A stretch of DNA of 64,000 nucleotides from Spirulina sp. CS-785/01 (GTDB lineage Bacteria; Cyanobacteriota; Cyanobacteriia; Cyanobacteriales; Spirulinaceae): positions 1-64,000 of the forward strand of contig NZ_JAQMSD010000316.1 of NCBI RefSeq assembly GCF_028330525.1, in the 5' to 3' direction. Below the pieces are notes generated by a model, which made no database searches, was not told where the DNA came from, and saw nothing but the letters and a program-made list of their open reading frames with translations. The translations under genes and the position numbers were made by a program. Positions 1-64,000 of this stretch are shown here, one piece after another (positions within the stretch are counted from its first letter, which is position 1; each line of letters starts with the position of its first letter).

Positions 1-88
1 AAGATGTTCTCTGATAGCATGAAAAAATTAAGTATTAGGGAGCGTGAAAAAAATAAACTTTGGGGCAGGCGATCGGCTAAAATTGAAC

Positions 89-246
89 GTAAGCATTCAG
101 CTATAAGCCGTCAGCCATCAGCTACACTTCGACGGAAGCTCTCAGTGACCACTTACTTTATGTGTTTAGACGTGACTGAGATTAAACAAATGCTTACCGC
201 TTTTATTCAAAAGCTGAACGCTGAACGCTGACGGCTGAATGCTTAT
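89..246. mobile_element. MITE-like element with 8-bp target duplication
   Basis: A 158-bp non-coding element. Its ends carry the inverted repeat TAAGCATTCAGC (90-101) and GCTGAATGCTTA (234-245), and it is flanked by direct copies of AATTGAAC at 81-88 and 247-254, which look like an 8-bp target-site duplication. Inside are the CTGAACGCTGA / CAGCCATCAGC type repeats common in cyanobacterial intergenic DNA; a related block lies near 54.91-54.99 kb. No transposase is encoded. Confidence 0.6.
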
Positions 247-284
247 AATTGAACTAGCCAATCTCTAGGATAGGAGCGATCTCA

Positions 285-932
285 ATGATACAAACACCAG
301 CTAAACCGGAAACCGAAACCCTATTACTCGAGTTACCAAGAACCCTTCATCTCTATGTCACCCAAGAACAGTTTGCCGTCCTAGCCGCTAGTAATCGAGA
401 ATTACAACTGGAAAGAACCGCACGAGGAGAGTTAATTGTGAATCCACCTACAGGTTGGCAAACTGGAAAACGTAACTTTAGCATCATCGGACAATTACAT
501 CGCTGGTATGAAGAAAATGGCGCAATTGGTGAAGCATTTGAGTGTTCGACGGGATTCACTTTACCCAATGGTGCGATTCGTTCTCCCGATGCGGGGTGGA
601 TTAGTCAAGAACGTTGGGATGCTCTCAGTGAAGAACAACAGGGAAAGTTTGCCAATATTTGCCCAGATTTTGTGGTAGAATTGCGTTCTGCTTCCGATAC
701 TCTGAAATCACTGCAAGAGAAAATGCAAGAGTATATAGACAATGGTGCGAGATTGGGTTGGTTAATCGATCCCCAAAATCGAACTGTGGAAATTTATCGA
801 GTCGGTTTAGAGGTAGAAAGATTGTCAAATCCAACTGAGTTATCTGGAGAAGAAGTCTTGCCAGGCTTTGTCTTGAATTTGCGTCGGGTATGGGGGCACG
901 AATCCATAACTGGAGTTACCAAAAAATCTTAA
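285..932 (+). CDS. Uma2-family (DUF820) putative endonuclease
   Basis: A 215-residue protein of the Uma2 family, whose members adopt a PD-(D/E)xK restriction-endonuclease fold and occur in many copies in cyanobacteria. The middle carries the expected pattern: an N-terminal strand region, RSPDAGWIS (about residue 104), CPDFVVELRS (about 125) with the acidic and E-x-R/K positions of the fold, and GWLIDP (about 160). A ribosome site (AGGAG) lies 8 nt before the start. Its biological role is unknown; nuclease activity is inferred from the family. It appears complete. It sits alone, just after a MITE. Confidence 0.85.
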   Translation: MIQTPAKPETETLLLELPRTLHLYVTQEQFAVLAASNRELQLERTARGELIVNPPTGWQTGKRNFSIIGQLHRWYEENGAIGEAFECSTGFTLPNGAIRSPDAGWISQERWDALSEEQQGKFANICPDFVVELRSASDTLKSLQEKMQEYIDNGARLGWLIDPQNRTVEIYRVGLEVERLSNPTELSGEEVLPGFVLNLRRVWGHESITGVTKKS

Positions 933-994
933 AATGCGATCGCATATCATAGTATATAATGAAGCTAATGAGATTCTTAATTAAAAAGGAAAAA

Positions 995-1210
995 ATGACG
1001 ACACAACAAAACTTTGCAGAAATTGTGGACTCTGCCGATCGCTTGTCTATTGAAGAGCAAGAAAACTTAATTCAAATATTACAAAATCGTCTTCGAGATC
1101 GTCGCAGAGCCGAACGAGTGAGAGATATTCAAGAAGCTCAAAACGAGTTTGCAGAAGGTAAATGTTACCCCGCTACCCCTCAACAACTTATGGAAGAAAT
1201 TCTTTTATGA
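995..1210 (+). CDS. Putative antitoxin of a RelE-type pair
   Basis: A 71-residue charged helical protein. I chose the ATG at 995 because AAAAGGAAAAA precedes it; an in-frame ATG at 959 would add 12 unlikely residues. Its central segment (SIEEQENLIQILQNRL) resembles the addiction-module antitoxins that precede RelE/YafQ-like toxins in cyanobacteria. Its stop codon overlaps the toxin ATG (ATGA), indicating translational coupling. The partner toxin carries a nonsense mutation, so this is probably an orphaned antitoxin. I see no clear DNA-binding motif, so assignment rests mainly on position. Confidence 0.65.
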   Translation: MTTQQNFAEIVDSADRLSIEEQENLIQILQNRLRDRRRAERVRDIQEAQNEFAEGKCYPATPQQLMEEILL

Positions 1211-1488
1211 CATTTACTTTATTGCGTTCCAGTGCTTTTATTAGAGAAGCTCGAAAAAATGTCAAAAAGTATCCCCAAGTTGCAGAAAAGATTGAAAAAA
1301 CTTTAGAATTATTGCGCGTAGACCCATTTCATCCGCAATTACGAACCCATAAATTGAAAGGGGATATGAAAGAATCATAGGCTTGTCGAGTTGAATACGA
1401 TCTGCGAATTATTTTCCAGTTTGTTGAATATGAAAATGCCGAAGCAATTCTTTTAGAATCTATCGGAACTCATGATGAGGTTTATTAA
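1207..1488 (+). pseudogene. RelE/YafQ-type mRNA interferase, amber-interrupted
   Basis: The reading frame from ATG 1207 runs 93 codons to TAA 1486-1488 but has one in-frame TAG at 1378-1380. Before it: RSSAFIREARKN and PQLRTHKLKGD. After it: ACRVEYDLRIIFQFVEY and ILLESIGTHDEVY, a typical C-terminus of RelE/YafQ toxins. In relatives the position before A/S-C-R-V is usually W or Y, so TGG to TAG is the simplest explanation (inference from family knowledge). No frameshift is needed. The truncated 57-residue product would lack the C-terminal strands, so the toxin should be inactive unless the codon is suppressed. Confidence 0.8.
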
Positions 1489-1538
1489 GCTCTCTATGAA
1501 ATAGAAAAAATAAAGAACTTTTGATTGGTTTTAATAAA

Positions 1539-2900
1539 ATGAACGATTGCGTCTTACAAGTTGAAAATCTGGGAAAATGTTTTAAAATCTACCAAAATCC
1601 TTGGGATCGAGCTAGGGAGTGGTTAAACTTTAATAAAACTTGCTACCATCAACCGTTTTGGTCATTTCGGAATATTTTCTTTAAAGTAAAGCGCGGTCAT
1701 TTTTTTGGCATTATCGGTCAAAATGGGGCGGGAAAAAGTACCTTATTAAAAATAATTACGGGAATTCTAACCCCCACTGAAGGGACGTATCAACTCAATG
1801 GTAAGGTTTTATCCTTACTAGAATTAGGGACTGATTTTAATTTCGCTTTGACGGGACGAGAAAATGCCATTGCTCGCTCCAAACTTTTAGGGTTTCCCCC
1901 AGACTATATTCAAACTCGTTTACCTGAAATTATTGATTTTTCTGAATTGGGTGATTTTTTTGACCGTCCGGTAAAACTTTATTCATCGGGAATGAAAGCC
2001 AGATTAGCTTTTTCGTTATTTACTTTTTTAGATTGTGATGTTCTTATTCTCGATGAGGTTTTAGCAGTCGGAGATATTTTCTTTCATCAAAAATGTTATG
2101 CGCGTTTGGAAGAATTAATTAAAAAGAAAGTTACTATTATTTTAGTGACTCATAACTTAGCCACAGTTAGGCAGTTTTGTGATGAGATACTGTTATTACA
2201 TCGCGGTCAGCAAATTTTTCTCGGCGACCCCAAACAAGGTTTAGTCAAGTATCATCAGTTAAGAACCAGTCCTCTCTCTTTGACTTCTCCTTTCCCCACT
2301 CAAAGGAAACCTGTTGAACCAAAGGGTGCAAATTCTACTCAAGATTTTTTCTGGCCGACTGATGACAACTTAATAGCTTTTGAATGTTCTACATTTAATT
2401 CTGCTCAGTTATTACGCTATGGAATGTGTGATGAAGCGGGTCAACTTTCCACGACTTTTGAGCAAGGAGAAAAGATTTGGTTTTGTTGTGAGTTTTTGGT
2501 GAAGGAAACTCTTGCTGTACCGTTAGTTTCAATGAGCATTACCAATAAGTTTAATGTGTTGGTTCATTCTAAATCTTCTTATCAACATCAGGCTAAAGTA
2601 CCTACTTGTGTGGAAGGGGGAAGTTTGCTGCGTTTTTGTCGTCAAGTGAAGTTAAGTATTGGTGCAGGGGATTATGTTTTAGGGGTGTTTTTGGGGGTGA
2701 TAGATGAGGATATTTATAAAGCCATTGATGAACTTCCTTCAGTGGAAATCAATCGTCATATTTCCATCCGAGATGCTTATTCTCGTGTGGGTGTTTTTTC
2801 GGTGAGGATACCTTATGGCATTACGGAGGAATCTCATTGGGGGATTTGTAATTTAGCGGGGGATTGTCAGGTTCAAGTGGTCAATGTTTCTGAGGATTAA
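1539..2900 (+). CDS. ABC transporter ATP-binding protein with Wzt-type C-terminal domain
   Basis: A 453-residue ATPase of polysaccharide exporters. Domain 1 (about 1-240) has Walker A GQNGAGKST (60-68), the signature SSGMKARLA and Walker B VLILDE, with the long spacing before Walker A typical of KpsT/Wzt/RfbE proteins. Domain 2 (about 270-450) resembles the Wzt C-terminal beta-sandwich that binds the finished glycan before export. I use ATG 1539; an in-frame TTG at 1521 is an alternative. No permease gene lies in this window. With the neighbouring sulfotransferases and glycosyltransferases it suggests export of a sulfated surface glycan (inference). Confidence 0.9.
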   Translation: MNDCVLQVENLGKCFKIYQNPWDRAREWLNFNKTCYHQPFWSFRNIFFKVKRGHFFGIIGQNGAGKSTLLKIITGILTPTEGTYQLNGKVLSLLELGTDFNFALTGRENAIARSKLLGFPPDYIQTRLPEIIDFSELGDFFDRPVKLYSSGMKARLAFSLFTFLDCDVLILDEVLAVGDIFFHQKCYARLEELIKKKVTIILVTHNLATVRQFCDEILLLHRGQQIFLGDPKQGLVKYHQLRTSPLSLTSPFPTQRKPVEPKGANSTQDFFWPTDDNLIAFECSTFNSAQLLRYGMCDEAGQLSTTFEQGEKIWFCCEFLVKETLAVPLVSMSITNKFNVLVHSKSSYQHQAKVPTCVEGGSLLRFCRQVKLSIGAGDYVLGVFLGVIDEDIYKAIDELPSVEINRHISIRDAYSRVGVFSVRIPYGITEESHWGICNLAGDCQVQVVNVSED

Positions 2901-2992
2901 GATTTGATGAATATTAGGACTCTGGTTGTTGATTTCGCAACATAAATAAGTTTAGCTGAGTTCAGAATTTTGTAGGGTAGGCAATGGCCACC

Positions 2993-4282
2993 CTACTCCC
3001 AATTAAACGCTCTGCCTAAATAGTCTTCTAATGCTTGATTATACGGTCGGAAAAAGTCAGCCAGTTGTTGGTATAAACTGGGAGAAATGGGGGGATAAGG
3101 GTTACGGTTGGCGTTACGATACTCGGTCAGGGGATGGTCAGGAAGACCAAGGAAATGATAGGCTTGTTTCATGGTTTTTTCCGGGTCAGTAAATAAATCT
3201 TCGCTTTTGAGGATTAAGAGTTGCTCTTTTGGGAAAACTTTAAACCATTCGGGGAGATAGTCGATATAGAGACTAGAGGCAATATGAAAGGCGATTTCAT
3301 GGTTAATATTTGAGTTTTGTTTGCTTTGTTCTGCTAAAAGACTAAGCCACGGCTGATGGAACGATAGTTTCCGTATTTCTTTGATTTCAGTAATTCTCTC
3401 TTGTACTAGGTTGAGGTCTAAGTGATGAATGCTGTTAAGGGATTTATTCAAGTATCGATAACTAAATTGATTCCCCCAGTAAAAGCCAGAAATTGCCCGT
3501 TTGATAGGTTTTCTGAGTAAGAGGATAAGTTTAATGTTGGGAAACCAATCTTTTATCTGTTGGGCGACGTTGGGAAATGTAAAATAATTTGGGGTGGCTT
3601 CCCCGGTGAGATAGTTATTCTTAGATATTGCTGGAAAATGGGAAAGATAATACTCTAAGTCGTTGATAAAATCGCTGGAAAAGTAACGAATTTCTTTGGT
3701 GACGGCGGGTAAAATTTGTGGATGTTGGATAAGATAGCTATAAAAAGAGGTTGTGCCACACTTGAATAAGCCAATTACCAGAAAGTCGGGCTGGCGTTGG
3801 GTTGAGGAATTCCAATGTTGGATGAGGTGAGGATAGGAACGGTTAATTTGTTTAAAACTAGCTTTTTGATAGCAGTCTTTGGCTTTTTCAATCTCTCCTT
3901 GTTGGGCGTAGAGTCGGCCTAACACCACATGAGCAAAGGGAAAATTGGGTTGGTGGATGATATTCTGTTTAAGGAGATGAATACCTTGGGTGAGAATCTG
4001 ATTTTTGTTCTGTTCGCTCGACCACGATATGAATTGTAGTAGGAAATTCAGGGGATAATAGACTGAAAATAGGTCGGGTTTGAGTTCAATGGCTTTCAGG
4101 TAATAAATGGTGGCTGGTTCAAATTCGCGTAAACTTCGGTAAAGATTGCCTATATCTTGATAAACTTTTGCCGAGTTGGGTTTGATGAGAGTGGCTTTTT
4201 GATAATGGTTGATGAGGGTTTGGGTCTGTTGTTCGATATTTGTTGGGGTTGGAGTGGAAAGATTCATGGTGGGTTGGGACAA
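2993..4282 (-). CDS. TPR-sulfotransferase fusion (copy 1)
   Basis: A 429-residue protein. The N-terminal half (about 20-150) has TPR-like repeats (AKVYQDIGNLYRSLREFEPA; FAHVVLGRLYAQQGEIEKA). The C-terminal half is a P-loop-like sulfotransferase: PAPS 5'-phosphosulfate loop FKCGTTS (173-179), 3'-phosphate segment LLLRKPIKRAISGFYW, and a conserved C-terminal DYLGRAFNW. It should transfer sulfate from PAPS to a hydroxyl, probably on a glycan. Two further copies with the same architecture lie at 11.4-12.7 and 25.9-27.3 kb. It is convergent with the Wzt-like ATPase gene. Confidence 0.9.
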   Translation of the reverse strand: MSQPTMNLSTPTPTNIEQQTQTLINHYQKATLIKPNSAKVYQDIGNLYRSLREFEPATIYYLKAIELKPDLFSVYYPLNFLLQFISWSSEQNKNQILTQGIHLLKQNIIHQPNFPFAHVVLGRLYAQQGEIEKAKDCYQKASFKQINRSYPHLIQHWNSSTQRQPDFLVIGLFKCGTTSFYSYLIQHPQILPAVTKEIRYFSSDFINDLEYYLSHFPAISKNNYLTGEATPNYFTFPNVAQQIKDWFPNIKLILLLRKPIKRAISGFYWGNQFSYRYLNKSLNSIHHLDLNLVQERITEIKEIRKLSFHQPWLSLLAEQSKQNSNINHEIAFHIASSLYIDYLPEWFKVFPKEQLLILKSEDLFTDPEKTMKQAYHFLGLPDHPLTEYRNANRNPYPPISPSLYQQLADFFRPYNQALEDYLGRAFNWE

Positions 4283-4442
4283 AAATGGGAAATTAGGGTG
4301 CGATCGCTTCTAGTTCAGGCATGGGATAGCCCCTTGTGCCTAAAATATCCCAAGCGTAGGCTTTGCGTAACATCAGGCGATCGGCTTGGAGGCGCAAATC
4401 CTGTAACTCTAAACGTTCTTGAGGTGCGATCGTCCTCATCCA

Positions 4443-4495
4443 GTAGGGTGGGCATTGCTATAATATATGATGCGGTGGGCATTGCCCACCCTACA
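4443..4495. repeat. Palindromic GTAGGGTGGGCA repeat
   Basis: GTAGGGTGGGCATTGC and its near-perfect inverse (GGCATTGCCCACCCTAC) flank a short AT spacer, so the segment can fold into a long hairpin. Related copies lie at 2970-3000 and 20114-20146, next to gene ends. A typical dispersed intergenic palindrome of cyanobacteria; it could act as a terminator but has no T-run. Confidence 0.6.
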
Positions 4496-4587
4496 AGTTG
4501 ATCTGGCGGCAGATAATGGTCATCCTGGGCCCAAGTCACAGGTATTCATTGCGAAATCATTGTGGAACACTTTTAAGAATTCGATTG

Positions 4588-4867
4588 TTGACATACTCTC
4601 TTCGCGCCTAGGCGAGAGATTCTTCGGACCTAACCAAAGTTAGCTGTAAGCATTTTATCCTGACTGCTGCCCACAGCCAGCTTGTATCTTTAAAAATACG
4701 TTCTTGGTTCTGGAATACTTTTACGCTGCCACAGATTTCTGGCAACAACCCATGTATTCGTTTTTCAAGGTACAGATATCTGGTGAGCCTTTTAGTCTTC
4801 TTCCAGATATAGCTATTCTACAGCGTTAAGTTAAATCTGTTAAGCTCGATTCATCCCTTCACCGGAG
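4588..4867 (-). mobile_element. Decayed IS200/IS605-type right end
   Basis: TTGACATAC then a hairpin (CTCTCTTCGCGCCTAGGCGAGAG, 4597-4619) and GATTCTTC matches, in reverse complement, the right-end hairpin plus TCAA of TnpB-carrying elements; compare the intact element ending at 9274. The remaining bases up to the next start codon show no intact reading frame and look like a tnpB 3' remnant on the minus strand. It supplies the sequence directly upstream of, and perhaps the first codons of, the acyl-AMP ligase gene. Confidence 0.5.
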
Positions 4868-7810
4868 ATGAGGGTCTTCTCTCGCAAAGAGATAACAATA
4901 CCTGGGGTAGAAGTGGGAATTGATGGAGTTGATTTGAAACGAGTTCAGTTAGAGGACAACAGCGCCAGCGTTGATCGCGTAGCGTCTCCGGCGGAGAATC
5001 GCCATACTTCTCTGGTAGAAATGGTACGCGATCGCGTAGCGTCTCAGAACGAAAATCGCGCCTGTCAATCTCCAGACACCCTCGCCTACACCTTTCTCAA
5101 AGACGGTCAGTATCCGGGGGAAAATCTCACCTTGGGGGAACTCGATACTAGGGCAAGAGCGATCGCCGCTTTTCTCCAAGCCCATTGTACGGTGGGCGAT
5201 CGCGTTTTACTCGTCTATCCCCAAAGTATTGAAGCCATTGTCGCCCTGTTGGGGTGTCTCTATGCGGGTGTGGTCGCGGTTCCAGCCCCCGCACCGGAAA
5301 CCACGCGGTTGAAACGGGTGTTACCGAGGTTGGAAGCCATTGCTGCTGATGCTGGAGCCAAATTAGTTTTGACCGCGACGCGGGTATTGCAACCCAAGGA
5401 CGGATGGCAATTTGTCGCCCAAAGCCAAGTGCGTAAGCTCAATGGCAGTCCTTGTTTGTTTTTACATTATCTTCTCACAGCAGGAAGTTTAACCGAGTCA
5501 AGTTCTCATCTTGCTGCCCTACCTTGGATTGCGACTGGTGACATCCCCAACAATTTGGCACATCGGTGGCAAACTCCAATATTACGCGGCGATACCCTCG
5601 CTTATTTGCAATATACATCCGGGTCAACCTCCACCCCCAAAGGCGTGATGCTCGACCATGACAACCTGATGGGGCATTTAGCAGCATTGCAAAAAGCAGG
5701 GGGCTACGACTCCCACAGCATCACCGTTACCTGGATGCCCTATTTCCACGATTACGGCTTAGTGGAGGGGATGCTGTTACCCCTGTATAACGGTACACCC
5801 TGTTATTTGATGTCGCCGACGGCATTTATTAAGCGACCGTTACGCTGGCTGGCAGCGATTTCCCGCTATAGAGCCACCCACAGCCAAGCACCGAATTTTG
5901 CCTACGCCTATTGTGTGCGGCGCATTGCCCCAGAGGACTGCACTAACCTCGACCTCAGTGGTTGGCAAGCGGCGGGAAATGCAGCAGAACCGATTAATCC
6001 GAATGTCATCGATGAGTTTTGTGCGGCGTTTGCAGGCTGTGGCTTTCAACGAGCGGCGTTTGCACCTGCCTATGGGTTGGCAGAGGCGACGTTGTTGGTG
6101 ACGACCAGCCGCAAGGGAGAGCATCCGGTGTGCGATGAATTGCCGGAGTTGTCTGCGGGACGGCGTTGGGTCAGTTGTGGGCAGGTGTTACCGGGGACGC
6201 GAGTGGAAATTGTTAACCCGGAGACGGGGCGACGCTGTGGGGTGAATGAGGTGGGGGAAATTTGGGTGGCCAGTGCAGGGGTGGCGCGGGGCTATTGGCA
6301 GCGTCAGGAGGAGACGGCAGCGACGTTTGAGGCGGTGTTAGCGGATAAGGGAGAAGGAGGGTTTTTACGGACGGGGGATTTGGGGGTTTTACGGGCGGGC
6401 GAGTTGTTCGTGACCGGGCGGCTAAAGGATTTGATTATCGTTCGGGGTGAGAATTGTTACCCCCAGGATATTGAGTGGGCGGTGGAGCAGTGTCATCCAA
6501 GGTTGCGTCCTGATGCGGGGGCGGCGTTTGCGGTGGAAACCGACGGTGAGGAGCGCGTGGTGGTGGTGTGGGAGTGCGAGGCGAAAGCGGTTCGGAATCT
6601 GGATACCAAGGCGATTTTGGCGGCGGTGCGATCGACCGTGGCGGAACAGTTCGAGTTACCTGTTCAAGCGGTGGTGTTGTTGAAGCGGGGCAGTATTTTT
6701 AAGACTTCGAGCGGTAAGATTCAGCGTCGGGCTTGTCGTCAGGGGTTTTTAGAGGGGCGTTTGGCGGAGTTGGCGCGGTGGGAAATGGGACAAGATGAGT
6801 CGGTGGCGGTGGATATAGGGGCGGTTGAGGGGAATCCGTGGCTGGTGCAGGTGATGGAGCTTTGGCGGCAGGTGTTGGGGGTGGCCAGGGTTCGGGAGAC
6901 GGATAACTTTTTTGAGTTGGGTGGCGATTCCCTCAAGGCGATGACAGTTATTGCTGAGTTAGAACAGTTAGGCATTGCCCTAGAACCGAGTGCTTTTACT
7001 GAAGCACCAACCCTAGAAGCCTTCACCCAGTTGATTCATCAAACGCGCTGGGATTTTTCTTCTCCTCGTTCCCTAGTTCCCATTCATCCCCAGGGGACAA
7101 AAACGCCGTTGTTTCTGGTGCATCACATTGGCGGTGATGTCTTCTGTCCGTTGTTCACGCAACATCGCGATCGCGATCGCCCCTTGTATGGGCTAAGGGC
7201 GATGGGTTTTGACGGTCAACAAGCACCGTTCACTCGCATCGAAGATATGGCCGCACACTACATCCGCGAGATCCAAACGGTGCAGCCTCATGGTTCGTAT
7301 TTGTTGGCAGGGATGTGTATTGGGGGCAATGTTGCCCTGGAAATAGCACAGCAGCTACAGCGCCAAGGAGAGTCAGTGTCGCTGGTGGTGATGTTCGATA
7401 GTCCAAATCCTTGTTTGACCCAGCAGCAGCGAGAACGTCACTGGCAGCGCTGGCTAACGGTGGGCAAACAGAAAAAACGGGAGATATTTTCGGGGTATGG
7501 GTTAAGTCCACAGAAGGTGGAGACAATTTTAAAGGTGATGGAAGCAAATCATCAGGTTTGGATTCATCAAGTGCCGCAAATGTACTCCGGGCGCGTTGTT
7601 TTCTTTTCTAAGATGGATAATGATTTGGACGGGCGCGAGCATAATTTCGACCCCTTGCGACCAAAAGGCTGGAACGATTGGGTTGAAGGCGGCGTTGAGA
7701 TGGTCAAGGTTCCCGGACGACATGGCACATACCACAATCTGCCCCATGTTGAAGTGTATGCTCAGAAGCTGAATGCTTGTCTGGAGGTAATTGAATCCCA
7801 GCCATTTTAA
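4868..7810 (+). CDS. Fatty acyl-AMP ligase / carrier protein / thioesterase
   Basis: A 980-residue three-domain protein. Residues about 55-640 form an acyl-AMP ligase (FAAL): TSGSTSTPKG (P-loop, about 250), FHDYGLVEGM, YGLAEATLL, and GRLKDLIIVRGEN near its C-terminal subdomain. Residues about 655-725 are a carrier domain with the phosphopantetheine site GGDSLK (S688). Residues about 740-975 are an alpha/beta-hydrolase thioesterase. It should activate a fatty acid as acyl-AMP, load its own carrier and release the product. The nucleophile motif is GMCIGG (C817), Cys instead of the usual Ser. The first ~50 residues contain in-frame HIP-type repeats and may derive from an IS end, so the true start could be nearer codon 50. 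Confidence 0.88.
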   Translation: MRVFSRKEITIPGVEVGIDGVDLKRVQLEDNSASVDRVASPAENRHTSLVEMVRDRVASQNENRACQSPDTLAYTFLKDGQYPGENLTLGELDTRARAIAAFLQAHCTVGDRVLLVYPQSIEAIVALLGCLYAGVVAVPAPAPETTRLKRVLPRLEAIAADAGAKLVLTATRVLQPKDGWQFVAQSQVRKLNGSPCLFLHYLLTAGSLTESSSHLAALPWIATGDIPNNLAHRWQTPILRGDTLAYLQYTSGSTSTPKGVMLDHDNLMGHLAALQKAGGYDSHSITVTWMPYFHDYGLVEGMLLPLYNGTPCYLMSPTAFIKRPLRWLAAISRYRATHSQAPNFAYAYCVRRIAPEDCTNLDLSGWQAAGNAAEPINPNVIDEFCAAFAGCGFQRAAFAPAYGLAEATLLVTTSRKGEHPVCDELPELSAGRRWVSCGQVLPGTRVEIVNPETGRRCGVNEVGEIWVASAGVARGYWQRQEETAATFEAVLADKGEGGFLRTGDLGVLRAGELFVTGRLKDLIIVRGENCYPQDIEWAVEQCHPRLRPDAGAAFAVETDGEERVVVVWECEAKAVRNLDTKAILAAVRSTVAEQFELPVQAVVLLKRGSIFKTSSGKIQRRACRQGFLEGRLAELARWEMGQDESVAVDIGAVEGNPWLVQVMELWRQVLGVARVRETDNFFELGGDSLKAMTVIAELEQLGIALEPSAFTEAPTLEAFTQLIHQTRWDFSSPRSLVPIHPQGTKTPLFLVHHIGGDVFCPLFTQHRDRDRPLYGLRAMGFDGQQAPFTRIEDMAAHYIREIQTVQPHGSYLLAGMCIGGNVALEIAQQLQRQGESVSLVVMFDSPNPCLTQQQRERHWQRWLTVGKQKKREIFSGYGLSPQKVETILKVMEANHQVWIHQVPQMYSGRVVFFSKMDNDLDGREHNFDPLRPKGWNDWVEGGVEMVKVPGRHGTYHNLPHVEVYAQKLNACLEVIESQPF

Positions 7811-8035
7811 CTAGAGCGCGATCGCCTTATGGTATGAGTAATGGTAAAATAGACTAGATTCGAGTATGCCCGCTAAAGATATATTTCACCATACCGTTAA
7901 AACAGCCCTCGAAAAAGATAAATGGACAATTACTGACCAAGGAAATTAGGGTACAAGCCTCGCCCTTTTAGGGCGACTTTGCCTGCTATGGTTTGTGAAT
8001 CGGTTATAATTTTATACCAACATGGGTAGTGTCAA

Positions 8036-9259
8036 ATGTTTATCTTAGAGTACAAAGTTAAGCCTAAGCCACAACAAATCTTAGCCATCGAAGAAGCCAT
8101 CAGGACAACTCAGTTTGTCCGAAATAAAGTGCTTCGGTTTTGGATGGACAATCGTGGTGTAGGTAAAACCGAACTCTTTAGACACAATACACAATTAAGA
8201 AAAGAGTTTGAATTTGTCAAGGATTTAAACTCCCATGCTTGCCAGACTGCGGTTGAACGGACTTTAAGGGCTATCAATCGTTTTTACGATAATTGCCAAA
8301 AGCAGGTTAAAGGAAAGAAAGGATATCCCAGATTTAAGAAGAATACTCGCTCAGTTGAATATAAGGTTAGTGGTTGGAAACTAGACCAACAAACGAAGAA
8401 GCATATCACCTTTACCGATAAGAAAAGAATAGGTCGTTTAAAGTTGATTGGCTCCAGGGATATTCAGTATTACCAGCCTGAACAAATCAAACGAGTGAGA
8501 ATTCTAAGAAGGGCTGATGGCTACTATGTCCAGTTCTCTATTCAATTAGACCCTAGAGATACGGTGAAGCCTTTAACTCCCACTCAAAAAGCCGTGGGAA
8601 TTGATGTAGGCTTGAAGTATTTTTTGGCTGATAGCCAAGGTAATATAGAGCCTATTCCTCAGTTTTATCGTCAATCCGAAAAACAACTAAACAGGCTTAA
8701 TCGCAAAAAGTCTAAAAAGTTTAGAAGAGGACAACCTCAATCTCATAATTATCACAAGGCTAGACAGCGATATGCTCGTAAGCATTTGAGAGTAAGTAGG
8801 CAACGAGAAGAGTTTGCTAAGAGAGTAGCACTCCGTTTAATCAAGTCTAACGACTTAGTAGCCTATGAAGACTTAAATGTGAAAGGCATGGTTAGAAATC
8901 GTCACCTAGCCAAGTCGATAACTGATGCAGGATGGTCTACCTTCCGTCGCTGGTTAGAATATTTCGGGGATAAATATGGGAAGATAACGATTGCTGTTCC
9001 TCCCCATAATACCTCCCAGAATTGCTCTAACTGTGGCAAAAAAGTACAGAAAACCCTATCAACTAGAACTCATGTATGCCCTGATTGTCGGTTTGTTGAA
9101 GATAGGGATATCAACGCAGCGTTAAACATTCTGAAAATTGCCTTAAGTAGGGTGGGGCGCACCCTAACTCACGCTTCAGGAGAGACTTCCTCTTGGTTGG
9201 TTGGAGCAATCCTGCTGGCTAACGAAGACTCGTTGAATGAAGAATCCTCCTGCCTTTAG
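8036..9259 (+). CDS. tnpB: TnpB RNA-guided nuclease of an IS605-type element
   Basis: A 407-residue TnpB (OrfB). It has the N-terminal helix-turn-helix-like OrfB region, then a RuvC-like nuclease with all three acidic positions: D190 in GIDVG, E278 in YEDLNVKG and D358 in EDRDINAA. The zinc ribbon is C-x2-C (CSNC) and C-x2-C (CPDC). It appears complete and catalytically competent. Known family members use an RNA from the element right end to cut DNA at matching sites, which helps keep the element. Mobilisation would need a tnpA supplied elsewhere. Confidence 0.93.
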   Translation: MFILEYKVKPKPQQILAIEEAIRTTQFVRNKVLRFWMDNRGVGKTELFRHNTQLRKEFEFVKDLNSHACQTAVERTLRAINRFYDNCQKQVKGKKGYPRFKKNTRSVEYKVSGWKLDQQTKKHITFTDKKRIGRLKLIGSRDIQYYQPEQIKRVRILRRADGYYVQFSIQLDPRDTVKPLTPTQKAVGIDVGLKYFLADSQGNIEPIPQFYRQSEKQLNRLNRKKSKKFRRGQPQSHNYHKARQRYARKHLRVSRQREEFAKRVALRLIKSNDLVAYEDLNVKGMVRNRHLAKSITDAGWSTFRRWLEYFGDKYGKITIAVPPHNTSQNCSNCGKKVQKTLSTRTHVCPDCRFVEDRDINAALNILKIALSRVGRTLTHASGETSSWLVGAILLANEDSLNEESSCL

Positions 9260-9274
9260 GCGGAGGAGCGTCAA
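9135..9274 (+). ncRNA. Candidate omega/reRNA region of the TnpB element
   Basis: In this family the guide RNA scaffold is the tnpB 3' end plus the right-end hairpin, with the guide read from DNA just outside the element. Here that would overlap the last tnpB codons, include the hairpin at about 9247-9267, and take xisH sequence from 9275 as the guide. Placement is from family knowledge; nothing in the sequence defines the 5' end. Confidence 0.45.
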
Positions 9275-9606
9275 GAAAATCTATTTATTCAAGTTGAGGA
9301 TATTGATTTTTACATAGACCTAACAGCAGAGAAAATCTTAGCGGCTGAAAAAACAGGTCGAAAAATAGCTGTAGAGATCAAGTCTTTTTTAGGCCCCTCA
9401 GATGTCACTGAATTTCACTTGGCTCTGGGTCAATGTCTCAACTACCGTTCAGCCTTGAGATTGACTGAACCGGATCGAGTTTTATATTTAGCGATTCCAG
9501 TAGATGTTTACAATGAGTTTTTTAGTCGCCAGTTTATTCAAAGAATGATTAGCGAATATCAACTCAAGTTATTGATTTTTAATCCAGCGCAAGAGGAGGT
9601 GGTTAC

Positions 9607-9936
9607 ATGGAGAGACTAAATTATCCAGAAATTGTCCAAAACATTCTAGAACGTCACGCTAAAAATTGCTCTAATCGCCAAACCGAAGTTAAATTGTTAT
9701 TCGATACGGAGCGCGATCGCTATCAGGTGATGAATATGGGTTGGCAAGAGTTAACGCGAGTGTTTGGTTGTTTGATTTATGTGGAAATTAAAGAGGGTAA
9801 AATTTGGATTGAACGGGATGGGACGGAAATCGGAGTGGCCAATGAATTAGTCGAAGCTGGCGTTCCTAAACAGGATATCGTTTTGGCTTTTAAAGCTCCA
9901 TATAAACGGAAGTTTACTGATTTTGCTGCAAGTTGA
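9607..9936 (+). CDS. xisI: XisI-family protein
   Basis: A 109-residue XisI, partner of XisH in cyanobacterial xisHI pairs. Family features: MERLNYPEIVQNILERHAK at the start, LLFDTERDRYQVMNMGW, YVEIKEGKIWIERDGTE and a C-terminal VLAFKAPYKRKFTDFA. It overlaps the 3' end of the split xisH gene by 13 nt, so the two were translationally coupled. XisI appears intact. The molecular function is unknown; the pair has been linked to developmental excision of the fdxN element and may act like a toxin-antitoxin unit (inference). Confidence 0.92.
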   Translation: MERLNYPEIVQNILERHAKNCSNRQTEVKLLFDTERDRYQVMNMGWQELTRVFGCLIYVEIKEGKIWIERDGTEIGVANELVEAGVPKQDIVLAFKAPYKRKFTDFAAS

Positions 9937-10137
9937 GCTTATTGCTTTGAATCCAAGCTATTTTAACCAGAATGCGATCGCGGAGCGTCTCAGGGGGAGA
10001 ATCGCTATCAGACTTTGGAGGCTGACGAGGGGGAAAAAGGTCATGGGTGGGACAAATGTGAAGAAGAATCAAGAAATTGAGGGAGTGCGATCGCCATGTC
10101 CCCTCTCTAATGATGGTGTATCTGCTATCATTGGCTC

Positions 10138-10583
10138 ATGTCTAGCAAACTTGTGATTGACACTAATGTTTTTGTCAGTGCCTTGATTAGTCCCGATGGA
10201 GTCAGTCGCGCCGTGCTTCGTGCCTGCTTACAAGGCAAGTATCAACCCCTGATGGGAACGGCTTTGTTTTTGGAGTATGAGTCCATTCTGGCGAGGTCAG
10301 AAGTCATGGCACGTTGTCCGCTACCAAGAGTAGATGTTGAAGCATTGCTGGCAGCGTTGATGTCCGTGAGTCAATGGGTTCAGATTTATTACTTATGGCG
10401 GCCAAACTTGCGGGATGAAGCGGATAATCATTTGATTGAGTTGGCGATTGCTTCGCACAGCCGGAGGCTATCGCAGGCAATGCAGAGGCAATTGTCACCC
10501 AGAATGTAAAAGATTTCCAGAGGGCTGAACTTATCTTTCCCCAGCTTTCTATTCTTTCCCCTGAAGCATTAATTATGGAGTAA
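10138..10583 (+). pseudogene. PIN-domain toxin frameshifted by a 23-bp repeat
   Basis: The frame opens with KLVIDTNVFVSALISPDG, an active-site start of PIN ribonucleases, and continues to RDEADNHLIELAIA. Then 23 bp (10452-10474) shift the frame and the product ends early at 10509. Deleting exactly these 23 bp joins LIELAIA to GNAEAIVTQNVKDFQ and ELIFPQLSILSPEALIME, the normal PIN C-terminus, ending at TAA 10581-10583. The inserted unit equals the one tandemly repeated near 48.64-48.70 kb. The truncated protein lacks the last conserved acidic position, so it is probably inactive. The antitoxin-like gene follows after 4 nt. Confidence 0.88.
10452..10474. repeat. 23-bp HIP-type repeat inserted in a gene
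   Basis: The segment reads TTCGCACAGCCGGAGGCTAT followed by CGC. Together with the preceding ATTGC it forms the 23-bp unit GGCGATTGCTTCGCACAGCC + GGA at 10444-10466. The same unit occurs in tandem at 48636-48704. Its precise removal repairs the PIN gene. Confidence 0.85.
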
Positions 10584-10587
10584 GTAC

Positions 10588-10806
10588 ATGGCAACTTTAA
10601 CAATTCGTTTACCCGATGAAAAACATTCTCGTCTGAAAGCACTAGCTCAATCTCGTGGTATTAGTGTTAATAAACTGATGGAAGAACTCTCGACGCTGGC
10701 ACTGGCTGAGTTTGATACTCAGACACGCTTTCAAACCTTGGTAATGCAGGGTGATGTGGCGCAGGGTTTAGATATTTTGGATCGGTTGGATGCTTTGAAT
10801 CAGTAG
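10588..10806 (+). CDS. Ribbon-helix-helix antitoxin-like protein
   Basis: A 72-residue protein with a clear ribbon-helix-helix pattern: ATLTIRLPDEKHSRLKALAQ and SRGISVNKLMEELS, as in Arc/CopG/HicB-type DNA-binding domains. It follows the PIN gene by 4 nt and so was probably its antitoxin and the operon repressor. The toxin-first order is less common than antitoxin-first. It appears complete, while its toxin is broken. Confidence 0.75.
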   Translation: MATLTIRLPDEKHSRLKALAQSRGISVNKLMEELSTLALAEFDTQTRFQTLVMQGDVAQGLDILDRLDALNQ

Positions 10807-10835
10807 CAATTCCAGTTTTTGAAGAGATTGTTCTC

Positions 10836-11066
10836 ATGGCAATGATATCCAACACCTATCAAATCCCTTTAACGTTTGACCAGATATTAATTTTATTTCA
10901 ACAACTTCCTAAAGAGAAAAAAATCAAGCTAAAACAGGAAATTCATAAACTAATAAATATTTAGAAAAAAGATATGTAAACCGCTTTTAACTGCCTTAGC
11001 AAAAATGCTCAATAAAGAGGATTAACTGAAGAAATTCTACAGGAATTACTCGCGGATGAATCCTGA
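10836..11066 (+). pseudogene. Antitoxin remnant
   Basis: A 42-residue frame (TYQIPLTFDQILILFQQLPK then KKIKLKQEIHKLI) resembles the N-terminal part of short cyanobacterial antitoxins. After its stop, other-frame pieces spell GLTEEILQELLADES, the usual C-terminus of the same kind of protein. Several indels or a stop separate the parts. No toxin follows; the next gene belongs to another family. Confidence 0.5.
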
Positions 11067-11121
11067 ACTGATTGTTTTGTTATAGAAGAAACTATCGACG
11101 CTAATTAAACCTAAACAAGCC

Positions 11122-11367
11122 ATGATTAACCTAACCATAGATGACATTCAACAAAATTTATCAGGATTTATCAAATTAATTCAAGAGGGTAATCGCTTAA
11201 TCATCACTCAGGCCGATCGCCCGATCGCCGAAATTAACCCAATCTCAACCTGCCTACCCCAAAAAGAACCCCGTCCTATTGGGTTATGTGAGGGAGAATT
11301 TGTTGTCCCTGATGATTTTAATGATCCTCTTCCCGAAGAAATGATTAACTTGTTTGAAAATTCATGA
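11122..11367 (+). CDS. Phd/YefM-type antitoxin
   Basis: An 81-residue protein. The N-terminal segment (TIDDIQQNLSGFIKLIQEGN, RLIITQADRPIAEINPI) is the Phd/YefM DNA-binding fold, with the typical phrase on a bound residue of the substrate gene being controlled. The C-terminus, rich in acidic residues (PDDFNDPLPEEMINLFE), is the toxin-neutralising tail common to VapB proteins paired with PIN toxins. The stop overlaps the toxin start (ATGA). The toxin is truncated after 23 codons, so this antitoxin is orphaned. Confidence 0.85.
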   Translation: MINLTIDDIQQNLSGFIKLIQEGNRLIITQADRPIAEINPISTCLPQKEPRPIGLCEGEFVVPDDFNDPLPEEMINLFENS

Positions 11368-11435
11368 AAATTCTCTTAGATACTCATATCTTTCTCTGGT
11401 TAATTACAAACGATCGCCGACTCGATGAAAGATAA
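11364..11435 (+). pseudogene. Truncated VapC (PIN) toxin
   Basis: Only the first strand and helix of a PIN toxin remain: MKILLDTHIFLWLITNDRRL, with the first catalytic Asp, then a stop at 11433-11435. VapC proteins are about 125-140 residues, so more than 80 percent is missing. The cut lies 19 bp before the end of the convergent sulfotransferase gene, which suggests that the rearrangement that placed that gene here removed the toxin. Confidence 0.8.
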
Positions 11436-11453
11436 AGCAGCGCCTAACGCACC

Positions 11454-12719
11454 CTACCAATTGAATTTACGTCCGAGATAATCTTCAAGTTGTTCATTAT
11501 AGGGGCGGAAATATTCCGTAAGCTGTTGATGTAACTCTGGGCTAATGGCGTTATAGTTTCGCGGATTAAGATTACGATATTCCGGTAAAGGGTGATGTTC
11601 CAGACCTAAAAAGGTGTAAATCTGTTGCAGGGTGGCGGGGGGATTCTGAAATAGGTCTTCGCTGGGAAGGACGAGGATTTGTTCTCTGGGGAAATGCTCG
11701 AACCACTGGGGAAGATAGCGGATATACTGGCTAAAGGCAAGGTTACGAGCTAAGTTTAAATTGATGTCAGTTTGAATAATTGTCTGTTGTTTGAGTAAGC
11801 ATTGCAGCCAGCTAGTCCCTGTTTTTAGGTCGGTATAAAGTTGGTCAGCAATGGCATCGACTTTGGCTAAGTCAATGTGGGTTACGCCGTCAAGGGTTTG
11901 GGCAAACGTGGGGTCGCTGGTGCTTTGGCGCATATAAAAATCTGAGATGGTGCGTTTGACGGGGTTTCGCAGCAGGATAATGATTTTTAGGTCTGGAAAC
12001 CAGTGGCGCAGAGATTTGGCGAGGTGGGGTTGAATGATGTAGCCGGGGGTGGCTTCTCCGGTTTGATAAGTGGGATGTTCGATGGGTGGGAAATAATCGA
12101 GATAATCGGTGGGAATTTCCCCTTGTTGCCAATGGGTTTCACCTGTGAAATAGTGCAGTTCTTTGGCAACGGCTGGCAGGATTTGGGGATGTTGACTCAG
12201 GTAGTGATACAGGGAAGTTGTGCCGCATTTCCAAACGCCAATGATGAGAAAGTTGGGCGGGCGTTTTCGTTGCGCTGTCCAAGCCTGGGCAATCAATTCG
12301 GGATAATTTGGCTCTAGGATGGCACGGTAAGCCTGATGGAGGAGATTTCGGGCAATATCGCCCTTTTCTAAGTAACGATAGGCGGTGGAGAGCAGTAAGG
12401 CGGTAAACCCCCAATTGGGATGGTGATGGGGGTTTGGCTCGACAATCTCGATGATGCGATCGCAAAATTCGAGGAGTCTAGGGGATTCGAGACCCGCAAG
12501 GCGTTGAAGACCGAAGTACAAACGCCAATGATAACCTTGTGCCTGGGGATTGAGCGCGTGAGCTTGGAGGTAATGTTCCATCGCCTGGGGGATATCCCAG
12601 AGCATCCAGTGGAGTCCCGCGATCCGTTCTTGGATTTTCGCGGGTTGGGGACTAAAAGCTAAGGCTTTTTGGTAGTGGTTGAGGACGACTTGGGCGTGAG
12701 ACTGGGTGGGCATTGGCAA
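11454..12719 (-). CDS. TPR-sulfotransferase fusion (copy 2)
   Basis: A 421-residue paralogue of the gene at 2993-4282. The N-terminal ~135 residues are TPR-like (QAVLNHYQKALAFSPQPA-type repeats, IPQAMEHYLQAHALNPQ). The sulfotransferase domain has the PAPS loop WKCGTTS, LLRNPVKRTISDFY for the 3'-phosphate, and the C-terminal DYLGRKFNW. It differs from copy 1 mainly in the TPR half, so acceptor choice may differ (inference). A fragment of its first ~42 codons is repeated at 13762-13886. Confidence 0.9.
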   Translation of the reverse strand: MPMPTQSHAQVVLNHYQKALAFSPQPAKIQERIAGLHWMLWDIPQAMEHYLQAHALNPQAQGYHWRLYFGLQRLAGLESPRLLEFCDRIIEIVEPNPHHHPNWGFTALLLSTAYRYLEKGDIARNLLHQAYRAILEPNYPELIAQAWTAQRKRPPNFLIIGVWKCGTTSLYHYLSQHPQILPAVAKELHYFTGETHWQQGEIPTDYLDYFPPIEHPTYQTGEATPGYIIQPHLAKSLRHWFPDLKIIILLRNPVKRTISDFYMRQSTSDPTFAQTLDGVTHIDLAKVDAIADQLYTDLKTGTSWLQCLLKQQTIIQTDINLNLARNLAFSQYIRYLPQWFEHFPREQILVLPSEDLFQNPPATLQQIYTFLGLEHHPLPEYRNLNPRNYNAISPELHQQLTEYFRPYNEQLEDYLGRKFNW

Positions 12720-12816
12720 TTTGGCTGTCTGGTGGCGATCGCGCTATGGTATTAGCATAGAAGTAAAATCAACGTAGTGTGGGTATGCTGACTTTACTGA
12801 TATCAAGGAAAGAATC

Positions 12817-13092
12817 ATGATCCCTATCGAACAAATTCAGAAAGACATCAATGAATTGCCCGAAGAAGCACAATCTTTACTCTTGGATTTTATTGATTTA
12901 TTGAAAAATCGCTATTCAGCACCAGAAGAGCGAACAATTCACTCAAATCACACTCCCAATAATCAACCGAGTACCCTAGATATTCTCAAAGAATCTGAAT
13001 TAATCGGCTGTATCAGCGCCGAGCCAAATCTTTCTACGAATTACAAATCTGTTCTTCAAGAAGAATTAGATTCTAAATATGATAATTGTTGA
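12817..13092 (+). CDS. DUF2281-like VapB antitoxin
   Basis: A 91-residue acidic protein beginning IEQIQKDINELPEEAQSLLL, the common start of DUF2281-type antitoxins, followed by a proline- and serine-rich linker and an acidic tail. It overlaps the following PIN toxin gene by 14 nt, giving a coupled pair. This is one of two toxin-antitoxin pairs in the first 30 kb that appear intact. Confidence 0.8.
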   Translation: MIPIEQIQKDINELPEEAQSLLLDFIDLLKNRYSAPEERTIHSNHTPNNQPSTLDILKESELIGCISAEPNLSTNYKSVLQEELDSKYDNC

Positions 13093-13525
13093 TACTGGGT
13101 TTTGGGTTGCTTTATTAAATGATAAAGACCGCTACCACCAAGGCGCACAAGAGACTCTAACTAAATATTATAATTATGAACCTTTAATCACAACCGGGTG
13201 TGTTCTCACAGAAACGTCTCACTTACTTTTAAAGCGTTCCGTAAATACTGATCGAGGGGTTCAAAAACAACTTAGGTTAATCGGTATTTTTCAAAATCAT
13301 CCTCAAAGGTTTCAATTCTTTGACTTGCGAGAGATTCATCTCAAACGAATTAATTTCTTGATGGAGAAGTATCAAGATTTACCGATGGATTTAGCAGATG
13401 CTTCCCTGGTGATTTTGGCCGAAGAATTAGGAGATGGTCGAATTCTGTCAGTGGACGATCGCGATTTTAATACCTATCGATGGAAAAATACAAAGCCTTT
13501 TCAAAATTTATTTGATAGGTTTTAA
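13079..13525 (+). CDS. PIN-domain toxin (VapC-like)
   Basis: A 148-residue PIN ribonuclease. Conserved acidic sites are visible: IIVDTGFWVALLNDKD at the start, TETSHLL in the middle, and DLPMDLADASLVILAE and LSVDDRDF near the end, as in VapC proteins. The full length and all catalytic positions suggest activity. It overlaps the upstream antitoxin gene by 14 nt. Expected role: growth arrest by RNA cleavage when the antitoxin is lost (family knowledge). Confidence 0.9.
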   Translation: MIIVDTGFWVALLNDKDRYHQGAQETLTKYYNYEPLITTGCVLTETSHLLLKRSVNTDRGVQKQLRLIGIFQNHPQRFQFFDLREIHLKRINFLMEKYQDLPMDLADASLVILAEELGDGRILSVDDRDFNTYRWKNTKPFQNLFDRF

Positions 13526-13599
13526 AGAGTCAACACTCCGGACAGTTTTTGATTATCAACGAGAGAATGCGGGTTTCATGCTGATTGTAAGCTTTCTAA

Positions 13600-13758
13600 G
13601 AGGCCGTTTAAAAAGAAATGTAAAAGCCGTTGTACCCCTTTTATTACAAGGGTTCCAGCAATTAGTGTTGCTTTCTTCTTGATTTTTAGAACAACAATCT
13701 AAAGCTGATACTATCACTCGACTAGAGAGAAGGTTTACAAAAGTTTTTAAACGGCCTC
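13600..13758. mobile_element. 159-bp MITE with TAA target duplication
   Basis: Terminal inverted repeats GAGGCCGTTTAAAAA (13600-13614) and TTTTTAAACGGCCTC (13744-13758) match perfectly over 15 bp. Both sides are flanked by TAA (13597-13599, 13759-13761), a 3-bp T-N-A duplication as made by IS5-family (IS1031-type) transposases. There is no coding capacity. It abuts a copied fragment of the sulfotransferase gene. Confidence 0.82.
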
Positions 13759-13761
13759 TAA

Positions 13762-13886
13762 GAAATATCCCAGAGCATCCAGGGTCGTCCTGCGATCCGT
13801 TCTTGGATTTTCGCGGGTTGGGGGCTAAAGGCTAAGGCTTTTAGGTAGTGGTTGAGGACGGCTTGGGCGTGGGACTGGGTGGGCAT
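13762..13886 (-). pseudogene. Duplicated 5' fragment of sulfotransferase copy 2
   Basis: On the minus strand this encodes MPTQSHAQAVLNHYLKALAF and SPQPAKIQERIAGRPWMLWD, almost identical to the first ~42 residues of the gene at 11454-12719, then is cut by the MITE. It shows that the locus has recombined, and it may be the scar of a gene duplication. Confidence 0.85.
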
Positions 13887-13929
13887 TAGCCTAGCTGTAA
13901 CTATGCTTTTCAGGCAATAGGCAATAGTT

Positions 13930-15231
13930 TTATATTCCGAAGACGTTTTTAATCCGCTTCCAATCTTTTTCATGTACCGTAAGTGCGTCTAAATACATAT
14001 CTGACACTTTATCTTGCAGATCATAGGGAGTAGGAGACATCGTGAGAACTCCATTTAACCTATTTAATGGCGTTTTCATAGTTGAGTTTATATCGGAGGT
14101 ATTTGAATTTAATATTTGGCATCCCAGCTTTATATACTCACATATATTTTCACGCCATACTCTTACAAATTCAGCCTGGGGTTGTATTACTTTATCTTCT
14201 ACAAGGGCACGCGGATTCTGGCGGTATCGCTCTCTGCTTTCTCGACTAAGGATACGGTGGCTCATCTCTGCCGTTTTTAAGTAACCCGCCGCAGGTGGTA
14301 CCCACGATTCTGAGCGACCCAAGTGCATTGATGTTGGAGGGAACCCTGAAGCTATCATGTATGTTGCACAGGCAAAGCATGAGGCTACTTTTGTCGTTTT
14401 AGTACCTGCAATCACTTCAACGGGTACAAACCTCTTAGTTTCACCTAATTTATTGTTGCGTACTTGTGCATGACCAATTGCAATTACCATTCCGTGAAGA
14501 TATCCGATTCTGTACTTGTCAGACCTCCAATTATATGACTCTGGTACTGGTCCAAATTTGTCTTTCGGATCATCAGGCAGATTCTGATTATTACCATCCT
14601 CAAGCTGGAAACCCATAGTCCCCCACCCTGGGCAATCTCCGGTTGGTTTCCATGGTTCTTTGCCGACGTACACTCGATGAGTAGGTTCAACTATTTGGGA
14701 ATCAACTTCTGATCGATCTGTGGACATTAACATCCCAGTATAAGCACCGCGCTGGTTAATACCTTCGCCGAAGTACTTCTCAGAGGATGTAGCAACCAAT
14801 TCGCACAATGAAACACCGACTCCAGGTATATTGTATGACCTAGCTCCAGTCTCACGCTGTACGACATAGGTTCGAGCCTGGTTTCTCTCCAATTCAGATA
14901 GCCATGATGGCAAGCCGATAATGATGCCGTGAGCTTCAGAATCAGGTGTCCTACCGACACTGACATAGCCTAGCTCACCAAGGATTGTATTTAACCTTGC
15001 TATTGCTTGGAAGTATTCTTGCTTTTCTTTATCAATTTGCTTTTCTTTATCAAACCGATTTTTTTCAGTCACTTCCCAGTCTATCTGAACTCTTTCCCCT
15101 CGCTTGAGCTGATCCGCGACAAATCCTAAAATTGCGGTGGTTATGATTAAGTCAGCTTCATCTTTGATTTCGCCAACCTCACACTGTAAGGCTTCGTAGC
15201 GTGGAAACCGATGAGATATAATACTTTGCAT
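13930..15231 (-). CDS. Uncharacterised 433-residue protein
   Basis: I do not recognise this protein. It has no signal peptide or membrane segment. A charged helical stretch (about 50-85, RFDKEKQIDKEKQEYF) precedes a mainly globular part. A conspicuous block near residue 285-320 has a C-x-x-C (SCFACATYM) followed by GFPPTSMHLGRSESWVPP, and HGMVIAIGHAQV lies 30-40 residues earlier. A C-x-x-C after an H-rich strand recalls nucleic-acid deaminases, but the C-A-E/H-A-E motif is not evident, so this is only a hint. It is monocistronic, on the opposite strand to its right neighbour. Confidence 0.7.
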   Translation of the reverse strand: MQSIISHRFPRYEALQCEVGEIKDEADLIITTAILGFVADQLKRGERVQIDWEVTEKNRFDKEKQIDKEKQEYFQAIARLNTILGELGYVSVGRTPDSEAHGIIIGLPSWLSELERNQARTYVVQRETGARSYNIPGVGVSLCELVATSSEKYFGEGINQRGAYTGMLMSTDRSEVDSQIVEPTHRVYVGKEPWKPTGDCPGWGTMGFQLEDGNNQNLPDDPKDKFGPVPESYNWRSDKYRIGYLHGMVIAIGHAQVRNNKLGETKRFVPVEVIAGTKTTKVASCFACATYMIASGFPPTSMHLGRSESWVPPAAGYLKTAEMSHRILSRESRERYRQNPRALVEDKVIQPQAEFVRVWRENICEYIKLGCQILNSNTSDINSTMKTPLNRLNGVLTMSPTPYDLQDKVSDMYLDALTVHEKDWKRIKNVFGI

Positions 15232-15691
15232 CTATGCTGTGTGTTTTTTTATGAGCTTTACAGCAGAGATAATCGCATAATGTGAAAGAGTACGTCAAGT
15301 TGTAGAGAAAAGCCTTGGTTGAAGTTTAAGGCTAACTCCACTTCCTTCATTCCAGTATAAGCAAGTATCTCTTCTTCTGTGTTCACGCATTCTATGTTTA
15401 CGCAGGGTAAACGCATCTATTTTGTATTTGTCTATACAGAAAAATTATCTGGAGTCCGAAATCAATACTCCAAAGCAACAAATTGTGAGGTAATTCCGTC
15501 TCTCTCGCATCACTTGACTAGACAAAGAGCTTGCTTCTTATACTTTCTGCGCCTGCTGGGACGAGCAGAATAGAAGCTCCATATTGACTCAGAGCGCCCT
15601 TTCTATGGCCTGGGAACTTTGGGGCGGGATGAGATGGAGTAATATTGTCGATTCATTTAAAATACATGAAGTCCCTAGAAATCACTTATCA

Positions 15692-18600
15692 ATGACCAAA
15701 GAACCCAATATTAAAACTTTAGCTTCAAGATTAAGCGATCGCCTAAATCATGCAGAGTCTCGACAACTTGATTCACTTGAGGCAGAAAGAGTAATGCTTA
15801 AAGAACAAGGATATAGCGTTATCGATTTCTTGAGCAAAAAAGAAGTTCAAAATCTCTTGGAACTATACGGAAATAATGCACTCCCCGATGATATTAGGTC
15901 ATCTGCTATATCTGCGACTGTTTCTAGCTCAGAACTATCATATCGTCAAAATATATCACAGCAAATCAGGGAAAACCTAGAAAGAAAACTAACTGAGGTA
16001 TTTCCAAACCATAAAATAGCACTTTGCACGTTTATTAACAAATATCCTAATGAATCAAACGATGTCGATCTACATCAAGATAGATCGTTTACTGATGAAG
16101 AAAAATATCAAGCGGTTAATCTTTGGATTCCACTGACCGATGTTGATGAACAAAAGGGTTGTTTCTATGTCATCGAAAAAAGCCATGCACTGAATTTTCA
16201 GCCTAGAGCATTTAATTGCTTTGTCTATGGTGAGGCTGTTCGCTCTTTGATGAAGCAACACTATCTCACCAGTGTTCCCATGAAAGCGGGACAAGTCTTG
16301 CTATACAGCAGCAATCTTTTTCATGGCTCTTTTGCCAATAGAAGTAACGGTGAGAGATTGTCGATCGCTTGCATCCTAGTCCCGAAAGACAGTCCTGTTC
16401 TCCTCTATCATCAAAGTTATCAGAACCCTAACCAAGTAAGAGTCTTTGAAGTAGAGGATACATTCTATGATACTTATATCAGAGGTTCTGAAAATGCAGA
16501 AACTCTAACGAATTCAGAGAAGATGCGCGATCGCGGCATTATAGATTGTTCCCCCAAGCTAATTACACCAGAGCAACTGGTGAAGTTTATGAGTAATGAA
16601 AATCCTGCAACTCAGAAAAACAGTGAATCGCTTTTCAACCTACTTCGCGGTCAAGACTGGTGGTTCTACAAAATCCCTCCATTACTCGCCATTGCCTATG
16701 CTGAAATTCTAACCCAAGGTATTGCCCCTCACCCGTCATTCACCACCCTCCTCGCGCTAACCGTCTCCATGTTCTTTGTTGCCGCTTACGGTCATGTGGT
16801 CAATGACATTTTTGATATTGATGTCGATAAAAAAGCAGGGAAACCGAATCGAATGGCATCCCTTTCCAGGGGACAACAGACGGTATTAACGCTGGGTTTA
16901 GCGGCTCTCGGTTTAGTGCCTTGGTGGTGGATTGGGTTTAAGGCAAATTCCGGCATTTTGCTGGCGGCTATTTATCTCTTATTAACCGTTTATCCTGCCC
17001 CACCTCTGCGACTCAAAGAACGATTTGTTTTCGGTGCAGTTGCTGATGCTGCTACGGTTCACGCTGTGCCAACGTTGCTGGTAGCGACGGTTTTTGCTAA
17101 CTTAGCGGTTCCGTCCTCACCCAGTAATAACTTATTGGCAATTATCGCCACATCTTGGGCATTTGCAGTAGGCATTCGCGGGATTTTACTGCATCAAATG
17201 TGGGATCGAGATAACGATTTGAAATCGGGTATTCAAACCCTCGCCACCAAGTTTGGAGCGGGAACGCTGCGATTTTGGATTAATTCCATTGTCTTTCCAC
17301 TAGAGGCAATTTTATCAACCGCACTGGTTCTAGTTATCGCTCAATCTGCGCTTTTATTTCTAGTCCCTTGTGCTACTTACTGTTTGATGCTGCTTTTCAT
17401 TATGCAGGATGAGTTTAATCCATCTCCTTCTCAGGAATCTTATCAAGGTAAAAATATCATTCTGCATGATTTTTATGAGGTGTGGTTGCCTCTGAGTTTA
17501 TTAATTCTGCTATCACTACATCAACCCATTTTTCTAATTCTACTTGGGGTGCATATCGCCTTATTTTACCCTGCCATTCAGCAGAGGGTACTGGTCTCTA
17601 TCCGCCAAATAAAACTGAATTTAGCCAAAATGAATGGTTCTCAATCTCCCAAGACTGTTGATATCACTGAAAATCCATCTCAACCCAAAACCTTCTTATC
17701 ACAGCCTGCCAAGGATTTAGAACGGAGTCTAGTTCAGGCGATTGAATTTTTGAGAAACAACCAACTAGAAGATGGGGAGTTTCCCACCTATGGTAATGAT
17801 TCTCTATCTCAGCCAGATAGTTCTCCTTTTGTTACCGCTTTAGTCCTCTATTCTTTAAGTTTTTTAGCTGCGGATGATACCCACAGTAAAGTAAAACCAG
17901 TCGTTGAGAAAGGATTAAAGTTCTTAGTTCAAGCAATGGAACCAGGGGGACTATGGCGATACTGGTCTTCTAAAAATGACAGACATACAGAAATCCCGCC
18001 AGACTTAGATGATATTTGTTGTATTTCTCATGTACTCAAGCTGAATAACTTGCCTGTCCCAAAAAATCATCCAATCATACTGGGAAATCAAAATAAAGAA
18101 GGATTATTCTACACTTGGATTTTACCTCGTTCCATCCCAAGCATAACCCTCAACTACATAACTCTTGGAAAAGCTCTTTCTCATTCAGAGCAGCTTTGGC
18201 AGCTAACAGACAAAGATGATATTTGTTGTGTAGTTAACACTAATGTTTTGTTATATCTGGGAGAAAGTACACAAACTGAACAATCCTTAAAATATGTGAT
18301 TGATACTGTCTTGTCAGGGAAGGAGGAAGAACGCAGTGCATTTTACAATCACAAACTAAGTTTTTACTATATGCTTTCTAGGGCATACTGTAACGGAGTA
18401 ACCGCACTAGGCACAGTCAAAACTCCTGTTATCGCCAAAGTCTCCAGTTTACAAAAAGCTGATGGTTCTTTTGGAAATGAACTGTTAACCGCTTTAGCCA
18501 TCTGCACGTTCCTCAATTTTAACCATATCGTTCCTAGTCTAGATAAAGCGATTCAGTTCTTGCTTAACACTCAAAAAGCTGATGGTTCTTGGCCAAGAAT

Positions 18601-20116
18601 TTCCATGTATGGCGGTCAGCTTGACAAGGATTTTTTCGGTTCAGAAGCTCTCACAACCGGATTTTGTGTAGAAGCCTTAGCGCGTTATCGCTTACTCAAT
18701 CTTCCTGCTACTCAACCAGAAACTTTGACGACCCTCACCCCACAAATGCAAAAAGAACTGGAAGAAAATGGCTATGTCGTTATAGATCTCTTCTTGAGTG
18801 AAACCGAACTGCAAGACTTACGGGAGTTCGACTCCACCCACCCCCGACCAGAAGACATTGCCAACGGCACAACCATCAACACCTCTGACCTCTCCTACCG
18901 CCAGCAAGTCAATCAAAAACTCACTTCCATCGTCAACCCCAAACTTGCCCCCCTCCTCCCCGGTTATCGAACCGCCTTCTGCACCTGGTATCGCAAATCT
19001 CCCAACTCCGCCACCAACGCCACCCCACTCCACCAAGACCCCTCCTTAACCGACGAAACCGAAACCCTATCCTATGGAATTTGGTGTCCTTTAATCGACG
19101 TAACCCCGGAAAACGGCTGTCTCTCCGTCGTCAAAGGCAGCCACCCCCTCAACTCAAAACCCCGCCCCTTTTACCCCTTTTCACCTTTTCCGTATGACTC
19201 AACCCTTGCCTCCCTCATCCAAGAACACTATCTCACCCCCATCCCCCTCAAAGCCGGACAAGCTATCCTCTATGACAAACGGCTCTTTCATGGGGCATCC
19301 CCCAACACCCAAGACCAAGAACGAGTCGCATTCACTTGTTTAATTGCCCCGCAAAATACCCCAACTCACTTCGCCTACCGAGAATTAGCCGAGTCTGAAA
19401 CCCTCGAACTCTTTGCCGTCGAAGATGACTTTTATAACCGCTATATTTTGGGCGAAAAACCCCAAGGTGACGGCGTAACCCTGATCAAAACCGAACCCTA
19501 CACCTACGATCGCCTCACCCCCGAACTCATCGCCGAAAAACTCGACCCCCTCCACCCCGAAAAATCAACCCAACCCCAAGCCATAGAACAATACCGCCAA
19601 ACCCTGCAACACTTCCAAACCCAAGCCAAACAACAGTTTGACCAACTCCAAAACCAACTGTACCAAACCCAAAACGAACTCAACCAACTCAAAACCTATC
19701 TCCAACAAACCCAAGGCCAAGAAGGACTATTCAACTACTATCGCCACTGCATCAACCAGCAACCGGACAACCTCGACCTCTACCAAGAAGCCCTTACCCT
19801 GCAACCCGACAACCTCGAACTCCGCCTACAACTCGGTCAAACCCTAACCCGACAAAACCGTCCAGAAGAAGCCATTACCACCTATCAAACCGCCCTAGAA
19901 AGCCATCCCCACTGGCAACTCTATTTCGCCTTGGGGCAAACCTTAGAACAGGTCAAACGGGACACAGAAGCCATCACCGCTTATGAACAAGCCATACAAC
20001 TCAACCCCCACCACAGCCCCATTCACGAACGCTTAGGCGACCTTTTAGCCCAACAAAACCAACTCACCGCCGCCAGCCAATACTACCGCCGCGTCTTGGA
20101 GTTGCAACAGGGGTAG
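15692..20116 (+). CDS. Dioxygenase-UbiA-terpene toroid-dioxygenase-TPR fusion
   Basis: A 1,474-residue protein. Order (residues from ATG 15692): PhyH-like Fe(II)/2-oxoglutarate dioxygenase about 30-265 (H128-x-D130, distal H211); integral-membrane UbiA-type prenyltransferase about 325-640 (NDIFDIDVD 371-379; DRDND 505-509); alpha/alpha-toroid about 680-1010 with DLDD (771-774), the DxDD pattern of class II terpene cyclases, and a QW-type motif QKADGSW (961-967); second PhyH-like domain about 1025-1260 (H1114-x-D1116, H1200); glutamine-rich coiled coil; TPRs about 1346-1474. Prenyl transfer, cyclisation and hydroxylation in one chain are suggested (inference). An in-frame TTG at 15584 is another possible start. 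The 350 bp upstream (15232-15583) shows no gene. Confidence 0.88.
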   Translation: MTKEPNIKTLASRLSDRLNHAESRQLDSLEAERVMLKEQGYSVIDFLSKKEVQNLLELYGNNALPDDIRSSAISATVSSSELSYRQNISQQIRENLERKLTEVFPNHKIALCTFINKYPNESNDVDLHQDRSFTDEEKYQAVNLWIPLTDVDEQKGCFYVIEKSHALNFQPRAFNCFVYGEAVRSLMKQHYLTSVPMKAGQVLLYSSNLFHGSFANRSNGERLSIACILVPKDSPVLLYHQSYQNPNQVRVFEVEDTFYDTYIRGSENAETLTNSEKMRDRGIIDCSPKLITPEQLVKFMSNENPATQKNSESLFNLLRGQDWWFYKIPPLLAIAYAEILTQGIAPHPSFTTLLALTVSMFFVAAYGHVVNDIFDIDVDKKAGKPNRMASLSRGQQTVLTLGLAALGLVPWWWIGFKANSGILLAAIYLLLTVYPAPPLRLKERFVFGAVADAATVHAVPTLLVATVFANLAVPSSPSNNLLAIIATSWAFAVGIRGILLHQMWDRDNDLKSGIQTLATKFGAGTLRFWINSIVFPLEAILSTALVLVIAQSALLFLVPCATYCLMLLFIMQDEFNPSPSQESYQGKNIILHDFYEVWLPLSLLILLSLHQPIFLILLGVHIALFYPAIQQRVLVSIRQIKLNLAKMNGSQSPKTVDITENPSQPKTFLSQPAKDLERSLVQAIEFLRNNQLEDGEFPTYGNDSLSQPDSSPFVTALVLYSLSFLAADDTHSKVKPVVEKGLKFLVQAMEPGGLWRYWSSKNDRHTEIPPDLDDICCISHVLKLNNLPVPKNHPIILGNQNKEGLFYTWILPRSIPSITLNYITLGKALSHSEQLWQLTDKDDICCVVNTNVLLYLGESTQTEQSLKYVIDTVLSGKEEERSAFYNHKLSFYYMLSRAYCNGVTALGTVKTPVIAKVSSLQKADGSFGNELLTALAICTFLNFNHIVPSLDKAIQFLLNTQKADGSWPRISMYGGQLDKDFFGSEALTTGFCVEALARYRLLNLPATQPETLTTLTPQMQKELEENGYVVIDLFLSETELQDLREFDSTHPRPEDIANGTTINTSDLSYRQQVNQKLTSIVNPKLAPLLPGYRTAFCTWYRKSPNSATNATPLHQDPSLTDETETLSYGIWCPLIDVTPENGCLSVVKGSHPLNSKPRPFYPFSPFPYDSTLASLIQEHYLTPIPLKAGQAILYDKRLFHGASPNTQDQERVAFTCLIAPQNTPTHFAYRELAESETLELFAVEDDFYNRYILGEKPQGDGVTLIKTEPYTYDRLTPELIAEKLDPLHPEKSTQPQAIEQYRQTLQHFQTQAKQQFDQLQNQLYQTQNELNQLKTYLQQTQGQEGLFNYYRHCINQQPDNLDLYQEALTLQPDNLELRLQLGQTLTRQNRPEEAITTYQTALESHPHWQLYFALGQTLEQVKRDTEAITAYEQAIQLNPHHSPIHERLGDLLAQQNQLTAASQYYRRVLELQQG

Positions 20117-20146
20117 GGTGGGCAGTGCATCGGCCAGCCCTACTAT
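20114..20146. repeat. Palindromic GTAGGGTGGGCA repeat copy
   Basis: GTAGGGTGGGCAGTGC faces GGCCAGCCCTAC after a short spacer, directly over the stop codon of the fusion gene. It is the same dispersed family as at 4443-4495. Confidence 0.5.
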
Positions 20147-20336
20147 GGTGTGGCGTAGAGGCAGAAGGGTTTATGGCATAAACCCCTACAATACCGCCTT
20201 ATATGACATCCGGTTAATCCTTATAAGTTCGTAGTAAGCTCTTTAGGGCTTACAATAAGGCTTACAATAAATTGATTTAATACAAATCAAGCGGATTTCA
20301 TATTACCCCTTAAAAAAAAGGGCAATGATACAATAA

Positions 20337-20756
20337 TATTGCGGTATTCCAACAATCAACCCATACAAAGATCAACAATATGCAAGTAACTCTTTAAGTA
20401 TAGATCCACCCCCAGATTTAGCCATTAAAATTGATATTACATACCGGACTCGGTTTAACAATTATGAAGCCTTGGGAGTCGGGGAACTTTGGCGCTTTAA
20501 CGGTACAAGTTTAGAAATTAACGTGCTGCAAGATGGTGTTTATATTCAATGTGATGAAAGTCCTCATTTTCCCAGACTTTCTTTAACGAAAATTATTCCT
20601 GAATATCTAGAACGGAGTAAAGTTGAAGGCAGGAATCAAACCATGAAAGCATTTCGATCTTGGGTTAGGGAGCAAATTCACATATCCTTTCCGACTTTTA
20701 ACCCCAGTCCCACTTCTAAGCCCACCTTAAACCCACACCAAGACTCCCGCAAATAG
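20337..20756 (+). pseudogene. Uma2-family gene remnant lacking its 5' half
   Basis: An open frame with no start contains SIDPPPDLAIKIDITYRTRF, then NNYEALGVGELWRF and YLERSKVEGRNQTMKAFRSW, the C-terminal half of the Uma2/DUF820 nuclease family with the DPPPDLAIKID active-site block. The N-terminal half is absent and an in-frame stop lies at 20334-20336. The last ~26 codons are antisense to the glycosyltransferase end and are probably not original. Confidence 0.75.
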
Positions 20757-21622
20757 CCCAACAACACTCCATTCGATAAACCATGAGTCCACTTGAGACG
20801 TAAAATCCTCAACCCACACCGATAAACCAACAACCCCCCCAACCGCAACCAAAACAGCAACACTGGATAGTCGGGTAATCGGTGTTTTAGAGCGAAATAC
20901 GTGGTATTTTTGGCCAACGCATACCAACAAGTCAAATGAAGTCGGTCATACCGATTATGACTCGGCTGCACATAATGAGTGATGGCCACGTCAATATAAG
21001 TAATTTCATATCCTCCTTTCAACAAGCGCAAACCGACATCCGTCTCCTCCAGAAAATACTCAAAAAACTCATCAAACCCCCCTATCTCCAGCAATGCTTT
21101 CCGTTGATACGACGCATTTGCCCCCATCACCCCCGGAAACCACTCTGGACGAGAGAGATAACGTTTTTGTAACTGAGGCGATAAAACTGGGTAATTCTCA
21201 CTCCAACAACTACTCACCCCCCTTGCAAACTGTACGGGTGTAGTCGATCGCTGATAATCTATCACAATTCCCGCTACACAACCATAACGCTTCCCTCCCT
21301 GTTGATGGGCTTGGACGTGGTGTTGTATCCAATCTTGAGACGGGATTACATCATCATCTAGATAGAGTACAATCTCTTGAGAAGCCGCCTTTAAGCCTAA
21401 ATTTCGAGCAATACTGACATTTTTAAATGCTGTGTAAATAATGCGATCGATATACGGTTTATACTTGCAAAGAATAGAATTTGTCCCATCTTGGCAAGGA
21501 CTGACCACCACAATTAACTCTGAGACGGAAGACCGCAACCATAGTACCTCCTCCATGACATAATGTAAAAAGTTGCCTCGCTCTACCGTACAGAGAATCA
21601 CTGACACAGGATATTGAACCAT
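20678..21622 (-). CDS. GT2-family glycosyltransferase
   Basis: A 314-residue GT-A fold glycosyltransferase. Visible: SVILCTVERGNFL nucleotide-sugar strand at the start, ARNLGLKAA, the metal-binding LYLDDDVIPSQDW (about 88-100), and EETDVGLRLLKGGYEITYID (ED/DxG acceptor region, about 200). It lacks obvious membrane segments. It would add a sugar to a growing glycan in the cytoplasm. It starts 49 nt from the divergent large glycosyltransferase, so the two may share a promoter region. Confidence 0.9.
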   Translation of the reverse strand: MVQYPVSVILCTVERGNFLHYVMEEVLWLRSSVSELIVVVSPCQDGTNSILCKYKPYIDRIIYTAFKNVSIARNLGLKAASQEIVLYLDDDVIPSQDWIQHHVQAHQQGGKRYGCVAGIVIDYQRSTTPVQFARGVSSCWSENYPVLSPQLQKRYLSRPEWFPGVMGANASYQRKALLEIGGFDEFFEYFLEETDVGLRLLKGGYEITYIDVAITHYVQPSHNRYDRLHLTCWYALAKNTTYFALKHRLPDYPVLLFWLRLGGLLVYRCGLRILRLKWTHGLSNGVLLGYLRESWCGFKVGLEVGLGLKVGKDM

Positions 21623-21670
21623 TGCCTAGCCTACGATTAGCGCATAAAAATTAAGAAAACCCTGTTCCCT

Positions 21671-24600
21671 TTGATGAGAATGAACCCAGACACCAACCAT
21701 CATACTCCCCCCCAACCGACTTTTAAATTACACCCCCAATTCCAAGCCACCCTCGACCCCGCCACCAGTAAAGTCGCAGTCCTCGTCACCAACGAATTTA
21801 CAGGATTTTCTCAAAACGGTGGCATTGGTACTTACTACACCACACTCAGCCAAAAACTCCGACAAGAACACTGGACTATCATTCTCTTACTCTGTCAAAC
21901 TCAACAAACGTTTCAGGGTGAAGCCACCTTTGAGAATGTCCATCACACCTTCTCAACCCAAGACATTCCCCAAATTCTGACTTTACAACCCCATCATCAG
22001 CAAATTCTAATCCAAACCCAACCAACCTCCCACCCTCACAATTTTGACTATGACAGTTATTGCAGCTTCTTCTTCCTAGAAGCCCTCAGCCAGCATCTAG
22101 CCGATGCCGTTATTTACGCAGAATTCCCCGAAATTTGGGGCTTTGGCTACCGCAGCATTCAGGCCCAACAAAGCGGTTTACTCCCCAATTCTTGTTTGCT
22201 TGGTGTAACTGCCCACGGTTCATTTGAATGGTTACGGGAAGGGAACAGCCAATATCAAGTCCACTCCCCCCAATGGTCTTGGCAAGTCTATCATTACGAA
22301 CAATTTTCCCTAGAAAACGCGACTCTCGCCTACACTCCTTCCCACTTCCTTGCCAGTAAATACAAAGAATATGGTTACAAAACAGACCATCTTCAGCATT
22401 TACCTTACTTTATCCCCCTCCTTACTCCTACTGGAGAGAACACCCAAGAGAAGAGAGAAGAAGACAATAACCTGACTCCCTCACCTACTGGAGAAAACAC
22501 CCAAGACAAAGAAGACAATAACCTCACCCCCTCCCCTCCGAGTAGCGAGAAAATTCCCCTCGTCTTTTTTGCCCGTCTAGAAGAACGCAAAGGACTATTA
22601 ACCTTTGTCGAAGCCCTACGTTCTCTCCCTGCTCACATTACCGCACAACTGCACATTATCTTTCTAGGGAAAGTCGTGCAACTGCAATCTCCCCAACTCT
22701 CTCACCTCAATAGCCAACAGTATATCGAACAAGCATTAGAACCCCTCGATTTTCGCATTGAGTCCCATTATTCTAGTCTAGAAGCCCTACACCTCATCCA
22801 ACAACTAGACCACCCTCTTGTGTGCCTCACCAGCAGCCAAGAAAATTTTCCCAATACGGCCTTAGAAATGGGACAGTTGCCCATTTCTTTAATTGTCGCT
22901 GATGCTGAAGGATGGCGAGAAGCCTTAGCTTTAGTTCAGCGTCAGGCGGGAGTTTATTGGTTTCCCCCCAGTCATCCCCAAGCCTTAGCCCAAACCCTTT
23001 GCCAAGCCTTGGCCAACCGTCAAACTCCGCCAACGGTTGCCGATACAGCTACTCTGACTCAAACCAATCAATCCTTACTCAATCAACGCTTAGAATTTAT
23101 GAGTGAAGCCTTTTTAGCTAACGCCCCCAAAACCCCCCAAACGCCTAATGTTGCCCTAGTTTGGTTCTATGGGCAAACGACTCAACCTCTGTTAGACATC
23201 CTCCAGCATTTCGCAGAACAAACTTATCAACCGTTACAACGGGTTGTTCTCTATGCTGACTCGAAGGAAATTATGGCCCAAGTGACTGAGGCCCAAACTC
23301 AATGGCCGGATACGAAGTTTATCAGGGTGAAGGATCATCTGAGCGTTGGTCAAGCCTATAATCAGGGTATTAGTCAACTTGAGGCGGATTATATTTTACC
23401 ATTGACCTGCGATTCTCGTTCCGAGACGCTACGCGATCGCACCCTCGACCCCCAAGCCCTAGCCACCCTCGTCACCGCCATCACCCACGCAGAAGCCAGT
23501 ATCGCCGTCTGTCCCTACACCCAACTCACCCCCACCGGAGAACCGGAAAACATCACCTTCATCGACGGCAACCTCCTCAACCTCCTCGAATTCCCCTTCT
23601 CCCATGACCTCACCGCCCTCTTTAAAGCCGAATTTCTCCAACAATTCCCCTACAGTACCGAACCCCACATCCACGCCTTAAACTGGCAACTGTTCGCCGC
23701 CGCCTTAGCCACCGACACCCCCATTGCCTACTATCCCTACCCCTTATATTGCATCCATGCAAATACCCCCTGCATCACCCCAGACCTTCAACCCCAAGAA
23801 CGCTACTACCTACGCCAATACCTCACCCAAATTGAACCCCAACATTGGCACAAACGGCAAATTCACCTCTTGCTGACCGGGTTTGAACAACTCCGGCAAA
23901 CCCCTTCCAACCCCGAACCCACTAACCTGAACAACCTGGACTTCTCCACCCCTCAAAACCGCGCTTGGCAGCTAACCGCCCAACAACTGTATCAGGAACT
24001 CACCCAAACCAAAACTCAGTTGACCGACCTCAAAACTTGGACCAAAGAACTCCAAAAGGGAAAAGACTGGCTGGACAGTCAATGGCAAAGTTGGCTATTA
24101 CGCTATCAAAAAGCGGAGTGGGAATGGCAACGACAAGAAACTGTCTTAGCAGAGATACAGCGCAGTAAATTTTGGCGACTCCGCAATAAATGGTTTCAGT
24201 TCCAGCAAAAACTGGGTCGTATTTCCTCAGACCCCCTCCAACCCTTACCTCAGTCTCATCAAACTCCAGGGGTTCAAGACAGTATCTGCCGTATCGCTGG
24301 ACAAAAGCTACGATTTTTCCAACCTCAACCCACCAAAACGCCCCTAGTGTCCATTATTTCCACTTGTTTCGACGAATATTATTCCCTAGAAACCACCTAT
24401 CGCACAGTGGTTAATCAAACCTTACCCCAGTTTGAATGGTTAATTGTCGATGATGGTTCAGTAAGGGAGGAAATGAAGGAATTATTAACTATCCTATCCC
24501 AAAGGACAGAGAAAATCCGCATCATCTCCCAACCCCTACACCAAGGGAAAGCCGCCAGTTATAATCGGGCTGTAGCCCAAGCGAAAGGAAAATATCTCTG

Positions 24601-25891
24601 TTTTCTTGGCATTGGTAGCATTCTCGACCCCACTTATCTTGAAAAAGGAGTTCTTTTCCTTGAAAGTCATCCTGAATATTCCCTAGTGAATAGCTATTCC
24701 ATCGTATTTCAAGGGGAAGAACATTGGTGGACAGCTTCTTTGCGTGACCCCCAACGCATCCTCTCTCAAGAAGGGATGTGGAGTCACCCCCTCTATCGTC
24801 TCAGGGAGTTTACCAAAGTCGGAGGGTTTGATGAGTCCTTACAATGGTTTACGGACTGGGAACGGTGTTTGAAGGCCCTATCCCAACAGCAAAAAGGCGA
24901 GACAATTCCCGAATTTCTCGATGGTTATCGTTCCACAGAACAAACGACTCCTACAATTGTTCCCCAACAGTTTGAAGCAGCTAAGGCAGAAATGCAAGCC
25001 ATTCAGTCTCGCTACTCTGAAACAATCGCTCATTCTCTCTCAGAAACTCCTCCTCTTTGTGAAACGGGAAATGATCGTCCCATTTCCCCACCAGAGCAAC
25101 TCCCATTTTACTTTAATCTTCCCTTGTCTCCAGACAATCCCGTAGAGGCCGAAAAACGCCTTCTCCTCTTCTGTCCCAATTTAGACAATAACGACCTCAC
25201 CCATTGGAATTGCGAACTCGTGCAGCAATTGGCAAGACAAGGGTATGAAATTGTCATTGCTACTACGTCTTCTGGAGACCATTCTCTCGCAGAGTTCTTT
25301 TATTCGGCGACTCCCGAAATTTTCCATTTTCCCCACTTATTTTCTCCGGTTGATTGGTTGGCTTTAACCCGTTATCTGATTGCGTCTCGCCAAGTTAAAA
25401 GTCTTCTTATTTCGGGAGGAGAGATTGTCTATTATTTTTTACCGATTTTGCGATCGCAGTTTCCTCAATTGGCAATTTTAGATTATCAATCTTCCTCCAA
25501 CAATTCACTTTCTCCCCAACTTTTGCAAAAATTTAGTCAATTTTTAGATTACCAATTGGCTGCTTCCCGCCATCAGGCGGGGGAGTATTGGGATAAAATG
25601 AGAAAAGATATCGAGAAAGGAGAAAACATCCCAAAATTCCAAATTTGCGCCAGTCAAGCTGAAGTTATCGCAGCAATTGAAAACACCATTCATTCCCATC
25701 AAATTAGTGATTCTTTGAAAATTACCGAGGAAAATAAACAGGAGGCGTTATCGTTACTTGCAGAATACTTACAGCAGCAAAAACCGGAACAAGTCTCTGT
25801 AGTGAGTCAGCCGAAAATTCCATCTCCTGACGATCTATCCATCAAAGCGTTACTGAAACTGTTATTAAAAAAAGCGATCAAGCGATCTTAA
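21671..25891 (+). CDS. Multidomain GT4-GT2 glycosyltransferase
   Basis: A 1,406-residue protein with several glycosyltransferase modules. Residues about 25-480: GT4-like (VAVLVTNEFTGFSQNGGIGT at the start; VFFARLEERKGL; ENFPNTALEMGQLPISLIV). About 490-760: GT2-like (LQRVVLYADSKE). About 770-880: glutamine- and tryptophan-rich coiled coil. About 890-1090: GT2 (PLVSIISTCFDEYYSLETTY, LIVDDGS). About 1165-1390: a GT4-N-like tail. An in-frame repeat of about 54 nt at 22420-22535 (PTGENTQ twice) sits between the GT4 lobes. It probably builds several linkages of one glycan. It is followed after 1 nt by the third sulfotransferase gene. Confidence 0.88.
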   Translation: MMRMNPDTNHHTPPQPTFKLHPQFQATLDPATSKVAVLVTNEFTGFSQNGGIGTYYTTLSQKLRQEHWTIILLLCQTQQTFQGEATFENVHHTFSTQDIPQILTLQPHHQQILIQTQPTSHPHNFDYDSYCSFFFLEALSQHLADAVIYAEFPEIWGFGYRSIQAQQSGLLPNSCLLGVTAHGSFEWLREGNSQYQVHSPQWSWQVYHYEQFSLENATLAYTPSHFLASKYKEYGYKTDHLQHLPYFIPLLTPTGENTQEKREEDNNLTPSPTGENTQDKEDNNLTPSPPSSEKIPLVFFARLEERKGLLTFVEALRSLPAHITAQLHIIFLGKVVQLQSPQLSHLNSQQYIEQALEPLDFRIESHYSSLEALHLIQQLDHPLVCLTSSQENFPNTALEMGQLPISLIVADAEGWREALALVQRQAGVYWFPPSHPQALAQTLCQALANRQTPPTVADTATLTQTNQSLLNQRLEFMSEAFLANAPKTPQTPNVALVWFYGQTTQPLLDILQHFAEQTYQPLQRVVLYADSKEIMAQVTEAQTQWPDTKFIRVKDHLSVGQAYNQGISQLEADYILPLTCDSRSETLRDRTLDPQALATLVTAITHAEASIAVCPYTQLTPTGEPENITFIDGNLLNLLEFPFSHDLTALFKAEFLQQFPYSTEPHIHALNWQLFAAALATDTPIAYYPYPLYCIHANTPCITPDLQPQERYYLRQYLTQIEPQHWHKRQIHLLLTGFEQLRQTPSNPEPTNLNNLDFSTPQNRAWQLTAQQLYQELTQTKTQLTDLKTWTKELQKGKDWLDSQWQSWLLRYQKAEWEWQRQETVLAEIQRSKFWRLRNKWFQFQQKLGRISSDPLQPLPQSHQTPGVQDSICRIAGQKLRFFQPQPTKTPLVSIISTCFDEYYSLETTYRTVVNQTLPQFEWLIVDDGSVREEMKELLTILSQRTEKIRIISQPLHQGKAASYNRAVAQAKGKYLCFLGIGSILDPTYLEKGVLFLESHPEYSLVNSYSIVFQGEEHWWTASLRDPQRILSQEGMWSHPLYRLREFTKVGGFDESLQWFTDWERCLKALSQQQKGETIPEFLDGYRSTEQTTPTIVPQQFEAAKAEMQAIQSRYSETIAHSLSETPPLCETGNDRPISPPEQLPFYFNLPLSPDNPVEAEKRLLLFCPNLDNNDLTHWNCELVQQLARQGYEIVIATTSSGDHSLAEFFYSATPEIFHFPHLFSPVDWLALTRYLIASRQVKSLLISGGEIVYYFLPILRSQFPQLAILDYQSSSNNSLSPQLLQKFSQFLDYQLAASRHQAGEYWDKMRKDIEKGENIPKFQICASQAEVIAAIENTIHSHQISDSLKITEENKQEALSLLAEYLQQQKPEQVSVVSQPKIPSPDDLSIKALLKLLLKKAIKRS

Positions 25892-25892
25892 A

Positions 25893-27305
25893 ATGAGGGA
25901 AACTCAAAAACAGCGTTTAATTGACCATTACCGTCAAGTCCTAAAAATAAATCCTAACTCTTATTCTCTTTACGACAAAATTGCCCATTTGTATGATGAA
26001 ATGGGGGAATTTGAACTCGCTTTACAAGTGTGCAAAATGGCTTTACGACAAAATTTAGAGTGGGAGTTATCTATATTGCAGAGCTTGTTAGAAAAAATGG
26101 GACTAATCTATCAAGGATCGCAGATGCTTCAATATACTCTTGGAGTTGAGACAGTAAAAAAAAATTTTGCTTCTGAGTCCGATCAACTAAACTCAATGAC
26201 TCCGACAAAATACAAGGACACAGAAATATTAGAGCTATTTCGCCAAGGAAAGACTGTAAAAGCAATTCATATTTGTTTCGCTCTGATTGAAAATAATCCT
26301 GCTTTAACGTGGCCGCATTCACTGTTAAACTCAAGTCTGAGATTAGATCAAATTGAAATTCCTGATTTAGATAATTTTATTTGTTTCTACGAGCAGATAT
26401 TGCAGCATCCTTCTGTTTCTCCCGATGCTTATGCAGTAATGGGCAATGTTTTCACCAAACAGGGCAAAATCACTGAAGCGATCGCTGCTTTTAAAACTGG
26501 TATGAGTCAGAAGGTTTATTTTAATAAGTACGATCCTCATTATTATCGCGATCGTCCCAAAGTTCCCCGAGTAGATTTTCTCATTATTGGGATAGGAAAA
26601 GGGGGGACGAGTGCAGTCTATCGATACTTATCCGAACATCCTAAAATCCTGTGTCCTTTTCAAAAAGAATTACATTTTTTTAATAGCAACTTTGAACTCG
26701 GTTTAGAGTGGTATTTAGCACAATTCCCTCCTCTTCCAATTGGTGGTTCTTTCCAAACTGGAGAAGCAACCCCTTGGTATTTAGTGAGTCATGGTGTAGC
26801 GGATAAAGTTCATCAAACTTTCCCGAAGATTAAGTTAATTGTCCTACTCCGACATCCCATTGACCGAGCAATTTCTCAGTATTATATGTTGAGTAGAATG
26901 GGGCTGGAAAATCGTTCCCTTGAAGTTGCTATTACTTCAGAAATAAATTACCTATCTCAATTAACTGACTCAGATAATCTTTTAACTCAATATTGGCAGA
27001 CAGAACGAGGATATTTATGGTTTAGCTTATACATTTACTTTATTCAGGAATGGATGGCATTATTTTCATCAGAGCAGTTTTTAATCTTGCGGAGTGAAGA
27101 TTTGTATCATAATACAGCGCAAACTCTAAGACAAGTTTATGACTTTTTAGAAATTCCCGATTATCCTCTTAATTCTTATCCTAAATATAATGCTAGTTCT
27201 TATCCCCAAATTAGCGATGAACTCTATCAAAAACTTGCCGATTTCTTCCGACCGCATAACCGACAATTAGAAGACTACTTAGGCAGAAAATTCTTTTGGG
27301 AGTAA
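25893..27305 (+). CDS. TPR-sulfotransferase fusion (copy 3)
   Basis: A 470-residue protein. TPR-like units lie at about 5-60 (YSLYDKIAHLYDEMGEFELA) and 180-215 (AYAVMGNVFTKQGKITEAI). The sulfotransferase domain follows: LIIGIGKGGTSAVYRY (PAPS loop; KGGTS instead of KCGTTS in copies 1 and 2), LLRHPIDRAISQYYML, and the shared C-terminus DYLGRKFFW. Its ATG is 1 nt after the stop of the large glycosyltransferase, so the two are one transcript and probably act on the same glycan. Confidence 0.9.
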   Translation: MRETQKQRLIDHYRQVLKINPNSYSLYDKIAHLYDEMGEFELALQVCKMALRQNLEWELSILQSLLEKMGLIYQGSQMLQYTLGVETVKKNFASESDQLNSMTPTKYKDTEILELFRQGKTVKAIHICFALIENNPALTWPHSLLNSSLRLDQIEIPDLDNFICFYEQILQHPSVSPDAYAVMGNVFTKQGKITEAIAAFKTGMSQKVYFNKYDPHYYRDRPKVPRVDFLIIGIGKGGTSAVYRYLSEHPKILCPFQKELHFFNSNFELGLEWYLAQFPPLPIGGSFQTGEATPWYLVSHGVADKVHQTFPKIKLIVLLRHPIDRAISQYYMLSRMGLENRSLEVAITSEINYLSQLTDSDNLLTQYWQTERGYLWFSLYIYFIQEWMALFSSEQFLILRSEDLYHNTAQTLRQVYDFLEIPDYPLNSYPKYNASSYPQISDELYQKLADFFRPHNRQLEDYLGRKFFWE

Positions 27306-27328
27306 GGTTATCAATCGCAGCCCTACTA

Positions 27329-27366
27329 AAGAATCCCAGCAAAGGGTTGCGAGTTTGTTCAATTCT
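27329..27366 (+). repeat. Duplicated piece of the downstream antitoxin gene
   Basis: GAATCCCAGCAAAGGGTTGC then GAGTTTGTTCAATTC repeats the sequence at about 27515-27550 inside the antitoxin gene with two differences (a 1-nt deletion and a substitution). A small partial duplication with no coding role. Confidence 0.7.
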
Positions 27367-27466
27367 TGTCTCTGTGTCTTTGTGGTGAAACCCAGCAAAT
27401 GTGTTATTAACGACGCAATTTGGTAAAATTAGATAGATTGATTAATGATTGCAGGACACCTTAACC

Positions 27467-27700
27467 ATGATTGAAATTGAAACCCTCAAAACTGAAATTC
27501 TAAAACTATCTCCAGAATCCCAGCAAAGGGTTGCCGAGTTTGTCCAATTCCTCAAAGCCAAAGCTGAAAAAAATCAAGCCCAACCCGTCCCATTCAACCT
27601 AGAAAATCAAAACTTTGTCGGAATGTGGAGTGATCGACCCGAAACTCAAGATAGCGGACAATGGGTGCGAAACCTTCGTCAAAATCAATGGACTCGCTAA
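27467..27700 (+). CDS. DUF2281-like VapB antitoxin
   Basis: A 77-residue protein starting IEIETLKTEILKLSPESQQR and VAEFVQFLKAK, as in DUF2281-type antitoxins, with a C-terminal toxin-binding tail (FVGMWSDRPETQDSGQWVRN). I use ATG 27467. An in-frame upstream start at 27449 is less likely. The PIN toxin starts 2 nt after its stop. Expected role: neutralise the toxin and repress the pair (family knowledge). Confidence 0.82.
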   Translation: MIEIETLKTEILKLSPESQQRVAEFVQFLKAKAEKNQAQPVPFNLENQNFVGMWSDRPETQDSGQWVRNLRQNQWTR

Positions 27701-27701
27701 T

Positions 27702-28088
27702 ATGCAGAAATTACTCATCGATACCGATATTTTAATCGACATTGCCAACAACGACAACACTGCAAAAAAACGCCTTACCCAAGAATCTCAACAATATCAA
27801 CTCAACATTTCCAGTATTACAGAAATGGAATTAATTGTCGGTTGTCGTAACAAAATAGAATTGCAACACCTCAATCAATTTCTCAGTCAATTGCATCGAT
27901 TACACCTAAACGAAATAATCTCTAAAACCGCCATCCAACTCATACAAACCTACAATCTTAGCCATAACCTACTCATTCCTGATGCCCTCATTGCTGCAAC
28001 AGCCATTTCAGAAAATATTGCCCTACTCAGCAAAAACCAGAAAGACTACCGTTTTATTTCTAATCTCAACTTGTTGAATTATCCATAA
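27702..28088 (+). CDS. PIN-domain toxin (VapC)
   Basis: A 128-residue VapC-type ribonuclease: LLIDTDILIDIANND at the start, ISSITEMELIVGC in the middle, and LIPDALIAATAIS with the third conserved acidic residue, then LLSKNQKDYRFI. The length and residues are normal, so it should be active. It is paired with the antitoxin just upstream; the pair lies between two glycan genes. Confidence 0.9.
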   Translation: MQKLLIDTDILIDIANNDNTAKKRLTQESQQYQLNISSITEMELIVGCRNKIELQHLNQFLSQLHRLHLNEIISKTAIQLIQTYNLSHNLLIPDALIAATAISENIALLSKNQKDYRFISNLNLLNYP

Positions 28089-28116
28089 ACTAAATCTCAC
28101 TACCGAAATTGTTAAT

Positions 28117-30408
28117 TTAACTCAATAAATCAAGGGCATAATACTTTTTAGCAGTTTTTTGCACCTCTACTAACTCCCGCCATTCATTAGACTTTAATTG
28201 TGATGTGGCTTTCTTAAATTCTAAACTCGCACGCTCAAATTTTCGAGAGTGAATAAAATACATCACTTTAGCCGCCATAACGTTGGCTTGCATTGACTTT
28301 GGTGTAATCTCCAATGAATAATTGAAAGCTGCTTCTACTTCATCTATTGAAAAATCTGCGAGAGACCAATTCGTTGTTAAGAGGCGATCGGGAATTTGTT
28401 TGACATAACGAAAACCTCTTGATGAGTACATAAAAGGATGATCGATAGGAACTAAATACTCTCGCAGACGATACATAATTAAATGAATCCAAGAAGTATG
28501 AAAATGAGCAAAATCTTGATAGACGACTAGAGAAAGATTGGGGATTAATACTGGAAAGAAATTCTGCTTAATGCTATTAGCTAATTCAAAAGACTTCATG
28601 GCATCAATGAATAAAAATTCAATCGGTGCTTGATTCCAACCGAGTTGGGTTAGATCGCCAGGATAAACCTGAATAAGATTTTGCCAAGATGTAATGCGGT
28701 TTAAATATTCATCTAAGAAACTATCCCCATCTTTATATTTTTCTTCTAAAGAAGTACCAATTACACTTTGTTCCATATTGGCTAATGAAAACCAAATGAA
28801 TAGGTCGTAAGCATGAATACGCTGGCTTTTTTGAGTCACTCTAGAATTCGCTTCTAATCCTTGAGCCAAAGAAATACTTGATGAACCCAACCAACACCCC
28901 AATTCAACGATTTCTCCTTGACCGGAATAAGTGTTTCGTGCATAATCTTCTAGAAAACACTGTTCTTCCATTGAGGTCATCCCTAATAGCCACTGTCTCG
29001 GTTGGCTTTCTTTTTGAGGAGAAACGGATGATAGTTTTATCGGTTGGCTTTCTTTTTGAAGATAAACTGATGATAATTCAAGTTGTCCCAATATTTGTGT
29101 CATGTATTTCCGTCTTTTATCTAGTAAGCATTGATTAATATCTTGAAAAAACTTTGGTAGTGGTGTTTCTAATGCCTCTGGATAGGCTGAAATTGCTTGT
29201 AATAAGGCTTGTAACAGAGATTTAGAGTCTTTCGGTCTAAACCAATAAATACCTGCGGTTCGTTCAATTAAACTCAAGGTTTCACGAAATCCTCCCGTAT
29301 CGGAAACCACTAAACTGATTGGCAATTGTCCCATTTCTAAAGCGGTATTGGGAAAGTTTTCTTGATGACTGGTGAGACATATAATAGGATGAGATAAACA
29401 ACGAATAAAGTTGATAGCTTCTTGACGAAATAAGTCGGTTACAATACTATAGTTATAGTTTTTTTCTAACCTTTTTTTGATATACTGTTTACTGTCTAAA
29501 TTTTGGAAATCTTGGATTTGAAAAGGGACATTTTTACCTAAAAATATAATATAAATTCGCTCAATAATACTAGAATCAAGACTTTCAATAGCTTCTAAAA
29601 ATGTTAAGAGTCCTTTTCTTTCTTCTAAGCGTCCAAAAAAGACGAGGGGAATTTTATTATTTTGGATAAGCTCTTGCAAGTCTGTTCTTTCTACTGGGTT
29701 CGGCGGTGACGAGTGAAGGACAGAAAAGCAAAGGGGAAGATGTAAAGCATGATCCGTTTTCCAGCCATACTGTTCGACTTTTTCTTTGAGGAAATAGGAT
29801 AAAAAGAAGGCTAAATCGGCATTTTTAAAACAATATTGTTCATAATGACTGGTGGATAAAAACCAATGGGGGACAGCGGAAACATACTGGCCATGGGCTT
29901 CAATCATCCATTCTTGACCACTGTGTAAGGTGACAGCAATGATACAATTTTTGTTTAAAAGTCCAGTTTGTTTTGCTTGCAGGGTACGATAACCTAACCC
30001 CAACATTTCAGGAAACTCAATGTACAGATAGGCATTTGGGAAAGTTGCAGCAATGGACTGAATAAAAAATAATGCCCAGTAATTTTGGCGATCAACCCAT
30101 TGTTCAGGTTTTAACTGGGAGAGGAGTTGCTGTTGCTGAGGGGATAAGTTCAACACCTCTGGACATTCGGTAAGAGAAAAAACTTGGTTGAGTCCAGTTT
30201 GACTGGATTTTCCTTGAAATCGCTCTGAGGTCTGGGCTAACAGTAAGATAATATAAAATCCGGCAGCCGTGAACTGTTCACTGAGGGTGCGATAATACGT
30301 CCCAATTCCCCCATTGTGGGTAATGCCTTCATACTCTGAGGTGACGAAGACGGCCACTTGCTGGGGGGGGTGGGATAGGTTGGGAGAAAAGGAGGGTTGG
30401 AAAGTCAT
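28117..30408 (-). CDS. GT4 glycosyltransferase fused to a methyltransferase-like domain
   Basis: A 763-residue protein. Residues about 15-460 resemble the GT4 part of the enzyme at 21.7 kb (AVFVTSEYEGITHNGGIGTY; VFFGRLEERKGLLTFLEAI; ENFPNTALEMGQLPISLVV). Residues about 485-690 look like a class I SAM-dependent methyltransferase of the TylF/macrocin type (IVELGCWLGSSSISLA for SAM binding; FLFIDAMKSFE; VVYQDFAHFH). The tail is TPR-like. It probably adds a sugar and O-methylates it or a neighbour (inference). It is the last gene before the plasmid-like region. Confidence 0.85.
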   Translation of the reverse strand: MTFQPSFSPNLSHPPQQVAVFVTSEYEGITHNGGIGTYYRTLSEQFTAAGFYIILLLAQTSERFQGKSSQTGLNQVFSLTECPEVLNLSPQQQQLLSQLKPEQWVDRQNYWALFFIQSIAATFPNAYLYIEFPEMLGLGYRTLQAKQTGLLNKNCIIAVTLHSGQEWMIEAHGQYVSAVPHWFLSTSHYEQYCFKNADLAFFLSYFLKEKVEQYGWKTDHALHLPLCFSVLHSSPPNPVERTDLQELIQNNKIPLVFFGRLEERKGLLTFLEAIESLDSSIIERIYIIFLGKNVPFQIQDFQNLDSKQYIKKRLEKNYNYSIVTDLFRQEAINFIRCLSHPIICLTSHQENFPNTALEMGQLPISLVVSDTGGFRETLSLIERTAGIYWFRPKDSKSLLQALLQAISAYPEALETPLPKFFQDINQCLLDKRRKYMTQILGQLELSSVYLQKESQPIKLSSVSPQKESQPRQWLLGMTSMEEQCFLEDYARNTYSGQGEIVELGCWLGSSSISLAQGLEANSRVTQKSQRIHAYDLFIWFSLANMEQSVIGTSLEEKYKDGDSFLDEYLNRITSWQNLIQVYPGDLTQLGWNQAPIEFLFIDAMKSFELANSIKQNFFPVLIPNLSLVVYQDFAHFHTSWIHLIMYRLREYLVPIDHPFMYSSRGFRYVKQIPDRLLTTNWSLADFSIDEVEAAFNYSLEITPKSMQANVMAAKVMYFIHSRKFERASLEFKKATSQLKSNEWRELVEVQKTAKKYYALDLLS

Positions 30409-30760
30409 GCGGGTTTGGGATTTATGAGAGAGGATGCTTACTGGGAATGACTGAAACAGGATTAGAGTCTCTCTCTGTCATGCTTACTGCCTAGTTTACG
30501 CTTTAACGTTACTCAATCCCCTTCTATACTGACCAATTCAAAATCTATGGCTATGATGCAACGAACGCGCAGATTGCTGCAATAGAGAATATTATTGCCT
30601 AATCCATCATATTCCTCTCTTCATGGCAAAACTTCTCTGATGGCACTTTCCCCTCTCTGATTCTATTTTGATATCAAAATGATATCAAAGTAAAACTATT
30701 TTTATATTAAAACAGTATGATTTTGGTATTATAGTGATAATACTTTGATACAAAAATAGT
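30409..30760. promoter_or_regulatory. parA upstream region with TGATATCA sites
   Basis: A 352-bp AT-rich divergent intergenic region. Perfect TGATATCA palindromes lie at 30669-30676 and 30680-30687, and related runs (AAACAGTATGATTTTGGTAT, AAAAATAGTATGATTTT) repeat just before the parA ATG. Two more TGATATCA sites lie after parA. This is the expected place for a partition operator or centromere bound by the ribbon-helix-helix protein. No coding sequence is seen. Confidence 0.6.
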
Positions 30761-31414
30761 ATGATTTTAACATTGGGTGGGATCAAAGGAGGGGCTGGCA
30801 AAAGTACCCTAGCCACTAATCTCGTAATTATGCGATCGCAAGCGGGCAAAGATGTTTTGTTGGTAGATGCAGATGTTCAAGGGTCTTCTTCAGATTTTTC
30901 TCTCCTTCGCAATGAAAACCCAGAGTTAACCAGCTACACTGCCATTAAACTGCATGGAGCATCAGTACGCTCAGAAATCCTCAAACTTCAATCCAAACAT
31001 GATGATATTTTGATTGATGTAGGTGGCCGGGATACCGCAGGACAACGCGCCGCCCTTTCTATTTCTGATCTAGTCATCATTCCCTTTTTGCCCAGTTCCT
31101 TTGATGTCTGGACCTTAGATTCCGTATCAGAACTCCTCGATGAAGCTCGTGCTTTTAATGAAAAACTCCGCGCCATCTGCATTTTGAATCGTGCTGATCC
31201 CAAACACACGAGCCGAGACAATACCGAAGCCATTGCCGTCGCCCAAGATTACCCTCAATTAGAGTATATACCTACTGCGATTGTTAATCGCAAAGCCTTT
31301 CGTCGAGCTACCGATCAAGGTCTCAGTGTTGTGGAATTAACAGGCCGCGATCGCAATCTCAAAGCCAACCGCGAAATTCAAGCTCTCTATGATATCATAT
31401 TTAGCTCAAACTAA
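30761..31414 (+). CDS. parA: ParA-type partition ATPase
   Basis: A 217-residue short ParA (type Ib, no N-terminal HTH). It begins with the deviant Walker A GGIKGGAGKSTLATN, has the DADVQGSSSDF Walker A' region, and DDILIDVGGRD for Walker B. ParA proteins drive plasmid segregation with a centromere-binding partner. Here the partner is the ribbon-helix-helix protein 91 nt downstream. TGATATCA palindromes lie on both sides. No SD is obvious before the ATG, so the transcript may be leaderless. This marks the left end of the plasmid-like region. Confidence 0.93.
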   Translation: MILTLGGIKGGAGKSTLATNLVIMRSQAGKDVLLVDADVQGSSSDFSLLRNENPELTSYTAIKLHGASVRSEILKLQSKHDDILIDVGGRDTAGQRAALSISDLVIIPFLPSSFDVWTLDSVSELLDEARAFNEKLRAICILNRADPKHTSRDNTEAIAVAQDYPQLEYIPTAIVNRKAFRRATDQGLSVVELTGRDRNLKANREIQALYDIIFSSN

Positions 31415-31470
31415 TATTATTTTAATACTATTCTAGTTTCACAATAATATTAAAATGATATCATTCTAAT
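31388..31470. promoter_or_regulatory. TGATATCA palindromes and inverted AT repeats after parA
   Basis: TGATATCA at 31390-31397 (over the parA 3' end) and 31456-31463, with inverted arms of the type TATTATTTTAATA / TAATATTAAAAT between. Likely operator or parS-like sites of the partition system, between parA and its partner gene. Confidence 0.55.
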
Positions 31471-31505
31471 ACTAAATTGATTGACTGGTCAGACTACTAA
31501 GACAG

Positions 31506-31751
31506 ATGCCTCAAAAACGCCCAAAACAAAAAGACGTTAATGATTTCATTAAGAAAGGGAGTACAGAACCCACAGAAACAGAAAACCGTTCAACTGAAAA
31601 TTCAACGACCAATGTTTCTCTACGAATCCCGACCGATCTCCTTCAGTCTATTGATGCTCTTGTTGCTGCCCGCCGTCCTTCTCCTAGTCGTCACCAGTGG
31701 CTTCTTGAAGCACTCTGGGAAAAAGTCGAACGGGAGAAAGACTCTGAGTAA
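31506..31751 (+). CDS. Ribbon-helix-helix partition partner
   Basis: An 81-residue protein with a flexible N-terminal tail (about 1-34, rich in T, E, N and S) and a ribbon-helix-helix domain: TNVSLRIPTDLLQSIDALVA then RHQWLLEALWEKVER. This architecture matches small ParB-like proteins (ParG/omega type), in which the tail activates the ParA ATPase and the RHH binds the centromere. Its position right after parA supports this. It probably also represses the operon. Confidence 0.8.
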   Translation: MPQKRPKQKDVNDFIKKGSTEPTETENRSTENSTTNVSLRIPTDLLQSIDALVAARRPSPSRHQWLLEALWEKVEREKDSE

Positions 31752-32065
31752 GGAAATCTATACACTAGCTCAAAGAAACACTATTCCATTTCTTCACCCG
31801 GTTGCTCCTTGACCGGGAAGTGAGTTGAAGTGAGTTTCTGGCCATATGCCCTTCACTCAAGCCCGACGATTGGCCATCGTTATCGGCAGTTAAAAAGTGA
31901 TTCCCTAGGGGACGCTGCGCGATCGCCTCCGACTGTGCTTGCGTGATCGCAATCGCGCTCAATCAAGTTCGTGATACTCGCCGCTACACTCGCCTAGCAG
32001 ACCGCATCCATTAATATTTCCCTTACGAAAAAATAGAAAAGGACTGGGACGGTGGCAGACCCTCC
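31752..32065. other. Non-coding gap with HIP-type repeats and one GTAAGGGAAATATT site
   Basis: I see no gene here. The region holds HIP-type repeats (GCGATCGCCTCCGACTGTGC at 31919-31938) and, at 32013-32026 on the minus strand, the 14-bp site GTAAGGGAAATATT, which recurs at 48857, 49011 and in the recombinase stop codon at 62344. Confidence 0.6.
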
Positions 32066-32287
32066 CTATGAAAAATAGGTCAACAAATCGCTACCTCGTT
32101 CGCCCATCGCTTCCACTCGGTCTTGCAAAACTTTTAAAGCTAACCGAGACGGTTTGGCCAGACCGCGCTCCCAACGGCTAACGGTCTGAAAAGAAACGCC
32201 TAACTGTTGAGCCAAGCTCTCTTGAGACAACTGTAAGCGTTCCCGTAATTCTTTAATCAAACTGGAATAAGACTGGATTGACTGCAT
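32066..32287 (-). CDS. Small XRE-type HTH regulator
   Basis: A 73-residue Cro/CI-type helix-turn-helix protein: LIKELRERLQLSQESLAQQL then GVSFQTVSRWERGLAKPSRL is a full HTH_3 domain with no other domain. It probably binds as a dimer; a 13-bp inverted repeat lies 23 bp upstream. It lacks the RGCTATCGCY leader that most nearby genes carry. Target genes are unknown. Confidence 0.88.
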   Translation of the reverse strand: MQSIQSYSSLIKELRERLQLSQESLAQQLGVSFQTVSRWERGLAKPSRLALKVLQDRVEAMGERGSDLLTYFS

Positions 32288-32309
32288 AGGCTACATTTAT
32301 CTTCACAAT

Positions 32310-32350
32310 ACAGGAGAGAATAACAACTATTATCTTCTATTCTCTCCTGT
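32310..32350. promoter_or_regulatory. 13-bp perfect inverted repeat, possible XRE operator
   Basis: ACAGGAGAGAATA (32310-32322) and TATTCTCTCCTGT (32338-32350) are exact inverses around a 15-nt spacer. They lie between the NADAR-macro gene end and the XRE start. There is no T-run on either strand, which favours an operator over a terminator. Confidence 0.6.
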
Positions 32351-32361
32351 CTGGATAGACT

Positions 32362-33258
32362 TTAGCACTTACAAATCAAAGCCGAAGGACAGTGCTTCAG
32401 GATTAAACCACAGACGATACGCCACTCGCCTCCTCCGAAACCACATCCCATCCGATAAGGAATGAAGGGCTTGAGGTTCAACTGTTTCCCTTGATGTTCG
32501 AGTTCCACTAAACCCGTTTGTACAGCATCATAATCGGTATGAGACCCGAAAGCCTGAGTTCGGAATAGACTGTATTTCTCTTGACCCGCTAAATTAGCCA
32601 CATAAAAGTCTTGATGGATTTTCACCAATTGTACTGTACCCAACGTCATTTTATCCTTGTGATACCAGTCTAGATAGGCTTCATACACTGCGGGATATTT
32701 CTCACGAATGCGTTGGCCGAGTTTCGATTGCATCTTTCCTTCACAGTCCACCTGATGAACGATAATTCCCTTTTGCACGGTCAAAATATCTTGCTGAATA
32801 AAGTGAGAACATAAATTCAGAAAATCACTACACAAGGGTTTTAAACTTTCAATTCCTTCTTGAACAGCTTGTCGAATCACATCAGCTTGACTAAAAGGGA
32901 ACTGTCCTTTAAAAATATCTTCAAATTCGTCAAACTGACTCGCATATTCAATCAACTGAGGATGTAACCGCAGATATTTATACCATAAAGCAATATAAAA
33001 TTGAACGGCTAAATCTTGCACCTCGTAAGTGTCGGGAGGTAAATATAAACCATTCGGTAATTGAAATCCTAATCGCTCAAACCCGGCTTTTTGATAATCT
33101 TTGGCTTCTTTCCAACTTTTAGGAATTGGAGCAAATTTAAAACGTTTTGCACATTGATAATGAGTCTCAATGCTTCTCTTAACTCCTGCAAAACTGACTT
33201 GACAAAAGAAGGGAGAAAAGCGTAAATCTCCTTTACTATGACATTGTAAAACTTTCAT
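32362..33258 (-). CDS. NADAR-macro domain fusion protein
   Basis: A 298-residue two-domain protein. Residues about 1-150 are NADAR-like: VLQCHSKGDLRFSPFFCQV, SIETHYQCAKRF, ALWYKYLRLHPQLIEYASQF, DEFEDIFKG and QADVIRQAVQEG. Residues about 160-298 are macro-like: IIVHQVDCEGKMQSKLGQRI, REKYPAVYEAYL, and a C-terminal MGCGFGGGEWRIVCGLIL. NADAR proteins remove ADP-ribose from guanine in DNA or process NAD-derived nucleotides, and macro domains hydrolyse ADP-ribose adducts (family knowledge), so both halves act on ADP-ribose. No ADP-ribosyltransferase toxin is seen nearby. It has the shared leader. Confidence 0.85.
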   Translation of the reverse strand: MKVLQCHSKGDLRFSPFFCQVSFAGVKRSIETHYQCAKRFKFAPIPKSWKEAKDYQKAGFERLGFQLPNGLYLPPDTYEVQDLAVQFYIALWYKYLRLHPQLIEYASQFDEFEDIFKGQFPFSQADVIRQAVQEGIESLKPLCSDFLNLCSHFIQQDILTVQKGIIVHQVDCEGKMQSKLGQRIREKYPAVYEAYLDWYHKDKMTLGTVQLVKIHQDFYVANLAGQEKYSLFRTQAFGSHTDYDAVQTGLVELEHQGKQLNLKPFIPYRMGCGFGGGEWRIVCGLILKHCPSALICKC

Positions 33259-33298
33259 GACTTCTTTTCCAAAACACTATACTCAAATGCGATAGCTC
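33259..33298 (-). promoter_or_regulatory. Shared leader before the NADAR-macro gene
   Basis: Minus strand: GAGCTATCGCA (motif 33289-33298), then TTTGAGTATAGTGTTTTGGA (second block) and AAAGAAGTC before ATG 33258. Motif to ATG: 30 nt. Confidence 0.8.
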
Positions 33299-33423
33299 AA
33301 CTGTTCTCTTGATATAACTATCTCAAACACATCCCACCCAACGAGTGAGTAAAAATCATATCCAATTCTTACTCACTCGTTGGCTAGAGTAAAACAATAC
33401 AGTGATACAGTTTTTTGCAAAAA

Positions 33424-33623
33424 CTAGGTATCAATCTCACAAATTCGCGCAGTTGGACAATGTTTCAAAATCAAACGGCTTACGGTTTCCCAATCTCCTC
33501 CAGCTTCATCACAGCCTAAACGATTGGGTAAATAAATGGGAAGTTGTTGAGATTGAGCAAATTGGTTTAACTTTCTTAATGCGAGTTTTAATGCTCGATA
33601 CTCTGTACTTTGTTGATTTATTT
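33424..33623 (-). pseudogene. Macro-domain C-terminal remnant
   Basis: Minus-strand frame without a start: YRALKLALRKLNQFAQSQQL, PIYLPNRLGCDEAGGDWETV, then SRLILKHCPTARICEIDT and a TAG stop (33424-33426). It matches the end of macro domains and is similar to the last 35 residues of the adjacent NADAR-macro protein (ILKHCPSALICKC). It is cut by a stop upstream (about 33624). Probably the residue of a second macro gene. Confidence 0.8.
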
Positions 33624-33659
33624 ACAATTTTTTACTGGGAAATGAAGTTCCTCTACCTA

Positions 33660-34025
33660 TTATGAGGTAAAATCTTGTTGCATCATCCAGTGAACACAAC
33701 GAATTAAAACTTCTCCATGACACGCCTTGGGAGAACACCAACAGGTGAAAATGAGAGATTGACCTTGTGAAAGGCGTTCACAAATATTTAATAATTCTTC
33801 GATAACTGGATTTAATTCCCTTGTCTTCTGCCAATGTTGAATATTGTGCCATAACCAAAGTCGATATTTAGCAATAATTTCAGTCCGGTTGCCATCTCTC
33901 CCAATAACATAAGGATTGGCTAAAGGACTGGGAGCAAGTTGATATCGACGATTTTCTCGACCAATATAGATTTTATTTTTTCCCACAAATCCGGTAACTT
34001 TTCCATTCATTAATTGTAAATTCAT
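33660..34025 (-). CDS. DUF4326-family protein
   Basis: A 121-residue protein of the DUF4326 family: NKIYIGRENRRYQLAPSPLA then NPYVIGRDGNRTEIIAKYRL, and a C-terminal FTCWCSPKACHGEVL with the typical C-W-C-x-P-x-x-C-H metal-binding-like cluster. The family is widespread in phages and plasmids and often sits near NADAR, macro and SLOG genes; its reaction is unknown. The gene has the shared leader with a C-G version of the stem (CGCTATCGCG). Confidence 0.85.
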   Translation of the reverse strand: MNLQLMNGKVTGFVGKNKIYIGRENRRYQLAPSPLANPYVIGRDGNRTEIIAKYRLWLWHNIQHWQKTRELNPVIEELLNICERLSQGQSLIFTCWCSPKACHGEVLIRCVHWMMQQDFTS

Positions 34026-34065
34026 TGATGTTGATTCAACTCATTTTTATCTCTCCGCGATAGCG
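34026..34065 (-). promoter_or_regulatory. Shared leader before the DUF4326 gene
   Basis: Minus strand CGCTATCGCG (34056-34065), then GAGAGATAAAAATGAG, 30 nt before ATG. The outer base pair of the GC-TATC-GC core is C-G here, a compensatory change relative to GGC/GCC. Confidence 0.7.
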
Positions 34066-34077
34066 ACAGTTTGAAAC

Positions 34078-34107
34078 AAAAAAGCCCTAACTATTGGAAG
34101 TTAGGGC
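34078..34107 (-). terminator. Intrinsic terminator of the SLOG gene
   Basis: Minus strand GCCCTAACT, loop TCCAAT, AGTTAGGGC, then six T. A perfect 9-bp stem ending 8 nt after the stop codon. Confidence 0.9.
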
Positions 34108-34114
34108 AATCAAT

Positions 34115-34495
34115 TTATGCTAAAATTACTCTAGTTTTAGGAACGCGCTCAATATTCACTTTTGTTCCTTTTGAACGACCATCCCAAATCGCTAGAGCAT
34201 AATCCGCCATCTGACACATTTGTTTATCCCGTTCTTGATAATTACCCAGAATGCCAATGGCCGGATAATCCATCGTATGTCTCGGTTTTCCATGACCTAA
34301 GAATAACGCATAATACACAGTGACATTAGGGTATTTATGAAAACTCAAATAGCGTTGAACCAGACAATCAACTCCAGAAGCATCGCCTACAATGACATGA
34401 AATTTCTTTTGCATTATTCGATTCATGGCTTGTAGTGCCGGGAGGGGAAGTTTTTGAATCGTTCGACTGCCAGAAATCATAACAACTAAAGTCAT
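34115..34495 (-). CDS. SLOG-family Rossmann-like nucleotide-binding protein
   Basis: A 126-residue protein starting MTLVVMISGSRTI, with VIVGDASGVDCLVQRYL and ADYALAIWDGRSKGT: the GSR and G-[DA]-x-G-V-D patterns of the SLOG (YspA/DUF2493-like) superfamily, whose members bind or process nucleotides. I use ATG 34495, not the in-frame ATG at 34567, because the shared leader ends just before 34495. Neighbours are NADAR-macro and DUF4326, so a nucleotide-based conflict or signalling module is likely (inference). Confidence 0.8.
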   Translation of the reverse strand: MTLVVMISGSRTIQKLPLPALQAMNRIMQKKFHVIVGDASGVDCLVQRYLSFHKYPNVTVYYALFLGHGKPRHTMDYPAIGILGNYQERDKQMCQMADYALAIWDGRSKGTKVNIERVPKTRVILA

Positions 34496-34535
34496 AAATT
34501 TACAAAAATTAACTTCACCCTCTTGAAACGATAGT
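34496..34535 (-). promoter_or_regulatory. Shared leader (diverged) before the SLOG gene
   Basis: Minus strand ACTATCGT (34528-34535), then TTCAAGAGGGTGAAGTTAAT and TTTTG. The AAGAG..TG..GTT..TTTTTG spacing of the second block is kept; the stem is one pair weaker. Confidence 0.6.
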
Positions 34536-34573
34536 GCATAATTGTTCGGTTTTAACGTCCAAATCAAGGGATA

Positions 34574-34613
34574 AGCTATCGCCTTTAGATTCAGATGTTT
34601 TCAAAGTAAGGTT
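34574..34613 (+). promoter_or_regulatory. Shared leader before the DUF6876 gene
   Basis: AGCTATCGCC (34574-34583), TTTAGATTCAGATGTTTTCA and AAGTAAGG, 30 nt to ATG 34614. It is divergent from the SLOG gene leader 39 bp away. Confidence 0.8.
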
Positions 34614-35003
34614 ATGTTAACTGAAGCGAACCTCAAACAATTTACTGGAACAACTCAATATTATCGACATTGGTTAAATTTCTGCTATACCGATGGAGTA
34701 CAATTCTTAGCAAAAGAAGGACAAGCCTACTGGTTACTAGATGCCATTGGGTCATATCAACCTCAACTCCGCAACCTTCCAAAATATCAGGCATTTCAAC
34801 TGTGGTTTTTGGTGGTCGGACACGAGCATCCGGTCATCCAGCCTCAAGCCAACTATCAAGCGGTTTTAACTTGTTGGGAAGATACTCCCATGGTCGGAGT
34901 TGAACCTGCGATTCGTCAGGATATTCACTATACTGACTTCCCCTTAGCTCAAGTCCATCTCTATTGGCAGCAGGGGGTTTTGATGTTGCCAAGCGAATAC
35001 TAA
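34614..35003 (+). CDS. DUF6876-family protein
   Basis: A 129-residue protein: TEANLKQFTGTTQYYRHWLN, CYTDGVQFLAKEGQAYWLLD, a middle ILTC-like strand (AVLTCWEDT), then YTDFPLAQVHLYWQQGVLML ending in PSEY. This matches the DUF6876 family of plasmid and phage proteins of unknown function. It is soluble with no known catalytic motif. It is divergent from the SLOG gene, carries the shared leader and is complete. Confidence 0.8.
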   Translation: MLTEANLKQFTGTTQYYRHWLNFCYTDGVQFLAKEGQAYWLLDAIGSYQPQLRNLPKYQAFQLWFLVVGHEHPVIQPQANYQAVLTCWEDTPMVGVEPAIRQDIHYTDFPLAQVHLYWQQGVLMLPSEY

Positions 35004-36016
35004 TTGATTTTCCACCCCATAGAAGATAATCCAGCTACCCTCCTCTCTCTTGGTGGGAGGGGAGGTTAAATCGGTTTTCGGGGGGTGGCCTTCTTTTAAG
35101 CATTCACCCCAACGTGAATTGCCTGTGCCTATACTTGGGTGATGGCCTCCGTTGGTGCGAAGCAATAGCAGCCCTGTCAAGGTGACAAATTTGGCAACGA
35201 GAAACCGTTTTTTAGACACTAATGATAGAAACTTGCTCCCCCTCTCCCACCCTTGGGAAAGGGGGTTGGGGGGGGAAGGGCGACTCCAAACCGATATATC
35301 CCGTTACCCACCTTGACAGGGCTGGCGAAGCAATGGCCCCCGGTGGTACTTGTGGGATGGCCCCCGGCGATACGAACTAATGGCCTCCGATGGTGCTTGT
35401 GGGATGGCCCCCGGTGGTGCGAAACAATCGCCTTTGGCTAGGTTTGTGTGGCCACCGGAGGCTATGCTTGCGTGATGCCCCTTGGTGGTACTTATGTGAT
35501 GGCCTCCGACTGTGCGAATCCGGCTGTCTATGAGACGCGCTCTATAAGGGGTTCGTTAACGGGTAGAATTTTTCCCTTACAACCTCCGACAACTATGACT
35601 TCTAAGAAATGACAGGGCAAAGAAACCCAGCTAAATTCCCCTCGATGAAAGCTTCATGGTTTGTTGTTGCCCGTTCTTGCATTGGGCGCAATCATCAAAA
35701 GATGAAGGTTTGCAAAAAAAACGGGAAATCAAAGGCGTAAGAGACAGATAGACCCGTATAATGGGAGGGACATTCAAACATTCATCCAAAAATGGAGGAT
35801 TGCCTACTGCCCACAAGATTTTTTCCCTTTAACGGGTTACGTTGTCCTATGACCGTACCCCAAACTCTTTTGGCCGATATAGAGATTAGAAAATTCCTTA
35901 CTTCCCAAAAGAGGAGAACCTACTAGGAGGCAACCTAGTAGGTTCAGAGTAAAAGAAACAGAACGTCATAGCTTGAAGGCCATGCCGTTCAACAAACAAA
36001 ATATTCTTTGCTTCCC
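35004..36016. other. 1-kb non-coding region before the replication gene
   Basis: No convincing gene. It holds a diverged HIP-type repeat array (35138-35530), a 16-bp inverted repeat CAGCCCTGTCAAGGTG (about 35168-35183) and CACCTTGACAGGGCTG (about 35310-35325), and a site GTAAGGGAAAAATT on the minus strand at 35567-35580, with a related run near 35812-35826. Its position just upstream of the CyRepA-like gene makes it a candidate origin or control region (inference). Confidence 0.55.
35138..35530. repeat. Diverged tandem array of HIP-type 23-26 bp units
   Basis: About ten imperfect units of the form GCTTGTGGGATGGCCCCCGG + TGGT or GCGAAACAATCGCCTTTGGC. They are related in reverse complement to the clean 23-bp unit at 48.64-48.70 kb, but most GATC cores have decayed to GGCC or ATGG. 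Confidence 0.65.
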
Positions 36017-39000
36017 ATGTTACCTAAAAAAATCCAACTTGGCTACAATCTTACGCCAAATTTCAGTCATTCCTTAGTTGAAGAATCATCTCACGGTGAG
36101 AAAACCCCGATTGTAATCAAGCCTCACGATTACCGGGAATTCAAGGCCAGTGCCATTTCAGACGACCTCATTGCCTTAAATTTCCGCAGTTTAGAAGGAG
36201 AGGCCGTCTACGAAAATCTTTGTTACGCCCTCCCCCACAGCGAACGGACGAATCCCGGCCAATTGCGAACTCGTTGGTTGAAACGGTATGAGAACGCTTC
36301 ACACGGCGGCTGGTGGTGTAGTGGATACGATCCTTTATCAGACCAAGCCATGGAATGGGGATGCTTCAAGCCCGACCGTCCCATTTTTTCTCAAACTAGC
36401 CGCAAACTCATCAAATATGAACATCCTAGTAAAACGCCCACTCGTGCTTTTTTCTTAGGATTTCCTCAACGCTGGCGAGCGTTGGCCGCCCAAACTGAGC
36501 CTACCCCCATCATCCTTACAGAAGGGGCAAAAAAGGCCGCGGCTTTAATTTCAGTCGGGTATGATGCGATCGCTCTCCCTGGAATTTACAATGGCTATCG
36601 TGCCAAAGACCAACAAGGCAATGAAATCCCCAAAACCCTCATTCCTGAACTGAAAGCCTTTTGTCAACCGGGACGAGAATTTATCCTCGCCTTCGACCAA
36701 GACCAAAAACCCAAAACGCGACACAATGTTGAAAAAGCCCTTCTCATCACAGGAAAATTACTCGAACAAGCCCAATGTCGAGTTTCTGTCTTAGCGTGGC
36801 CTTATCCCGAAAAAGGCATAGATGATTTACTGGTGAACCGAGGAACAGACACCTTAGAAGACTTGTATCAACAGCGAAGTCCTCTAGCCACTTGGGAACT
36901 GGATAAACAAGCGGATTTATCTTCCCTCGTCACTGTTCGCATCACCGAACAATATTTACCCACCACCTTAACCCCTCCCCGTAACGCTCAATTAATTGGG
37001 TTAAAATCTTCCAAAGGCACAGGCAAAACCGAATGGTTAGCCCACCAAATTCAACCTCAGACTCGCACCGGAGGCAAAATCCTTCTCGTCACTCACCGGA
37101 CTCAACTGGGGATTGAACTCTGCGATCGCTTAGGTTTAGATTATGTGGATTTCCTCAAAGATAGCCCCACCCAAGGAATTTTAGGCATTGGCTTATGTAT
37201 TGACAGTTTTTACGCCCAGTCGAAAAAATCCAGTTTCAATCCTGCTGATTACGAAGGAGCATGGTTAATTCTCGATGAAATCGAACAAGTGCTTTGGCAT
37301 TTACTCAATTCGGCTACCTGTGCCAAAGCACGAACGCGCATTCTCGAAACCTTACAAGAAACCATCCGCATTATTTTAGCCACCGGCGGCAAACTGTTGG
37401 TGTCGGATGCAGATTTATCTCGCTTATCTCTCGATTTTCTGCAACGATTAGCCGGAATTTCCCTCAATCAGTGGATTGTAGAAAATGAATATCGTCCTGG
37501 TCTCAACCGAACCGCTTATACCTATTCTGACCCTTTTGAATTAGAAAGTGGCTTATTCAACGCCATCGCCGCAGGAGAACGTTGTTTAGTTCACTGTTCG
37601 GGCCAGAAAGCGCAATCCACCCACGGCACTCAAAATCTGGAAAAAGTTATCGCTCAACAGTTCCCAGAAAAAACCATTTTACGTATTGATGCCGAAACCA
37701 TCTCTGATCCTGACCATCCGGCTTATCGTTGCACGTTCAAAGGACTCAATACTCTAGTCCCTCAATATGATGTCGTGTTATGCTCTCCAACTGTTGAAAC
37801 GGGCATCTCAATCACCGTTCCTCATTTTCATTCTGTTTGGGTTCTGGCCACCGGGACACAAACGGTTGAAGGTGTTTTACAGGGGATGGAACGATATCGA
37901 CTTAATGCCCCTCGACATATTTATGTGGCTCAAAAGGCGGGATTTTCTTATCTGGCCGGCGGGGTGACTTCTGTGAAACAACTGTTGAGAACCACCCATC
38001 GCACCGCGGCCTTTCATCTGAGACAATTAGCCAACGGACTGAAAAACTGGGACGAACCCGATACAGAAAACCAAGCGGCTTTAATGGCCTATGCTCAATA
38101 TGCTTGTCGCCATAACCAAGGATTTAAACATTACCGAGACACCATTTATCACCGGTTAAAAGAACAAGGATATACCTTAATCAACCAAGATGGTATTCAA
38201 GCCGACCAGAAAAGCCAAGTGGCCTATCATCTCAAGAATAGTAAAATCCGCAGTCAACAAGAACGACACCAGGCGATCGCCCACGCTAATTGTTCTAATA
38301 TTAACCTAACCGATGAACCGATGGAAATGACTCAAAGCCAACGGTATGCTCACGAAAAAGCCCAACTTATCAATCGTTATGGACTCTCTGAAGACGACAT
38401 TACCCCAGAATTTGTGGCACTCGATGCCGAGGGAATGTATGCCAAACTACGAAGGGATTATTACCTCCGAATCAACCGCAAAGCTGTCCATCAGCAAGAT
38501 TTACAGAAAATTCGGGAACTGATGGGAGAAGAATCCCCCAGTAAACTGTTCAAACCCGATATTGTCAAGTCTCTGCAATCGGGGGAAATGACCATCTATG
38601 ACCTCTTTGAGATTCCTCAACTGATCGAACGGGGACTCAACGGCGCGACCTTTACCAAACTCGATTTTTCTGAGCAATGGGTGGCTTGGGCCAATGCCAA
38701 TTTGTCGGAAATCAAAGCCGTTTTGGGATTTCTGCCTTATCGAGATGAACCCATCCGCATTTTCAAACAATTCTTACAGACCCTTGGCTTTAGTCTAGAA
38801 TGCTTAGGCCAAGAAACTCGCAATGGAAAACGAGTGCGGGTGTACCAATTAATCGACACTTTTCATCTAGACCCCCCAGAACAATCTGAAGAGTCTTTCC
38901 AAAATTCGGGATTTAACCCATCAGACCCACATTCGGAGACTGGGGAAGGAAACTCGTCACAGACTTCAGAATCGGACTCGTCTTACTCCACTACGAGACA

Positions 39001-39091
39001 CCTGGCGGGTTCGACCAGTCGCGGGTTACGCAGCCAAATTTTCGCGGCGTGGAATCGTCAGCAAACTGGGAATCCAGACCTGCACGCATAA
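36017..39091 (+). CDS. CyRepA1-like plasmid replication protein
   Basis: A 1,024-residue protein. The N-terminal ~300 residues have the DUF3854/TOPRIM-type region of CyRepA proteins: PIILTEGAKKAAALISVGYD and EFILAFDQDQKPKTRHNVEK, where the E and D-x-D positions are typical of primase-like TOPRIM folds. Then a helicase-like part: P-loop SSKGTGKTEW (about 331-340), Walker B LILDEIEQ (about 417), a motif VVLCSPTVETGISI. Such proteins start replication of cyanobacterial plasmids (family knowledge). I use ATG 36017; an in-frame TTG at 36008 exists. It has no shared leader. The C-terminal ~75 residues are serine-rich and probably disordered. Confidence 0.85.
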   Translation: MLPKKIQLGYNLTPNFSHSLVEESSHGEKTPIVIKPHDYREFKASAISDDLIALNFRSLEGEAVYENLCYALPHSERTNPGQLRTRWLKRYENASHGGWWCSGYDPLSDQAMEWGCFKPDRPIFSQTSRKLIKYEHPSKTPTRAFFLGFPQRWRALAAQTEPTPIILTEGAKKAAALISVGYDAIALPGIYNGYRAKDQQGNEIPKTLIPELKAFCQPGREFILAFDQDQKPKTRHNVEKALLITGKLLEQAQCRVSVLAWPYPEKGIDDLLVNRGTDTLEDLYQQRSPLATWELDKQADLSSLVTVRITEQYLPTTLTPPRNAQLIGLKSSKGTGKTEWLAHQIQPQTRTGGKILLVTHRTQLGIELCDRLGLDYVDFLKDSPTQGILGIGLCIDSFYAQSKKSSFNPADYEGAWLILDEIEQVLWHLLNSATCAKARTRILETLQETIRIILATGGKLLVSDADLSRLSLDFLQRLAGISLNQWIVENEYRPGLNRTAYTYSDPFELESGLFNAIAAGERCLVHCSGQKAQSTHGTQNLEKVIAQQFPEKTILRIDAETISDPDHPAYRCTFKGLNTLVPQYDVVLCSPTVETGISITVPHFHSVWVLATGTQTVEGVLQGMERYRLNAPRHIYVAQKAGFSYLAGGVTSVKQLLRTTHRTAAFHLRQLANGLKNWDEPDTENQAALMAYAQYACRHNQGFKHYRDTIYHRLKEQGYTLINQDGIQADQKSQVAYHLKNSKIRSQQERHQAIAHANCSNINLTDEPMEMTQSQRYAHEKAQLINRYGLSEDDITPEFVALDAEGMYAKLRRDYYLRINRKAVHQQDLQKIRELMGEESPSKLFKPDIVKSLQSGEMTIYDLFEIPQLIERGLNGATFTKLDFSEQWVAWANANLSEIKAVLGFLPYRDEPIRIFKQFLQTLGFSLECLGQETRNGKRVRVYQLIDTFHLDPPEQSEESFQNSGFNPSDPHSETGEGNSSQTSESDSSYSTTRHLAGSTSRGLRSQIFAAWNRQQTGNPDLHA

Positions 39092-39247
39092 GCCCTATAA
39101 CTTATATGATTTTTCCTCTGTGCATAGGAAAAGTCTCGTGGGAGAAATCACTGTTCACATCACTCGCATACTAAAAATTCTGTTCTTCGAGACTCTTGGT
39201 GAATACACTCTGCACGCATAGTTTTAGTCTGAAAAAAAAAGTTCAGT

Positions 39248-39745
39248 TCATGGATTGCGGTCTTTTTTCCATTGGTAAGGCAAGGTAAAATTCTCATCAG
39301 TCCAGAATCCGGTGGGACGACGGTAGGCTGTCACCCCGGCTTTAAGTAAAGCAGTGTATAAATTCACCTCCCAATCGCTCAACATATACAGTTTTTTGTA
39401 AGGTAAAAACGTGGTGGCTAATCCAGCTTTGACCAATTGTACTTGCACCGATGACGAGACACTTAAACAGGGACGAGTGAGCCAATCGGCTAGGATTCTG
39501 TCGTAGCGATCGCGCCCTTGTCTAACAATCCACAAGGTTGAGACTTTCCCTTGTACCCACGCTTTGGCTTTTTTTCCCCAACGCCATTGGGCTAAGTCGA
39601 TAGGATCAGAACTGGATGCCCCTTTTTGAATTTCTGGAGTATCGATCCACCGCGCTCGACAGGTCAAGGTTTCCCCTTGCTCATTGTCACAAAGGAGAGT
39701 ATCTCCATCATAAATCGTTTTAATGGTCACAGATTCAATAATCAT
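39248..39745 (-). CDS. Thermonuclease-like (SNase) protein
   Basis: A 165-residue staphylococcal-nuclease-fold protein: TIKTIYDGDTLLCD at the start (Asp of the D-G-D-T metal site), RARWIDTPEIQ with the active-site Arg and E region, and RQGRDRYDRILADW with the second active-site Arg (G-x-D-x-Y-x-R). No signal peptide is apparent, so it is probably cytoplasmic, or exported by other means. It lies between the replication gene and a membrane protein gene, both without the shared leader. It may degrade incoming DNA or help transfer (inference). Confidence 0.88.
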   Translation of the reverse strand: MIIESVTIKTIYDGDTLLCDNEQGETLTCRARWIDTPEIQKGASSSDPIDLAQWRWGKKAKAWVQGKVSTLWIVRQGRDRYDRILADWLTRPCLSVSSSVQVQLVKAGLATTFLPYKKLYMLSDWEVNLYTALLKAGVTAYRRPTGFWTDENFTLPYQWKKDRNP

Positions 39746-39882
39746 TTCTATTGCTTTTGTTGCTCAAAGGTGAAAAAAATGTATTGCTCATGGGATTGAA
39801 ATGCCACCAGAAGCCTCACACTGTATGCGTCGCAAGACGCGCTAAGCGCAGGTGACTTCATGCCTTGAGAGACTGCGGTGGT

Positions 39883-41295
39883 TTAAAACGGTGGAGTGGG
39901 GTCCCGATTAATGGGGAGATCAGGAGGAGGTGGATTAGGATTGGGAGTGACTGGCATTGGTGGCAGTTGTTGGGTTTCCCCCCAATCCAATTGAGTTCGC
40001 GGTTCTAATTGTTCAAATAACTGGTGTCCTTCCGATTGAGGCAAACTGACGGGAGTAGTCAGATTGGTTAAATCCAGAGCTAATCCCACTTCTTCTGTTC
40101 CATTTTTCTTATCTGTAATAAAGCCTAACAGTCTGGGATAAGAGCGTCCGGTATAGTCTAAGAGTTCTCCGGCCAAATCGAGTAATTTTCGCCGCAGACT
40201 CAATTCAGATTCTTGAACCACTTGACTGATACTAAAATCTGGCTGTTCGGTTTCATCAGATTTGATGCCAAACACATACAGCCATTCTCCTAACTGAGTT
40301 TCTCGATTTTGTCGAATTGCCATAACGATTAAGATAGCGGCCATTAAAATCACGGGAGCAAACGTAATTAAAACATTCCATGCCGTTGTCCCAGTTCCAG
40401 TACGACCCAAAATCCGAGGTAATGCCTGTTGGGTTGCCCGAAGAAAATGCGCTCCCAAATAGCGAGCCAGTTCTGCTCCATCACTCTGAAAGAATTTAGC
40501 GGCAATGGACGCGGCGCAATGAGACAATCCTTGCAATAAGGTTGCATTCATTCCTCCCGTCCAGACGGTAATAAACCAACTGGCGATTTGAGATAATACC
40601 TCGGTGGTGACTTGAATACTAGCCCGGTGGCCTACGGGGACGGGAGCAAAATTCAGTTCTCCTCCACTGGGTAAAGATTGCGTCGGAGACTCCATTTCTT
40701 CTAAGGCTTTCCTCGCCCGATAGGTTTTGCCATAGAGTCTGCGTCTTGCTTTTCCGGCTAGGGTTTTCAGTTTTTTCAATTGGCTGCTTAACCAACTGAG
40801 GAGTGAACTTTTTTCTTGGTCATAGCGCGATCGCAAACGTTGTAGATAAACTGATGTTGGTTTCCCCCCGTCCATTGGAGGAATTTGTTCGGCTAAAACG
40901 GGTAAATTCAAGACTTCGTTATACACATTCAGCGTGCGCCGATAAAATGAAGTTTCTGATTCATTAATCTCGGTGGTCTTGAGTTTCTGGTAAGCGGCAT
41001 TCTGAAGATTAGAATATTTCTCAGAATTGTAAGCTGAGTTAATACTGTAACAAGATTCGAGAAATAATAAACTACAGGCTTTAATTAAATCTGTGAGTTC
41101 ATCTTCACCCTTCAGTAAATCCTGAAAAGGGGTTTCCGAAAAGTTTTGTAAATACTGAATTTCCGTTTGCTGAGTGAACCAAACTTGACCACTGCCAAAA
41201 GCGGAGGAAAATGTCTCACCAATCGGTAACATTTCTTTACCTAACCATGAGCTATTTTCAATTTTGTTCTGTAAGTCACTATATTGTTTTAACAT
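39883..41295 (-). CDS. Uncharacterised membrane protein with proline-rich tail
   Basis: A 470-residue protein that I do not recognise. Residues about 1-200 are soluble and helical, with an arginine/lysine-rich segment (LKTLAGKARRRLYGKTYRAR). Hydrophobic segments follow near 235-265 (VLSQIASWFITVWTGGMNA) and a clear transmembrane helix near 310-330 (FAPVILMAAILIVMAI). The C-terminus is proline-rich (PVTPNPNPPPPDLP). It has no leader motif and no obvious partner. Anchoring of a plasmid function at the membrane is conceivable but unsupported. Confidence 0.7.
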   Translation of the reverse strand: MLKQYSDLQNKIENSSWLGKEMLPIGETFSSAFGSGQVWFTQQTEIQYLQNFSETPFQDLLKGEDELTDLIKACSLLFLESCYSINSAYNSEKYSNLQNAAYQKLKTTEINESETSFYRRTLNVYNEVLNLPVLAEQIPPMDGGKPTSVYLQRLRSRYDQEKSSLLSWLSSQLKKLKTLAGKARRRLYGKTYRARKALEEMESPTQSLPSGGELNFAPVPVGHRASIQVTTEVLSQIASWFITVWTGGMNATLLQGLSHCAASIAAKFFQSDGAELARYLGAHFLRATQQALPRILGRTGTGTTAWNVLITFAPVILMAAILIVMAIRQNRETQLGEWLYVFGIKSDETEQPDFSISQVVQESELSLRRKLLDLAGELLDYTGRSYPRLLGFITDKKNGTEEVGLALDLTNLTTPVSLPQSEGHQLFEQLEPRTQLDWGETQQLPPMPVTPNPNPPPPDLPINRDPTPPF

Positions 41296-41541
41296 CCTCT
41301 CTTTTCCTTTAACTTGAGTTCGACTTTCACTCCTAAGTCAAAAAGTCTTTTCTTATCCTAAACCAAAAGGTAATAAGCTATTTTTAGTAAGTTTACAAAT
41401 TTTTACAACTGTTGAAAAGATGCGATTGTCCTTTGTATTCCCGGTGCGATTTTCCTTTAGAGATGCTGCAAGATAGCCTTCGGCTGCACAAAGTAATCAC
41501 ATTTAACGGTACAAAGTAATCGCGAAACTGAGAGAGAGAAG

Positions 41542-41583
41542 GGCTATCGCCCAAAGAGTATGGTGTTTTTTGGAGTTCAATCC
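41542..41583 (+). promoter_or_regulatory. Shared leader, cassette 1
   Basis: GGCTATCGCC (41542-41551), flanked by an extra G-C pair (GGGC-TATC-GCCC), then CAAAGAGTATGGTGTTTTTT and GGAG, 32 nt to ATG 41584. Confidence 0.85.
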
Positions 41584-41778
41584 ATGCAATTAATTGAACA
41601 AAAGTTTCAACAGTTTCAACGGGAATTAATGCTCAATGATTTAGAGTTAGTACGGTATTCTCTAGAGCGTATTGAAAAATGGTCAGAAAAGATTCAAGAT
41701 GATGAAGATTTAGCAGCAATTATGGGTGCTGTTATGACCCTCGAAGAAGTGTTGGACAAGTATCAAGGTCAGTCGTAG
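41584..41778 (+). CDS. Small helical protein (cassette 1)
   Basis: A 64-residue helical, acidic protein (LIEQKFQQFQRELMLNDLEL, VRYSLERIEKWSEKIQDDED). I chose ATG 41584 because the shared leader with GGAG ends 7 nt before it; an in-frame ATG at 41560 lies inside the leader. Function unknown. It is the first of a row of single-gene cassettes, each with a leader and mostly its own terminator; its terminator follows 26 nt after the stop. Confidence 0.7.
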   Translation: MQLIEQKFQQFQRELMLNDLELVRYSLERIEKWSEKIQDDEDLAAIMGAVMTLEEVLDKYQGQS

Positions 41779-41804
41779 TCAGTCGAGGAAACCAAAATTT
41801 ATTA

Positions 41805-41839
41805 AAGTCTCTTTTACGGAAAGTAAAGGAGACTTTTTT
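41805..41839 (+). terminator. Intrinsic terminator of cassette 1
   Basis: AGTCTCTTTTAC, loop GGAA, then GTAAAGGAGACT and six T. The T-run touches the next leader (starts at 41840). Confidence 0.88.
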
Positions 41840-41883
41840 AGCTATCGCTTCAAGATTTTGATGTTTTTGGAGTTCAAAAATTC
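41840..41883 (+). promoter_or_regulatory. Shared leader, cassette 2
   Basis: AGCTATCGCT (41840-41849), an A-T version of the stem (compensatory change), TCAAGATTTTGATGTTTTTG and GAG, 34 nt to ATG 41884. It starts directly after the previous T-run. Confidence 0.85.
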
Positions 41884-42222
41884 ATGAGTAACTTAACTTT
41901 TGCAGGTTTATCGGGAGAGATTATTCAAACTTCTCCGAATGGCAGTTTTACCGTTGTTCGATTGAGCGATCGCGTTTATATTTGCGGTAGTGCTAACAAC
42001 AAGTATAAGTGGGAAGAAAACCCTGATGAAGATTCCGGGTTTCAGGCTTTTATTACCTATGTTGGCATTCAAAATGAATCTGAATTGAACCAGTTTAAAG
42101 AGTTAGCATATCGCCAAGATGCGACTTCGGTGACTTGTCGAAGTGGTAAGCGGACGGGTTGGTCACAGGAACTACGAATTGATGGTTTACCCGCCGAAGC
42201 TGTAGCCCATTTCATCGACTAA
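41884..42222 (+). CDS. Unknown 112-residue beta-rich protein (cassette 2)
   Basis: A 112-residue protein with predominantly beta-type patterns: SGEIIQTSPNGSFTVVRLSD, RVYICGSANNKYKWEE and TSVTCRSGKRTGWSQELRID. The strand spacing might suit an OB-like fold, but no signature is decisive, so I do not assign a family. There are no membrane segments. It has its own leader and a terminator 15 nt after the stop, i.e. one complete cassette. Confidence 0.7.
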   Translation: MSNLTFAGLSGEIIQTSPNGSFTVVRLSDRVYICGSANNKYKWEENPDEDSGFQAFITYVGIQNESELNQFKELAYRQDATSVTCRSGKRTGWSQELRIDGLPAEAVAHFID

Positions 42223-42236
42223 TTAGCGTGATTTTT

Positions 42237-42269
42237 GTCCCGACTCCAATTGAGTTGGGACTTTTTTTT
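42237..42269 (+). terminator. Intrinsic terminator of cassette 2
   Basis: GTCCCGACTC, loop CAATT, GAGTTGGGAC, then eight T. Confidence 0.9.
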
Positions 42270-42288
42270 ATGCGTGTGGGGATGGCAC

Positions 42289-42328
42289 GGCTATCGCCGA
42301 AAGAGAATGATGTAAGTAGGTATCCGCC
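42289..42328 (+). promoter_or_regulatory. Shared leader, cassette 3
   Basis: GGCTATCGCC (42289-42298) with an outer C-G pair (CGGC-TATC-GCCG), GAAAGAGAATGATGTAAG, 30 nt to ATG 42329. The T-run of block 2 is replaced by AAGTAGG. Confidence 0.8.
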
Positions 42329-42793
42329 ATGATTGAATTAGAAGCCTTTGATCTCAAGAAATATACCTTAGAAAAGTGTTGCTTTAACATGACTGAAACC
42401 GTCTTTCATGTGGGTCATGAATATGGCGCAGATGAAGATGTGATGGGAAAAAGTTACTTATGGCTTCGTCGTAATGAATCTTTACAAGAAATGCGTCGTG
42501 ATTTGTGGACAGACATTCAGCGATTTCTTCCATTCATCCAATCACAGCAGACGTTCTATGTGTATGAGTCTGACGAGAAACGAGAAGTTATGAAGAAGGA
42601 TAAGAAGTTAGCCCGATCCTATGACCGATTACGGTATAAAAGCGTTCGCTTGACGCATTTGCTAATTCTCTTACTCCATTTGCGTCGGCATGGAAAAGTG
42701 AAATTGTTGTATAGCGATCGCGCCCATGCTGAGATGCTCAAGCGGTGTCTGGAATGGTTGAATCAGCAATTGGCTGACGTAACACTTTGTTAA
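42329..42793 (+). CDS. Unknown 154-residue protein (cassette 3)
   Basis: A 154-residue protein with an aspartate- and histidine-containing start (TETVFHVGHEYGADED), a helical arginine-rich middle (KKDKKLARSYDRLRYKSVRL) and a hydrophobic helix THLLILLLHL followed by LKRCLEWLNQQLAD. I do not recognise the family. It is soluble by composition except for that helix. It has its own leader and a perfect terminator 10 nt after the stop. Confidence 0.7.
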   Translation: MIELEAFDLKKYTLEKCCFNMTETVFHVGHEYGADEDVMGKSYLWLRRNESLQEMRRDLWTDIQRFLPFIQSQQTFYVYESDEKREVMKKDKKLARSYDRLRYKSVRLTHLLILLLHLRRHGKVKLLYSDRAHAEMLKRCLEWLNQQLADVTLC

Positions 42794-42802
42794 GTTGAAG
42801 TT

Positions 42803-42836
42803 AAGCACATTTCCTACGGGAAGTGTGCTTTTTTTT
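42803..42836 (+). terminator. Intrinsic terminator of cassette 3
   Basis: AAGCACATTTCC, loop TACG, then GGAAGTGTGCTT and T8. The 12-bp stem has one G-T pair. Confidence 0.9.
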
Positions 42837-43007
42837 ATCCCTACAATCCATACTGACAGGCAGATGAAAGGCTGTAAGTCAGTATAAATTGTGTCACTTT
42901 CCATCAAGGTTTTCGCCCGTCGAATAGACCGAAACTGGGCTGTTGTTGGACTGTTCCCGCAGAGACAAGAGCGAGAACGTTATCTGTGAGAAGTTGAACT
43001 GAGGAAA

Positions 43008-43051
43008 GGCTATCGCCAAAAGAGAGTGATGTTTTTTGGAGAAATCCAACC
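43008..43051 (+). promoter_or_regulatory. Shared leader, cassette 4 (reference copy)
   Basis: GGCTATCGCC (43008-43017), AAAAGAGAGTGATGTTTTTT, GGAG, AAATCCAACC, ATG 43052. 34 nt from motif to ATG. It is nearly identical to the leader of cassette 5, and so is the start of the gene. Confidence 0.9.
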
Positions 43052-43405
43052 ATGATTAATATTCCCAGTAAATCTGATAAAGAACGTTCTGTTATTCTCG
43101 ATGCTTTCCGAATCTTAGCTTGGCAACAGTATAAGCAGGATACTGGAGTTTCAGGATTAGAAGGCTATGAAACCTTTTCTCAAGAATGGAATGCTCATGA
43201 AGTTCATGATAAAACTTTTACTGAATTGAAAGATATGGCTTCTGAATTGGGGTATTCTTTGGCAGATTTGAAGAAGATTCGGACTGATTATTACCAAAGT
43301 AAAAATAATGGTATTTCCGATGACTCTGACTCGACTAACAGTATCTCTAATGGTGCATCTCAAAGTTATACTGAGAACGAAAATCTTGATGATATTCCCT
43401 TTTAG
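43052..43405 (+). CDS. Small paralogue A (cassette 4)
   Basis: A 117-residue protein. Its first ~85 residues match the cassette 5 protein closely (SKSDKERSVILDAFRILAWQ, QYKQ, SGLEGYE, LGYSLADLKKIRTDYY); it has an extra serine- and asparagine-rich tail ending in DDIPF, an acidic C-terminus that resembles those of single-strand-DNA-binding proteins (EEDDIPF type). The fold is unknown. It is preceded by the reference leader and followed by a terminator. Confidence 0.75.
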   Translation: MINIPSKSDKERSVILDAFRILAWQQYKQDTGVSGLEGYETFSQEWNAHEVHDKTFTELKDMASELGYSLADLKKIRTDYYQSKNNGISDDSDSTNSISNGASQSYTENENLDDIPF

Positions 43406-43425
43406 TTGACTGACGAATAACCCAG

Positions 43426-43458
43426 AAATCTCTAGTCTCTAGACTAGGGATTTTTTTT
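43426..43458 (+). terminator. Intrinsic terminator of cassette 4
   Basis: AAATCTCTAGTCT, CT, AGACTAGGGATTT, then T5 or more. Confidence 0.88.
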
Positions 43459-43547
43459 ATACGATAATTCGACAACTGAAATTTTGCCTAATGACTAAAG
43501 CTCCATACTGCATCAGGGTATAGTTGTGATTTCTCCAACTTAGTAAA

Positions 43548-43592
43548 GGCTATCGCCAAAAGAAAATGATGTTTTTTTGGAGAAATCCAATT
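43548..43592 (+). promoter_or_regulatory. Shared leader, cassette 5
   Basis: GGCTATCGCC (43548-43557), AAAAGAAAATGATGTTTTTT, TGGAG, AAATCCAATT, ATG 43593. One T longer than in cassette 4. Confidence 0.9.
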
Positions 43593-43850
43593 ATGATTAC
43601 AATTCCTAGCAAATCTGATAAAGAACGCTCTGTTATTCTGGATGCGTTTCGGATTCTCGCTTGGCAACAATATAAGCAAGAAAATGAGGTGTCAGGATTA
43701 GAAGGTTATGAACTGTTTGAAAGTGAATGGAAACAACATGAAGTTCACGGCTCAGATTTGACTCAGTTAACCCAGTTAGCAACTCAGTTAGGATATTCCT
43801 TACAAAACTTAAAGCAAATTCGTCAAGATTATTACGCTAAAAATCGTTAA
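43593..43850 (+). CDS. Small paralogue B (cassette 5)
   Basis: An 85-residue paralogue of the cassette 4 protein (SKSDKERSVILDAFRILAWQ identical block; ELFESEWKQHEVHG; LGYSLQNLKQIRQDYYAKNR) without the acidic tail. I use ATG 43593, 9 nt after the leader GGAG; an in-frame ATG at 43566 lies inside the leader. The duplication includes leader and terminator style, so whole cassettes duplicate as units. Confidence 0.78.
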   Translation: MITIPSKSDKERSVILDAFRILAWQQYKQENEVSGLEGYELFESEWKQHEVHGSDLTQLTQLATQLGYSLQNLKQIRQDYYAKNR

Positions 43851-43854
43851 TTCC

Positions 43855-43908
43855 AAAATCTCTAGTGTCTTGAGCTTCATCGGCTTGAGACGCTAGGGAT
43901 TTTTTTTA
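43855..43908 (+). terminator. Intrinsic terminator of cassette 5
   Basis: AATCTCTAGTGTCTTGAGC, loop TTCATC, GGCTTGAGACGCTAGGGATT, then seven or more T, with internal G-T pairs. Confidence 0.82.
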
Positions 43909-43980
43909 TAGCCGACTGTTCCCGTTTTCGCCCATTGGGAACTCTTTTCACTGGTCTTGTTTTCAATTTCAGGGTTTTCT

Positions 43981-44071
43981 GGCTATCGCCAATCGAGAAT
44001 AGGAGCAAAAAAAGACCTAGTTAAAAACTAGGTACTTTAGAACTTAGTGTGATGTTTTTTGGAGCAATAGC
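43981..44071 (+). promoter_or_regulatory. Shared leader split by a palindrome, cassette 6
   Basis: GGCTATCGCC (43981-43990), AATCGAGAAT, then about 46 nt that includes the palindrome ACCTAGTTAAAAACTAGGT (about 44016-44034), then GTGATGTTTTTTGGAGC and ATG 44072. The two conserved blocks are separated here. Confidence 0.85.
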
Positions 44072-44572
44072 ATGAAATTAACTGAAACTTTAGTCGCAGC
44101 AGTTATAGTTACTATTTTAGCATCTTTTGGCTATAATAGCCTAATTCGATTTGTGAATAAAACTCAATTAAAAGGGAGTTTAGTCACCATTAGTCAAACG
44201 GCTCGAATGAGTCGTTATAATGCCGTAGAAACTACCCCTAAAACTTTATGTTTTCGTCAAAGACAACAGGTTGAATTTACAACAATTTCGGGGAATGATT
44301 GTGAAACCGCAATAGGATGGCGATCGCTCGCTGAAGATATCAAAATTGATACAGAACATACTACCTTACGCACTGTTCGGGGAGTTGCAGGGTATGGAGG
44401 TAGTGACATTTATCGAATGAGTTGGGCGAAGACGAAGGCTGGTTTGGGTGCAAGTTGGGGCCAATTGGGAAAGATTGTCTTGCGGTCTGGACAACAACGA
44501 GGCTGTTTTGTTCTCAGTTCAATTCAAGGTGATACTGACATTCGCTTTGGAAAACAATGTCATCGGTCTTAA
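44072..44572 (+). CDS. GspH/FimT-like pseudopilin
   Basis: A 166-residue protein with a type II pseudopilin-like build: a hydrophobic N-terminal helix (about 7-30, LVAAVIVTILASFG) with E5 (KLTETL), then a GspH-like globular part ending in GQLGKIVLRSGQQRGCFVLS and a final C-pair. The usual prepilin leader (G before F-T-L-x-E) is missing, so standard PilD cleavage is doubtful; it may be inserted uncleaved or be a minor pilin variant. It was probably captured by the plasmid-like element and placed under the shared leader. Confidence 0.72.
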   Translation: MKLTETLVAAVIVTILASFGYNSLIRFVNKTQLKGSLVTISQTARMSRYNAVETTPKTLCFRQRQQVEFTTISGNDCETAIGWRSLAEDIKIDTEHTTLRTVRGVAGYGGSDIYRMSWAKTKAGLGASWGQLGKIVLRSGQQRGCFVLSSIQGDTDIRFGKQCHRS

Positions 44573-44677
44573 TTTTATATGAGAGTTCACAAACGGCAAT
44601 TTTATTCCCTAAAACACCACAATCTCAAAGGACAGTTGAAGGAAATTTTCAAACTGAAAAGGTAAGTCAACTTGGGG

Positions 44678-44718
44678 GCTATCGCCCAAAGATTGTGGTG
44701 TTTTTTGGAAAATTGACT
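44678..44718 (+). promoter_or_regulatory. Shared leader, cassette 7
   Basis: GGCTATCGCC (44678-44687) with extra G-C pair, CAAAGATTGTGGTGTTTTTT and GGA, 31 nt to ATG 44719. Confidence 0.85.
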
Positions 44719-44913
44719 ATGACGTATGTCAAGCAATGGGTTGAAGTGGGGGGAGTCCCTTATCCCGAATACGGATGTCTTGAAGTTCACCTTCCTGAAG
44801 ATGAAACCCCAGATGAACCGAATGATTTACTCGATAAATCTTTTGATGAATTAACGCCAGAAGAGTTACAAACTTTACGGAATAGTTACTTGAATCAAGA
44901 TGATGAATTTTAA
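44719..44913 (+). CDS. Small acidic protein (cassette 7)
   Basis: A 64-residue acidic protein (YVKQWVEVGGVPYPEYGCLE; EDETPDEPNDLLDKSFDELT). I use ATG 44719 next to the shared leader; longer in-frame starts upstream are inside or above the leader. The composition suggests an adaptor or small inhibitor, but there is no evidence for either. It is followed by a terminator at 44957. It has no relatives I recognise. Confidence 0.65.
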   Translation: MTYVKQWVEVGGVPYPEYGCLEVHLPEDETPDEPNDLLDKSFDELTPEELQTLRNSYLNQDDEF

Positions 44914-44956
44914 TCAATGACTTCTATTCCTCCAATAATAGGAAGTTGACCCAAAG

Positions 44957-44985
44957 AAAGACCTCCTCATGGGGGTCTTTTTTTT
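44957..44985 (+). terminator. Intrinsic terminator of cassette 7
   Basis: AAAGACCTCC, loop TCAT, GGGGGTCTTT, then T5. Confidence 0.88.
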
Positions 44986-44994
44986 GAGGTCGTT

Positions 44995-45372
44995 ATGGAT
45001 TCCAAAGTTTCGACAGGCTCAAAATGGCAAGCTAAAACGAATTTTCCCACCGCCGATTTTTGGTTAACCAATAAAGGCAGTTTAGACACGCTGGGAACTC
45101 CTTTGAAAACGTTTGAACCTTATTATATTGGCATTTTGTGTCCCCAATTCATTGTTCCAGACTATGGATTTTATCTTTTTGTCTATTTGCGATCGCAAGG
45201 TATTTGGAAACAATTAGCTGTAGGGACAACCGCTTACAAATCTTTACGAATTCGGGAGGTTCGTCGAGTGTTAGCGGATTTGTCTTTGTGGGTTGAACTG
45301 TCGGTGTGGTTCAAAACAGAAGGTCAACAAGACAAGGATGAAACTGGGCTATCGCCTCAAGAGTATAGATGA
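44995..45372 (+). CDS. Unknown 125-residue protein lacking the leader
   Basis: A 125-residue protein of unknown family (KTNFPTADFWLTNKGSLDTL; EPYYIGILCPQFIVPDYGFY; RSQGIWKQLAVGTTAYK). It starts 10 nt after a terminator T-run with GAGGT as ribosome site, and has no RGCTATCGCY motif. Its last codons (GLSPQEYR) are themselves the leader of the next cassette (motif 45347-45356), so coding and regulatory constraints overlap. Perhaps read through from upstream. Confidence 0.65.
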   Translation: MDSKVSTGSKWQAKTNFPTADFWLTNKGSLDTLGTPLKTFEPYYIGILCPQFIVPDYGFYLFVYLRSQGIWKQLAVGTTAYKSLRIREVRRVLADLSLWVELSVWFKTEGQQDKDETGLSPQEYR

Positions 45373-45388
45373 TTTTGAGGATTTGAAT
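45347..45388 (+). promoter_or_regulatory. Shared leader, cassette 8 (inside a gene end)
   Basis: GGCTATCGCC (45347-45356), TCAAGAGTATAGATGATTTT and GAGG, 32 nt to ATG 45389. It lies in the 3' codons of the previous gene. Confidence 0.8.
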
Positions 45389-45586
45389 ATGCCCACTGAA
45401 CAATTAGAACAATTGCTCCAATCTCTGAGTTCTGTGTATTGGAATATGGACTACTATGAATTTCTTCAACGAACGGGATTTCGGGATGATCCTTATGCGT
45501 TAGAAAAGTTTAAAACCTTTCAACAAATGTATCAGTTGATGACCCAATTTGATTCCGAAACGTTGCAGAAATTGTTATCTGCTTAA
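45389..45586 (+). CDS. Small helical protein (cassette 8)
   Basis: A 65-residue helical protein (MPTEQLEQLLQSLSSVYWNM; YALEKFKTFQQMYQLMTQF; ETLQKLLSA). I use ATG 45389, next to the leader. No known family, no membrane segment. It has its own terminator 7 nt after the stop. The next gene, without leader motif, begins 58 nt later. Confidence 0.68.
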   Translation: MPTEQLEQLLQSLSSVYWNMDYYEFLQRTGFRDDPYALEKFKTFQQMYQLMTQFDSETLQKLLSA

Positions 45587-45592
45587 TTTCTG

Positions 45593-45617
45593 AAGGGAGG
45601 TTAATCCTCCCTTTTTT
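45593..45617 (+). terminator. Intrinsic terminator of cassette 8
   Basis: GGGAGG, loop TTAAT, CCTCCC, then six T. Confidence 0.88.
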
Positions 45618-45643
45618 GTGAATAGATTGTTTTGGAGAGAGAA

Positions 45644-46111
45644 ATGGAATATTTACAACAACTAATTCAACTGCGTCAACAAATTCGCCAACTGGAAGAC
45701 AAAATGAAAGCTGTTCAAGAGTTAGCGGTTATGGAAGCCTTAGATTTGTTACAACAACAGCAGACTTCAACACAGGGGAAACCCAATAAAATGGCTTTGG
45801 ATAATTCCGAAGCACGGGTAATTGTGGCGTTTAAAACTCGGTTTGTTCCTGACCGAGACGATACCCAGTTATCTCGGTTAGCCGATGATTTGAACTTGAA
45901 GCGATCGCAATTAATGGAGAAAAAGCGATCGCAATTACAATCCATTACCCTAGAAGAACAGAAACTCCAAGAACAACTCAATCAACTTAACGCCAAGCGC
46001 GATAAATTACTCAATCCGAAGTCTCTTAAATTGCTCAAAATTCGTTATGAACAACGTCGTCAAGAACTCAGTTATCAAGAACCTCAATTACGCATTCAGT
46101 TGAAAGAATAA
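45644..46111 (+). CDS. Coiled-coil protein lacking the first leader block
   Basis: A 155-residue, glutamine- and leucine-rich coiled coil (YLQQLIQLRQQIRQLEDKMK; LEEQKLQEQLNQLNAKRDKL; LKIRYEQRRQELSYQEPQLR). ATG 45644 is preceded by GATTGTTTTGGAGAGAG, i.e. block 2 of the shared leader only; no CTATCG motif is seen. Function unknown; possibly a scaffolding or structural protein. Two HIP1 octamers lie in the coding frame. Confidence 0.7.
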   Translation: MEYLQQLIQLRQQIRQLEDKMKAVQELAVMEALDLLQQQQTSTQGKPNKMALDNSEARVIVAFKTRFVPDRDDTQLSRLADDLNLKRSQLMEKKRSQLQSITLEEQKLQEQLNQLNAKRDKLLNPKSLKLLKIRYEQRRQELSYQEPQLRIQLKE

Positions 46112-46116
46112 TCATG

Positions 46117-46192
46117 AGCTATCGCTGATTGAGTGTAATGGCTTATCTTCATTTCACCCTAAGTCCCCTGACCATTCAGGGGACTTTTTTTT
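46117..46192 (+). ncRNA. Leader plus terminator without a gene: candidate small RNA
   Basis: AGCTATCGCT (46117-46126, A-T stem version) and GATTGAGTGTAATGGC are followed, without a credible gene, by a perfect terminator: AAGTCCCCTGA, loop, TCAGGGGACTT and T8 (46161-46192). A transcript from the leader would be about 50-60 nt. It may be a relic of a lost cassette or a regulatory RNA carrying the leader hairpin. Confidence 0.5.
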
Positions 46193-46194
46193 AG

Positions 46195-46238
46195 GGCTAT
46201 CGCCAACTGAGTCCAGTTGTTTTAAGAAAGCTAGTCCA
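46195..46238 (+). promoter_or_regulatory. Shared leader, cassette 9
   Basis: GGCTATCGCC (46195-46204), AACTGAGTCCAGTTGTTTTA and AG, 34 nt to ATG 46239. It begins 3 nt after a T-run. Block 2 is degraded. Confidence 0.8.
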
Positions 46239-46691
46239 ATGGAACAAAGAAGATATCGGTTTAATCGCAAATTCGGAAAAGTGTATTTAGAAACTCCATC
46301 GGGATTACAAGACCTTGGCAGTGAATTTTCCATGATTATTTTAGCGGCCACTGACCCGAAACCAGCCAAACTATTTGAACATTTAGCGTATCAAGAGTGG
46401 GTGCAATTATGCTTTCTGGATTCCCAAGGAAATTGGGGATATGCACTTTTAGGAAGTGGCCTCACCAATGCGTTATTCTCTTGGTTACAATATCGCCGTT
46501 TTCTAGAACAGCAACAGATTGAATTATCCAGTGTGATTACCACTCTCAGCTTCGTTCAAATTGGAGGACTTCATCAGTGGTATGATTTTGAGTTTACGGC
46601 ACAACAAGGGAAACCTGGATTAGCTAAACGAATGACAAGATTAATTAATAATCCTCCTTTTCCCTTTACTGATCCTACTTTGAGTTTATAA
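46239..46691 (+). CDS. Unknown 150-residue protein (cassette 9)
   Basis: A 150-residue protein of unknown family: RRYRFNRKFGKVYLETPSGL, QDLGSEFSMIILAATDPKPA, YALLGSGLTNALFSWLQYRR and GKPGLAKRMTRLINNPPFPF. Mixed alpha/beta character; no catalytic motif recognised. Complete with leader and terminator. It may belong with the other accessory proteins of the element. Confidence 0.7.
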   Translation: MEQRRYRFNRKFGKVYLETPSGLQDLGSEFSMIILAATDPKPAKLFEHLAYQEWVQLCFLDSQGNWGYALLGSGLTNALFSWLQYRRFLEQQQIELSSVITTLSFVQIGGLHQWYDFEFTAQQGKPGLAKRMTRLINNPPFPFTDPTLSL

Positions 46692-46712
46692 TTTTTTCAA
46701 CTCCAAATAATT

Positions 46713-46744
46713 AAAGATTCAATCGTGAGATTGGGTCTTTTTTT
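46713..46744 (+). terminator. Intrinsic terminator of cassette 9
   Basis: AAAGATTCAATC, loop GTGA, GATTGGGTCTTT, then T4. Confidence 0.85.
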
Positions 46745-46747
46745 ATT

Positions 46748-46787
46748 GGCTATCGCCTCTAAGATTTTGCTGATTTTAAAGAATACT
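46748..46787 (+). promoter_or_regulatory. Shared leader, cassette 10
   Basis: GGCTATCGCC (46748-46757), TCTAAGATTTTGCTGATTTT and AAAG, 30 nt to ATG 46788. Three nucleotides separate it from the preceding T-run. Confidence 0.82.
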
Positions 46788-47180
46788 ATGAATAAAGTGG
46801 AGAAAAAAATTAATCGAATTATACAGCAACAAAATAAAACTTTGGTTCAAATTTTAAACTTTCAGGAAACTGACCGGGGTGATGAATATGAAATTGTTTA
46901 TCTTGATGGCGATAAGACGACTAAAGTGGGAATATTAATTCAACATTTTGGAGGCAGAACCGGAGTGAATTGGATATGGGAAGAAGATTTTGAAGAATTT
47001 TTGCAAGAATGTCAAGAGATCAGACTCACCATTCAAAAATTTAAAGAGCAATTGCAGCGTTTAAAAGACCCATCTATTGCTGTTGACGACAAAGAATTGT
47101 CTGCAATTCTTGCGTCTATGTGTATTTATCATTCCGAAAAACTGGTGATTAAGATATTAAAACATGAATTTATGCCTTAA
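46788..47180 (+). CDS. Unknown 130-residue protein (cassette 10)
   Basis: A 130-residue acidic protein (MNKVEKKINRIIQQQNKTLV; DRGDEYEIVYLDGDKTTKVG; FEEFLQECQEIRLTIQKFKE). Helices flank a short beta region. No family recognised. Start ATG 46788 follows the leader. The AT content is higher than in its neighbours. It is followed by a bulky terminator at 47208. Confidence 0.68.
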   Translation: MNKVEKKINRIIQQQNKTLVQILNFQETDRGDEYEIVYLDGDKTTKVGILIQHFGGRTGVNWIWEEDFEEFLQECQEIRLTIQKFKEQLQRLKDPSIAVDDKELSAILASMCIYHSEKLVIKILKHEFMP

Positions 47181-47207
47181 TAAAATTGGCATTGTGCAGA
47201 TTTTGTC

Positions 47208-47244
47208 ATCCCGCAGAAAATTATTTTTTTGCGGGATATTTTTA
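47208..47244 (+). terminator. Intrinsic terminator of cassette 10
   Basis: ATCCCGCA, 14-nt AT loop, TGCGGGAT, then ATTTTT. The loop is larger than usual. Confidence 0.7.
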
Positions 47245-47353
47245 AAAACTTATTAAAATTTTAGAGTAATATAATTTTAATAAATTAAACAAATTTTGTA
47301 TAATAGTTTAGAATTTTTTGATATTAAACTCAAAATTTAAAGATAAAAAGAGG

Positions 47354-47394
47354 GGCTATCGCCTAGAGAGTTTGGTTTTTGTAACAAGGATATT
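47354..47394 (+). promoter_or_regulatory. Shared leader, cassette 11
   Basis: GGCTATCGCC (47354-47363), TAGAGAGTTTGGTTTTTGTA and ACAAGG, 31 nt to ATG 47395. Upstream lies 110 bp of very AT-rich DNA. Confidence 0.82.
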
Positions 47395-48339
47395 ATGACA
47401 CAAAATAACCGTAAAACCAACACCAAAACGAATCAATCTAAACAGGAGAATTCCACGATGAATGGAACGAATTTTGCCGAAGAATTCCAACTTGATCCAG
47501 AATTATTAAGTTCAGAGTTGAATGTGCCGCGCCAACGTCGGTTGCCCTATGGTATTGTCGTGAATGATAATCCTGCGGGGTTATTTATTCCCGAAAAGAA
47601 TTTGATTAAAGCAGGTTGGGAAACCCTGCCCGAATTGTCTGAAGTAGATTTGCCGGGTGGCACAGAACAAGGGGTTCTCTTGACCAACGTGCGAATGTTG
47701 ATTTTGGGGAGTGTTCCCGTTTACATTCGTTATAAAAATGAAGAAGAATTAGGTAAATTCAGTCGTGCGATTATCGGATTGTACGATGAATGCAAACATG
47801 AACTGGATAAGAAAACAATGGATGTGGTGAGCGAACACGCGGTTTTATTTCTGGATGAAATGAATCAACCGTTGCATTTTCGTCCGTTCAGTATTCGGTT
47901 TAAAAATGTGGCTTTGTGGAGTTTGAAAGAGGCTCTGGAAGAATTTTATCAAGCCTGTGAATTCATCTTTAGTAAGCTAACCCAAACGAAAGCCGCGAGT
48001 AAAAGTGATTCTTGGCGAGCGTTATGTGTCTTTCATGGTCAATTCAAACCGATCAAAGAAGGAGAAGGAAACAATAAATCTTGGTGTTGTAAAGTTCACG
48101 ATTATCAAAAGCCAACATTCCAAAACTTCTCTGACCTCTTTTTGGGCAAAGTGGAACAGAAAACCCAAATTTGGGAAGTGCGGGATTTGTATGGCATTGA
48201 GCAATTAAGCAACCAATCGTTGTTGACTCCAGCCAAAACAGTTGAACAACCTGAACCCGCAGAACCCGCAGAAGAACAACCTGAACAAACCTCGGAGTCT
48301 TCGCCGCGTCCGCGTATCGTGATTCCTAAAGCTCAATAA
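47395..48339 (+). CDS. DUF5895-family protein
   Basis: A 314-residue protein. After a polar N-terminal tail (about 1-35), the conserved domain runs to about residue 270: RQRRLPYGIVVNDNPAGLFI, GTEQGVLLTNVRMLILGSVP, FSRAIIGLYDEC and GKVEQKTQIWEVRDLYGIEQ, as in the cyanobacterial DUF5895 family. The C-terminal tail is proline/glutamate-rich. Function unknown; typical of plasmid-borne genes. It has the shared leader and a terminator-like hairpin about 60 nt after the stop. Confidence 0.8.
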   Translation: MTQNNRKTNTKTNQSKQENSTMNGTNFAEEFQLDPELLSSELNVPRQRRLPYGIVVNDNPAGLFIPEKNLIKAGWETLPELSEVDLPGGTEQGVLLTNVRMLILGSVPVYIRYKNEEELGKFSRAIIGLYDECKHELDKKTMDVVSEHAVLFLDEMNQPLHFRPFSIRFKNVALWSLKEALEEFYQACEFIFSKLTQTKAASKSDSWRALCVFHGQFKPIKEGEGNNKSWCCKVHDYQKPTFQNFSDLFLGKVEQKTQIWEVRDLYGIEQLSNQSLLTPAKTVEQPEPAEPAEEQPEQTSESSPRPRIVIPKAQ

Positions 48340-48393
48340 TGTGTTGACCGCGCACCACATCAAGTAGTCTTGAAGTCCTATTCATCAACCGTT

Positions 48394-48451
48394 TCCCCGA
48401 CTGGCCTGCTAACAGGTTGTCGGGGATGGCGATGAATGGGGCTTTTTTTTA
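48394..48451 (+). terminator. Probable terminator of cassette 11
   Basis: TCCCCGAC and GTCGGGGA pair around an internal CCTG/CAGG stem; T8 follows 14 nt further on. Weaker evidence because of the gap before the T-run. Confidence 0.55.
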
Positions 48452-48589
48452 TCGGGTCAGTTCCATAGAAGCTGGTGGCATCGGACTATCCTATGCTCGT
48501 TGTTATGTAGGAGCTTTGCACCACTGAAGGCATTTATCCCACGCGCAACATCCCCAGAGAATGAAAGGTAATCCCGCAAGCACCGTTGG

Positions 48590-48740
48590 AGGCGATTTTC
48601 GCACCGCAAACCAGCGATCGCTTCGTACCCTCAGAGGCGATTGCTTCGCACAGCCGGAGGCGATCGCTTCGCACAGCCGGAGGCGATCGCTTCCCACAGC
48701 CGGAGGCGATTACGTAGCGTCTCCATCGGAGAATCGTTTT
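48590..48740. repeat. Tandem 23-bp HIP-type repeat array
   Basis: Exact 23-bp period in GGCGATTGCTTCGCACAGCC + GGA (48636-48658), GGCGATCGCTTCGCACAGCC + GGA (48659-48681) and GGCGATCGCTTCCCACAGCC + GGA (48682-48704), with diverged units on both sides. The first of these units is identical to the copy inserted into the PIN gene at 10444-10466. Confidence 0.9.
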
Positions 48741-48779
48741 TATCCTAGTCACCAGAAGGGAATCGCCCCACCGCCTCCT

Positions 48780-49090
48780 CATGCCGCTTTCTCCCGGTTC
48801 TTTCACTCGCCCTTGAAGCTGTCGGCCATTGGAGGCCACATTGCCAGTTATTTTTCGTAAGGGAAATATTCTGCACCTACTCTCCCGGTTGTTTCAGCCA
48901 TTGGGAGGTCAGAAAGTCACATTCATTGCAAGGATTGGGGTTTGTCAGGAAAATATTGTTCACTCTCGGTTGTCTCAGTCTTGGGGCCACACCGCAAGCG
49001 AGTATTTTTGGTAAGGGAAATATTCTGTATTTACTCTCCCGGTTGTCTCAGGTATTAGGAGGCCGAGATTTTATTCATTCCCTGTTTGGG
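48780..49090. repeat. Degenerate tandem array around GTAAGGGAAATATT
   Basis: Units share TATTTTT-GTAAGGGAAATATT-CTG, then ACTCTCCCGGTTGT, TCAG and GGAGG. Best copies: 48850-48912 and 49003-49065. A weaker one (GGAAAATATTGTTCACTCTC, GGTTGTCTCAG) lies at about 48940-48985, and a partial one at about 48785-48835. Period about 75-80 bp. Confidence 0.7.
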
Positions 49091-49187
49091 GTAATAGCCG
49101 GAAATATGTTTCCCGTTCTGAGTGGAGGGAGGAGACGGAGATTGAGTGTAACGCTTTGCTGGTCGAGACTTGCAACAAGCGGGAGTC

Positions 49188-49227
49188 AGCTATCGCCGGG
49201 GGAGTACGATGTTATCTGTGAGAAACC
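49188..49227 (+). promoter_or_regulatory. Shared leader before the DUF5131 gene
   Basis: AGCTATCGCC (49188-49197), GGGGGAGTACGATGTTATCT, GTGAG, 30 nt to ATG 49228. Last copy on the plus strand. Confidence 0.8.
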
Positions 49228-50142
49228 ATGAGTTCAATTGAATGGACCGATACAACATGGAATATCGTGACCGGCTGTACTAAAGTGAGTCCGGGATGTG
49301 CCAATTGTTATGCAGAAGCGATCGCCCATCGTTTTTGGGGACATCGTGCTTTTGAAGAAGTCGAAGTGCATCCCCACCGTTTGTTCCAACCACTCCATTG
49401 GCGGAAACCGCGCAAAGTGTTTGTTAATTCGATGAGTGATTTATTTCACGAAAAGGTCTCTGATGCTTACTTAGACAAAGTTTTCGCCATCATGGCCATT
49501 GCCCATCATCATACCTTCCAAATCCTCACCAAACGGCCTCAACGGATGAAGGCTTATTTGAGTGATCCCGAACGCGGTGAAGTCATCCGCCAAGCGGCCA
49601 GCCAATTGGGGTATCCGTTGCACTTTCCCTATCCGCTTAAAAATGTTTGGATGGGAGTCAGTGTTGAATCTCAACCTCAAACCCAACGGATTCCCGACCT
49701 CCTAGAAGCTCCAGTTCACCATCGCTTTGTCAGTTGTGAACCTTTATTGAGTGAACTGGATTTGACTCCATACTTGCGACCAATTTACAACTGTGGGCAA
49801 GTGGTCGAGGACGGGACTTGTGGCCATGGGGACAATTTGACCCCGGAGTGTCATGATCAAGCGTGTCCTTTACGGTGGGATTGGACTCGTGAGGGATTAG
49901 ATTGGATCATTATTGGGGGAGAATCGGGGCCAAAAGCACGCCCCTGCAACCTCGATTGGATTCGGGCTTTGATTGAACAGGGGGAAGCCTTTGGTGTTCC
50001 CGTCTTTGTTAAACAATTGGGTCGTCGTGCGGTTTCTTCCTCCTCTATGTTGGTCAACATGGCCAACGGGAAAGGCAATGTGATGAGTGATTGGCCGGAA
50101 GACCTGCAAGTCAGAGAGTTTCCTTCTCCTGAGTCGAAGTGA
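49228..50142 (+). CDS. DUF5131 (phage Gp37/Gp68-like) protein
   Basis: A 304-residue protein of the DUF5131 family: SSIEWTDTTWNIVTGCTKVS then PGCANCYAEAIAHRFWG, PRKVFVNSMSDLFHEKV, FQILTKRPQRM, VWMGVSVESQ, and WIIIGGESGPKARPCNLDWI. The C-x6-C-x2-C cluster near residue 17-26 resembles an iron-sulfur or metal site of radical-SAM-like proteins, but the family reaction is unknown to me. An inserted segment with C and H residues (about 190-215) is a second possible metal site. Common in phages and plasmids. It carries the shared leader. Confidence 0.88.
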   Translation: MSSIEWTDTTWNIVTGCTKVSPGCANCYAEAIAHRFWGHRAFEEVEVHPHRLFQPLHWRKPRKVFVNSMSDLFHEKVSDAYLDKVFAIMAIAHHHTFQILTKRPQRMKAYLSDPERGEVIRQAASQLGYPLHFPYPLKNVWMGVSVESQPQTQRIPDLLEAPVHHRFVSCEPLLSELDLTPYLRPIYNCGQVVEDGTCGHGDNLTPECHDQACPLRWDWTREGLDWIIIGGESGPKARPCNLDWIRALIEQGEAFGVPVFVKQLGRRAVSSSSMLVNMANGKGNVMSDWPEDLQVREFPSPESK

Positions 50143-50176
50143 TAGACCACTAGGTTCGTTCACCTAGCGTTCCGTA

Positions 50177-50223
50177 GGGAAAGGGATGTCGATGAAACCG
50201 TTTCCTTTCCCATCGTTTTCTTT
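50177..50223 (+). terminator. Probable terminator after the DUF5131 gene
   Basis: GGGAAAGG (50177-50184) pairs with CCTTTCCC (50204-50211), followed by ATCGTTTTCTTTT. Moderate evidence. The rest of the gap to 50603 shows only a short repeat palindrome near 50460-50510 and no gene. Confidence 0.5.
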
Positions 50224-50603
50224 TCTGGTCATGTTTGGGGGTTTGGCCGCGGTGGACAAGTCGGGCCAGACCCTAGAAGCGTGCCAGAGGGAGGGAATAC
50301 TGAGAGGAAAGGCAAAAAGATTCTCCCACGGGGACACCGCTTTCTTCTATTATTAAGGGTTTTGTTTTCAGATTTGTATAGACTGGGGATTTTCAGATTT
50401 GGGCGATTGTTATTCAATCATTTTTGGAAAATTAAGCTACAATATAGTTTTTCCGAACGTCTCGGCTACGCTCGACGTTGATACTGAGCGAAGCCGAAGT
50501 GTCAACTAATTGAATCAGATTAAGCCCATGTTATAACGTTTGTGAATCAGAGTTTATTTCTGAGGGACTTGATTGCTTTTGTCCATAATTTTATTCAGTT
50601 TCA

Positions 50604-51209
50604 ATGGAAATTATTTTAGCAGAAGACGAACCCTTACACGCCCAATTGACTTGTGGTTTATTAGAAGAATTGTGTCCCCATGGGTCGATTCAATTAGTCA
50701 ATGATGGATTCGAGATTATTCATCATTGTCGCCAACGGGCTATTAACCTACTCATTGCCGATGTCACCTTAAATGGACTGCGGGGAGATAGAGCGATCGC
50801 TCATATCCGGCAAATTCGTCATATTCATCAACCCAGTTGTGTCATTTTATCGACCAGTGCCAACCAAGGGGATATTAATGCGGCCTTTGAAGCAGGATGT
50901 GATGCCTATTTAAAAAAATCTCCCGATGTCTTAGAAAGTCGTCGTCAAATTGAGGCGATTTTACACTGTTGGAATAGTAGTGATATTGAACTTTGCTTAA
51001 TGGAAGCCGGGGTTCAAGTCCATCGACAATGTTTAAGTTTAGCGGAGCAGCAATTGGTTGAAGAGGTGGAAACCGTCAATTCTTGGCAGGGTTTTCTCAA
51101 TCTGTTCAAACAACTCAATAGTCAACAACTCACTTTTTTAGGAACGGTGATGATTTTTGCTTACACCGCTTATCGAATTTTTGAACGGTATTTAGAGCAA
51201 ATTCGTTAA
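50604..51209 (+). CDS. Response-regulator receiver protein
   Basis: A 201-residue protein. The N-terminal ~120 residues form a receiver domain: acidic pocket AEDE, phosphoacceptor in LLIADVTLNG (D54), ILSTSAN with the conserved S/T, and AYLKKSPD with the conserved Lys. The C-terminal ~70 residues have no known output domain and end with a hydrophobic stretch (LTFLGTVMIFAYTAYRIF) that may be membrane-associated or amphipathic. No histidine kinase is nearby. It has no shared leader. The next gene, the polymerase-like protein, starts 32 nt downstream, so the two may share a transcript. Confidence 0.85.
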   Translation: MEIILAEDEPLHAQLTCGLLEELCPHGSIQLVNDGFEIIHHCRQRAINLLIADVTLNGLRGDRAIAHIRQIRHIHQPSCVILSTSANQGDINAAFEAGCDAYLKKSPDVLESRRQIEAILHCWNSSDIELCLMEAGVQVHRQCLSLAEQQLVEEVETVNSWQGFLNLFKQLNSQQLTFLGTVMIFAYTAYRIFERYLEQIR

Positions 51210-51241
51210 GTCTGGATTCTCATGTATGATTGAATAAAATT

Positions 51242-53851
51242 ATGACAACAACATTTAAAAATAATATCTGGGTTGAAGACAAATCAATGGGCAGTATTTC
51301 CACTTTAACCGAGTGGAAAGTCTGGGATTGTTATGAAAAACAATGGTCTTTAGCACCGCCTGTGGTGTTACGCAATGTGATGTTAGCCGCCAACCATCCC
51401 AAGCGATTGTTTTGTATTGGTCAAATCAGTCCAGAGGAAACCAATCCAGATCATCTTAAACCTTTTAAACCCAAGGACGGAGAACGACCCTTTTTTCTCG
51501 ATTTAGCGAGTAACAGTCGCAATGATGGACGATTCACTTTTGCTGAAGATAGTACCATTGGTAAATTGTATTATGGGGAATCCGATGAAGACCAATGGAA
51601 ACGCATTATTTATGGGTCAATTCTTCACACCGGATGCAAACAGTTAATTTATAACACCATTAATTATGCCATTGTAGATGATGAACGAGTCAATCCTGAT
51701 ACGGGGGCATTAGAAGATGACCCCACCAATCACTATCATTGGGATACTGGGGACTCACACGGGAAAGTGAGTCGAATTTTAGCCGAAATGCTCCGTCTTC
51801 CCACCACCGAAGAAGATAAACCTTCCCCCAATAATCCCGTTCAATTTCGAGCCTCCCTTCATCAAGAATGGGTCGCTAAAGGCACAGTGGCATGGAATCC
51901 TGATCTCGACAACCATGACTTAGATATGGTGATTCCTTTATCCTGTTTGAAAGGGAATAAACCGGCCTTGGGGAATTACACCGGGAAGTTATTAATTGGA
52001 ACAGTCCATGAAGCGCAGGAACGGCGCACTAAACCCGGCTGGCAATTTTTCATGTGGTTTAAGTGGGAAACCCTCGAACAAGACAAAATTATCAGCCGAC
52101 TGGAAAAACGCTGTCAGAAACTCCGAGACGCATGGAATGATATTCGTGCTTTGGCCAATATCCTCCGCATCGACCAAGAAGAAGCCGAACAGGAGTTAAG
52201 CGATAATCCCGATAAACTACAATCGGTGGCCGAATACGAAAACCTGATGGTGCGGATTATTCGAGCCGATAAAAATGGCCTGTTATTATTGCATCCTTAT
52301 GTAGTACGACGAGTACAAGAACGACTCGCTAGTGTTTGGCTCAATTTAGCTAAAGCGGCTGGCGTGCGCTTTTACTCACTTATGGCCATGCCCGATGAAT
52401 ATTTTGCCGAGTGGTGGGAACAAGGGGCAAGATTCTTTTGTGCGCCAGACCTCCCCGAAGGCGAATATATTGTGTTTACCAGCCCCATGCGCCATTGGGG
52501 AGATGTCCAACTCTGGTGGAATAAGCACGTGGGTTTATTTAGACACGCCAACGCCACTGGAGTCATTGTCTCTTGTCGGGATCAGCTTTTAGATTTAGGA
52601 CGAGATACCGATGGGGATTTTTTGCAACTGATTCGCAGTCAAACTTATCCGGCTTTGGCTGAGGCCATTAAAACCTTTGATGACCCGCCCCAAGTGGAAA
52701 AACTCCCGAAAATCCCCCGGACGGGTTCATTGGCTCAAGTTGCTGTTAACTCCATGCGAGATATAACGGGAATTGTGGCCAGTTTGGCCGGGAAAGCCAA
52801 AGCCATTGGTGCAGAGGAGGTGGTTTTAGAAATTCCCCCCGGTGGGAAACAAACCGAACCCAAGGAAATGCGGATTATTGACTTTCTTTCTCAAGAACTA
52901 CAAATTGCGGTAGATAGTCTCAAATCGGCATATCCGAATAATCATAATGGCTTGAATGCCGTCCGAGATTTTCTGAACCAACAAGGGGCGGATATTCCTT
53001 GGTTAGCTGATTTTAAACATCCCGACTGTTATCGCACTCGACCTTGTAAAGTCGTCCCCGATGCCCAAGATACGGTGTCTCGGATTGTGAAATTAGTCAA
53101 TAGTTATTGGCGATCGCCTGATCTCAAAGTCGATTCTTCCCCCAAAAGTTACGAAAACGTCCTCTTTATTCAACCGCACCACCACTTTGACCGCTTTCAG
53201 GAACAGTACGCGCTCACCACCCGCGACGAATACCGAGCCGCCATGCAAAAAGCCATTCAGCATAAAGAAGCCAACCAAGGAGATACCCGTCAAATTCGAC
53301 AAGTGGCAGAACGGTATAAAACCCTTAAAATTAGTATATATGAACTAACGTCTCCCGATACCGGCCAACGATATACCGCCGATAGTTGGGTGGCGGCCTT
53401 TTGGGCAGTGTCTCACCGGGCTAAAACCGGAGATGCAGGATTAGTGTTTATGATGTTCGGAGACGAAATTGTGGAAGAATTGAGTCGTTATGAACCCCCG
53501 AAAAAACAAGTGATTACCATTTATGCCGTTCAACATGGCAAATGGTCAACGCCTGAAACTCATCCGTGGCGCGGTCAAACTGTACAAGTGCGAGGTTACA
53601 TGATGGAGTACAAAAATAAACAATATTTAGCTCTTGAAATGAAATGGCCCAACGCCAAACGACAATTCGGGTGGCATCATTTAGGATTAGTGGGTCAACA
53701 ATCTCAAGCGGCCTTAATTCCTGGCATGACCAAAACCATGCTCATTTATGCCACTCGCTTTAAAAAAGGTAAAACCACAGAAGTCAAATTATTTGATACT
53801 GACATGACCGACCAAGACATTATGCCCCATCTTCCCTTAATGATAGTTTAA
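51242..53851 (+). CDS. Candidate single-subunit double-psi-barrel RNA polymerase
   Basis: An 869-residue protein. Key block: FTSPMRHWGDV (S414-V422) followed 32 residues later by DTDGD (455-459). This spacing and the D-x-DGD metal site match the second barrel of QDE-1-type cellular RNA-dependent RNA polymerases and the phage polymerase YonO ([NS]-P-x-x-h-x-x-D, then G-x-DxDGD). An upstream MVIPLSCLKGNKP with K237 may be the conserved Lys region of the first barrel. A basic and helical linker lies at about 275-400. The C-terminal ~170 residues look beta-rich (VITIYAVQHGKWSTPETHPW). I use ATG 51242. It could transcribe DNA or copy RNA; no annotation transfer was possible here. Confidence 0.7.
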   Translation: MTTTFKNNIWVEDKSMGSISTLTEWKVWDCYEKQWSLAPPVVLRNVMLAANHPKRLFCIGQISPEETNPDHLKPFKPKDGERPFFLDLASNSRNDGRFTFAEDSTIGKLYYGESDEDQWKRIIYGSILHTGCKQLIYNTINYAIVDDERVNPDTGALEDDPTNHYHWDTGDSHGKVSRILAEMLRLPTTEEDKPSPNNPVQFRASLHQEWVAKGTVAWNPDLDNHDLDMVIPLSCLKGNKPALGNYTGKLLIGTVHEAQERRTKPGWQFFMWFKWETLEQDKIISRLEKRCQKLRDAWNDIRALANILRIDQEEAEQELSDNPDKLQSVAEYENLMVRIIRADKNGLLLLHPYVVRRVQERLASVWLNLAKAAGVRFYSLMAMPDEYFAEWWEQGARFFCAPDLPEGEYIVFTSPMRHWGDVQLWWNKHVGLFRHANATGVIVSCRDQLLDLGRDTDGDFLQLIRSQTYPALAEAIKTFDDPPQVEKLPKIPRTGSLAQVAVNSMRDITGIVASLAGKAKAIGAEEVVLEIPPGGKQTEPKEMRIIDFLSQELQIAVDSLKSAYPNNHNGLNAVRDFLNQQGADIPWLADFKHPDCYRTRPCKVVPDAQDTVSRIVKLVNSYWRSPDLKVDSSPKSYENVLFIQPHHHFDRFQEQYALTTRDEYRAAMQKAIQHKEANQGDTRQIRQVAERYKTLKISIYELTSPDTGQRYTADSWVAAFWAVSHRAKTGDAGLVFMMFGDEIVEELSRYEPPKKQVITIYAVQHGKWSTPETHPWRGQTVQVRGYMMEYKNKQYLALEMKWPNAKRQFGWHHLGLVGQQSQAALIPGMTKTMLIYATRFKKGKTTEVKLFDTDMTDQDIMPHLPLMIV

Positions 53852-53872
53852 CGGGCTGAACCCTCGCTTGCT

Positions 53873-53905
53873 TTGACTTCTCCCCGTTTTTTAAAACGGG
53901 GATTC
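53873..53905 (-). mobile_element. Solo IS605-type right-end hairpin
   Basis: TTGACTTCTCCCCGTTTTTT then AAAACGGGGATTC is, in reverse complement, GAATCCCCGTTTT-hairpin-GAAGTCAA, the same layout as the right end of the TnpB element at 9247-9274. No TnpB frame remains here. The following 340 bp (53906-54243) are AT-rich with no gene seen. Confidence 0.55.
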
Positions 53906-54243
53906 TAAATCGTTGGTTTTTTAACCCCAAATCTCAAGAAATCCAAAATTCTTGTAGTGTAATCCTCTTTCGCAAGCGTGCAAACTGAATAAGGGGAAAC
54001 CAAGCCATCACAAAATTCAGGGTTCACCATTTTTTCAAGATTAGTTTAAATTTTATCGAATGAATGATTAGAAGTTATAACATACTATTAAACTCAAGAT
54101 TAAAAGGTAAATTTATCAAATTATCAACCTTAAAAAAGGATAGACAATTTTTAAATTTAGGGTTTATAATGACAAGACATTACTAAGAGAAAACTCATCA
54201 AATCTTAGAATGGGTTGAGCAAGTAGGGAGTACAAAGCAAACT

Positions 54244-54903
54244 ATGGATTCAGAATTTATTCTGCAATTAGCCACAGCAACGGGGTACAAACAAGAAACG
54301 GTTCGAGAAATTTTGGAAAGTTTCAGAAATCAACTCGCTCAATGGATTCGTCAAGATAAAGAATTACGGTGGTTAGGCTTTGGAGAATTTAGTTTAAAAT
54401 TCTTACCTCCCCGGCCAGGACGAAATCCCAGAACCGGGGAAACCATTCAAGTGGCTGCTAAATTTAAACCCAAATTCAAATTTTTCCCCACTTTTGTCCA
54501 AGATTGTCAACCTTCCGACTTAAACCCCGAAACTCAAACAAAAGCTTCTTCTTCGTCGTCGGCAGAATCGGATCAAGCGAACAACCGGAATGGCGACTCC
54601 CCCAACCCCCAAAAACACGGGAGTCAATCTCAAGATGTTCCTCCCACCCCAACCTCGGAGTCTGCTACTTCTCTGGCCACTCCGGCGACTCCTCCTCCTG
54701 TTCCGGCGGAATTAATGGCCCAAAAACCCGAAACCGTTTGGTATATGGCAGGGAACGCTCCGACCGAATTTCATCCAATTAAAGAAAGTGAGTTAGCGGG
54801 GAAAATTAATCCCGAAACGCCGTTGTGGAGTGAAACCACTGGTTGGAAGTTAGCGAAAGATATTCCTCAATTACATTATCTTTTTGTGCCAGTGCAAGGT
54901 TAA
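54244..54903 (+). CDS. HU-like DNA-binding protein fused to a GYF-like domain
   Basis: A 219-residue protein. Residues 1-85 are an HU/IHF-type domain: ATGYKQETVREILESFRNQL, LRWLGFGEFSLKFLPPRPGR, NPRTGETIQVAAKFKPKFKF, with the GRNPRTGE DNA-binding signature. A serine/proline-rich linker (about 95-160) leads to a GYF_2-like segment (WYMAGNAPTEFHPIKESELA, TPLWSETTGWKLAKDIPQL). HU bends DNA; GYF-type domains bind proline-rich peptides. It may organise the element or act with the nearby polymerase (inference). The linker is unusually long for an HU protein. No shared leader is visible. Confidence 0.82.
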   Translation: MDSEFILQLATATGYKQETVREILESFRNQLAQWIRQDKELRWLGFGEFSLKFLPPRPGRNPRTGETIQVAAKFKPKFKFFPTFVQDCQPSDLNPETQTKASSSSSAESDQANNRNGDSPNPQKHGSQSQDVPPTPTSESATSLATPATPPPVPAELMAQKPETVWYMAGNAPTEFHPIKESELAGKINPETPLWSETTGWKLAKDIPQLHYLFVPVQG

Positions 54904-54907
54904 ATAT

Positions 54908-54992
54908 TCAGTTATCAGCTATCAGCCATCAGCTAAAACGAACACTTACCGCCTTCAAAAGCTGAGTGCTGAATGCTGAATGCTGAACTGAA
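54908..54992. repeat. CTGA-type interspersed inverted repeat
   Basis: TATCAGCTATCAGCCATCAG and, inverted, CTGAGTGCTGAATGCTGAAT flank a short centre. The same kind of sequence forms the body of the MITE at 89-246. It makes in-frame extra codons upstream of the next gene, which is why I start that gene at 55018. Confidence 0.6.
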
Positions 54993-55017
54993 ACGAATGC
55001 TGACTGATTACTTAGTT

Positions 55018-55797
55018 ATGACCATTCAATTTGAACAAAGCAGTTATCGAATTCAAGAAGGACAAACACCTGCCATTCGGGTCACTCGAACCGGGGACTT
55101 AAACCAAGAAGCCTTTGTACAAGTCAGAGCCGATTATTTTGGTTCAGCCTCAGAATCAGATGTGATTTATGAAACCCAAACCTTAGAATGGGGCATTGGA
55201 GACGGAACACCTAAAGAGGTTCGGGTTGAAACCTTAGTCGATGAACTCCCGGAAGCCGATGAAATGTTGGCCTTAAAATTATGGGGCGTGAAAGGAGATG
55301 ACTACGGCAGTCCCAAAGAAACCACCATCTTAATCGCTCAAAGGTATCAACATCTAGACCCCCCAGAATTTCAGTTCTCGTTACATGATGCTCCCGTTGA
55401 CCCCCAAGGGATTGCAGAGATTCAAATGGGGCAACAACAACTGTATGGTCTGAATTTGGGAAGTTTGCGATATTTTTGGGGAGAACTCCAAGGCAGTTTG
55501 GCCGTTCAGTCCGGGTCCCAAGGGTACGCTCTCAAAGTGAAATTGCCTTTTGAGAATCCCCTGCCATTGGCTTGCCCCTTATGGGGCGGTCGTAGTGAAG
55601 TGCGCGGTCATCAAGGCACAACCCTGACTGACCAGACGGCCATCAATAATACCCTTCGTTTAGTCATGGAAGCAAAGAGTCCTTATATTCGATTGGAGTA
55701 TGTGCCAGAGTCTCCCGTCTATCCCGTTCCCTTGGTGGTGAATGAAAATAACTATCTTGTTTATCTCCATTTTGCCGGGTGTCTCCCTCGACGGTGA
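55018..55797 (+). CDS. Calx-beta-like domain protein
   Basis: A 259-residue protein. Residues about 1-105 resemble a Calx-beta domain: IQFEQSSYRIQEGQTPAIRV, TRTGDLNQEAFVQVRADY, SDVIYETQTLEWGIGDGTPK and EADEMLALKLWGV, with acidic calcium-site patterns. The rest is beta-rich without a known family. There is no signal peptide, although such domains are usually in adhesins. ATG 55018 is chosen because the upstream in-frame ATGs lie in a repeat. It is followed after 44 nt by a parallel-beta-helix protein; the two may act together at the surface (inference). Confidence 0.75.
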   Translation: MTIQFEQSSYRIQEGQTPAIRVTRTGDLNQEAFVQVRADYFGSASESDVIYETQTLEWGIGDGTPKEVRVETLVDELPEADEMLALKLWGVKGDDYGSPKETTILIAQRYQHLDPPEFQFSLHDAPVDPQGIAEIQMGQQQLYGLNLGSLRYFWGELQGSLAVQSGSQGYALKVKLPFENPLPLACPLWGGRSEVRGHQGTTLTDQTAINNTLRLVMEAKSPYIRLEYVPESPVYPVPLVVNENNYLVYLHFAGCLPRR

Positions 55798-55841
55798 TGA
55801 CCTGATTAATGACTGACAACTGATTACTGACAACTGTAAAG

Positions 55842-56732
55842 ATGCCATTATTTGAAGTTGAGACGGTGGGGGAATTATTGAGCGCGATCGCCTCAGCCCA
55901 TGAAACCCCAGACATTGAAAGTGAAATCCACTTGATGCGCCGAGTTTACACGCTGGAGCAGCCCCAATCGTTTCAACCCCTTTATGGACATTCGGGATTG
56001 TTCATCGCTTGTTCCCTCAAAATCGTGGGACAACAGCCCAATAGTATCATTCAACGAGTGCCAACCGCCCCTCCCTTCCGACTGTTCTTCGTGGCAGGAG
56101 AAGGAGCAGGAGGTCAAGGACATCTCACTCTCGAAAATGTGACCTTGCGGGGAGGACAAGCTAAAGATGGGGGCGGTTTAATGAATGTGGGGGGAATCGT
56201 ACAGACTTATCATTCCATCATAGAGTGGAATCAAGCCCAAGACGATGGCGGGGGACTGCTCAATGTTGGCACAATGCAGAAAGAAGCTGCAATGGAGATT
56301 AGACAAAGTACCCTGCGAAACAATGAAGCCATCGGAGAAGCCATCGGAGAAAATACTGAAGATGGGGGGGGTGGCATAGACAACGACGGCAATAAAGAAT
56401 ATGGGGGAATTGGGGCCACCTTACAAATTAGAGAGAGCCTCCTCTCACAAAATCGGAGTCGTCGGGGGGCTGGAGGTGGCCTTCGTAATCATAATGGGGG
56501 AACGGCCAAGATAAAACAGAGTCAAATTATCCACAATACCGCATCATTTGGGGCAGGAGTGGCCAATCATGCTGACTTAGGACTTCCTCCTGAACCCGTG
56601 ACTCGTTTGGAATTGAACGATTGTTGGATACAGAACAATCACGGCATCGACCTTCAAGATTCCGCCCCTCAAGGTGCAGCAACTCAAGTTCTTTTAGGCG
56701 ACGGGACTCAAATTGGAACAAGTAATGTTTAA
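55842..56732 (+). CDS. Parallel beta-helix repeat protein
   Basis: A 296-residue protein whose residues about 85-285 form glycine/asparagine-rich turns typical of right-handed beta-helices: LTLENVTLRGGQAKDGGGLM, DGGGLLNVGTM, IRQSTLRNNEAIGEAIGENT, RRGAGGGLRNHNGGTAKIKQ. Such proteins bind or cut polysaccharides or act as adhesins. No signal sequence or catalytic motif is evident. It follows the Calx-beta gene and is probably co-transcribed. A six-residue duplication (EAIGEAIGE) shows recent repeat slippage. Confidence 0.78.
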   Translation: MPLFEVETVGELLSAIASAHETPDIESEIHLMRRVYTLEQPQSFQPLYGHSGLFIACSLKIVGQQPNSIIQRVPTAPPFRLFFVAGEGAGGQGHLTLENVTLRGGQAKDGGGLMNVGGIVQTYHSIIEWNQAQDDGGGLLNVGTMQKEAAMEIRQSTLRNNEAIGEAIGENTEDGGGGIDNDGNKEYGGIGATLQIRESLLSQNRSRRGAGGGLRNHNGGTAKIKQSQIIHNTASFGAGVANHADLGLPPEPVTRLELNDCWIQNNHGIDLQDSAPQGAATQVLLGDGTQIGTSNV

Positions 56733-56778
56733 ACGAAACTCGCGGTAGTCTCCTTCGACAAGCTCAGGAACACCACCC

Positions 56779-57120
56779 TCAGCGTCTATCTTGAGCAATG
56801 CGAATGGAGATAGCCTTGAGGAGTTCTTCGATGATTTCTGGGGGACAGTCCTTGAGTTGCTGGGCGAGATCATCGGTTTCCCGCCCTCCCAGTTGAATGG
56901 CAAAAGAAGAATTGACCACATTATTGTTCCCGAAGGCAACGGTTAACCCCGATTGCCCTAAGAGTCTTTGAGCGACTTGTTTTTTCTGGTCTGGGGTCAA
57001 ATTGTCAATTTGCTTGATTAAATCCTCAAAATTGGGAGAGTTCACCCTCTGTACCTCCAACTCATGCTCGTATTCGTAGTGACAAGGTTTTTCATAGGGA
57101 GTATGTTCTAAATCAGACAT
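56779..57120 (-). CDS. Unknown 113-residue protein paired with an XRE regulator
   Basis: A 113-residue protein with a helical middle (FEDLIKQIDNLTPDQKKQVA) and a helical end (QQLKDCPPEIIEELLKAISI). I do not recognise it. It lies 11 bp downstream of the XRE gene in the same direction, so the two form an operon; such companions of XRE proteins are often toxin or antitoxin partners, but nothing here proves it. Confidence 0.65.
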   Translation of the reverse strand: MSDLEHTPYEKPCHYEYEHELEVQRVNSPNFEDLIKQIDNLTPDQKKQVAQRLLGQSGLTVAFGNNNVVNSSFAIQLGGRETDDLAQQLKDCPPEIIEELLKAISIRIAQDRR

Positions 57121-57131
57121 TTCAACAACGA

Positions 57132-57464
57132 TTAAGATGCAGTAATAGACTCTTTCATTATTTCATCTGAGACTCTGCGATTTTGTAGCGTCGTGGCGAT
57201 CGCAAAAAGCATAGATGAAAGTTGGTCACTATTCATCTCTGCAAAAAAATTTTGTCCAGCCAGACGCTGACAGAACTCCAACTTTGCACCGGGGGAAATG
57301 GCCTCCATTGCTTCAATTAAAGACGCGAGCTTCTCTGAAGTCATGTCCCGCTTTCCCGTTCGATACATCGAAATGTGGTTTCTACTAATCCCCGATTTGG
57401 CGGCGATCGCACTCGCTGAAATTTTTCGAGCTTTCAAGGTTTCTGAAAAACTTTCTCTAAACAT
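57132..57464 (-). CDS. XRE-type HTH regulator
   Basis: A 110-residue protein. Residues about 5-60 are a Cro/CI helix-turn-helix (LKARKISASAIAAKSGISRN, HISMYRTGKRDMTSEKLASL), then a helical dimerisation part (FAEMNSDQLSSMLFAIATTL). Three copies of ATACAACAAT or its inverse lie over and upstream of its start (57463-57525), suggesting autoregulation. It is divergent from the cytosine methyltransferase gene and may control it, as C proteins control restriction-modification loci (inference). Confidence 0.85.
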   Translation of the reverse strand: MFRESFSETLKARKISASAIAAKSGISRNHISMYRTGKRDMTSEKLASLIEAMEAISPGAKLEFCQRLAGQNFFAEMNSDQLSSMLFAIATTLQNRRVSDEIMKESITAS

Positions 57465-57525
57465 ACAACAATCTTAGTATATATATTAACGTATTGTTGT
57501 ATAATTGAACAGATGATACAACAAT
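57463..57525. promoter_or_regulatory. Three ATACAACAAT operator-like sites
   Basis: ATACAACAAT at 57463-57472, inverse ATTGTTGTAT at 57493-57502, and ATACAACAAT at 57516-57525. They lie between the divergent XRE and methyltransferase genes; the first covers the XRE start codon. Confidence 0.72.
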
Positions 57526-57641
57526 TCATAAATAGACCTTGAGGTTCATTATGGCACAGGCCAAGCTCCCCTCCAAGGGAAATCGTGATTGTTCGTTTAC
57601 GGGGGGACAGAACCCCTCATGAAAGAGTCACAGGACAAGTC

Positions 57642-58469
57642 ATGCTCAAACAACTCGACCTTTGTAGCGGAGTCGGCGCAGGATTCCCCTTGGCCGGCCT
57701 ACTCACAGGAGGATTTGAACTTATCGAACTCTGTGAAGGGGATAAGTGGTGCAGAAACATCCTGAAAAGGCGATATCCGGGCATCCCAATCACAAAAGAT
57801 ATTAAAGGAACGAACCAAGCCGGACTCAGTTATTGGGAATGCGACGGAGAACACCATCAAGCCGATATCATCACCGCGAGTCCCCCCTGCCAACCGTTCA
57901 GTATCCAAGGGAAACGGCTTGGAGCAGCAGACGAACGAGATTGTCTCCCTGCCGTCCTCTGTGCCATTCGGGCCATCCGTCCCAAATACTTCTGTATCGA
58001 AAACGTACCCGGACTCCTATCTTGCCCTTTTCAACCGGGATTACCCAAAGGAAGTTATTGGCAAATTCTTACAAGCGCGATCGCAGAACTGGATTACCGA
58101 CTTACAACGCTTAAACTTGGAAGTGGACATTTTGCCGCCCCCTTCCGTCGAGAACGGCTATTGTTGGTTGGACTCTCCCACCGCGTTAAGCCACCGCCGG
58201 GGACGGCCTCCTGGTCAGAACAAGCTCGAACACAAATTGAAGCAATACGGAATACTCAAGCAAGGCGAGGTCTTAAACCCGGATTTCCTGAGCGATTCCT
58301 TCAATCTCCCGAAGAACTACCTCGATTCCTCGGATTGCCGAACGGCAGCACAACTGTTAGACGACAACGCGAGGCAATTGGAAATCTTCTCGACCCACGA
58401 GTGGCCGCCCTCGCTCTCCAACGAGTCCTTTATCTCGAAACTGTCACCGGGGGACAAAATCCAAATTAG
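57642..58469 (+). CDS. DNA cytosine-5 methyltransferase
   Basis: A 275-residue C5 methyltransferase. Motif I DLCSGVGAGFPLAG, motif IV TASPPCQPFS with the catalytic Cys, motif VI ENVPG, motif VIII RRERLLLVG, motif X REAIGNLLDPRVAALALQRV. The target-recognition region between VIII and X is short. No restriction enzyme gene is adjacent. It is an orphan methyltransferase, possibly regulatory or protecting the element from host restriction. ATG 57642 has AGGA upstream; an in-frame GTG/ATT-type start at 57585 is less likely. The 3' two-thirds overlap another reading frame. Confidence 0.9.
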   Translation: MLKQLDLCSGVGAGFPLAGLLTGGFELIELCEGDKWCRNILKRRYPGIPITKDIKGTNQAGLSYWECDGEHHQADIITASPPCQPFSIQGKRLGAADERDCLPAVLCAIRAIRPKYFCIENVPGLLSCPFQPGLPKGSYWQILTSAIAELDYRLTTLKLGSGHFAAPFRRERLLLVGLSHRVKPPPGTASWSEQARTQIEAIRNTQARRGLKPGFPERFLQSPEELPRFLGLPNGSTTVRRQREAIGNLLDPRVAALALQRVLYLETVTGGQNPN

Positions 58470-58965
58470 CGATCGCCATCCCTCTAAACGCATGGCCGGC
58501 CAAATTGTTGAATTTGCAGGTATCGAGGGCGGGTACGTCCGCATTAAAGAGGGGGGCTTATTCAGTCCCGAAATGGTGCAAAGTGTCGAACTTTCTCCCC
58601 CTACGGACACTAATAAATCTCTTACAAAACCCCACGGGAGGAGTCGAGGGAGAGGCCGTCCGAAGGGAAGTCGGAATAAACAGGCCCCATCGGGGAGTTT
58701 GACTCCGATTGTAGAGCGTCGTCAGGGAAAAAATTATCCTCTGGTGGCCGGGAAGCGTGTGCCGAAAGATTTAGCCTTTGATTATCCAGAGCAGTTTTTT
58801 TGGCTATATCAATGGACGGTATGGCATGAAGGGAAGTGGAAGTGGATGACAAAATCCAAACGAGTGAAATACTCGCGGGTTCATTCCGTCAAATATTTAA
58901 TTGGTCAGAAATGGCCTGTGTCGGAGATTCTCCACTTTATTCAAACCGGGGCAATGCCGACATGA
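57919..58965 (+). CDS. Overlapping reading frame with methyltransferase-associated domain
   Basis: An open frame of 348 codons in a different phase, overlapping the methyltransferase gene by about 550 nt and extending 500 nt beyond. It contains CWLDSPTALSHRRGRPPGQN then KLEHKLKQYGILKQGEVLNP, a pattern I recall from a cyanobacterial domain near DNA methyltransferases, then SPGDKIQISDRHPSKRMAGQ, an AT-hook-like GRGRPKGSRNK, and a C-terminal tail FWLYQWTVWHEGKWKWMTK. The 3' part is certainly a gene; the true start is unclear (TTG 57919 is only the longest option). If the shared frame is real it is overprinted. Confidence 0.6.
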   Translation: MEQQTNEIVSLPSSVPFGPSVPNTSVSKTYPDSYLALFNRDYPKEVIGKFLQARSQNWITDLQRLNLEVDILPPPSVENGYCWLDSPTALSHRRGRPPGQNKLEHKLKQYGILKQGEVLNPDFLSDSFNLPKNYLDSSDCRTAAQLLDDNARQLEIFSTHEWPPSLSNESFISKLSPGDKIQISDRHPSKRMAGQIVEFAGIEGGYVRIKEGGLFSPEMVQSVELSPPTDTNKSLTKPHGRSRGRGRPKGSRNKQAPSGSLTPIVERRQGKNYPLVAGKRVPKDLAFDYPEQFFWLYQWTVWHEGKWKWMTKSKRVKYSRVHSVKYLIGQKWPVSEILHFIQTGAMPT

Positions 58966-58971
58966 ACGACT

Positions 58972-59210
58972 TGTATCAGCAAAAGGTTCAAGAATATCCT
59001 AGATAGAATAATTTTAAGCGTTTAGCGTGTATCAGCAAAAGGTTATGGATTTTGGCTCAAAATGACTCGGATAGAAAGTTGTTTTTAGTAATTATGTATT
59101 ATTCAAGATTAGTTTTTGAGTCATTTTCAGAAGTGTATCAGTGAAAGGTTAATGAAATTCTAAGATAGAATAATTTTAAGCGTTTAGCGTGTGTCAGGAA
59201 AAGGTCTATG
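58972..59210 (+). repeat. Iteron-like TGTATCAGCAAAAGGTT repeats
   Basis: Four copies: 58972-58988, 59028-59044, 59134-59150 (TGTATCAGTGAAAGGTT) and 59190-59206 (TGTGTCAGGAAAAGGTC). A longer direct repeat of about 47 bp (AGATAGAATAATTTTAAGCG through ATG) occurs at 59001-59047 and 59163-59210; the second one contains the start codon of the next gene. They could be iterons or a duplicated leader. Confidence 0.75.
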
Positions 59211-60350
59211 AGTTGGCTGCAATTTGGAGTCGATGAGAGCGATCTACTGATTCCAGTGGAGGAAGTGCGTCGGGGGAAGACCGATCTGAAATGTCCTTAT
59301 TGTGGTGGTTTACTGACTGCTAAAAAAGGGAAAATCATGGCGTGGCACTTTGCTCATTCTGAGGAAACGTGCCGTCAGATGGGGGAGCGTGACCTCCCAA
59401 CGCTACCTTATTACCATCGCTTTGATCTGCATCTATCAGGCGAGGCTTATAAAAATTTACTCACTTTGTGGGAAAAACACAGGAGGGGTGGATTTGGGCA
59501 ACCCACATACTCTGCCGAATTGGAGGCGAAAGGGTGTATTAAAGAGAACCCTTATATTGGCATTCATGGGGCATGGCAGATCGATAAACTTGGGAAGTTG
59601 GCTATTGGCGGATTATCTTTGATGTTGTTCTGTCAGATTCAAGAACCCAAGATGCGCGATCGCCTCATTGAACTGGAAAATGAAGTAATTGAGGCTAAAC
59701 GTAAGGCACTTCGACAAGGCTCAGTGACCACTGCAACCTTAGCTGATGCGTTAACCGACCTGCGATTATACCGCGCACAGTACAAGCGAACCCTAGAGCA
59801 AACCCTTTACTTATTGGAAGTTAAAGCAGACGGGCAAACCTTTCATAAAATCGGTGTGACAGAGCGAGAAGTAAGCGATCGCATCCCTGAAATTCGCACT
59901 GAACTGGCCAAACATTTCACCCATATCGAGATTAAACCCCTGATTACTAAACCGCACCGGGGGAATGTCGAATTTTATTTCAAATGGCGATATCGACGCG
60001 ATCGCAAGGAAATCGGCAACCTCACTGAATATTTTGACTTTGGGAATAGTTTAAGAAACGTCAAAAGCGACCTAAACCGCATGAAATCACGGGAATTGGG
60101 CAAGATTGAACAGGGGATATTATTTGATGATTTTGCTAAAGTGAAGCGATCTCTTTTGACCAGAGCAGGGATGAAAGATGGTAAACGAGCCGGACGGGAA
60201 AAAGAGAAACCCTATCAAACTTTAATCAAGCATCCAGAAGTCGTGAAAGCGTTGGAGCAGGGGTTATCTTTGCGAAAGACTGCTGAGGCAACGGGGATGG
60301 CCGTCAATACTGTGCGTCGGGTCAAAGCCGCAATGGAGTTTAAAATATGA
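59208..60350 (+). CDS. CoiA-like zinc-finger protein with GIY-YIG-like and HTH parts
   Basis: A 380-residue protein. Residues about 10-50 form a CoiA-like zinc finger (LKCPYCGGLLTAKKGKIMAW, HFAHSEETC: C-x2-C and H-x2-H/C). Residues about 190-290 resemble a GIY-YIG/T5orf172-type nuclease (LYLLEVKADGQTFHKIGVTE, REVSDRIPEIRTELAK). Residues about 330-380 are an HTH of recombinases (SLRKTAEATGMAVNTVRRVK). It may bind and cut DNA during transfer or repair (inference). The next gene overlaps its stop by 4 nt. Upstream it has a 47-bp duplicated leader. Confidence 0.75.
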   Translation: MSWLQFGVDESDLLIPVEEVRRGKTDLKCPYCGGLLTAKKGKIMAWHFAHSEETCRQMGERDLPTLPYYHRFDLHLSGEAYKNLLTLWEKHRRGGFGQPTYSAELEAKGCIKENPYIGIHGAWQIDKLGKLAIGGLSLMLFCQIQEPKMRDRLIELENEVIEAKRKALRQGSVTTATLADALTDLRLYRAQYKRTLEQTLYLLEVKADGQTFHKIGVTEREVSDRIPEIRTELAKHFTHIEIKPLITKPHRGNVEFYFKWRYRRDRKEIGNLTEYFDFGNSLRNVKSDLNRMKSRELGKIEQGILFDDFAKVKRSLLTRAGMKDGKRAGREKEKPYQTLIKHPEVVKALEQGLSLRKTAEATGMAVNTVRRVKAAMEFKI

Positions 60351-61219
60351 CTCTCAAAGAATATCAATATTGGGGGAATCAAGGTGAACCTCCAGAAAAT
60401 TTTAAAACAACTCGTCAAACTCAAGAATTAGGGTTTAAGCCCATTGCTCCTGTCGGTTTTATTGAATGCCGCAAATACACGATAAAATTATATGACATCA
60501 ACAATGACCAAAGTGTAAGACCCAAGCGTAAAGCAACACCCGCGCAATTAGCCGCCCTAAAAAAAGGCAGAAAAAAACAGCAACTTAAAGCAGAGTACAG
60601 AGAGTGGCTAGAATTTTATGATCCTCATAATCAGATACAGGCAAGAATTGAAACGGGACAATGGGCTAGAAAGGTAATGAAAAATAAATCTAAATATCTT
60701 ATACTTGATACAGAAACAACGGGTCTTAGGGGGGCTGAAATTGTAGAGATTGGTATAATTGATTTACAAGGTAACGAAATTTTTCAATCTTTTGTTAAAC
60801 CGATGGGAAAAATATCGGAAGAGGCGACCGCAATACACGGCATTACAGAAGAAATGCTCAGAGACGCGCCCTCATTTCCTGAGATTTATTCTCAGCTTAT
60901 AAACTGCTTTAAAGAAAAAAGCGTTTTAATTTATAACTGGAATTTTGATATCTCGGCACTCGACTATTGCTGCGAAATCAATGACTTAAAGAGATTTGAG
61001 GTTAAGGGAGATTGCCTAATGGAGAGATATGCAGAATGGTATGGAGAGTGGAGCAATTACTATGAATCTTACAAATGGCAGCCTCTTAATGGAGGACATC
61101 GTGCAATCGCAGATTGTCAAGCCGCATTGGGGTGCTTGGAAAAGATGACGCAATCGAGCCTTACATACTTAGATTATGTGCCAGACCAATTTAAGGAGTT
61201 ATTGAAAGTGAAAGGTTAA
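60347..61219 (+). CDS. DnaQ-like 3'-5' exonuclease
   Basis: A 290-residue DEDDh-type exonuclease. The N-terminal ~100 residues are basic and unassigned. The exonuclease domain follows: ILDTETTGLRGAEIVEIGII (Exo I, D and E), HGITEEMLRDAPSFPE, YNWNFDISALDY (Exo II), GGHRAIADCQAALG (Exo III, H-x4-D). The ATG overlaps the stop of the CoiA-like gene by 4 nt, so it is translationally coupled and in one operon. It probably processes DNA during element maintenance. Confidence 0.88.
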   Translation: MTLKEYQYWGNQGEPPENFKTTRQTQELGFKPIAPVGFIECRKYTIKLYDINNDQSVRPKRKATPAQLAALKKGRKKQQLKAEYREWLEFYDPHNQIQARIETGQWARKVMKNKSKYLILDTETTGLRGAEIVEIGIIDLQGNEIFQSFVKPMGKISEEATAIHGITEEMLRDAPSFPEIYSQLINCFKEKSVLIYNWNFDISALDYCCEINDLKRFEVKGDCLMERYAEWYGEWSNYYESYKWQPLNGGHRAIADCQAALGCLEKMTQSSLTYLDYVPDQFKELLKVKG

Positions 61220-61319
61220 TCGACTTCTCCAACAATTCAGACAAACCAAGTTGAACCCCTCTGCGTTGACGAATCCGAGTGTCAGCCCAAGACAGGTTAC
61301 AATCCAAGTGTAGAAGGTT

Positions 61320-61366
61320 GTAAGGGAAAAATTCCCCTTGCCCGTTATAAATCTTTTTTCCCTTAC
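61320..61366. repeat. Inverted GTAAGGGAAAA site pair upstream of the recombinase
   Basis: GTAAGGGAAAAATT (61320-61333) and, inverted, CTTTTTTCCCTTAC (61353-61366) face each other 19 bp apart. The same core recurs at 35567 (minus), and with ATATT instead of AAATT at 32013 (minus), 48857, 49011 and 62344. Candidate recombinase-binding site. Confidence 0.6.
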
Positions 61367-61417
61367 AAACCGGAAAGAGAGTAAATTACTTGTTAGAACT
61401 TTACTTCTGATAAGTAA

Positions 61418-62347
61418 ATGCTTGTCCTGACCCGTTCGCTACAACTGCAAGCTCCTCTCCCTCTCTCCCGCCATCCGGCCCGGGTCTACTTGCGATCGCT
61501 GGCTCTGGGGTCGCGTCCCACGATGGAGCAGAGTTTAAATAGGATCGCTTCTTTGTTAGGGTATGATTTGGATACTTTAGATTGGGCAGCCCTCACGTAT
61601 CAACACACCGCGGCCATCCAAGCGGCTTTATTAGAACAGTACGCCCCGGCGACGGCCAATAAGATGATTTGTGCGTTGCGTCGGGTTTTATCTGAGGCTT
61701 ACAAATTAGAACTGATGAGTGCAGACCAGTACGAAACGGCCATTGCCCTCCCTCCCATTAAAGACCGCCGTAAGTTGAGAGGCCGCGCCCTCAGTCTTGC
61801 TGAAATTGCTGCATTAATGAAGGCTTGCGACACCGACCCCGCCCCCCAAGGTCTTCGAGATGCGGCGTTGGTGGCCATCCTTCGGGGGACCGGACTCCGA
61901 CGGGCGGAGGTGGTGAAACTGATGCTCAAAGATTTACAGTTTGACACCGGAGCATTAGAGATCAACCAAGGGAAAGGAGGAAAAGATAGGATGGTGTATT
62001 TGCCAGAAAGCGCGATCGCCTATGTACGAGACTGGTTAAAGTTGAGAGGGAATTCCCCCGGTGCATTATTGTGTCCCGTGAGGAAAGGAGGCCGGATTCA
62101 CATTAAACACCTTACGCCCCAAGCGGTGTTGTGGATATTGCAGCAGAGAGCGCGGCAGGCCGGAGTCGAATCTTTTTCTCCCCACGATTTTCGACGGACG
62201 TTTTGTTCGGATTTATTGGATGCCGGGGTTGATATTGTCACCGTGCAGAAGTTAGCGGGTCACTCCAGTCCCTCGACGACGGCTAAGTATGACCGGAGGG
62301 GAGAGGAAGTGAAACGTCAGGCCGTGCAACGATTAGAGTTATCGTAA
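61418..62347 (+). CDS. Tyrosine recombinase/integrase (XerC/D-like)
   Basis: A 309-residue tyrosine recombinase. The N-terminal SAM-like DNA-binding domain (about 10-105) is followed by the catalytic domain with the full R-K-H-R-H-Y set: R in GTGLRRAEVV (about 158), K in GKGGKDRMVYL, H-x2-R in HDFRRTF (about 256-259), H in GHSSPST, nucleophile Y291. ATG 61418. Its stop codon (62345-62347) lies inside the 14-bp site GTAAGGGAAATATT, as expected for an attachment site beside its integrase gene (inference). The gene end overlaps that of the opposing glycosyltransferase by 9 nt. Confidence 0.93.
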   Translation: MLVLTRSLQLQAPLPLSRHPARVYLRSLALGSRPTMEQSLNRIASLLGYDLDTLDWAALTYQHTAAIQAALLEQYAPATANKMICALRRVLSEAYKLELMSADQYETAIALPPIKDRRKLRGRALSLAEIAALMKACDTDPAPQGLRDAALVAILRGTGLRRAEVVKLMLKDLQFDTGALEINQGKGGKDRMVYLPESAIAYVRDWLKLRGNSPGALLCPVRKGGRIHIKHLTPQAVLWILQQRARQAGVESFSPHDFRRTFCSDLLDAGVDIVTVQKLAGHSSPSTTAKYDRRGEEVKRQAVQRLELS

Positions 62348-64000
62348 GGGAAATATTAGAGCCATAGACATTGGGGTGATAGAAAGATGAGTCAACAAGG
62401 ACGGAGTTATCGACAAAACCGAGACCAAAACAAAAAACAAAGACGTAACTATCCCCCAAAACTTCCTCAAAATTAAGCGCATTCCCCCGTCATTTCGCAT
62501 TTTTCGGAACTTTTGCCCGATTAACTGAATCAACTCCATCCCCGTAATATCCATATTGGCATCTGCTAAATTCCGAGATGGATTATCCCAAAGCCAAGAT
62601 GCTCCATTTTGATTGAGGAGATGATAAATTTCTGCGCCATACTTTTGATATAAGTGGGGATGGAGTTGCTCAATCTGTTCGTATAAATACAAAAGTTGTT
62701 CCCGATTACTCTGTTGTAATCGAGAATCGGAACGAATACGATAAAAATAATGGAATTCCGGAATCACTACCCCAACCCAACCTTTTTCGCAGAGATGAAT
62801 CCAACCTTCATAATCTTCTAAATTTTCAGCGAGACTAGGGTTCATTCCTCCTATGGCAAGATAAGCGGTTTTCCGCACAACAGTACAAACCCCCAAGGTA
62901 TTGTGGCCAAGTAAGTAAGGGAATTCAGGATTCCATGCAATCCAAACTTTTTGGGATTCCCCAAATTCCTTTAGCCATGAGGCCACAAAACCTACGTTAT
63001 CATATTGCTGGAGAATAGAAATGGCCTGAGAATAAAAGGTGGGAGAAACGCAATCATCCGCATCAAGAAAAGCCAAATATTCACCACTGGCCACTTTAGC
63101 TAAATGATTGCGGGCCGTAGCTACCCCATGATGTGGGGTGTGAATAATTTTCAGGTTTGGGTACTGCTTTTCGACTTGGGTTAGGGTGGTTAGACTGTGG
63201 GAGTCATTACTCCCATCATTCAGAATTAACACTTCTAGGTCTGGATAGTCCACAGCATAAACTGAATCCAAGGTTTCCTGAAGATATTGACCGTGGTTAT
63301 AAAAGGGGATGCAAACCGAAATCCGATTAGAGTGGTGAAGGATTTGGGTTTGAGTTTTGGGTTGAATTGGGTTTTGAGGTTGACTTGGAGGTTTTAGTTG
63401 AGTTGGAGTGAGATTTTCGGTTGGGGGTTGAATTGGGTGTTGAGATTGGGGATAGGGAATGTGCCCAGTCGGAGGATAATTGAGGGAGGGAAAAACAGTG
63501 CGGGTTTGCTGCTGGGATTGAGTAATGATTCTGTGGAGGTGGGAGAGGCGTTGAGTTAGGATGGTATCGTGGTTGGTTTGTGCTTGTATTCTTTGACGAG
63601 CGATCGCGCCCCTTTGTTGTACTTCTTCTACTGTCATGGATAACAGTTGCAGTAGTTTCGCTGCAAAATCCCCCGGTATCTCCCAATCAAAAATCAGTCC
63701 TGCGTCTCCTGTCTCCTCGTCAAGCATCTCCCCATGACCCACATTTGCACTGGCCAGAATCGCTTTTCCCAGTAACATGGATTCTAGACAAGTATTGGGA
63801 AAATTCTCCCAGAGAGAGGGTAAAACGACTCCCCAGGCTTGAGCAATTCGCTGGTACAGTTGGTTTTTAGGCAGGGAGGGAGATAGGATTAAGCGACCGG
63901 CTTGTATCTCCTTGTGATACCGTTGTTTTAAATAATCCCCCACAGAACATCCTTGGAGATGATACCAAGTGTCATTGCCGATTAGGGTGAGTTGGAAGTC
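62339..64000 (-). CDS. GT4-GT2 glycosyltransferase, truncated by the window end
   Basis: The frame stays open to the window edge, so the N-terminus is missing (553 codons visible). The first visible part is a GT4 C-lobe (LTLIGNDTWYHL, ENFPNTCLESMLLGKAILA); then a proline/glutamine-rich linker, then GT2 (ISVCIPFYNHGQYLQETLDS, LILNDGSNDSHSL, YLAFLDADDCVSPTFYSQAI). The last ~40 codons (hydrophobic, LFFVLVSVLSI) look unlike a normal glycosyltransferase end and the last seven codons read through the recombinase site. It is probably a gene cut by integration, with a replaced C-terminus (inference). Confidence 0.85.
   Translation of the reverse strand, partial: DFQLTLIGNDTWYHLQGCSVGDYLKQRYHKEIQAGRLILSPSLPKNQLYQRIAQAWGVVLPSLWENFPNTCLESMLLGKAILASANVGHGEMLDEETGDAGLIFDWEIPGDFAAKLLQLLSMTVEEVQQRGAIARQRIQAQTNHDTILTQRLSHLHRIITQSQQQTRTVFPSLNYPPTGHIPYPQSQHPIQPPTENLTPTQLKPPSQPQNPIQPKTQTQILHHSNRISVCIPFYNHGQYLQETLDSVYAVDYPDLEVLILNDGSNDSHSLTTLTQVEKQYPNLKIIHTPHHGVATARNHLAKVASGEYLAFLDADDCVSPTFYSQAISILQQYDNVGFVASWLKEFGESQKVWIAWNPEFPYLLGHNTLGVCTVVRKTAYLAIGGMNPSLAENLEDYEGWIHLCEKGWVGVVIPEFHYFYRIRSDSRLQQSNREQLLYLYEQIEQLHPHLYQKYGAEIYHLLNQNGASWLWDNPSRNLADANMDITGMELIQLIGQKFRKMRNDGGMRLILRKFWGIVTSLFFVLVSVLSITPSLLTHLSITPMSMALIFPLR
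62344..62357 (+). other. Candidate attachment/recombination site
   Basis: GTAAGGGAAATATT covers the integrase stop codon and the last codons of the opposing glycosyltransferase. It is identical to 48857-48870, 49011-49024 and (minus) 32013-32026. Confidence 0.5.

Follow-up and report, generated by a model that had tools for sequence, protein, structure and literature searches.

A single-chain two-barrel RNA polymerase candidate encoded by cyanobacterial plasmids and integrated elements, with a linked motif that may serve as its promoter

The window analyzed here, a 64,000-nucleotide stretch of the Spirulina sp. CS-785/01 genome, encodes an 869-aa protein (positions 51242 to 53851, + strand) that represents a family of single-chain two-barrel polymerases, predicted to be DNA-dependent RNA polymerases, of cyanobacterial plasmids and integrated elements. 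A short motif, repeated in front of a set of small genes in the same element, is probably the promoter of this polymerase. In the proposed scheme, the host RNA polymerase would first make the element polymerase, its partner, an HU protein, and a replication protein. The element polymerase would then transcribe a separate set of small element genes, each from a short promoter of its own, GCTAYCGC-N10-TGNTGTTTT, with the start codon about 40 nt downstream. The first block of this promoter is a tiny inverted repeat that might be recognized as an extruded DNA hairpin, and a 470- to 550-aa protein encoded beside the polymerase would be its likely specificity or anchoring partner. Transcription of a small-gene regulon from such hairpin-containing promoters is the reading favored here, with moderate confidence.

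The polymerase frame is open from the ATG at 51242 to 53851. An alternative start, TTG, lies 12 nt upstream; the ATG is the better-supported choice because it is favored by the relatives. A sequence-only reading of this protein had pointed to the motifs S414-P-M-R-H-W-G-D-V422 and D455-T-D457-G-D459 and to a conserved-looking lysine, K237 (in SCLKGNKP), all of which are found at these places. In an alignment of 60 to 61 relatives, K213, G214, T215, K237, D455, G458, and D459 are invariant, as are K490, G510, Q554, D558, and K561, and D457 is kept in 60 of 61 sequences. Since the key residues are invariant among the relatives, the motifs are not a matter of chance. They include the D-x-DGD metal-binding triad of barrel 2 (D455/D457/D459) and, in barrel 1, two invariant lysines (K213 and K237), as expected of two-barrel RNA polymerases. 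The proposed S-P-x-x-H-x-x-D motif stands only in part: P415 is near-invariant (60 of 61) and is the sole position so conserved in the wider family, with D421 near-invariant in the closer relatives only.

The two-barrel fold proposed in that reading is borne out by profile and structure searches. A search of all PDB sequences with the family profile yields four matches, every one of them a eukaryotic-type two-barrel RdRP (E-values of 0.0065 and 0.007 for RDR2 and 1.1 for QDE-1). These matches align the D-x-DGD block and, in RDR2, additionally the barrel-1 "GDxHGKIS...QFR" block. For the AlphaFold2 model built from the family alignment (pLDDT 90.3, pTM 0.86), Foldseek retrieves from the PDB, in this order, RDR2, QDE-1, and the phage proteins P74 gp62, P32 gp64, crAss phi14:2, and P23-45 gp96. 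At E ≤ 0.001 there are 22 PDB matches, without exception two-barrel polymerases, and the alignments, of about 650 to 1000 columns, span both barrels. In a viral library, the best match comes from a phage and bears the name RNA-dependent RNA polymerase. No Pfam family, the PF05183 model included, matches the protein at E ≤ 10, and comparison with PHROGs returns a single family of unknown function. The two-barrel (double-psi β-barrel) fold is virtually certain, and the protein is very probably an active polymerase, which presumably uses a DNA template. It can be placed with confidence in the two-barrel superfamily, as a YonO-like protein in kind, and is not filed under PF05183.

Relatives of this polymerase are found in 99 of the 391 related cyanobacterial genomes covered by an order-wide search and on 58 plasmids in PLSDB. 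The view that such enzymes are rare in bacteria, expressed in the sequence-only reading, is contradicted for this cyanobacterial group; its description of the polymerase as element-encoded agrees with the presence of relatives on plasmids and close to integrases. Scanned with a pattern, 84,980 species genomes yield 80 loci, all cyanobacterial by title except for one MAG labeled Flavobacterium, which is probably mis-binned. Among viral sequences, IMG/VR contains three relatives, with none detected in a GenBank-derived phage collection (tblastn) or in a single-protein viral scan. The family includes a short form of about 870 to 900 aa, 45 to 59% identical and present in 24 of the 391 genomes, and a distant long form, 22 to 35% identical, with ORFs mostly of 1,000 to 1,900 aa. 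Conjugative plasmids are among the carriers of the long form, and a link to conjugation is possible. In the plasmids NC_019772 and AP018308 (loci L161 and L162), the long-form genes have a TraC-like ATPase operon or relaxase genes nearby; no promoter motif comparable to the one described below is found at these two loci.

Comparison with 17 other polymerase loci reveals a shared core. The polymerase and its partner are found in 17 of 17 loci, the 112-aa and 117-aa proteins, with conservation nearly equal to that of the polymerase, in 16, and the HU protein in 14. In the window, the partner is a 470-aa helical protein with one hydrophobic segment, encoded on the - strand (39883 to 41295). Across the loci it has 470 to 550 aa and is predicted to be helical; in most of them its gene directly adjoins the start of the polymerase gene, whereas in the window the two lie apart. 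A fold search with the partner gave no match, and its likely role as a specificity or anchoring factor is therefore a guess. The polymerase gene is adjoined by that of an HU-family DNA-binding protein with a GYF-like C terminus (54244 to 54903, + strand). A DUF3854/replication-type protein (36008 to 39091, + strand; no motif upstream) also matches phage replication PHROGs and is likely the element's own replication protein. A tyrosine integrase (61418 to 62347, + strand) is encoded on the right side of the element, and other genes around the polymerase code for a cytosine methylase, nucleases, and a Calx-beta protein. The product of the gene at 43052 to 43405, found in 16 of 17 loci, has an acidic DDIPF/DxIPY C terminus, as in single-stranded DNA-binding proteins; neither this protein nor those of related array genes are recognized by Pfam. 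No recognizable phage structural genes are seen among the element proteins scanned, and Rfam has no match within the window. A search for att-type repeats at the element ends gave a sole 14-nt match (35569/61355), which is not convincing. Tandem 23-nt repeats containing GCGATCGC (HIP1-like) are located between array genes at 48614 to 48728.

A repeat search reveals an intergenic repeat in the small-gene array at 41.5 to 49.2 kb. The motif, GCTATCGC-N10-TGNTGTT, is located about 40 nt before the small-gene starts and is present in 13 to 14 copies, degenerate ones included; unsupervised de novo EM recovers it without a seed. The sequence GGCTATCGCC has ten exact copies in the window, all on the + strand within 5.8 kb (41542 to 47354), and just one more in the rest of the 5.4-Mb genome. 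With one mismatch allowed, the window has 20 copies versus 1.9 expected by chance.

The motif sites listed here are on the + strand. The one at 34575 to 34600, consisting of block 1 (the candidate hairpin), a spacer, and block 2, lies 39 nt before a DUF6876 gene at 34614. Those that follow are at 41543 to 41569 (small gene with an in-frame ATG at 41584), 41841 to 41867 (gene start at 41884; 112 aa, in 16 of 17 related loci), 42290 to 42315 (42329), 43009 to 43035 (43052, the 117-aa protein with the SSB-like DDIPF tail), and 43549 to 43575 (a paralogue of the 43052 gene, in-frame ATG at 43593). Farther along are the sites at 44678 to 44704 (gene start at 44719), 45348 to 45374 (45389), 46196 to 46221 (46239), 46749 to 46775 (46788), 47355 to 47380 (DUF5895 gene, 47395), and 49189 to 49214 (DUF5131 gene, 49228). 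The sites at 41841 and 46749 directly follow a terminator-like T-run, and the one at 46196 directly follows a terminator-like stem-loop with a T-run. One site is split (43982 to 44062; gene start at 44072), with block 1 at 43982, block 2 at about 44046, and a roughly 60-nt insertion that contains the inverted repeat GACCTAG...CTAGGTAC. This site is a candidate for a naturally broken or modified promoter.

The motif is also found in other polymerase elements, with 16 copies in Anabaena WA102, 21 in G185, 14 in G102, and 8 in the Planktothrix-type G132; the consensus given above derives from 152 to 185 sites. At these loci it is on the same strand as the gene array, and across polymerase loci the distance from its first base to the start codon peaks at 39 nt. 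In several elements the motif escaped an exact 9-mer search, and some of these, though not all, were recovered by EM and variant patterns. The variants include GCTATCGC, GCTACCGC, GCTTCGC (by EM, in two sister elements), TGTTTTCAC (by EM, in the sister pair C. aponinum and G139), and ACTATCGT/CCTATCGG, found by pattern in Synechocystis B12. Their distribution agrees with the branching of the polymerase tree. The output of EM on whole Phormidium and Synechocystis plasmids was not interpretable. A clear motif is absent from the stretches read at loci G104, G246, and L184 (from G261), and no such motif is seen in 40-odd neighborhoods of distant long-form polymerases.

Linkage of the motif to the polymerase was assessed by searching the 391 genomes of the order-wide search for the full motif pattern. 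At least three full motifs are present in 10 genomes, and each of the 10 belongs to the 24 that carry a short-form polymerase (Fisher P = 9.6e-14); most copies share a contig with the polymerase. Anabaena WA102 has a second motif cluster, located in the chromosome next to a broken copy of the polymerase gene. This region (L228, 3,757,001 to 3,777,000) is an integrated remnant of the element, in which the partner gene is intact and several copies of the motif remain. Viral contigs contain 85 single motif matches and no arrays, which were taken as chance or isolated sites. The motif is not found before the genes for the polymerase (0 of 18), the partner (0 of 18), HU (0 of 15), or the replication protein (0 of 5), and is usually present before the 112-aa, 117-aa, DUF6876, and DUF5895 genes. 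This distribution would correspond to an early/late cascade layout, as with phage-encoded polymerases.

The main rival to the promoter reading is that the motif is an operator bound by a regulator of the element, with the array transcribed by the host RNA polymerase and the element polymerase doing something else; we consider this a possible but distinctly less probable explanation. Candidate binders would be the partner, the 112-aa or 117-aa protein, or a recombinase-like repressor. Several small proteins that could act as such binders are as widely shared as the polymerase, inverted repeats such as block 1 are common in operators, and a shared repressor or activator could also account for the motif-polymerase linkage. 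A precedent is found in SPbeta, where the intergenic SPBRE repeats are operators bound by the repressor MrpR and not YonO promoters (PMC10516654); these repeats were accordingly dropped as a precedent for a YonO promoter. However, no host -10 box is found at a fixed place near 152 motif sites. T-runs ahead of the motif are 8 times as frequent as random, and several terminators abut it, which leaves just some 45 nt up to the start codon and, in some cases, no room for another promoter. In addition, the third base pair of block 1 covaries within elements in different Watson-Crick combinations, unlike a fixed operator half-site. We judge it probable that the motif is the promoter of the element polymerase.

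The ends of block 1 are self-complementary, with GC/GC around TAYC, AC/GT, CC/GG, GT/AC around TTTC, or GC/GC around TTC, and the combinations GC/GC, AC/GT, CC/GG, and GT/AC differ between elements. The third pair, next outward, is paired in 42 of 101 non-redundant sites (20.2 expected), with C-G in 19 (5.3 expected) and G-C in 15 (5.4 expected), in a set in which sites of related elements share descent. C-G and G-C are thus each about threefold in excess, with G at +8 occurring solely opposite C, and this holds under shuffling within elements as well; T-T is the commonest unpaired class. Pairs beyond the third have no covariation support. The stem comprises 2 to 3 bp and the loop mostly 4 nt. 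Recognition of block 1 as a DNA hairpin is a tentative proposal. Alternatively, the motif might be an RNA leader (a stabilizer or translation signal) in mRNAs made by the host RNA polymerase, or an RNA signal for RdRP-type initiation, which we regard as unlikely. A leader would be consistent with the constant spacing to the start codon, and the nearest solved relatives of the polymerase are RNA-dependent, but G-T/T-G combinations, tolerable in RNA as wobble pairs, are depleted at the covarying pair (10 versus 19.2 expected), and the RNA reading is ranked lower for this reason. Terminators directly upstream of the motif and the lack of any conserved upstream sequence that could serve as its promoter also argue against a leader. 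A role of the polymerase as the element's primase or replication polymerase, with motif arrays marking replication or priming sites, is very improbable: HU, SSB-like tails, and replication proteins are encoded by the elements, but replication signals need neither the single orientation of the motifs nor their fixed distance before start codons.

Among the closest known systems is YonO, the DNA-dependent RNA polymerase of phage late genes; YonO-like proteins have already been placed in cyanobacteria (PMC5467207). The YonO promoter was unknown as of 2017. Like the element polymerase, YonO of SPbeta and phi3T is a single-chain two-barrel protein; both have a mass of about 100 kDa and a D-x-DGD site. 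In phi3T, yonO is followed by the HU gene yonN, and the element has the same polymerase-HU order, with an HU gene next to the polymerase as in SPbeta-like phages. An hhalign comparison with a single YonO sequence, that of phi3T, is colinear over both barrels (E = 0.026), although the sequence similarity is barely detectable. The late genes transcribed by YonO form one long operon (PMC8270828), whereas the element has many small genes, each with the common motif.

The best fold and profile matches are QDE-1 and RDR2 (PF05183), which share with the element polymerase the barrel-1 "DGxGKIS...QFR" and barrel-2 "P...D/N...DxDGD" blocks. However, there is no Pfam match, identity in the fold alignment is about 12 to 14%, and the setting is a bacterial plasmid in contrast to the eukaryotic one of QDE-1 and RDR2. 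The two-barrel polymerases of phages P74 (gp62), P32 (gp64), P23-45 (gp96), and crAss phi14:2 (Foldseek E-values of 2e-9 to 5e-5) are phage encoded, some of them virion packaged, and less similar to the element polymerase than the RdRPs are.

The promoter of the N4 virion RNA polymerase is a small GC hairpin with some fixed bases and others that need only to pair (PMC4496689). The element motif likewise has a small GC hairpin upstream of the gene, and its inverted-repeat arms covary as base pairs, as expected for an N4-type promoter. It lacks the 5- to 7-bp stem and 3-nt loop of the N4 type: stems in N4 can reach 7 bp, whereas the shorter, 2- to 3-bp stem of the element is followed 10 nt on by the second block, TGNTGTT. 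The N4 virion polymerase is T7-like and unrelated in fold to the element polymerase. It is a speculative possibility that a plasmid two-barrel polymerase of the RdRP/multisubunit RNA polymerase fold reads extruded mini-hairpin promoters and runs a plasmid-wide regulon, convergently with the N4 enzyme and with polymerase and promoter variants coevolving throughout the cyanobacteria.

This polymerase class is already known, its cyanobacterial members having been mentioned with YonO; the motif beside the polymerase is the new part. In a literature search that did not take in the main older work, no description of the plasmid family, its partner protein, or its promoter motif was found. Single-chain two-barrel polymerases stand between the multisubunit RNA polymerases of cells and the polymerases of eukaryotic RNAi, and the element enzyme is of the type used by plants and fungi in RNA silencing. 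The bacterial examples studied so far come from phages. With a polymerase, a candidate promoter, target genes, and variants that follow the polymerase tree, promoter recognition in this class becomes directly testable. If the proposed scheme is true, plasmids, and not phages alone, would run their own transcription, and the element would provide a new orthogonal polymerase-promoter pair.
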